From: Candidatus Woesearchaeota archaeon
Lineage (GTDB): Archaea; Nanobdellota; Nanobdellia; Woesearchaeales; JASKKU01
Direction: 5' to 3'
DNA length: 32,821 nucleotides
Assembly: GCA_030154045.1 (NCBI GenBank)
Contig: JASKKU010000009.1
Location: forward strand, 1 to 32,821
In this document: piece by piece, positions 1 through 32,821 of the stretch
Layout: each line of letters begins with the position of its first letter
Numbering within the stretch: position 1 is the first letter of the stretch
The notes under the pieces: model-generated
Databases searched by the model: none
What the model was told of the DNA's origin: nothing
The model's input: the letters and a program-made list of their open reading frames with translations, nothing else
Program-made: the position numbers and the translations under genes

Positions 1-1188
1 AAAAAACCCATTGCCGCAATATTCTCGTTCATGAGCGCGGCATTTAGCAGAACCGAAATTTTCTTACTCTTTCCATTCTTCATCGCACAATACTGGTACG
101 TTAATAATATTGATTTAAAATTTGAAGATTTTTTTGTAAAGATAAAAAGATTAAATTTAAAAAGAAAAACAGTAATCAGCATCGTAATAATATTTTTGAC
201 AATCATTCTCTGGTTCTTTGCGACAAATCTTTCTGCATTTTATTCACAACCAGGCATTCTTGATTACACAAAGCCATTCCCTTCAGTAAACAAAAATAAA
301 GCGATATTTAGTTATTTATATTATCACTTCACATACAATGTAACAAGTAGAACAAAAGAGAATCTTTTATTTATGATTCGAGGATTCTACTTCAATTTAG
401 TACCTAGTTTAAGTTCATTTGAACTAAGTTCAACAATTGTTTTTTCTATTTTCATAGTATCCTTAATCTTAGGAATAAAAAAGAAGGAGATTCAAGTTTT
501 TGGTTTTAATGTTGCCTTCTTCTTTATAATCTACAATATTATTTGGCATATTGGATTCGTCGATGGGTTCTTCAGATATACTGTCTATCCAACTTATTTT
601 ATGTCTTTAATCTTCCCACAAGTCATAGAGAAACTAAAACAAAAGATCAGCACACAATTAATTAAAAAATTAATTTTATTTTTTCTTATTCTATTAACGA
701 TTACATTCGTTAAAGAAACATCTTCAATCAAGAATTTCAGTTCTAAAGTTTATTTGCCTTTTAATGAATCTGAAATAAAGAATTTAAAATTAAATTTAAA
801 CGAAAAATGTAGCTTTCTTTTTATCACGGATTATAATCCTTTAGTCTTAGAATCTGTATCAATACATAAATCTAAATTCCTTTTACTAGAAACAAGTTAT
901 GAAAAGTTAAAATTAAAAGAAAATATTGAAGAAATGAAAAACAAAAATGAATGCATTTATACGATAATTCCCTCGACTGCAAAACATGACGGAGAAATCT
1001 CTCCCCCTTTTTACGAACAAGCAATCGGAGAGAAATGGTGTTCTAACTATCAAGATTGCGAAGATAAAATAAAAAAGACTATCAACAATCTCAAGGAACT
1101 TAACTTCACTCTAATGCTGCCTTTTAATAAAAGCAAAGATGATTTAGGAGGAATTTATTATTGGGAAAAACCAGAAAATCAAATATAA
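1..1188 (+). CDS. Polytopic membrane protein, possible GT-C type glycosyltransferase, truncated at left window edge
   Basis: The frame is open upstream of the listed Met (positions 1-30 read KKPIAAIFSF with no stop), so the true start lies outside the window. Multiple hydrophobic segments are followed by a C-terminal soluble domain. SAAFSRTEIFLLFPFF resembles the RPEGLLLL-type segment of GT-C families. Confidence 0.5.
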   Translation, partial: KKPIAAIFSFMSAAFSRTEIFLLFPFFIAQYWYVNNIDLKFEDFFVKIKRLNLKRKTVISIVIIFLTIILWFFATNLSAFYSQPGILDYTKPFPSVNKNKAIFSYLYYHFTYNVTSRTKENLLFMIRGFYFNLVPSLSSFELSSTIVFSIFIVSLILGIKKKEIQVFGFNVAFFFIIYNIIWHIGFVDGFFRYTVYPTYFMSLIFPQVIEKLKQKISTQLIKKLILFFLILLTITFVKETSSIKNFSSKVYLPFNESEIKNLKLNLNEKCSFLFITDYNPLVLESVSIHKSKFLLLETSYEKLKLKENIEEMKNKNECIYTIIPSTAKHDGEISPPFYEQAIGEKWCSNYQDCEDKIKKTINNLKELNFTLMLPFNKSKDDLGGIYYWEKPENQI

Positions 1189-1232
1189 AAACATGAAAAT
1201 AAATATATATTAGATAAATCTCCATTAACAAA

Positions 1233-2426
1233 ATGCATTCCTATTATTTTCAAGACTTAAAATTTTCACTGAATAACAACAAACTTAGGGTTTTTCTATA
1301 CAAAATCTTTTATAGAGAATTTGAAATTAGTTCAGAATTCAAAGAAAAGTTTTCTGTAAAAGATGGAGCTATATTCTCAGAGAATAAACAAGAATTAAAT
1401 GCCTTGATTAATGAAATATTATTTCAAATAAATGATTATGTCATCAACAGCATAACTAAGAAGAAAACAAAGTACATAAACAAAAACTCAGAAATTCCTC
1501 TAATCGGTCATAGCGCGTTTGGAATTGTTGACAGGAATACAAACTGGATTGAAGTAAAACCAATCACCGGATGCAATTTGGATTGCATATTCTGTTCAGT
1601 TGACGAGAACAAAAGAGCCTATGATTTTGTTGTGGAAGTAGATTACTTAGTTGAGGAAATTTTCAAACTTGCTGATTTGAAGAAAAACAAAGTTACAATA
1701 GTAATAAACGCACACGGCGAGCCAATGCTATACGCAAAATTGCCTGAATTAATCTCTAAACTAAAACAAAACAATAAAGTTGAAAAAGTTATCTTAATAA
1801 CAAACGGGACGCTTTTAGATATTGAGAGAATAAAAGAGCTCGAATCTGCAAACTTAGATCAGGTAAATATCTCCTTAAACAGCATAGATACTGAAAAAGG
1901 AAAGTTTCTCTCGAATAATCAATCATATGATAGTAAAAAGATAATCAATTCAATATTATACCTAAAGAAAAAAACAAAAATTAATGTGGTTATAGCTCCA
2001 GTTTATCTGCACAAAATTAATGAGGACCAAATCGAACAAATAGTTAAGTTCGGAAAAGAAAATGACATTCCCGTTGCAATACAAAATTTCTTGGAATACA
2101 AAACTGGGAAAAGACCAACAAAACAAATTTCTTTTGAAAAATTCTATAACAAATTAAAAGAATGGGAATCAAAATATGAAACAAACCTAACAAAGTTTGA
2201 TTTTGATATCAAAAAAGATAAAGTCCTTGATTTACCCTTCCACAAAAATCAAGTCATAGATGTTGAATTAAGGTCTTTTGGGAGATTTGGAAACGAAATG
2301 TTAGGAGTAGTCCCTGGAATAAACAGAGTGGTAAGTGTTCTTAACTCAAACAAAAAAATCGGAGAGAAACAAAAGGTTAAGCTTATCAGAGTAAAGCACA
2401 ATATCTTCGTTGGCGAAGCAATATAA
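1233..2426 (+). CDS. Radical SAM protein (COG2100-like archaeal Fe-S oxidoreductase) with C-terminal TRAM-like segment
   Basis: GCNLDCIFC (CxxxCxxC) motif; NAHGEPMLY; C-terminal VELRSFGRFGNEMLGVVPGINRVVSVLN...IRVKHNIFVGEAI. TATA-like AAATATATAT about 28 nt before the ATG suggests leaderless initiation. Confidence 0.8.
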   Translation: MHSYYFQDLKFSLNNNKLRVFLYKIFYREFEISSEFKEKFSVKDGAIFSENKQELNALINEILFQINDYVINSITKKKTKYINKNSEIPLIGHSAFGIVDRNTNWIEVKPITGCNLDCIFCSVDENKRAYDFVVEVDYLVEEIFKLADLKKNKVTIVINAHGEPMLYAKLPELISKLKQNNKVEKVILITNGTLLDIERIKELESANLDQVNISLNSIDTEKGKFLSNNQSYDSKKIINSILYLKKKTKINVVIAPVYLHKINEDQIEQIVKFGKENDIPVAIQNFLEYKTGKRPTKQISFEKFYNKLKEWESKYETNLTKFDFDIKKDKVLDLPFHKNQVIDVELRSFGRFGNEMLGVVPGINRVVSVLNSNKKIGEKQKVKLIRVKHNIFVGEAI

Positions 2427-2445
2427 GAGATTAATATAAGAGATT
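2420..2445. repeat. Perfect 13-bp tandem duplication spanning a stop codon
   Basis: AATATAAGAGATT at 2420-2432 repeated exactly at 2433-2445; the first copy contains the TAA stop (2424-2426) of the radical SAM gene. Confidence 0.9.
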
Positions 2446-2502
2446 TAAGAATTAAAAATAAAAATAAATTAAAAAATCCAATTCTCATTAATTATCAAGT
2501 TA

Positions 2503-5031
2503 TTAATCAGGGATGTATTTTACAACAATTCTCGTAATAAATATTGCCAGCATGTACCCAACTAAAGTGCCAATTATCAAAATACCCCACTCAAATATAC
2601 CTAACGGGACTACATCAAGGAGCCTATTCAAAGGAGAGTAAATTACAAATAATTGGAGCAATAATGAAAACACTAATGAGAGAACTACTAATTTGTTTGA
2701 AAAGAAATTAAGTTTCTCCTGAGCTCTAATACTCGCAATCCTCACAAATTCATAAAGAATAAACCCTGTAAATAAAGCAGTTCTTGCTCTTGGTAATCCA
2801 AATCGCAAAATAATAAAGAAAGTCAAAAACAACAGCAACATTTTCTTTGTTCCTATTGAAAATATCAAAGTCATAAGTTGTTTATTAATTATAGGTTCAT
2901 TAATCTTTCTAGGAGGTCTCTTCATAATATCTTTTACAGGAGGGTCAACACCTAAAGCTAGTGCAGGCAATCCGTCTGTTAAAAGATTTATCCAAAGCAG
3001 ATGAACAGGCAAAAGCACAGGTTCTTTGAGTGTTAAGAACAAAGTTGCCAAAAATAATACGCCAACCTCGGCAAAGTTACATACAAACAGATAATTAACA
3101 AACTTCCTAATGTTATCAAAGACACGCCTACCTTCCTTAATTGCAACAGTAATTGTAGCAAAATTATCGTCTAACAGAATCATATCACTCGCTTCCTTAG
3201 CGACATCAGTTCCTTTAATTCCCATTGCGATGCCAACATCAGCCTTCTTTAAAGCAAGAGAATCATTGACACCATCACCAGTCATTGCAACAATATTGCC
3301 TTGCCTTTGAAGTATTTCCAATAACCTTAATTTATGCATAGGGTCAACTCTTGCAAAAACATTAATTGTCTTTAATTTTTCTTCAAGCTCAAAATCACTT
3401 AACTTATCAATCTCTGTACCAACTAATGCTGCATGACTTTCAATTCCAACTTCTTTTGCAATGGCTAAAGCAGTATCAGGATTATCTCCTGTAATCATAA
3501 TAACCCTTATTCCCGCATTTTTACATTCTTCAATTGCTTTTTTAACCTCAGGCCTTGGCGGGTCATTTAAAGAAACTAAACCAACAAAAACAAGAGAATG
3601 TTCTAAGTTTTCCAAATTTGAAACTCCTGAAAAACCTATGTTATCTTTGTATGCTAAAGCCAGAACCCTTTTGCCTTCTTGAGCAAAAGCTTTGTTCTGT
3701 TCTAAGATTCGCTGTTTTATTTCCTTGGATATCGGAAAAACCTTACCTTCTTTTAGATAAAAATCGCACCTTTCAATTACAACCTCTGGGGCACCTTTTG
3801 TTAAGATATATTGAACATCATCAATTTTACCTAACACACTCATCATCTTACGTTTACTAGAAAAAGGGATTTCTTTAGTTCTGTGAAAATCAAACACAGG
3901 CTTGTCCTCAGAATATTGTTTAAAAGCTACATCAGTTTCATCGCCAATTAAAACATTCTTATCTTCTTTAAAAACACTTTTTGCATCGTTGCAAAAGTTC
4001 AAGATAGTATTTGTTATTTTAAACGTAAACTCATCAACGTTCCTTATTTCATCTAAATTATATACCTTATCAAAATAGAAATCCCTTACCTTCATCTTTC
4101 CTTCAGTAATCGTTCCGGTCTTATCAGTGCAAATAACATTCACAGAACCTAAGGACTCTGTAACATTTAGTTTTCTAATTAAAGCATTCTTCTTAGACAT
4201 TGTTTTTGCAGCACTAGCCAATGTAAGGACAATAACCGCTGGCAACCCTTCAGGTATTGCAGCAACTGCTAAAGAAACAGCAGTTAACAGAGAAGTATAC
4301 CAATTATATTTAATCAAGCCGACTAAAAGAATTACAACGGTTATGCCAATAATCATTAAAGAAACTTTTTTGCTGAACACATCAATCTCTTTATCAAATG
4401 GCGTTTTCTGATCTTCAATTTGTTGAAGCTTGCTTGCAATTTCACCAATTTTTGTTTTCATTCCTGTTTTTAACACAACTGCAACAGCATTACCGCTCAC
4501 AACATGTGTATTCATATAAACGTCATCATCAACATTTTTGTGGACAGCTCTTGATTCTCCTGTTAGAATTGATTCATCAACCTTAAGGTCATAGCTATCA
4601 ATAAGTTTTGCATCCGCAGGCACCACATCTCCAGCATCCAAAAGGACTACATCTCCTGGAACAATCTCTGTCATTAATACTTCTTGTTCTGTGCCGTCCC
4701 TTATGACCTTTGCCTTAGGAACAGCCATCTTTTGCAGAGCTTCAATGGTCTTCTCTGATTTGTAATCTTGAATAAAACCAGCGATCCCAGAGATTACAAC
4801 AATTACAAGAATTAAAATAGTGTCCGTAAGATTAGAATCCTGTCCTGGAAAATACCCTAAAACAAAAGAAAGTATTGCTACAGCTATCAAGATTAAAGTC
4901 AAAGGAGAAGTAAATTGAGAAATAAAAATCTTCCAGGCACTTCGTTTTTTAGTTCTCTTTAACTCATTATATCCAAACCGTTTTAATCTGTCCTTAACTT
5001 CTTCACTTGTTAAGCCTGTGTGCGATAACAT
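2503..5031 (-). CDS. Cation-transporting P-type ATPase, P2A Ca2+-ATPase-like
   Basis: CTDKTGTITEG phosphorylation motif, TGES, KGAPEVV, MTGDGVNDSLALKKADVGIAMG. Ion-site motifs PEGLPAV, CNFAEVG and NLLTDGLPALALG match SERCA-type sites. SD AAGGTG precedes the ATG. Confidence 0.92.
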   Translation of the reverse strand: MLSHTGLTSEEVKDRLKRFGYNELKRTKKRSAWKIFISQFTSPLTLILIAVAILSFVLGYFPGQDSNLTDTILILVIVVISGIAGFIQDYKSEKTIEALQKMAVPKAKVIRDGTEQEVLMTEIVPGDVVLLDAGDVVPADAKLIDSYDLKVDESILTGESRAVHKNVDDDVYMNTHVVSGNAVAVVLKTGMKTKIGEIASKLQQIEDQKTPFDKEIDVFSKKVSLMIIGITVVILLVGLIKYNWYTSLLTAVSLAVAAIPEGLPAVIVLTLASAAKTMSKKNALIRKLNVTESLGSVNVICTDKTGTITEGKMKVRDFYFDKVYNLDEIRNVDEFTFKITNTILNFCNDAKSVFKEDKNVLIGDETDVAFKQYSEDKPVFDFHRTKEIPFSSKRKMMSVLGKIDDVQYILTKGAPEVVIERCDFYLKEGKVFPISKEIKQRILEQNKAFAQEGKRVLALAYKDNIGFSGVSNLENLEHSLVFVGLVSLNDPPRPEVKKAIEECKNAGIRVIMITGDNPDTALAIAKEVGIESHAALVGTEIDKLSDFELEEKLKTINVFARVDPMHKLRLLEILQRQGNIVAMTGDGVNDSLALKKADVGIAMGIKGTDVAKEASDMILLDDNFATITVAIKEGRRVFDNIRKFVNYLFVCNFAEVGVLFLATLFLTLKEPVLLPVHLLWINLLTDGLPALALGVDPPVKDIMKRPPRKINEPIINKQLMTLIFSIGTKKMLLLFLTFFIILRFGLPRARTALFTGFILYEFVRIASIRAQEKLNFFSNKLVVLSLVFSLLLQLFVIYSPLNRLLDVVPLGIFEWGILIIGTLVGYMLAIFITRIVVKYIPD

Positions 5032-5055
5032 TCATAAACACCTTTTAAAAAAATC

Positions 5056-6237
5056 TTACCTTTTTTTAATGAAATGCTTACTTTGTTGAACCATTCCCCA
5101 TTTATTAAGCAAGTAGGAAAAGAGTAAAGGAACAAATACTGAAAAAGCACTGGAAACTATTAAAAGCGAATATAACATTTGTGCAATGAGTCCTCTTTCA
5201 AACAAAATCTTAATTACAATAATACTAGTACTAAACCTAGTTAATAAACCTATACCCAACAACAAACTCTCTTTTGCATTCATCTCATTTCTACCAACAA
5301 TCCAAACTGCTAAAATCTTAGCACCGTTTGCCACAACCAATATTAAAAGCAAAAGTAAAGGATACTTAAAAATTGAGCCCGGAGTAATACTCTTCCCTAC
5401 CCAAAAAAAGAATAAAGGTGTAAAAAAACCATAGGCCATGCTTCTAATATCACTCTCAATTAATTTCAGTCTTTTGTTTGGAATAAAATTCTTCAAAGCT
5501 ATACCCGAAAGGACTGCTCCAATTGCAGTAGCATGAGCATATTCTCCAACACCCAAAAAGATAAAGAATATAAAAAACACAAAGATAAGAAGTTGTTCTA
5601 TTCCTGTAAACCAAAATTTTGAACCTTTCTCTTTAAGTCTTGTTAACCATACCGTCAAAGAGAATAAACCAAAAAGCGATAAGAGGATTAAAACAATATT
5701 GGTGTGAGGAATTGAAGAGTTTTTGCCCACAAGAAACATCAACAGAAGTAAAGTAAAAACCTCAAAGATGTCATCAAACGTTCCAATACCTATAATCGTT
5801 TGGCCCAACTTTGTATTAATCATCTTAAACTCATCTAGAACAGGAATCAGGATTGCTTCTCCAACTGTCGCAAAAGAAAGAGCTATCAGAACTGAAATCA
5901 ATATTGAATAATGAAATACAAAATAAAATAATAAAGCTCCAAAGAAAGTCGCAAACAAAATAATAAATGCTGTTGCTTTAAAGATAAAAAAAGAATGTTT
6001 CTTAAAAGAAGTTAAATCAAGCTCAAAACCAATAATAAACAGCATAAAATACATTCCTAGTTCTGCTAAGGTTGTAAAAGATTGGGACGAGGTTACACTA
6101 GAAAAGGGATTATAAATCGAAAAGAGAATACCCAAAAGCAAAGCTGAGAAAACCCACGGAATTCTTACTTTTTCAAAAAGTATGCCTACAAGAAAAGTGA
6201 ATACATAGATCAATGCTAGGAGTATAAATAAATTCAT
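5056..6237 (-). CDS. Kef/CPA2-family cation:proton antiporter
   Basis: About 12 hydrophobic segments; LLFIIGFELD-like and SFATVGEAILIPVLDEF segments typical of the Na+/H+ exchanger family; ends 24 bp upstream of the P-ATPase ATG. Confidence 0.85.
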   Translation of the reverse strand: MNLFILLALIYVFTFLVGILFEKVRIPWVFSALLLGILFSIYNPFSSVTSSQSFTTLAELGMYFMLFIIGFELDLTSFKKHSFFIFKATAFIILFATFFGALLFYFVFHYSILISVLIALSFATVGEAILIPVLDEFKMINTKLGQTIIGIGTFDDIFEVFTLLLLMFLVGKNSSIPHTNIVLILLSLFGLFSLTVWLTRLKEKGSKFWFTGIEQLLIFVFFIFFIFLGVGEYAHATAIGAVLSGIALKNFIPNKRLKLIESDIRSMAYGFFTPLFFFWVGKSITPGSIFKYPLLLLLILVVANGAKILAVWIVGRNEMNAKESLLLGIGLLTRFSTSIIVIKILFERGLIAQMLYSLLIVSSAFSVFVPLLFSYLLNKWGMVQQSKHFIKKR

Positions 6238-6378
6238 CGGTTAAAATTTACAACAAATTCATATTTAAAACTTATTAACTTTTCTTGAGATAACACAACA
6301 GATTTAAGAAAGTTTAGAAGAAAAAACATATAAAAGATCAAAACGAGTCATGTCATAAATAAAAAGGGAAAAACAAAA

Positions 6379-7314
6379 TTAAAATACCTGCAATCCTGAT
6401 TCTGAAAGTTTCTTGATCTTCTCAAACTCTTCATCAATTTGCTTCTGTAACTTCTCAAGCAAAGGTTTGTTTTCTTCCTTCAAAAGATGAGAATACCTCC
6501 CTTGAAGTTTCACAAACTCCTCAACTGGTATCTTTCTATCCTTAGGGTCGTAATTTAGTTTTATGTAACCGTTTTCAATTTCATACAAGGGCCAGAAATT
6601 AGAATCCACAGCCTTTTTAGCAATTTCGACTGTTTTATCAGTAGGATACTTCCATAATGCAACGCAAGGAGATAAGATTAACAAGATTGTTGGCCCCTTA
6701 GTTTCAATAGCTTTCTTTGCTTTCATTAATAAATCAGGAATGTTAGATATAGATGCCTGTGCAGCATACTTTATACCATGAGCTGCTGCAATCTTAAGCA
6801 AATCTTTTCTCCACTCCTGCTTACCTTTTCTAACTTTTCCAACTGGGTCTGTTGTAGTGTTTGCAGCGAAAGGCGTTGCGCTAGACCTTTGACCTCCAGT
6901 ATTCATATAGCCTTCATTATCATAAACGACATAAGTAAAATCATGACCTCGTTCTAAAGCTCCTGATAAACTCTGCAAACCAATATCATAAGTGCCGCCG
7001 TCTCCACCAAATGCTATGAACTTAAAATCCTGCGTAATCTTGCCTCTTTTCTTTAAAGCTCTATAAGCAGTCTCAACTCCTGACAAAGTTGCCGCAGCAT
7101 TCTCAAAAGTGTTGTGAATCCAAGGAACATTCCAAGCAGAATGCGGATAAATTGTTGTTGTAACTTCCATACAACCAGTAGCATTTGAAACAACTACAGG
7201 TCCGTCTACAACTGACAAAATCGTCTTAGCAATAATAGGCATTGCACAACCAGCACAAGCCCTATGACCTGGAGATATTGCATCTTGTTTTTTGACAGAT
7301 TCATATATATTCAT
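6379..7314 (-). CDS. porB: Pyruvate:ferredoxin oxidoreductase, beta subunit (TPP-binding)
   Basis: GHRACAGCAMPIIAKTIL, GGDGGTYDIGLQSLSGALERGHD, YDNEGYMNTGGQRSSATPF. The ORF track starts at 7323 with GTG ATA AAA, which looks like the SD; ATG at 7314 is preferred. Confidence 0.94.
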   Translation of the reverse strand: MNIYESVKKQDAISPGHRACAGCAMPIIAKTILSVVDGPVVVSNATGCMEVTTTIYPHSAWNVPWIHNTFENAAATLSGVETAYRALKKRGKITQDFKFIAFGGDGGTYDIGLQSLSGALERGHDFTYVVYDNEGYMNTGGQRSSATPFAANTTTDPVGKVRKGKQEWRKDLLKIAAAHGIKYAAQASISNIPDLLMKAKKAIETKGPTILLILSPCVALWKYPTDKTVEIAKKAVDSNFWPLYEIENGYIKLNYDPKDRKIPVEEFVKLQGRYSHLLKEENKPLLEKLQKQIDEEFEKIKKLSESGLQVF

Positions 7315-7319
7315 TTTTA

Positions 7320-8480
7320 TCACTCTCTTAAATTTAAGTATCTCTTTTCTTTTGAGACATCACCTGAAAGCAGTTGATTAAACGCATTTTCAATATCTCT
7401 TTCATACAGTTCTCTTCCACCCAAACCAAATATATAACTTTGCAACTTAGGTTTTACTTCTAAATCATACAACGCATTCTTGATTTCAGCAAAGACTGGA
7501 GCATCAGCACCAAATGAAAAAGACCTATCTAAAACTCCAACAAACTTAACATTCTTTAAAGCATCTTGAACCTCTTCATAAGGGAACGGCCTAAAAAGCC
7601 TGATTTTAAGCAGGCCTACTTTCTTACCTTCAGCTCTTAATCTATCAACCACAACTTTTGTTGTTGAAACCGCAGAGTTTAGTGCAACAATAGCAACCTC
7701 AGCATCATCTAAGAAATACTTCTCAACCATAGGATACTTATTCCCAGTAAGTTTGGAAAGCTCTTCAGCATAAGAATAATACTTCTGCTTAACCACATTC
7801 ATTGCTTCTTCCTGTTGTCTCTTTGTTTCAAAGAAATAATCGTAAAGCTCTAAAGCGCCAACAGTTAAAGGATTCTTATCAAAAAGCAAACTATGCTTAG
7901 GTTTAAACTCGCCAACAAATTGTTTAACAACTTCATCATCCAACACATCAACAGGCTCAACGCTATGACTTGTTATAAACCCGTCCTGCATAATCATTGA
8001 TGGGAGCAAAATGTCATGGTCCTCGCTTAATTTTATTGCTAGCAAAGTATGCTCATAAACCTCCTGCGGGTTCTCTGAATAAATCTGAATCCAGCCAGCA
8101 TCACGACAAGCCATGCTATCAGAATGGTCCCCATGAATATTAATAGGAGCACTTAATGCCCTATTTACAACATTCATAACTATAGGCAACCTCAACCCTG
8201 ACGCGACATTTACCACTTCAAACATTAAAGCCAAACCAACTGAACTTGTTGCTGTCATCGCTCTTGCGCCGGCAGCGCTTGCTCCAACAACAGCACTCAT
8301 AGCCGAATGCTCTGATTCAACTCTGATTAACTCTGTGTCAACCAAACCATTATTTACAAAGTAAGCAAACCTTTCCATTATAGGAGTCTGTGGAGTGATT
8401 GGATAAGCTGCTACAACATCAGGATTAATCTGTCTCATAGCTTCTGCAGCAGCATAAGCACCAGTTAAAGCTTTTCTCAT
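7320..8480 (-). CDS. porA: Pyruvate:ferredoxin oxidoreductase, alpha subunit
   Basis: TGAYAAAEAMRQINPDVVAAYPITPQTPI, VESEHSAMSAVVGASAAGARAMTATSSVGLALM; SD GGTGATGACC before the ATG; 4-bp overlap with porD. Confidence 0.94.
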   Translation of the reverse strand: MRKALTGAYAAAEAMRQINPDVVAAYPITPQTPIMERFAYFVNNGLVDTELIRVESEHSAMSAVVGASAAGARAMTATSSVGLALMFEVVNVASGLRLPIVMNVVNRALSAPINIHGDHSDSMACRDAGWIQIYSENPQEVYEHTLLAIKLSEDHDILLPSMIMQDGFITSHSVEPVDVLDDEVVKQFVGEFKPKHSLLFDKNPLTVGALELYDYFFETKRQQEEAMNVVKQKYYSYAEELSKLTGNKYPMVEKYFLDDAEVAIVALNSAVSTTKVVVDRLRAEGKKVGLLKIRLFRPFPYEEVQDALKNVKFVGVLDRSFSFGADAPVFAEIKNALYDLEVKPKLQSYIFGLGGRELYERDIENAFNQLLSGDVSKEKRYLNLRE

Positions 8481-8770
8481 TGGTCATCACCTTCCTCAAC
8501 CATTTCAATAGCTTTTGTAGGACAAACATTCGCACAGATTCCACAACCTTTACAGTAGTCTAAATTCGTATCCAATCGTTTTGGTTTATCATCTTTTGTG
8601 ATAGGAATTGCATTATCTGGACAATAAAATACGCAAAACATACAATGGATACATTTCTGAGGGTCCCACACAGGCCTAAAACTTCTCCAAGTACCTGTTT
8701 TATTTTCTAAAGAAGTATGAGGTTCAACAATTAACCCACCTTCAGGAATTTCTTTCCAGCTTTTTTTCAT
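8477..8770 (-). CDS. porD: Pyruvate:ferredoxin oxidoreductase, delta subunit (2x[4Fe-4S] ferredoxin)
   Basis: Two clusters, CIHCMFCVFYCP and CKGCGICANVCP; SD GGTGAACTT before the ATG. Confidence 0.94.
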   Translation of the reverse strand: MKKSWKEIPEGGLIVEPHTSLENKTGTWRSFRPVWDPQKCIHCMFCVFYCPDNAIPITKDDKPKRLDTNLDYCKGCGICANVCPTKAIEMVEEGDDQ

Positions 8771-9336
8771 AAGTTCACCCCATTATAAGCTTCCCAAATC
8801 GCCTTGATGTTACCTTCAAAAACTTCTTCACTTAGTTTGTTCTTAAAATGCTGTGAAAAAACTTCTATAACTTTGTTAATGTCAACGAGATTACTAACCT
8901 TAACCAATGCTCCGAGCATAGGCATGTTTGACTTATTTACCCCAATATTTCTTATAGCAATATCATTTGCGTCAATCACATAAACTTTTCCATCGAACCC
9001 AAGAAACTGCTTAATCTCATCAGCAGATTTCTTAGAATTTAGCACAAACACAGTTTCGTTTGTTACACCTTCCATAATTAAATCCTTAAACCCAATTAAA
9101 CTAGGATCAATCACAACAAGGTAATCAGGATTTACAACAGGCTGATAGGTTCTTATCTTTTTTTCACTAATCCTCACAAAAGCCTTCATTGGCGCTCCAG
9201 TTCTTTCAGGACCATACTCTGGAAACGCTTGCATATACTTTCCTTCAAGCATTACAGCCTCAGCAAGAATTTGAGCGGCGCTTTTAGCTCCCTGTCCACC
9301 ACGGCCATGGAACCTTATCTCAATCAAATCTTTCAT
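8767..9336 (-). CDS. porC: Pyruvate:ferredoxin oxidoreductase, gamma subunit
   Basis: IRFHGRGGQGAKSAAQILAEA, FPEYGPERTGAPMKAFVRIS. The ORF-track start at 9348 is a TTG inside TTGGTGATTTTTATG; ATG at 9336 with SD GGTGAT is preferred. Confidence 0.93.
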   Translation of the reverse strand: MKDLIEIRFHGRGGQGAKSAAQILAEAVMLEGKYMQAFPEYGPERTGAPMKAFVRISEKKIRTYQPVVNPDYLVVIDPSLIGFKDLIMEGVTNETVFVLNSKKSADEIKQFLGFDGKVYVIDANDIAIRNIGVNKSNMPMLGALVKVSNLVDINKVIEVFSQHFKNKLSEEVFEGNIKAIWEAYNGVNL

Positions 9337-9625
9337 AAAAATCACCAATTGCCTTTAATTTATTTTATCTAAGGAATATTATTACAAAATCAAGCAATCT
9401 TAAACAGCGATATTAAATCAGTATTCATAAATCAAAATTTAAAAAACTTGCGTAGTTGTGCTATATTAGAAAATAAAGGCACATACAATATAAAAATTTG
9501 TCACACTTTTTTAGTTACAAGAAGAGAACAACGAATTAATAAAAAATAGAAATTAATAAATTAATAAAAGAGAAAAATAAAAGAGAAATATTAAAAATAA
9601 AAATAAAAAATAAAGACCCAGGCGT

Positions 9626-11083
9626 TCAATCAGAAAGCTTATACTTCTTTTTGATCTCTTTCTGTTTATCTTCAGGCAAGTGCTCAAGCCAGATTCTATC
9701 AAAACCTTCTGTATGTGCAGTTCCTTTTTCTTCCCATTTCTTATAAACATCTGAGTATTTCTCTTTAAAGAAAGGATCCAATACCTGTGCAACATTCTTA
9801 CTATAATTATCAAAGAAATCTTTAAGCTTAAAAACCCTATTCACAGAGTAACCGTCTGTTGATTTTGGTTTGTAAACTTCATCAATTTTTCGAAGAACTT
9901 TCGGATTACCTATAATCATACAAGGTTGCAATAAGTTGTCTGTATGAGGCTGATGCAGTCTTATCGCATTAAAGAAATCAGAGTTCCACGCTTCTTTTAA
10001 ACTCTTCTCGTGCAAGTTATCTACAGCCTGATGAACAAAAATACAAGGTTCAAGATAACCTTCATTTGTAACATGAGCATACCTCCTGGCTGCTATGCAA
10101 CCATTAACAGCCGGAGCATCGTTCCAAAAGTCCATCAAGAAGAAAGGTTTGTTTTTTCTTACCTCATGAATAACATAGTACATTTCCTTTCTCTGTTCAC
10201 CTGTAGGCATCAATTCAGGATGAGAACCTCTTGAAATAGGCATATACAAAAATATCCAACCAAACAAAGCTCCTCTATCAATCCATTCATCATAAAAACT
10301 CAAATCAGACAACACTTCAAAGTCCTCACGAGTCAAAACTAAAGAGATTCCATACAAAGATTTCCGCTCCTTAAGTTTTTCAGCCACAGAAATAACCTCT
10401 TCATAAACACCTGGCCCTCGCATTTTATCAGTATGTTCTTTTCTACCATCGACACTCAACACTGGAATAATATTTCCTAACTCTAAAAGCGTCTCCAATG
10501 TTTCATCATCTCTGTTCATAACAGTTGCATTCGTAAACATCTGAAAAATGGATTTATTATGCTTCTCAAAGACATCTGCAAATTCTTTGATTTTCAAACT
10601 AGGTTCTCCGCCAAGTAGAGTATAAAAATGAATACCCATTTCTTCCCCCTGGGTTAGAATACTATCAAAGAACTCCTTGCTCATATCTGTTGACCTATCA
10701 TAAGAAATCGCATAACATCCTTCACACTGAAGATTGCATCTCATTGTAGGACTAATCAAAAGATTAAATGGCGCCGGAAACTCCTTTTCTGAATCAATCT
10801 TGCTATTTTTTAACAACCACTCCAACCCACTATGAACAATAAGGTTCTCAAAGAACATATAAACCTGCTTTTCATCCCTCTCAAAAATACGTTTAAACAA
10901 TTCCCTCGGTCCAGGGTTTTCAGTTATCCAATCAATTAAATTAGAGAAGCTTTCATTATTGCTATACTTCTTCAGATCCTTAAAAATAGCATCAATCTCT
11001 TCTGGAGATTCCCTTGCTCTCTTAACATATTTCTTTACAAGGTGCTCAGAATAAGCGATTTTTAATTGGTCTAGGAGTGCCAT
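9626..11083 (-). CDS. Radical SAM/SPASM-type protein with N-terminal helical extension
   Basis: SPTMRCNLQCEGCYA (CxxxCxxC), LLGGEPSL, C-terminal Cys residues (NGCIAARRYAHVTNEGYLEPCIF...QPCMIIGNP). The ORF-track start at 11164 adds an implausible hydrophobic leader; MALLDQLK at 11083 is preferred. Confidence 0.85.
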   Translation of the reverse strand: MALLDQLKIAYSEHLVKKYVKRARESPEEIDAIFKDLKKYSNNESFSNLIDWITENPGPRELFKRIFERDEKQVYMFFENLIVHSGLEWLLKNSKIDSEKEFPAPFNLLISPTMRCNLQCEGCYAISYDRSTDMSKEFFDSILTQGEEMGIHFYTLLGGEPSLKIKEFADVFEKHNKSIFQMFTNATVMNRDDETLETLLELGNIIPVLSVDGRKEHTDKMRGPGVYEEVISVAEKLKERKSLYGISLVLTREDFEVLSDLSFYDEWIDRGALFGWIFLYMPISRGSHPELMPTGEQRKEMYYVIHEVRKNKPFFLMDFWNDAPAVNGCIAARRYAHVTNEGYLEPCIFVHQAVDNLHEKSLKEAWNSDFFNAIRLHQPHTDNLLQPCMIIGNPKVLRKIDEVYKPKSTDGYSVNRVFKLKDFFDNYSKNVAQVLDPFFKEKYSDVYKKWEEKGTAHTEGFDRIWLEHLPEDKQKEIKKKYKLSD

Positions 11084-11278
11084 TTTACAAGTAAAAAAGA
11101 GCTTATGATATAAAAAAAATTGTAACCACTCTAGCCAAAGAAAAAGATGTTTTATAAAAAACAATCAAGAATATATATTTTTAAGTAGATTCTCAAGGGC
11201 AGGAAACAAAAGAAACATGAATTAAATAATGCATAAAAAGGATAAAAAGAAAAATAACCTAAGATTTCAAAAATAAAA

Positions 11279-12037
11279 ATGACAAAAAACAAAGAAAAGA
11301 AGACAATTGTTTCAGACAGAAATAATAGAATTTTTAAGAACAATCACAATAATGGAATCATTCTAGCAATCTATAAAAGGCTGTTAAAAGAATATTCTTA
11401 TCAAGGCTGGTGGCCGTTAATTGAAAAAGATGCAAAAACGAACAGATATATTTCAAGATACCATCCTAAAAATTATGATTTGCCAAGAACACCTGAACAA
11501 CAGTTTGAGATAATTGTTGGCGCGATTTTAACTCAAAACACTTCCTGGCTCCAGGTTGAAAAAGCGCTAATAAATCTCAAAGAAAAAAATTTGCTGTCGC
11601 CAAAATCAATTCTTAATGCTAACGAAGATTCATTAAAAGAAGCAATTAGACCTGCAGGTTATTTTAATCAGAAAGCAGAACGATTAAAACTAATTTCAGA
11701 ATGGTTCATAAACAAAAAAGGATTACCTTCAAGAGAAGAACTTTTATCAATAAAAGGAATTGGCAAAGAAACTGCAGATAGTATTCTTTTGTATGCTTAC
11801 AAACAACCTTCTTTTGTCGTAGATGCATACACAAGGAGATTGCTTTTCAATTTAGGCTTAATCCAAAATATAAAAGAGAAGTATGATACTATTAAAGAAT
11901 TGTTTGAAAATAGTTTACCTAAAGATTTCAAGATTTTTCAAGAGTATCATGCTCTTATCGTAGCGCATGCAAAACAATTCTATAAAGGAAAAGGAAAATC
12001 AAAAGAATATTTCCTAAAAGAACTTTTCAATGATTGA
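11279..12037 (+). CDS. HhH-GPD superfamily DNA glycosylase, endonuclease III-related (COG2231/MagIII-like)
   Basis: GAILTQNTSWLQVEKAL, LLSIKGIGKETADSILLYAYKQPSFVVDAYTRRL (helix-hairpin-helix plus GPD Asp). No C-terminal 4Cys Fe-S motif. Confidence 0.83.
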   Translation: MTKNKEKKTIVSDRNNRIFKNNHNNGIILAIYKRLLKEYSYQGWWPLIEKDAKTNRYISRYHPKNYDLPRTPEQQFEIIVGAILTQNTSWLQVEKALINLKEKNLLSPKSILNANEDSLKEAIRPAGYFNQKAERLKLISEWFINKKGLPSREELLSIKGIGKETADSILLYAYKQPSFVVDAYTRRLLFNLGLIQNIKEKYDTIKELFENSLPKDFKIFQEYHALIVAHAKQFYKGKGKSKEYFLKELFND

Positions 12038-12065
12038 AATAAAATCAAAATTGAAAATATAAAAT

Positions 12066-12950
12066 TTAAAGTTTTAGTTTGTAATATCTAATCTTGTCCC
12101 CATCTAATTCTATTAAGCCAAACTTGTTTTGATTCATATAACTTGCCATAAAGAAAAGCTCTTTTGACCATTCTCCTGCTTCAATAGGTTCTTCTTTCCC
12201 ATCGTGTGCTCTATGCACAGAATCATGATAATGCCCAGTAATCACTTTGTTTATTCCTGTGTCCTCAATTATTTCCTTTAAATCAATATCCCCATAATTC
12301 AGAGGCAAAGAAAGAAGATTGTTTAAAGGTCTATACGAAACATCAATTGCTTTATCTGTACTAAATCTTGGAGAGATATGCGAGAATAAAACGGCCTTTT
12401 CAATATCGCTAATTTTTTTAGCATATGTTCGAATATCTTCAATATTAAATATTGCAAACCTAGTTCCTTCTCTCCAATTATCTGATAAAATCCCTAAACT
12501 AGAAAAATTAGAGTCTGGACCCCATTCATAGTATCCTGTTTGATAAGACTTTGTTAAAAAGAATACATTCCTGGAAGGATCACCATCACTGATTCTTGCG
12601 CCCGGCAAAAAAAGCAAATGATAGTCTCCAACTTTAAAAGCCCTCTGCTTTGCTCTAGGCACATAAATTACTGAAGAAGAATTGAACCCTAATATTGCTT
12701 CATATTTTGAACCTGAAACGGTTTCACTATGTCCTGGCTGGATAAAAGTCATAAAATCCTGTTCCCTTAGGTACTTCAAAAAATCCGCAAAACCGTTTAT
12801 CATATAAGGGGACTCTAGTTTGCTCTCATAGATGTCCCCATTCAGAACAAGAGCATCAATACTCTCGTCTTTTAAAATCTCTACGGCTTTTTTCAAAGAT
12901 TCAAAATTTGGATTATGAAGGTCTGATATTATGCCAATTTTTGTTGTCAT
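12066..12950 (-). CDS. Calcineurin-like metallophosphoesterase family protein
   Basis: SDLHNPN (DxH), NGDIYES (GD), PGHSE at the motif III position, LFSHIS, GHYHDS (GHxH). TATA-like AAATTATAAA about 25 nt upstream of the ATG. Confidence 0.8.
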   Translation of the reverse strand: MTTKIGIISDLHNPNFESLKKAVEILKDESIDALVLNGDIYESKLESPYMINGFADFLKYLREQDFMTFIQPGHSETVSGSKYEAILGFNSSSVIYVPRAKQRAFKVGDYHLLFLPGARISDGDPSRNVFFLTKSYQTGYYEWGPDSNFSSLGILSDNWREGTRFAIFNIEDIRTYAKKISDIEKAVLFSHISPRFSTDKAIDVSYRPLNNLLSLPLNYGDIDLKEIIEDTGINKVITGHYHDSVHRAHDGKEEPIEAGEWSKELFFMASYMNQNKFGLIELDGDKIRYYKLKL

Positions 12951-13034
12951 AATAAAATGGTAAATTTCAAAAATTATAAATCTTTCGTTATAGGTAAATA
13001 TAAAAAATAAGCAGAAATAAGCTTTTTAGCAAGA

Positions 13035-13046
13035 TTAATATAAAAG
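13035..13046 (+). promoter_or_regulatory. TATA-like box for the ogg gene, predicted leaderless transcript
   Basis: TTAATATAAAAG centred about 24 nt upstream of ATG 13065, with no room for an SD-bearing leader. Confidence 0.5.
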
Positions 13047-13064
13047 CCTTAAAATAAATCTTTT

Positions 13065-13724
13065 ATGCGCTCAGACAAAATTGAAAAAGAAAAAGGATTC
13101 AAGGAGTTGCTTTTGAAAATAAATAAAGTAAAGAACACTCCCACAAAAGAAGTTATCTCAAAGAGAATAAAAGAATTCAAATCATTTAAGAACAAATCTA
13201 ACGTAGAGTTCTTCAAAGAATTGTGCTTTTGCTTGATGACCGCCAATTTTAATGCTGAACGTTCTATTATGATTCAGGAAAAAATTAATAATGGCTTTCT
13301 CACATTAAATCAAGAACAACTTGCAAAAACCCTAAAAGAACTGGGCCATAGATTCCCAAATATGCGTGCAAAGTATATCGTTGAAGCAAGAGCATACAAA
13401 GAAAATATAAAAGATACATTATACTCGCTAAAAGATGATCTTGAAAGAAGGAATTGGTTAGTAAAACACATCAAAGGTTTAGGACTCAAAGAAGCGAGCC
13501 ATTTCTTAAGGAACACAGGCTTTCTTAATGTTGCAATCATTGATTTTCATATAGTTGACTTACTAGCAGAATACAAAATAATAGAAAAGCCCAAATCCCT
13601 TACAAAAACAAAATATCTTCAAATAGAAGAAAAACTAAAAACCTTATCAGAAAAACTAAACCTAAGCTTAGGAGAACTAGATTTATACCTGTGGTTCTTA
13701 GAAACCGGAAAAGTCCTAAAATAA
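13065..13724 (+). CDS. ogg: Archaeal OGG2-type 8-oxoguanine DNA glycosylase/AP lyase
   Basis: KNKSNVEFFKELCFCLMTANFNAE, HIKGLGLKEASHFLRNTGFLNVAIIDFHI, C-terminal LDLYLWFLETGKVLK. Strong resemblance to the Methanocaldococcus Ogg2 family. Confidence 0.92.
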   Translation: MRSDKIEKEKGFKELLLKINKVKNTPTKEVISKRIKEFKSFKNKSNVEFFKELCFCLMTANFNAERSIMIQEKINNGFLTLNQEQLAKTLKELGHRFPNMRAKYIVEARAYKENIKDTLYSLKDDLERRNWLVKHIKGLGLKEASHFLRNTGFLNVAIIDFHIVDLLAEYKIIEKPKSLTKTKYLQIEEKLKTLSEKLNLSLGELDLYLWFLETGKVLK

Positions 13725-13803
13725 GATCAACAATTAACTTAATTAAAAAACCAAGACACAACATAAAATACAAAAGAAAAAATCAATAAAAATAGAACCA
13801 AAC

Positions 13804-14040
13804 TTACAGATTCTGTTTTGCTTCATTAAGCATCTCAATCAGAGCATCGCATTCCTCGGCATTAAATCTCCCAGTTCTGGCAAACTGCCATCTATCAGAT
13901 TCAGAATCATAATTCTGTCTTGAAATCTGAACTTTGGGCCTGCCGCCATTATAACTCATTACAGAAACAATAAGTTTCGTTCCGTTAAAAACCTTCTCTG
14001 TTTTAAACAATTCCTTATCTAAACTTTGGTCAAATGCCAT
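13804..14040 (-). CDS. PC4/YdbC-like ssDNA-binding (transcriptional coactivator p15-like) protein
   Basis: GTKLIVSVMSYNGGRPKVQISRQNYDSESDRWQFARTGRFNAEECDALIEMLNEA fits the PC4-fold pattern. Met at 14040 is chosen over 14139 because the upstream extension is low-complexity and hydrophobic. Confidence 0.6.
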   Translation of the reverse strand: MAFDQSLDKELFKTEKVFNGTKLIVSVMSYNGGRPKVQISRQNYDSESDRWQFARTGRFNAEECDALIEMLNEAKQNL

Positions 14041-14281
14041 TTTGCAAAACAAAAAATCAAAGTGCTTTATATTGTTTTCTAATAATTTCACATATAAACC
14101 AAAGCAACAAAACGAAGGAACAAAACAAAAAAGGAACAAAAAAGAACAAAAAGTTATCAGTTAAATCATATTAGTTAGAATTATCCCAGAGTGAGAACAA
14201 ATATTTAAATAGAGCTAGGATAAAGAAATTTATGTTGTTCGTTCGAAAATAACTTTTTACAAAAATAAAAAGGTGGGCCAA

Positions 14282-14704
14282 TTGGTAAATAGCATATCAA
14301 TATTCAACATTCTGTCAATGATTAACTTAGCTCTGATAGTGTATCTTTTTATCAAATTTAGGAAGGATATTTCAAAGTTCAATAAAAGTTTAAATGAGAT
14401 TGAATTCAACGAGAAATTGCAAAGCATGCTTTCTGAAGACATTAAATCAGAGAACCTTCATAAATTAGCAGGCAATTTATTTACTAAAATCAAACTGAAG
14501 TACAACCTTAAAGCAAACTCTTTTTCAGAAGCAATTGAAGAATTAAAGAGAAGATACGATATCCCACAGGACTTCAGAGACTTAGTAATTGATTTTTTCA
14601 ATCATATGGTCATTATAAGTTATAAGAAAGAAACAATCTCAACTGATGAATTAGTTGAACTAAAAAAGAAGATACGCTTTATAATCCAGTCGCTCAAAAA
14701 TTAA
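14282..14704 (+). CDS. Small N-terminally membrane-anchored protein of unknown function
   Basis: One N-terminal TM segment (NILSMINLALIVYLFIKF) then a charged helical domain. SD AGGTGG five nt before TTG at 14282; the ORF-track GTG at 14273 falls within the SD. Confidence 0.6.
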   Translation: MVNSISIFNILSMINLALIVYLFIKFRKDISKFNKSLNEIEFNEKLQSMLSEDIKSENLHKLAGNLFTKIKLKYNLKANSFSEAIEELKRRYDIPQDFRDLVIDFFNHMVIISYKKETISTDELVELKKKIRFIIQSLKN

Positions 14705-14753
14705 GATTTTTTATTTGACATCTCAAGTTATTTTAAGTTGTTACTTATTTAAT

Positions 14754-14776
14754 TTCATTTAATTTTCTCAAATGAA
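14754..14776. terminator. Inverted repeat between convergent genes, possible terminator or processing hairpin
   Basis: TTCATTT-AATTTTCTC-AAATGAA, perfect 7-bp arms with 9-nt loop in the convergent intergenic region; a T-rich run (GATTTTTTATTT) lies just after the + strand stop. Confidence 0.35.
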
Positions 14777-14784
14777 GTGTTCTC

Positions 14785-15117
14785 TCACTTTGCAAGATAT
14801 GAGATTAAATAGTGTAAAAACAATGCTAAAAGAAACGCTTCTATAGCATAAACTAAATAAACAACCCATTTTGACAGTTTAGATTCATTACTTGACTTGC
14901 TCTCTGATTTTATATGGGAAGAGTAAAATTCTGAATTCGCTTCAAAGCTATTATCTTGATTATCGTAGAATGAAGAGGTGCTTTGTTCTGTGTTTCTGTT
15001 TGTATCTTGCGAATAAAAGTCTGAACTTTGTTCTGTTGTGTTAGAATCAAATATATCCAAGAGGTCTGAATTATTATTGGTATTTTTCTTTTTGGTATTA
15101 AAATTAAACAGTTTCAT
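14785..15117 (-). CDS. Predicted C-terminally anchored membrane protein, Asn/Ser-rich
   Basis: Low-complexity polar N-terminus and a single C-terminal TM (WVVYLVYAIEAFLLALFLHYLISYL). GTGATTAAAATG upstream implies ATG at 15117. Last gene of the secreted-protein operon. Confidence 0.65.
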   Translation of the reverse strand: MKLFNFNTKKKNTNNNSDLLDIFDSNTTEQSSDFYSQDTNRNTEQSTSSFYDNQDNSFEANSEFYSSHIKSESKSSNESKLSKWVVYLVYAIEAFLLALFLHYLISYLAK

Positions 15118-15128
15118 TTTAATCACGA

Positions 15129-17672
15129 TTATCCTCTTGAATTATGAACTCTATAAGTTATTAGAGTCCAAATTAATAGCAATATGAAAGTTATGAACAA
15201 CTTAAGCTCTGAGGTCTCAAAGAATTTAATTAACAAATTCTTCCTTTTGACAACAAAAGTAATTGGCGCAAAACCAACTAATTTACCATTGGAATAAAAT
15301 TTCAGATAGTAATCTGTTTTACATTTGGAAACATCCTTTGATTTAAAAGTATATAATAATGTTTTTTCTTCGGAATAATTCAGAAATCCAGAGCCATTTA
15401 TGTATTCAATACAAGGATTTGGTTCATACTTTATTGTCAAGTTAGGTAAGTTTCTATCACCTATGTTCTTTAGAAAGAAAGCTATTTCCTGCTTAGAATT
15501 TGGTTCAAGAACAACAGTTCTCGGATATTCTAAGACCATAAGCCTGCTTAAGTTACCTCTAGGTATGACAATGACTTTCAAGAGTTTTCTGGTAACCTCC
15601 CTGGATTCATTACCAATAGTCACGTTAACAACAACAGGAACATAGTATGTTTTAGGAATCGCTTTCTCATAAACCGAAAGCTCCAAACTTCTATTTATTT
15701 TCGTCTGAGGGGAAATGTTCTCTATAAACTGAATAGAGGTATCCCATCCCTTCAAAACTTCATGGAAAACACTTAAATTGTATACAGTAGCATTACCTAA
15801 GTTAGTTAAATTAAAGAAATATGAACCTGCTTCACCTTGCATTAATGTTACATTCTTTGGCAGTTCCAACTTTAAAGTCAAAGGCAATGGAAATTTAGGT
15901 TTTTCCTCATTGGTTTCAATAGGAATTTGAGTTGGTTGTCCTGAACCTCCTGAAGGCTGGGGGCTTCCTCCTTGCCCTGAGCTCTCTCCTTGCGTAGGCT
16001 GTGGAACAGGCTGAGGTTCTGGTTCAGGTTGAGGTTCTGGAGGCTTCTTAAATCCAAATGGTGCAAACACTGAGAAATTAGATAAGTTCAGAGTCATAAT
16101 CAATTGCTCAGATGGAGAAACCAAAGTATAAAGCCTCTTCCAAGTACCATTAACCCAACCAACTAATTGTTCTGTTGTTGTAGTATTTGTAATATTGTCA
16201 AAAGTTGTTAGAGTGGTATTAACAAAAGTTCCGTTATATTCATAAACGCTAATATTGTCAGTGGTTACGTAATCTAAGATATCTTCATCATAATGAAACT
16301 TAATTATTGCCCAGGAATCATTATTATTTTTCTCTGAAGGAGTATATTCTACAAATTGTCCAATATCAAGCAAGCCAGTAATATTTGGTTTTGGAGGTTC
16401 CTGCTTTACAGAATTAACAATACTGTCCTCAAAATCACTAGTTAGCTTTGCCGTAGGTATCGAAACATTAACTAAAGAGACTATAGAATCATCCTCAGCA
16501 ATAATTTCTGAAGAATTACTCACATTGATTATAAAATTAACTATTTTGGCCTTGCTTTTATTTGTTACAAGAATACCAACTATATTGTAAGAACTTGCGT
16601 CTCCAATTAAAGTGACTGTACTATTGTAAATACAAACACCATATCTAAAATCCTGGGTTTTTAACCTCTCTAAAGATATGTTCTGTGAATTTCGTATCAC
16701 AATAGGACAACTATCTTCAGATAAACTACCATTAATACTTCCATCACCATCAATGATCTCAGGACCAAAGTTTATTACCACTTGACTTTGATTTTCAATG
16801 ACCATACACGTTGAATTGTAATTTAATTTACTATTATTCACAACATAATAGCCTGATTCATTTATCTTTGTACAAGGGTCGTTAATAACCTTAATCCTCA
16901 AAGATTCTAAACCATTAACAAAAATCTTCTCTTCACCAACCATATCTTTTGTATAGGTAAAGGTCTGTTTTGGAGCAAGGATTCCTTCAAATGCTGAAAC
17001 GTTTGAACTGTTTACAAATGAAACCACCAAACCAGACTCAAGTCTGTCTATTGTTAAGTTCTTATCATCAAAAACTTTGTCAACTGAAAAATAATAGACC
17101 TTAGGAGGAGCATCTATGTAAACAGAGATCTTATAAGAACCGTTCAAGACGGAATTCAAATAGGTTAAGTCACTTATGTTTAAATCAGGAGTCTTGTTTA
17201 AATAATCGCTATAATTATCATAAACTAAAGCAAGCACCTTCCCAGGATACAAAGCTTCAGTACTTGAGAATACAACATCTAAAAGGGTGCAGTTATCAAC
17301 AATAGCATTTATCTGAAGAGGCAAAGAAAGAACACTTTTCGTAATATTCTTTGAGAAACTTGCATAAACCAAATCAACAATTTGACCTGGCCTCAGCCTT
17401 GAATCACAAAGTTTTAAGAACAGGTTTTTGTTTGTTGGGGAATAATCCATATAAGAATTACTTCCAAAAGTCAGGTTTGCAAAGGTTTGATTATATCTGT
17501 CATAAAGCAAATCCTGATTAAAAATGGAAAAGGTTTGATTACTATCATTGGTAAAATTTTGAATTAAGAAAGATGCATTCAATGAAAAAGCTGAGTTTAT
17601 AACTAAAAGAACAGAGAACAAACTAAACAATAAAAAAATACCTAACTGTAATCTCTTCTCAATTAGCTTCAT
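15129..17672 (-). CDS. Exported surface protein: signal peptide, beta-helix-like segment, PGF-pre-PGF-like domain, Pro-rich linker, NEW3-like domain, C-terminal TM
   Basis: N-terminal signal segment; VVINFGPEIIDGDGSING...SLERLKTQDFRYGVCIYNSTVTLIG beta-helix-like strands; PEPQPEPEPQPVPQPTQG linker; FNLTNLGNATVYNLSV...; C-terminal LFITFILLLIWTLITYRV; many N-x-S/T sequons. Confidence 0.7.
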   Translation of the reverse strand: MKLIEKRLQLGIFLLFSLFSVLLVINSAFSLNASFLIQNFTNDSNQTFSIFNQDLLYDRYNQTFANLTFGSNSYMDYSPTNKNLFLKLCDSRLRPGQIVDLVYASFSKNITKSVLSLPLQINAIVDNCTLLDVVFSSTEALYPGKVLALVYDNYSDYLNKTPDLNISDLTYLNSVLNGSYKISVYIDAPPKVYYFSVDKVFDDKNLTIDRLESGLVVSFVNSSNVSAFEGILAPKQTFTYTKDMVGEEKIFVNGLESLRIKVINDPCTKINESGYYVVNNSKLNYNSTCMVIENQSQVVINFGPEIIDGDGSINGSLSEDSCPIVIRNSQNISLERLKTQDFRYGVCIYNSTVTLIGDASSYNIVGILVTNKSKAKIVNFIINVSNSSEIIAEDDSIVSLVNVSIPTAKLTSDFEDSIVNSVKQEPPKPNITGLLDIGQFVEYTPSEKNNNDSWAIIKFHYDEDILDYVTTDNISVYEYNGTFVNTTLTTFDNITNTTTTEQLVGWVNGTWKRLYTLVSPSEQLIMTLNLSNFSVFAPFGFKKPPEPQPEPEPQPVPQPTQGESSGQGGSPQPSGGSGQPTQIPIETNEEKPKFPLPLTLKLELPKNVTLMQGEAGSYFFNLTNLGNATVYNLSVFHEVLKGWDTSIQFIENISPQTKINRSLELSVYEKAIPKTYYVPVVVNVTIGNESREVTRKLLKVIVIPRGNLSRLMVLEYPRTVVLEPNSKQEIAFFLKNIGDRNLPNLTIKYEPNPCIEYINGSGFLNYSEEKTLLYTFKSKDVSKCKTDYYLKFYSNGKLVGFAPITFVVKRKNLLIKFFETSELKLFITFILLLIWTLITYRVHNSRG

Positions 17673-17690
17673 GTTTTAAAACCTAGAGTT

Positions 17691-19475
17691 TTATCTTAAG
17701 ACGGTATCCAAAAAGTTTGTGAACACATGGTATATGAAATTAAACGATTGACTCACTAGGTCTTTATGATAGATTTCTTTATGGGATAAATCGTTTGAAG
17801 AAACATTAGCAATCTTCAACGGATACTGCTGCGTTAGTTTTCCATCAATTATAAAATTAAAGGGCTCTCCGCTAGCTGTATGCCCCTCAAAGTATAAAGA
17901 ATAGTTACCAACAGTATCCTGATAATTTAGGTAAGAATACTCAGGTTCGTACAACTTGTTGTATGTTGGAATAAAAGTGAAAGATGCATTCCCATAGTAA
18001 TCTGTAATAAAAGTGGTCGTAGTTTTAGTAATTAAGCCACTCTTTACTGTATTATTTGAATCATCAATTACCAAGTCAAAGATTTGACTAGGTGAAGATA
18101 AGCTAAGACCATTGACTTGTATAAGATCAACAGTCGCGTTGTTTAAGATTTTATCATCCGAATCCTTAAAATGAAAATCAAGTTTATATGGCTGGTTAGG
18201 ATAAGGGAAAGTGTCGTTTGCTTTACCATCTATGTAAATCTCTGGGAGAACAATAGGTTTTAACTCGAAATCTCTTGTATCGCTATTATCAGCTTCATTA
18301 CATTCTGCAATATCATTGTTTGAATCAACTTCAACCTTCACAGTATAAAACCCGCTCTTTGCATATGCAGGCCAGTTTATTGTAACAGAAACGCTGCCAT
18401 CTGGAACAAAGGTATTGCTTATTGGAATATTGGTTTCATAAATCACCTGTGTAGGATTAGTCTTATTGTAAATTTTTACATTAACATTAAAATCTGTAGT
18501 TACGTCTACATTTCCGCCGTTAATTTCATAAGGTACATCTCTTGGATTAGTTATTGTGAAAGAGATATTTAGTTCCTGACTGTAATATACAGGGTTAGGC
18601 GTTACGCTATCTACAGAAACTCGCAAGTTTGGACCAATACAAATCGGATTACCTAAACCATTAATCACAACATACTTTGTATATGTTGTCTGGTCATCAA
18701 CAGAAACTAAACCAGTATTAAATGCAGGGAAATTAGCTGATGAAAAGATATCTCCATCAGTGCAATCAAAACCATTCCCATCATTGCAGACGCCAATTGC
18801 CGCTCTCCTCTTGTCACTTAAACCAAAGTTAATATCTGATAAAGATTTTGAGAAAGAGCCGCCCGTGGTTTGAAAAGTCACCGTTGGAACACCTATAGAT
18901 ATCTTTTTTGTTGCCTGGTCAAAACTCCTTGTAACTGAATAAGAGCCCCTGAAAACTGCATTTGTGTCTCCTAAAACAAAATCAGAAACACTTCCAGGAT
19001 TATTGGTTGTAGAATAACCTATCCATAACCTACCAGGAAATGCTGCCATATAAACATCAGGGTCAGTTACCGTTAACTGAGAAGGTGAAATAGTTAAATA
19101 ACCTGGAGTGGTTTCATAACAACCTGATTCAGAAGATGCTAAGTCTGTAAAAGCCAAAGCGCTGCTTGAAGAAGGGTCATAAGAAACTAATGCGTATTTC
19201 CAAATCCCTTGAACTCTAAGAGCATAAAAAGCGCCAACATACCTCTGACCAACATCGCACAACTTTATACCTATATCCAGATTGCCATCAATACCGTCCT
19301 GATACAAAGTAGATGGGTCGTTTGAATTGCCAGTAAAGTATAAACCAGATGATTGTTTGGTAAAGGTTGCGGTTTGTGCTAAAGCAATATGAATTTGTAA
19401 GAATAAGATTACAATAAACGCTAAAAGGCTTAAAATCTTAAATTCTCCTTTTTTATTTAACTTTGAATCTTGCAT
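17691..19475 (-). CDS. Exported protein with CARDB-like domain
   Basis: N-terminal hydrophobic segment ILSLLAFIVILFLQIHIALA; LRVSVDSVTPNPVYYSQELNISFTITNP...YTVKVEVDSNNDIAECNEADNSDTRDF is CARDB-like; SD GGTGTGATTT before the ATG. Confidence 0.72.
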   Translation of the reverse strand: MQDSKLNKKGEFKILSLLAFIVILFLQIHIALAQTATFTKQSSGLYFTGNSNDPSTLYQDGIDGNLDIGIKLCDVGQRYVGAFYALRVQGIWKYALVSYDPSSSSALAFTDLASSESGCYETTPGYLTISPSQLTVTDPDVYMAAFPGRLWIGYSTTNNPGSVSDFVLGDTNAVFRGSYSVTRSFDQATKKISIGVPTVTFQTTGGSFSKSLSDINFGLSDKRRAAIGVCNDGNGFDCTDGDIFSSANFPAFNTGLVSVDDQTTYTKYVVINGLGNPICIGPNLRVSVDSVTPNPVYYSQELNISFTITNPRDVPYEINGGNVDVTTDFNVNVKIYNKTNPTQVIYETNIPISNTFVPDGSVSVTINWPAYAKSGFYTVKVEVDSNNDIAECNEADNSDTRDFELKPIVLPEIYIDGKANDTFPYPNQPYKLDFHFKDSDDKILNNATVDLIQVNGLSLSSPSQIFDLVIDDSNNTVKSGLITKTTTTFITDYYGNASFTFIPTYNKLYEPEYSYLNYQDTVGNYSLYFEGHTASGEPFNFIIDGKLTQQYPLKIANVSSNDLSHKEIYHKDLVSQSFNFIYHVFTNFLDTVLR

Positions 19476-19485
19476 AAATCACACC

Positions 19486-21195
19486 TTAATTATTCAATGA
19501 ATAAAACAATGAGGATAAAACCTGGTTCATTGCATTCGTAATAACCTTCAAAGTATCATCACTATAAAATGTGCCACCCATATCAATGTTCAAATCATTG
19601 TTTATTGACGCAGTAATTGTTTTTAAAAGATTGTAATTACTGTCGAGTATTTCTAACTCAACTACTGAATTAGATGCTGGCCTGGAAGTTGGTGTTATAA
19701 CGAACTGCTGACCTGTTGGAATCAATATTTCTTTATATTTCACTTTAGGGTCAAGAGGAACATTTGAATTATAAGGATTCATAATAAGATAACCACCTGT
19801 TTCTTTTATCCTCACGAAATAATTGCTCACAGGAAAACCGTTATTAGTAACAGTTACACTAATTATATTAGGTGCGCCAGTTTTTAGAAGCAATTGCCCG
19901 CCAAAATCAGGATAAGAACTTACAGAAACAGAATCTGTAGAGATTTCATAATTTACATTAAAACTATACGCTTGCTGAAGCACGCTTGACCACTTATACA
20001 AGAAACTAATGATTTGGTTCATCTCGTTTACACTAATCTTGGCATTATCATACAAAGTATCAGGAGACAGTGGCTTGCTTATATAAAGCAGTTCATCCTT
20101 AGAATCTACATAAAGAGTCTTCCTTGAAACAATTGAATCTCCGTAAAGATACGCTACGAAGATCTTATAAGTGTCACTGCTAGGATAAATGGTAGGTGCA
20201 ATAAGAAAAGTTTCTTCGCCAGTATCATCTGTCTGTCCTTGAGAATATGCTAAAGAAACATAACCTTGTAATCGTGTTGGAATAAACAGGTTCTGACCGT
20301 CTTCCTCACCAATAACAATATCAATGTTTTTAGCAGGAGCATTTCCTTCATAAATATAATAGGCTTTAACTCTAACAACATAAGGCAAAGCAGTTTGACT
20401 AAAATGATCAGTTTGAACACCATCTATAAAAACATCAAAATCCACTACAGGAAGCTTGCTTAATATGTAAAAAGAATAATCCTTGCTTGCAATTGGAAGC
20501 ATAAACTGAGAAATGCAGATATTATTATTAGCACACAACTGGTTTTTTAGTTCTGAAACAAACAAAGGAACATAAGTAGAACCATTATAATATTTCAAGA
20601 GGACCATCTTTGTTCCTGGGTCTAAGGTTATTGCAATACCCTGAAAAATATGACCTGAAATATTAACATAATCATAGAACCCTGAACTAAAAGTTATTTT
20701 TGGATTATCTGAAAAAGAATAATAATTATCATAGAATTCAGGGTAAAGTTCCGAATTAAATAAACCGTCTTTTTCTAAATCAGAGAAAGAGACATTATAT
20801 ACATTATTTACAGAAAAAGTTGTATAAAACGGCATCGCTGCGTAGTAATGGACTCCATCGTTGAGGTTATCTCCGGGAAAATAATGCGTTGTTACTATTG
20901 GGTCTGTAAGTGATAAAGATAAGAAAGGTTCATTGGTTTCACTTAAATCAAGACCATTATTCTCAATAATCATGCCAGCCCAATGGTCTGTTCTTGAAAA
21001 GCTCTCAAGCTTAACATAGTAAGAACGGCCTGCCAAGACGTTTACCCTCGCAGGAAGTTCATCTGCAAAAACATCTATAGCTAAAAAGTTTAACAAAAAC
21101 ACCAATGCCAAAAACACAGACAAAGCTCGCGCTAAAGAAATAGTAAAGAATACTCTACATCTAAAAACATCCTCAAACTTCATATTATCAAACAT
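19486..21195 (-). CDS. Exported protein of unknown function
   Basis: N-terminal hydrophobic segment ALSVFLALVFLLNFLAIDVFA; beta-rich, no recognised catalytic motif; 11-bp gap to the next gene. Confidence 0.6.
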   Translation of the reverse strand: MFDNMKFEDVFRCRVFFTISLARALSVFLALVFLLNFLAIDVFADELPARVNVLAGRSYYVKLESFSRTDHWAGMIIENNGLDLSETNEPFLSLSLTDPIVTTHYFPGDNLNDGVHYYAAMPFYTTFSVNNVYNVSFSDLEKDGLFNSELYPEFYDNYYSFSDNPKITFSSGFYDYVNISGHIFQGIAITLDPGTKMVLLKYYNGSTYVPLFVSELKNQLCANNNICISQFMLPIASKDYSFYILSKLPVVDFDVFIDGVQTDHFSQTALPYVVRVKAYYIYEGNAPAKNIDIVIGEEDGQNLFIPTRLQGYVSLAYSQGQTDDTGEETFLIAPTIYPSSDTYKIFVAYLYGDSIVSRKTLYVDSKDELLYISKPLSPDTLYDNAKISVNEMNQIISFLYKWSSVLQQAYSFNVNYEISTDSVSVSSYPDFGGQLLLKTGAPNIISVTVTNNGFPVSNYFVRIKETGGYLIMNPYNSNVPLDPKVKYKEILIPTGQQFVITPTSRPASNSVVELEILDSNYNLLKTITASINNDLNIDMGGTFYSDDTLKVITNAMNQVLSSLFYSLNN

Positions 21196-21207
21196 AATTC
21201 TAGTGTC

Positions 21208-22005
21208 TTAGATCATTTTTTTGAAAACAATCACAGTTTGATTAAATGAATCCACATATTCGTTCAATGCAACCAATGAATTTGATGCGGAACTCGTCAA
21301 ATCAGATAAGTCAACCTCAATCTTATCAACATAATCCAAATACGAGACCCTTGTATCAAGGCTGCATTCCTCACGAATTATTGTATCTTCTGAAAGTCCT
21401 GAATCCAAGATTACAGCACCAGCAGGCAGGATATCTTTAAGAGTGATATTCTTGCAGACCAGATGACTCATAAAAGGCTTCAAGGTTAGATTAATTGAAA
21501 ATGCTATTTCTTCTCCGGGCTTTATGCTTAAATTACCCTTAGAAACATCACTTAATAGCCCACTATCTCGTAAAGAGATTGAATAATTTAAGATGTCATC
21601 ACTTAGATTTGCAAAGAAGTATGAGATAAATTCATTTAAATCTAAAACCTTAGCTTGATTAAGCTCATTTCTAAATAAGAAGTTTGCCTTTATCTCAAAA
21701 TTTTCTCCAACACGATATAACCTATCAGGGCTTACAAATTCATAAAAGGTCAAATTCTTGAACACTCCTGTTTTATAAAAAGACTGCGTAGAACTTACAT
21801 TCTCGGAAACTAAAGTCTCATTACTCTCTTTCAAATTTAATTCAGAAAGGTCATCAATATTTAGATAAATGCCGTTTGTAGAATTATCATGAAAAAACCC
21901 CTTATCTTCAAAAGCTTCTGCAAAAACAGAGTAATTTAAAGATATAAAACCAAAGATAATTGAAAATACTGCCATCCAAAAAACCAAAACTCTCGAACTT
22001 TTCAT
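21208..22005 (-). CDS. Exported protein of unknown function (first gene of operon)
   Basis: N-terminal signal segment SSRVLVFWMAVFSIIFGFISLNYSVFA; SD AAGGTG upstream of ATG at 22005 (ORF-track start 22020 would include the SD as codons). Confidence 0.6.
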   Translation of the reverse strand: MKSSRVLVFWMAVFSIIFGFISLNYSVFAEAFEDKGFFHDNSTNGIYLNIDDLSELNLKESNETLVSENVSSTQSFYKTGVFKNLTFYEFVSPDRLYRVGENFEIKANFLFRNELNQAKVLDLNEFISYFFANLSDDILNYSISLRDSGLLSDVSKGNLSIKPGEEIAFSINLTLKPFMSHLVCKNITLKDILPAGAVILDSGLSEDTIIREECSLDTRVSYLDYVDKIEVDLSDLTSSASNSLVALNEYVDSFNQTVIVFKKMI

Positions 22006-22119
22006 CAAGTACACCTTCAACTTAAAGCTGTGTAATATGAAGGCTTTTGATATGTTTGTTTACTTTGAAAACTATTTTTCAATATGTAGTTTATACTTCT
22101 TAGTTTATGATATCAAAAA

Positions 22120-22165
22120 CCAGTATAGTTTTAACTACAAAAATATATAAAAATATCTAACTACG
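22120..22165 (-). promoter_or_regulatory. Candidate promoter/operator of the five-gene secreted-protein operon
   Basis: Minus-strand TTTATATATTT TATA-like box (about 22140-22152), flanked by direct repeats (+ strand TAACTAC at 22132-22138 and 22158-22164), with inverted repeat TAGTT-TT-AACTA at 22126-22137. Confidence 0.4.
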
Positions 22166-22257
22166 CTAAAATGGTTATAGAAGATAGAACAGTTAAAATA
22201 TCTAGAATAAAATGCATAAAATATACATAAAATAAAAACACACTATAAAAAGTAATC

Positions 22258-24000
22258 TTAGAAATTCAAATCTTGCTCTTCCTTTTTCTTGCGTCTTCTT
22301 CTAAACAAAACCAAAAAGATTACTAGGATTATTGCAATAATTAGTATGAACAACCACTTAGGCTCTTCAATAATTCCTGCAAAGAAGCCCGTAATCCTTG
22401 AACCTTCATAGAACTTAACCACCTTAACACTGATAACCTTTGAATTTAATGTATCCTTCTGACCAAAATAGAGAGATATCTTCAAGGTTGTGTTATAAAA
22501 ATCATCTTTATACAAAAAAGGAGTATCCAAAACCAAAGTTCCCTCAGAATGACTTGGGATTATAACTTTTTTAGAACTGATTACATCTTCACGAGGTTTA
22601 TCCAATGGAATCTCTGCAAAAACAATCACATCAAAGCTATTATTATTATACACTTTCAACAACAATTTTCCTTTATTGTTGTCAAAGATCTGATCCTTCA
22701 ATTGAACAGATACAGATTCCCTATGCTGAGAAACATTAACTCTCTGTTGAATAAGTGGCAAGCCATCTTTATCTTTAAGAGTATCCTCAAGCGGGAAATC
22801 CATACCATAGAGAATGTTTAAAATAGCCTGGTCCTTGTTCTTATCAAATTTAGTTATCTCATCTTTAGATAAGTTCAAAAAGAAAGGTATTGTTAAAGTT
22901 TGACCTGGCAAGATTCTTATAGGATGCTCTATTGAATAAGCTTTATCCATAAACTCAAGATTTGGATAAAAGAAAGCCCTGAAATTACCTTTATTTGAGA
23001 TAGTGAGAGCAAGCGTGTTCAAATTAAGATAGAAAGTAACATTCTCCACATTTAACGAAACATAAGGATAATTCACAGAAAACGCATCGATGTCTATAAG
23101 TTTTCCTACATAAGGTTTCAGGTTTGTAATGGTTCTTGCATATTTCAACAGCAGCTTCAAATCCCGGCCTGAGCGTGTTTCTAACTCCTTAGCAACATCC
23201 GCAAGTTCCCCGCCAATAACCTCAAACTTGGTTGCATTTTTCTCATTAACCAGTGATGCAAGGAGATCAAGATTGCCGTCGTAAACGAAAATAGGCTTCC
23301 CAGAAGCTAAAATATCCGGATCAACCTTGTCAAGAATCATCAATGCAGACCAATCAAAATTAATTTTGTCTAATGTATAATTCAAAAGGGCAATCATGTT
23401 TTTATATGGAACATCTATAAACCTAATCCCTGGAAAGAAATCAATCAACCTTGAAGGAAAATAGCCTGCAGCAATGCTTTGCTCATCAAAATCAAAATTA
23501 GAAACAACAGAAGCCCTATTTTCTTCAGTGAGAAAAACAGGCCAATACTTTTTATCTTTAATTAAAGGCGCTGCAATAACAGCTTCATTGCCAAACTCAG
23601 GATTTAAAACAATAAAATTCTTGACCTTGTCTTTTATCTCAGTGTATAACTGAACTTGCAAATCTGAAAAATCATTAAAAAAAAGATTATTCAACTTGGA
23701 ATAATCCCTGACCTTAAGAAAAGATTCATAATTCCTAATAACGGGTTTTTCCTTTGATTCAAGTATCAAAACCGAAGCGTTCTTTGGAATAAGTTTTGTC
23801 TTGAGGTCAACATCTGCCAAAGAACTAAAAAATAAAGGTTTAGAGCCATCAAAAGTAGAGAACATAATCCCTAAATAGATGTCTCTCCAATCCTTAGAAT
23901 CTATTACAACATAATCGTATGCCGAAACAATAGGAACGAATAAACTTATGAATAAAATGAGAATGAAAACAGTATTTCGTATTGTGTTAACCTTTACCAC
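22258..24000 (-). CDS. Exported, C-terminally membrane-anchored protein with CWB2-like N-terminal region
   Basis: Signal segment NTVFILILFISLFVPIVSA; DWRDIYLGIMFSTFDGSKPLFFSS, NPEFGNEAVIAAPLI..YWPVFLTEE and KFEVIGGELADVA resemble cell-wall-binding repeat 2; C-terminal TM LFILIIAIILVIFLVLFRRRRKKKE. Preferred start is GTG at 24000 with SD AGGTGAGG rather than ATG at 24045. Confidence 0.62.
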   Translation of the reverse strand: MVKVNTIRNTVFILILFISLFVPIVSAYDYVVIDSKDWRDIYLGIMFSTFDGSKPLFFSSLADVDLKTKLIPKNASVLILESKEKPVIRNYESFLKVRDYSKLNNLFFNDFSDLQVQLYTEIKDKVKNFIVLNPEFGNEAVIAAPLIKDKKYWPVFLTEENRASVVSNFDFDEQSIAAGYFPSRLIDFFPGIRFIDVPYKNMIALLNYTLDKINFDWSALMILDKVDPDILASGKPIFVYDGNLDLLASLVNEKNATKFEVIGGELADVAKELETRSGRDLKLLLKYARTITNLKPYVGKLIDIDAFSVNYPYVSLNVENVTFYLNLNTLALTISNKGNFRAFFYPNLEFMDKAYSIEHPIRILPGQTLTIPFFLNLSKDEITKFDKNKDQAILNILYGMDFPLEDTLKDKDGLPLIQQRVNVSQHRESVSVQLKDQIFDNNKGKLLLKVYNNNSFDVIVFAEIPLDKPREDVISSKKVIIPSHSEGTLVLDTPFLYKDDFYNTTLKISLYFGQKDTLNSKVISVKVVKFYEGSRITGFFAGIIEEPKWLFILIIAIILVIFLVLFRRRRKKKEEQDLNF

Positions 24001-24087
24001 TTTACCCCTCACCTTTATTCCGTGAACAAAGATAAAATAAATCAAAACAAATGATCAATGTATTGTTGCCTTTCAGTTTTTTGTTTT

Positions 24088-24161
24088 ATTTAATCTATTT
24101 AAGTTTATTTAACAGTTTTATTTAACTTTAGCCTGTTTAAAATGAATTGCAGCCATTTATA
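24088..24161 (-). promoter_or_regulatory. Candidate promoter and repeated ATTTAA elements upstream of the CWB2-like gene
   Basis: Minus-strand TATA-like ATAAATGG context near 24154-24161; ATTTAA (+ strand) at 24088, 24097, 24107 and 24120. Confidence 0.35.
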
Positions 24162-24228
24162 TTTTTTTCTTATTTTTTCTTAAATTACATTCTTTCTATT
24201 TCTTTTACGATTCTTTAGTTATGATTCT

Positions 24229-27200
24229 CTAGTCATACTCATAAACTCTTGTTATCATATTAGTTGAACCCTTGTATGATGCCAGCTGTGAAGGCACTCT
24301 AGCTTCATAATCATAGATTCCATATTTGCCTTGCGTGTTCGCATTGATAACTGTGAAAAGCACTAAATCCTGACTGCCATTGTACTCAGTGCCGCCATCA
24401 CCTTTATCCCAAAGTAAAGCTGTTATGAAATTGCTATTGTTCGTTGAATTTATATAAGGAACCTCTGTTACTTGACGGCCTCCTATAACAAAAGTACCTA
24501 AATGATCAGGAATGCCGTTATTATCCTTATCAAACAACCTTTCAATTGAGTCGTTAAATCCAGTTAAGCCTAATGCTTGGTCTGCCTCAGCTAAATCATT
24601 AGTCCCATTCAGAGGCTCTAAATCCAATATTGAAAAATATGAATCAGTATCTGCAAAGTATAAGTTGCCTACCGGCTGAGTAGGAGTCCAATTCTTCAAG
24701 GTATTATTATCCTGCTCATCCTTCAATTCATAAACATAACTAAAGTTACCGTAATAAATTGCCCATGCTGGCGTTGTTTTGTTAACTGAAACAAAGTTAT
24801 TTGATTCATTACTCTCAGCAATATTATTCAAAGGATCTACATAAATATCAAATATGTGTGTTCCTGCCTCTGCTGTCCAGTTAAAGCTTATCAACTTGCT
24901 TTCACCAGCATTTAAACTGAAAGCAGTGCTATCTTGAGAGCTTTCAGGCGTTTTAGTACCGTTCCAGAATGAAACATTTAATCTAACAACTACATTTGAA
25001 ACATCAACATTCTCCAAGTTAGTTACATTAACAGTTATTGTATAATTGTTTCCTTCAACAAAGTTTTCGGATGAGAATCCAACGTTTGAAATCGTTAAAT
25101 CTGGTAAATTGTTGCTTAAGTTTATTGACCACGCGTCAAGGTGTGGCGTATTATACGAACCATCAATTATCAACTTCGCCTCTAAATATAGGCTTTGTTC
25201 AGCTTTGGCATTTGCGCAAAGTTGATAACCATTAATAACACTTGCCAAACTCAAATCTCCGCATAAACTGTTTTTGTTTGAATCCAAGATTCTAAATATA
25301 ATGTCAGAACTTCCATCCAAAGTTGCATTAACATCAAAAGTGTCCCAGGAAGTTGTTGAGTTCCTTGTCAACAGAATGCTCCTTACAGTGGCATTTCTCA
25401 AAGGTCTTTCCTCACTTGAAATAGAGTTCAAAACAGGTTCGCTTGTTGAATACTTGCTAACAGCGATCCAATCAATGTACATAGAATCAACGTAGTATGA
25501 ATAAAGCGTCGGATTAAGTGTGCTACCTGCAGACGCAGAATTTAAAGTTAATGCACTGCTTTGATTATCATTAACAAACAATTCATAGTTATCATTCACA
25601 AAATCAGAAACAATCCTGAACCGTGTCTGCTGGGAAACATTCAAACTGTAATAATTATTACCGCCATTATACAAATTAATTCGATCATTTGATGGATCAA
25701 AGTAAAGCCTTAAATTCTTAGTACCTGCACCATTACCAAACCTGTAATAACCTGCAATACCACTCGCATCTGCAGCCAACTTAATCATAGTTTGATATGC
25801 GTTTGGATAAGTATAAGATGCTGTAATTTGAGAGCTTGACCCTGTAGCATTTGGAACAGCATAACCTGAAGTTGAATACCAGTTATTGGCATTACTTCCC
25901 CATACTGATGAACTCACATTATCAAAGTCATCAAAGAACTCAAACACTGCAGAAGCATTGTCTCCAGGCTGAGCAGTAGGATTGCCATAATACATATAAA
26001 CAATTGAACCTGCTGAATTTATTTCTGGAACCTTAATCCAAATCGTTGAATTTTCAAAAGCAGAACCACAATCTTCAACCCAGAAAGCTATTGTTTGTTC
26101 TTGAGATGAGGAATTCAAATAAGTAAATCTCAAATCTTTACAATTATCACTAACCTTGCCTGAGCTTTTCTCTTGAGATAGATTCAAACTTAATCTAACT
26201 TGGTAATCAGTTAGAGTAGACGAACTTGAAATGTTCAACTCCTTTCTATACTTCCAGCAATCAGGAGTCTGATTATTGTAATCTGTAGAAACCGCAGGCC
26301 AACAAGATGCAATCCTCGCCTCGCTAATAGTTTTATTTGCCAATAAGTTTTCAGCATAAGAAATTCCAGTATAACCATCAAAGGTATCTGCCCATGTGTT
26401 TAAATCAGTATCAAAGTTAACAGTTGCATTTCCGACCTTTCCACCGGAATCCATAGCAAAAACAGTTAGTGTATTCGCACCAAACTTTGCTGTAATTGTT
26501 GTGTTAGGCTCAAAGCTGTAGTTAACTCCATTCAGATCAAACCACCATTTTTCTATATACTTGTTTGAGCTTACATTCAAATCAATAATGCTTGTGTTAT
26601 AAGTGATAGGTTGAGGACTCGTTATATCAACAATAGGTGCTTCTGTAGAAACCAAAACTCTTCTAACACTTGAACTTGCAGTATTTCCTAAAGTATCATT
26701 ACCTGAAACACTGTAATTATACCAGCCATCTATTAGATTAGTTACATTGTAATAGAAATGCGTGGCATCAACTTTGTTCATTGTATAATAACTTGTAGCT
26801 GTTGAATTTACCCAAGTTAATGTTAAAACATCAGCTGGCTCATTTGTTGTAACATTTATGTAAACCCACAAAGTATCTACGGCACCATTATCTTTTGGTG
26901 TAGGAGCTACAAAAGTGAACACAGGTCCTGTTGTATCCACGGTGAATTCTGTAAAGTTAGTTCCAAAGTTGCCTGCCGTATCATTACACCTTACACTCAC
27001 ATTATGTTTCCCATCAGCTAATGTTGAAAGGTTATAATAGTAAGTTTCATTAAACTTGGTTAAACTATTCCAAATTCCTTGGCTATCAAAATCAAACAAG
27101 CAACTACTCAAGTTCTCATTAGATGAAACATTCACCCATATGCTGCTTACTGTATAATTTGTGTTTATAGGACTGATAAGCGTAATATTTGGAGCGATTG

Positions 27201-30200
27201 TATCTACATAAAAGTCTACTGCTGAAATATTAGCGTTCTGAGCACTATCAATTGCTTTAACCACAACAGTATGCAAACCTTCGCTTAAACCTGACAATGC
27301 TATGTTATTACAGTTCGTAATCTCAACAAAGCCAGCATTATCTAAATCATAATAACATCTTAAGTTTGAATTATCGCTGACAGTATAATTCAAATCTACG
27401 CTAGAAACATTATAGATTTCATTTTGTAAAGGACTTTCAATCGTCAAGCTTGGCGTTGTTATGTCTATATTAAAGTAAACATATCCTGAATCTGTAACAT
27501 TGTTGGCATCAGAACAATAATAGATTACATTATGAGAACCTTCTGTTAAACCGCTATAATTATAATACCACAATTTTGAGTCAGCCGTGTTCAAACTTTG
27601 GTTCGCATTATCATCTAAAGAGAAATTACATGATAACGCATTTTTGTTAGTGCTTGCATTCAACCAAATCCAGGTTGTATTATAATATGAATTATTAACT
27701 GGCGATACTGCAGTAACAACCAATTCAGTTAAGTTTACACTAAAGTTAACGCTACTAAAGTTTACATTACCTGCGGTATCATTAACATAAACGGTTACTG
27801 TATGATTATCATTAGTCAAGCCAACAATGGTAGTATTAATGCAACCAGGCAAATCCACTTTCGGATTATTATCAAGCACATACCAACATGATGAAATCTC
27901 TCTATCATCTGAAACCGTGTAATTCAAATCAACACTATTTGAGTTCTGGTACTCGAAATCCTGTTGAGGAGACTGTATGCTAATCTGCGGAGTTGTCAAA
28001 TCAATAGTATAGCTCACAGAATCAAAACCAATATTGCCTGAGCTATCGTTGGCATAAACAGTTATAGTATGAGTACCTTCAGTCAATCCAGTTAAAGTAA
28101 TATTCTGACAACTTGGTAAACTAACATTTCCTGAACCAGCGTTATACCAACATTCTGAAAGATGCGAATCTGAAACTGTATAATTCAATGATAAAGTTGT
28201 TACATTATACGACCTGTTTTGAGGAATATCAATATTAACAATCGGAGCTGTTGTATCAACAACCAAAGTATAATTTGCTATAGCAAAACTGCACTGGGCA
28301 TCATCGCAAGCCTGACAATTCCAGGAATAAACTCCATCCGATAAAGTCCTCTGGAAAATTGTCTGTGAATTATTTATGGGCGAAGTATTGACTAAAACTT
28401 CCTGCCAGGAACCTGAAAAGTTTCCATATAAACTAACATTCTTTAGGTTAATAGAATCGCTCGCAGTACAGCTAAAGTTTATTAATGACGTTGAAAGGTT
28501 AGCATAATCCACTGGATAATTTAAGGTAACGCTTGGCGGAACTGTATCTATAGTAAAGTTTCTTGAGACACTGGCAGTATTATTAACAGTATCGTTACAA
28601 TAAACCACAACATTATGTGCACCATCACTTGTTGTTAATAGATAATAATAATCTGTTTCATTCAATTTATTCATCGAAGTATTGCTTCCAGAATCCAAGG
28701 AGAAGACACAATTATTCAAATCCTCATTAGATGAAACATTAATCCAAACCTGATTGCTTTCATAAGTTTTATCTTGCGGGCTAATTAAAGTTAGTATTGG
28801 AGGAGTTGTATCAAGTTTAATTGTTCTTACTTCTGTTTGATTAGAATTCCCTGAAGTATCGTTAACAAACGCGTATAGAGTATAAACGCCATCTTGCAAA
28901 CTGGTTTTATTAACCCAATAGATACCTCCTTGAGAGTTTGCAAAAGTCTCGGGAGTACCATTAAAATACAATAAAACAGTATCAATATTATCATCTATAG
29001 CAGTTACATTAACGAAAATCCAATCCTTTGAATAGTTTCCAGATAAATCTGAGTTAGGATTAAAGAAGATTTGCGGATTTGTAGTATCAACAATAATAGT
29101 AACGCCATCTTCATAAGGTACAGTTCTATTATAGTATAAAGAGCTATTGTCATAGATTACACATTTCAAGTTATGTGTTCCATCTCCTAAAACACTAGTA
29201 GAAATTTGTTTAACTGCATAACCTGAGGAATTCGTATTTACAAATCCTAAACTAGTTGACCCATCAAAGAACTCAACAGGATAGTTTGCTAATGCTGATT
29301 TTAACTGTGTATCTTTAACCAAACAGGTTAAATTTAAGGTTTCATCACCATAACTTCCTGCTGCAGGCCTAATCCAAGTGACATTCGCATAACTATATAC
29401 CTCTACATTAACATTATCAGAACCTGGATGATAGTATGTTGCGCTAACATTAAACGTCAAAGTTTCTGGACCTAACTCATAATCTGAAGGTATATCCCAA
29501 GTGGTTGTTTCTCCTGTAGCGATCTGACTCTGTGAAGAGTTATACCAAACAGAATTTAGAGTTGCTATGTTTCCTTGAGAATCCTTAGGAACCTTTCCAA
29601 ACTCATCAACAACGGTTGCATTTAAACTTTGAGTTGTACCTCTATGCAAAATTGAATTCTCAGCAGGAGCAATAATTGTAGGATACAAATAACCATACAA
29701 ATTAATTGTTTGGTAAATAACTGATGAACCCGTAACCTTATAGAACTTGTCATTATCATCAGCAATAGAACAACTTAACTGGTCAGGACCAACATCGTGA
29801 TTTGAAAAGTCGTATGTTAACTTAGCATAACCTGAAGCATTAGTATAGTTATAACCAATCGAATAACCTAAATCTCCATCATAGAAAGTAACCTTGTAAT
29901 TCTCAATTCCCTGCAGAGTATCGTAATCACTAACCCTACAAATCAAAGTAATGTTGCCTCTGTCAACATCTCCTGTTGGAGAGATCCAGTCTAACTTAGC
30001 ACGGCCCCACATCACAAAATTCAAATAAGGTAACGTGTCATTTATGTTTCCATTTTGATCTTTTGCCTTAAGTTTAATTGAATGGTTTCCTGGTTCCCAA
30101 GAATTATTAGTGCAAACAGTAGCATTAGTCCAGTTTCCTGTAAATGGAGGAACCAACTCATAATCTACAAAAGTTCCTATTTGTTCATCGTAATTAACCC

Positions 30201-32821
30201 AACTCTGATTGATGCTTTCATCCCACAATCCTGAGATATAAACACAGTCACCTCTCATTAAATCAGTATCATTTATGGAATAATTGTTTCCTACAATCTT
30301 TGGTGGCGTAACATCGTTTCCAATAACTACATTAAGTGTTACAATTCCAGAATCGTCTTGGGAAGCATTATATTTCAAGCTAGCATTGTCTGTAATATTA
30401 CATTTAACATCATACGTACCAGCGGTATTAACAACAAAAGTATAGTTTGCCCATCCTGATGAATCAGTGAAGTTTGAGCCTAAGAAAGTATAAGTGCTAC
30501 TGCTTTGTTGCTTCATCCAGAAATTGACTTGATAATTCTGAATTCCAACTGAGGAGTTCGAATCAATTACTTTACAGTGCATAGTTGTTGAATTAGTTTC
30601 CTGAATACTTGCAGGATCAACATTTTCATTAGTTATTGACGCCCAGCCCCAAACTTCTATGTTCTGAGCAGGCATACTATTATTAACATTGTTAAACACA
30701 TCTGCAGCAAACTGTTTCCACTGAATTATTCCAGGACTTATGGTTGTCGGAACATTATAACTAATATTAGCCCATGCATCTGGACCTTGCAAGCTTACGG
30801 TTGTATAATTGCTCCAAGAACCACTCTCGTTTACACTTAAAGTTGCATTGCTTAGATTATAGTTATCGTGCCATAGCACATTCAAGCTTATAGAATCGCC
30901 TTTGTGCACTAAACTTGGACCGTCAATTGTTGTATAGTATGGAGCTATATTTTCTCTTGTTGTAAGAGTGAATATTTTATAATTTGATGAATCAATTTTG
31001 TAATATCTTGTTAAATTTTCAGTAATATTACATTTTAAAGTCTCAGTTCCTGGGGAATTGTCTGTATAAGTATAATACGCCCATCCAGTTGAATCAGTAA
31101 GGTTTGTTCCTATCAAATCTGTTGAGTTATAGAAGTATACTAAATAATTATCAATCCCATTATCTGAATCCGTAGCATCCGTAACCTTACAAGCAATCCT
31201 TACGCTATCGCCTTGATTAATCGTTGAAGTGTTCAGACTTCCTGAAGTAACCTGCGCCTTACCCCATACTGTAAGATTCAGATATGGTAAAGTATCATTA
31301 ACATTGCCTGATTCATCTTGAGCAATAATCTTAACATAATGCTCTCCAAGGAACCATGTTGAACTTGATGAAATCGTAAAGTTAGTCCAGTTGTACACAT
31401 TCTGAGGACTACTATTAACTAAAGTTGCCCAAGTTGAAGAACTTATTGTAGTGTAAGTCGCATTAGCACTAGCAATCGTTTCATCCCAACGCGCATATGC
31501 TATTATTGAATCTCCTCTAAAGATACTATCATTAGTTAAATTATAGATTCCATTATACAATCTTGGCGGCTGTGAATCCAATTCAATGATGTGCCAAGAA
31601 GAGAAATCCTGCTTTAAAAAGTCCTTGTGCTCAATCTTAAAGTTAACTTGTTTATCTGTTGTAGATGTAAGATTCACTATTACAAAGAAAGTTGCCGAGT
31701 TTCCTGAATTTACTATTCCTGATAAACTTGTATTCCAGGAAACATTGCCATCAAAACTTCCACCAACAAAATTAGTATCTTGCCTACGGTCATCGATTAA
31801 TGTCCCATTAGAATACCATATATAATTTGTATTGACATTCCAACCCGGGTCAAAATTGAAATAACTAACATTGGTTGTTGAGATGTTCCAGACAGTTTCA
31901 CCAATGTTGCTTGCATCAATCTCTATTCTATAAACATGGTCCTTATACAAATTAAAAGTCCTATTTAATCCCGAGCCAACAAGGTCGTTTGTATATATCT
32001 TCCAGTTCTGTTCAGCACTATCCGTTACATCATACACCCTAATATCACTTATATTAACTTGAAGTGGCGGAGCGACTATGTTAAAAAGAGAGTAAGCACT
32101 TAAATAAGAACCATCATAATTCTGCAAGACATTTCCATTCTTATCAACCAATTCAGCATAAACTCTATAAACGCCAGGGTTGTTATTAGCAGTATCCCAA
32201 GAAACATTATTCCAAATACTCGCAAGGTCCAAACCAGAAGTATTTATCGTTCTCAAGGTTTGAGAACTCAAATCATCTATAACCGTTTCAACATCCTGCC
32301 AGCTACCTGAATTATTATACTGAACCTTCATTATTAGGTAAGCGTCAAAATCAGGCCCAAAATTAAACACTTTGGAAGGTTTGTTTTCTACTTGTCCAAC
32401 AGAAACTGTTGGTTCAGGCCAAATATACTGTCTCATCTGTTTATAACCAAGCATATTTGTTTCATCATCAGTAGCTTCTTCATAGTACGCCCAAACAGGA
32501 TTAGTACAAACTAATTTCCAAGGACCTCTAGCATAAATAACATTATCAGTGTTACAATTAAAGCATCCTTTGTAAACTCCTGTAATATCTGAACCTGAAA
32601 CAGTTGTTGAACCAACCAAACCTGAAGAGTTGTAAACGCTACATTGCGTATTCTTAAACGGCGTGACTATGGCAATATACTCTGCATCTAAGCCACTACC
32701 AAACACAGTGCTCATTTCTTTAAGAGGAACAGCTACGCTTGATTCAGTACCATCAGAATCTGCCTGCTGAACTAATCCTGTCGGATAAGTGCTATATACT
32801 CTAATTGCGGGACCTGAACCA
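24229..32821 (-). CDS. Giant modular surface protein with tandem Ig-like repeats, DUF2341, LamG-like and CARDB domains; N-terminus beyond right window edge
   Basis: Continuous 2,828-codon ORF. Upstream of the listed Met (32715) the frame stays open to the window end: GSGPAIRVYSTYPTGLVQQADSDGTESSVAVPLKE-M. Repeated SPxxxxY...SxN...GxHxVxVxxNDTxGN modules. Confidence 0.9.
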   Translation of the reverse strand, partial: GSGPAIRVYSTYPTGLVQQADSDGTESSVAVPLKEMSTVFGSGLDAEYIAIVTPFKNTQCSVYNSSGLVGSTTVSGSDITGVYKGCFNCNTDNVIYARGPWKLVCTNPVWAYYEEATDDETNMLGYKQMRQYIWPEPTVSVGQVENKPSKVFNFGPDFDAYLIMKVQYNNSGSWQDVETVIDDLSSQTLRTINTSGLDLASIWNNVSWDTANNNPGVYRVYAELVDKNGNVLQNYDGSYLSAYSLFNIVAPPLQVNISDIRVYDVTDSAEQNWKIYTNDLVGSGLNRTFNLYKDHVYRIEIDASNIGETVWNISTTNVSYFNFDPGWNVNTNYIWYSNGTLIDDRRQDTNFVGGSFDGNVSWNTSLSGIVNSGNSATFFVIVNLTSTTDKQVNFKIEHKDFLKQDFSSWHIIELDSQPPRLYNGIYNLTNDSIFRGDSIIAYARWDETIASANATYTTISSSTWATLVNSSPQNVYNWTNFTISSSSTWFLGEHYVKIIAQDESGNVNDTLPYLNLTVWGKAQVTSGSLNTSTINQGDSVRIACKVTDATDSDNGIDNYLVYFYNSTDLIGTNLTDSTGWAYYTYTDNSPGTETLKCNITENLTRYYKIDSSNYKIFTLTTRENIAPYYTTIDGPSLVHKGDSISLNVLWHDNYNLSNATLSVNESGSWSNYTTVSLQGPDAWANISYNVPTTISPGIIQWKQFAADVFNNVNNSMPAQNIEVWGWASITNENVDPASIQETNSTTMHCKVIDSNSSVGIQNYQVNFWMKQQSSSTYTFLGSNFTDSSGWANYTFVVNTAGTYDVKCNITDNASLKYNASQDDSGIVTLNVVIGNDVTPPKIVGNNYSINDTDLMRGDCVYISGLWDESINQSWVNYDEQIGTFVDYELVPPFTGNWTNATVCTNNSWEPGNHSIKLKAKDQNGNINDTLPYLNFVMWGRAKLDWISPTGDVDRGNITLICRVSDYDTLQGIENYKVTFYDGDLGYSIGYNYTNASGYAKLTYDFSNHDVGPDQLSCSIADDNDKFYKVTGSSVIYQTINLYGYLYPTIIAPAENSILHRGTTQSLNATVVDEFGKVPKDSQGNIATLNSVWYNSSQSQIATGETTTWDIPSDYELGPETLTFNVSATYYHPGSDNVNVEVYSYANVTWIRPAAGSYGDETLNLTCLVKDTQLKSALANYPVEFFDGSTSLGFVNTNSSGYAVKQISTSVLGDGTHNLKCVIYDNSSLYYNRTVPYEDGVTIIVDTTNPQIFFNPNSDLSGNYSKDWIFVNVTAIDDNIDTVLLYFNGTPETFANSQGGIYWVNKTSLQDGVYTLYAFVNDTSGNSNQTEVRTIKLDTTPPILTLISPQDKTYESNQVWINVSSNEDLNNCVFSLDSGSNTSMNKLNETDYYYLLTTSDGAHNVVVYCNDTVNNTASVSRNFTIDTVPPSVTLNYPVDYANLSTSLINFSCTASDSINLKNVSLYGNFSGSWQEVLVNTSPINNSQTIFQRTLSDGVYSWNCQACDDAQCSFAIANYTLVVDTTAPIVNIDIPQNRSYNVTTLSLNYTVSDSHLSECWYNAGSGNVSLPSCQNITLTGLTEGTHTITVYANDSSGNIGFDSVSYTIDLTTPQISIQSPQQDFEYQNSNSVDLNYTVSDDREISSCWYVLDNNPKVDLPGCINTTIVGLTNDNHTVTVYVNDTAGNVNFSSVNFSVNLTELVVTAVSPVNNSYYNTTWIWLNASTNKNALSCNFSLDDNANQSLNTADSKLWYYNYSGLTEGSHNVIYYCSDANNVTDSGYVYFNIDITTPSLTIESPLQNEIYNVSSVDLNYTVSDNSNLRCYYDLDNAGFVEITNCNNIALSGLSEGLHTVVVKAIDSAQNANISAVDFYVDTIAPNITLISPINTNYTVSSIWVNVSSNENLSSCLFDFDSQGIWNSLTKFNETYYYNLSTLADGKHNVSVRCNDTAGNFGTNFTEFTVDTTGPVFTFVAPTPKDNGAVDTLWVYINVTTNEPADVLTLTWVNSTATSYYTMNKVDATHFYYNVTNLIDGWYNYSVSGNDTLGNTASSSVRRVLVSTEAPIVDITSPQPITYNTSIIDLNVSSNKYIEKWWFDLNGVNYSFEPNTTITAKFGANTLTVFAMDSGGKVGNATVNFDTDLNTWADTFDGYTGISYAENLLANKTISEARIASCWPAVSTDYNNQTPDCWKYRKELNISSSSTLTDYQVRLSLNLSQEKSSGKVSDNCKDLRFTYLNSSSQEQTIAFWVEDCGSAFENSTIWIKVPEINSAGSIVYMYYGNPTAQPGDNASAVFEFFDDFDNVSSSVWGSNANNWYSTSGYAVPNATGSSSQITASYTYPNAYQTMIKLAADASGIAGYYRFGNGAGTKNLRLYFDPSNDRINLYNGGNNYYSLNVSQQTRFRIVSDFVNDNYELFVNDNQSSALTLNSASAGSTLNPTLYSYYVDSMYIDWIAVSKYSTSEPVLNSISSEERPLRNATVRSILLTRNSTTSWDTFDVNATLDGSSDIIFRILDSNKNSLCGDLSLASVINGYQLCANAKAEQSLYLEAKLIIDGSYNTPHLDAWSINLSNNLPDLTISNVGFSSENFVEGNNYTITVNVTNLENVDVSNVVVRLNVSFWNGTKTPESSQDSTAFSLNAGESKLISFNWTAEAGTHIFDIYVDPLNNIAESNESNNFVSVNKTTPAWAIYYGNFSYVYELKDEQDNNTLKNWTPTQPVGNLYFADTDSYFSILDLEPLNGTNDLAEADQALGLTGFNDSIERLFDKDNNGIPDHLGTFVIGGRQVTEVPYINSTNNSNFITALLWDKGDGGTEYNGSQDLVLFTVINANTQGKYGIYDYEARVPSQLASYKGSTNMITRVYEYD
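24785..25100 (-). other. CARDB-like domain within the giant ORF
   Basis: LPDLTISNVGFSSENFVEGNNYTITVNVTNLENVDVSNVVVRLNVSF...HIFDIYVDPLNNIAESNESNNF. Confidence 0.85.
25935..26265 (-). other. DUF2341-like domain within the giant ORF
   Basis: WKYRKELNISSSSTLTDYQVRLSLNL...DLRFTYLNSSSQEQTIAFWVEDC...STIWIKVPEINSAGSIVYMYYGNPTA. Confidence 0.85.
26400..29090 (-). repeat. About nine tandem Ig-like repeats, roughly 270 bp each
   Basis: Repeat starts recur near 28797, 28545, 28245, 27990, 27720, 27445, 27190, 26915 and 26640 with the motif (I/L/V)xxxSPxxxxY. Confidence 0.8.
29090..31575 (-). repeat. Four alternating two-module (D-C) protein repeats within the giant ORF
   Basis: C modules share ...CxVxD...GIxNYxVxFY...GxxxTxxxGxAxxxY...LKCxIxDN...YY. 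D modules end in a (V/M)WGxA boundary (VWGKA, VWGWA, MWGRA, then VYSYA). Approximate boundaries from read translation. Confidence 0.75.

Follow-up and report, generated by a model that had tools for sequence, protein, structure and literature searches.

A giant gene split across two contigs of a small-genome archaeon: a putative surface adhesin whose C-terminal domain is related to small secreted proteins

Background

How far does a gene extend that is still open where its contig ends, and what could keep its product on the cell surface? The question is raised by the window analyzed here, which is an entire contig (C13, 32,821 bp) of a 95%-complete genome of 805,359 bp in 29 contigs. Its minus strand holds an ORF of 2,828 aa counted from ATG (24229..32715), which we recomputed with a result identical to that of an earlier, sequence-only reading, and beyond the ATG another 35 in-frame codons run without a stop up to the window edge, giving 2,863 open codons (24229-32820, minus strand). 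As the window is the whole contig, the point where the giant runs off is an assembly contig end. The organism is, as had been supposed, a small-genome archaeon (805 kb), and its relatives are Woesearchaeota and other DPANN. It has yet to be explained how uncultured DPANN archaea attach to other cells, and most accounts of their giant surface proteins go no further than a list of recognizable modules.

One gene on two contigs

Within its own genome the window protein had a single further match, at the right end of contig C14, in an ORF of 2,509 aa that runs off the 3' end; the genome search found no additional copies of the giant. No overlap of 9 bases or more was found between the ends of C13 and C14, and the join consequently rests on homology. 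The last ~340 residues of the C14 part and the first ~160 of the window part align end to end, without gaps and in the same order, to three proteins from other genomes (L030, L031, and L032). In addition, a single unbroken ORF of 7,579 aa from another family (genome G152) aligns with the joined protein from residues 14-1108 through 5084-5372, and this alignment crosses the contig break (2,343 columns, 40.5%, E 0) with only 1-2 residues between the halves. Because the break is bridged by this ORF and by the three further homologues, we conclude from the alignments that C14 (plus strand) and C13 (minus strand) carry one gene of ~5,373 codons, the N-terminal 2,509 codons lying at L028:12473-19999 (plus strand, C14) and the C-terminal 2,863 codons plus stop at 24229..32820 (minus strand) of the window. 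For the frame to be kept, 1 base must be missing between the contigs (or 1 base plus some multiple of 3). The join site falls within a beta module, whose first half ends C14 and whose second half occupies 32341..32820 (minus strand), and four homologues are continuous across it. A possible resemblance of this module to IgGFc-binding domains found no support in Pfam.

That a contig end interrupts the gene might suggest a mis-joined frame, but both pieces are fully open with coherent modules and the intact long ORFs of other genomes keep the same order of parts. Since such ORFs carry both halves, an assembly-merged artefact can be excluded, and we give the idea of a false frame practically no credence. 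The lower bound of at least 2,863 aa proposed earlier holds, the full length being about twice what the window shows: the joined product has ~5,373 aa, ~595 kDa, a pI of 4.3, and 238 N-x-S/T sequons, and takes up about 2% of the genome.

Start, modules, and glycosylation of the giant

The flanking contig also revealed the true N-terminus, which lies outside the window on C14 and is signal-peptide-like. The gene probably starts with a TTG at L028:12473 behind a GGGGGGAA, and the C14 half begins (L)DFNFSSLRRNVVITLFISLVSLIFLFALVSA, with a hydropathy peak of 3.0 and a rule-based call as a Sec signal peptide. The signal peptide is followed by ~550 residues without a Pfam match, by DUF2341-LamG, DUF2341-LamG, and a third DUF2341, and then by a stretch weakly like an H-type lectin, probable Ig-like domains, and another DUF2341 (within this half, LamG/pentraxin reaches E 4e-50 and DUF2341 E 6e-58). 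The window part (all features on the minus strand) continues with about four repeats of ~190 aa, probably pairs of Ig-like domains (approximately 29101..32073; internal repeats and weak Big_3_5/Big_1 matches), and with ~8-10 tandem Ig-like (Big_13) repeats of ~90 aa (approximately 26701..29103; E 1.7e-25 and internal repeats). These are succeeded by a DUF2341 (25900..26145; E 7.3e-18), a CARDB domain (24790..25104; E 1.1e-10, with a fold match to 2kl6/3idu), and a strictly C-terminal domain (24232..24774), hereafter CTD, which is homologous to standalone secreted proteins of ~250 aa. Altogether the joined protein comprises five DUF2341 (four on C14), two LamG/pentraxin lectin domains, and many Ig-like repeats, its adhesion or carbohydrate-binding modules being LamG_3, Pentaxin, DUF2341, CARDB, and Big_13. 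The two LamG/pentraxin cassettes (joined residues ~607-895 and ~1051-1339) are up to 85-89% identical at the protein level over most of their length, a recent internal duplication.

The beta-rich character assumed from the letters was borne out by the Ig-like, DUF2341, and CARDB matches and by an AlphaFold model of CARDB plus CTD (the last 304 residues, pLDDT 92), which consists mostly of strands. The sequons are as dense as had been described, with 148 in 2,863 residues; composition-preserving shuffles gave 65.1 +/- 6.7, and the reversed motif occurs 78 times. We regard this enrichment as real, because the count lies far above both, and N-glycosylation is possible given that the same genome encodes AglB/STT3. 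The sequence-only reading had proposed a glycosylated cell-surface adhesin or giant S-layer-associated protein, and it is supported in part: the adhesin is well supported by the signal peptide on C14, the LamG/pentraxin and other surface modules, the doubled sequon density, and the AglB/STT3 gene, while "S-layer-associated" is a plausible label, which the homology of the CTD to small secreted proteins sharpens. A TadC/T2SSF protein, type IV pilus/archaellum-like, is encoded elsewhere in the genome.

No hydrophobic segment or TM helix was found at the C-terminus of the giant. Anchoring by an archaeosortase (PGF-CTERM-like) was considered and rejected, as the protein is devoid of a C-terminal TM helix with a basic tail and its last 180 residues form a folded beta domain.

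A C-terminal domain shared with small secreted proteins

Used as a query, the 223 C-terminal residues of the window protein recovered the CTD in 92 of 288 genomes sampled from the order; the matches were strong (E <= 1e-10) in 76, i.e., in about a quarter of the sample. The ORFs that bear it span 125 to 8,809 aa, and a length of 5,373 aa is not extreme for this order. In the loci read, the CTD ends 0-4 residues before the stop, the only exceptions being those where the contig itself ends. A scan of a wider collection with a closer alignment of six sequences placed the CTD mainly in records named as Woesearchaeota or as other Nanoarchaeota/Pacearchaeota; a few were Micrarchaeota or Diapherotrites. 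Judged by these relatives, the genome of the window most likely belongs to the Woesearchaeales. The record of one CTD ORF (L111) bears the name Verrucomicrobia bacterium T3Sed10_319, but its contig is probably of DPANN origin and mis-binned. CTD giants often occur in tandem pairs, with open frames overlapping by a few bases (L099, L100, L103, and L094). Pfam and NCBIfam hold no family for the CTD. The best 50 matches of a fold search with the CARDB plus CTD model were only CARDB-like and placed no relative for the CTD fold, and the alignment of the CTD against sequences of solved structures likewise returned CARDB only.

An HMM of the giants' CTD also picks up ORFs of ~240-290 aa that stand alone and carry a signal at the N-terminus. 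Three genes of this family lie on C14, 2-9 kb upstream of the giant (L028 3750-4466, 4662-5366, and 9575-10246; CTD HMM E 2e-4, 5e-4, and 4e-6). Profile-profile alignment (hhalign) of the two families gave 99.2% and E 2e-19 over 163 columns, nearly the whole CTD, and the reverse HMM, built from the small family, recovers CTDs, including that of the window (E 5e-11). At the level of such profiles the CTD is shown to be homologous along its length to the small secreted family of ~250 aa. The small proteins possess an extra segment of ~45 residues between signal and domain, which is absent from the CTD and is left disordered by AlphaFold (a moderate model, pLDDT 76). Their N-terminus, inspected by eye, has an A-x-A-like site after the hydrophobic stretch and then a conserved P-x-G-[PA], and looks unlike that of pilins. 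A fold search with the pLDDT 76 model gave no match with E below 0.37, sequences of solved structures gave no noteworthy match to the family, and 24 small proteins showed no consistent match to Pfam/NCBIfam.

Within the order, the small family was found in 110 of the 288 genomes. A sample of 279 genomes from across the phylum had it in 63, nearly all of these within this order. Its genes are often multi-copy and cluster beside giants in many loci. After removal of weak small-family matches that could be CTDs themselves, the family was counted in 70 of the 76 CTD genomes versus 31 of the 212 non-CTD genomes (odds ratio 68, Fisher 7e-35, by a test that ignores phylogeny). The dependence is one-sided, in that a genome with small proteins often has no giant, but a giant is seldom seen where small proteins are missing. 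One clear exception (G024) has a CTD giant and the conserved operon with no small gene detected, and in five other CTD genomes the small-family matches are weak only. The small-protein domain was also seen near the N-terminus of other large ORFs (L101:5855-8395, L088:1-3474, L116:13252-16746, G007:C23 with 855 aa, and G135:C45 with 1,806 aa), and hence there is more than one kind of fusion between this domain and long proteins.

Gene neighborhood

The giant is flanked by two paralogues, a 595-aa protein encoded in the window (22258..24045, minus strand) and a 583-aa protein encoded upstream of the giant on C14, both with a signal-like N-terminus and a C-terminal TM helix; relatives of them are found near giants in at least 10 loci. 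Further along the minus strand of the window follow a poorly conserved secreted protein of 270 aa (21208..22020), a secreted protein of 569 aa (19486..21195) that is conserved downstream of giants in other families (37-47% identity), and, both keeping the same place, a secreted protein of 594 aa with CARDB (17691..19475; 44-54% identity) and an 847-aa protein with a signal-like N-terminus and a C-terminal TM helix (15129..17672; 36-42% identity). The order 569-594(CARDB)-847 is kept downstream of CTD giants in L090, L091, L092, and L119, at 36-54% identity. MoxR-DUF58-VWA genes lie upstream on C14, and the same clusters contain them in L090, L092, and L119.

Several other observations concern these surroundings. 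The MoxR ATPase (L028:7685-9277) has an N-terminal segment of ~70 aa, weakly matching DUF5752, that recurs in proteins of 300-480 aa encoded directly downstream of CTD giants (e.g., L076:12493-13680, L096:11585-12502, L118:2392-3318, and L056:2164-3270), and such proteins are a possible cytoplasmic partner. Two neighbors on C14 (L028:198-1097 and 1184-1981) are nearly identical over long stretches (SKAYERNYSIN..., FKSLKNPNNFSSKKEYVEEFSKA) and represent a local duplication. In the window, two different ORFs that by eye are DNA-glycosylase/endonuclease III-like lie close together (11279-12037 and 13065-13724).

How the giant may be held at the surface

With moderate confidence, we read the giant as a secreted lectin/Ig adhesin that is held in, or caps, a surface assembly of the small subunits by means of its CTD; both the co-assembly and the contact with a host are what we infer. 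It would be exported by Sec, N-glycosylated, and extended away from the cell, where its N-terminal lectin (LamG) modules may bind glycans on a partner cell or surface. Its C-terminus bears no membrane helix, and the subunit-like CTD would pack with the small secreted proteins, which in turn may form a coat or fibre fastened by the neighboring membrane-anchored proteins of 583, 595, and 847 aa. The giant would represent the rare, long, and sticky member of the assembly and the small proteins its common members, in analogy to a pilus-tip adhesin, i.e., a long binding part joined to a pilin-like or subunit domain that lacks the N-terminal extension. It is also possible, though we put it forward only tentatively, that Woesearchaeales and their relatives build a previously unrecognized coat or fibre of ~250-aa subunits, into which giants of up to 8,800 residues are inserted through the extension-less CTD in the manner of tip adhesins.

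The homology between the CTD and the small family would, taken alone, fit equally well with a fold that both use independently or with a common carbohydrate or lipid anchor. The nearest rival to co-assembly is such shared-ligand anchoring, in which the CTD sorts or anchors its protein, and giants and small proteins independently bind the same surface component (a glycan, a lipid, or the 583/595-aa proteins). We consider it rather unlikely, yet it agrees with the strictly C-terminal position of the CTD on proteins of very different length, with the relatives of the 583/595-aa proteins near many giants, and with the CTD giant of G024 that has no small proteins. It accounts less readily for the strong co-occurrence and clustering of the CTD with the small family, and the additional ~45 residues of the small proteins, disordered in the model and missing from the CTD, are more easily explained by contacts between subunits. 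In type IX cargo, C-terminal domains serve as secretion signals, and a CTD addressed to a dedicated export system of that kind would suit its C-terminal position on many unrelated cargo architectures. This appears improbable, as the small family consists entirely of a CTD-type domain behind an N-terminal signal of its own, a Sec-like signal is likewise present on the giant, and neither Pfam nor the neighborhood comparison recognized a cluster-specific secretion machinery. A role that has been proposed for the nanohaloarchaeal SPEARE proteins, in a contact apparatus like type IV secretion, we find more improbable still for the giant: the large size and the Ig repeats are shared (PMC10266531), and the DPANN lifestyle would fit, but the giant has no C-terminal TM helix, and neither half showed a VirB4/TraG ATPase or any other enzymatic Pfam domain. 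Co-assembly with the small subunits remains the explanation that we prefer.

Relation to known systems

Giant DPANN adhesins with LamG, Ig, and CARDB are already known (PMC5498576, PMC10266531): Mia14 shows LamG expansion and CARDB fusions (PMC5498576), and the nanohaloarchaeon SVXNc has LamG proteins (PMC10266531). The protein described here is of the same kind as the giant DPANN surface proteins with LamG, Ig, CARDB, or PKD, being Sec-exported, very long, built of lectin, Ig, and CARDB modules, and encoded in a small genome; it differs by the CTD, the small-protein homology of the latter, and the conserved gene cluster, which are not described in the literature we found. The SPEARE giants (8,880-9,409 aa) carry a signal peptide, tens of Ig-like domains, and beta-propellers, and at their C-terminus a TM helix is followed by a VirB4/TraG-like ATPase (PMC10266531). 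Our giant resembles them in its size, signal peptide, and tandem Ig-like repeats, whereas Pfam and hydropathy revealed no C-terminal TM helix, VirB4/TraG-like ATPase, or beta-propellers. A SPEARE-type identity was rejected on account of its C-terminal part, which has neither a hydrophobic helix nor an ATPase Pfam match.

Two other systems offer an analogy only, in that secreted subunits that are small, beta-rich, and apparently free of a class III signal are combined with an adhesin bearing a subunit-like domain. Chaperone-usher pili have two-domain tip adhesins. Archaeal threads are donor-strand filaments of Saci_0406 (PMC9715654). Unlike in these, the subunit-like domain here ends a 5,000-aa protein, and there was no sequence or fold match to solved structures (small-protein model pLDDT 76). 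A DPANN-specific secreted cluster, cls.004306 / NEQ255, is "often encoded next to ... S-layer-like proteins" (PMC6393860). Compared by description, it is similar to the small family as a DPANN-restricted secreted dark-matter protein near S-layer-like genes, and it may be the same family. Neither the small family as such nor its link to the CTD was described in the literature searched, and we found there no mention of the CTD, of its strict position, or of the relationship between it and a small secreted family with many copies.

Conclusions

The HMM of the CTD finds giants even when the assembly breaks them, and the link to the small family predicts, for about a quarter of the genomes sampled in the order, which proteins are part of a single surface structure. 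The homology of the CTD to small secreted proteins suggests how such giants may stay on the cell surface, a suggestion that is directly testable.
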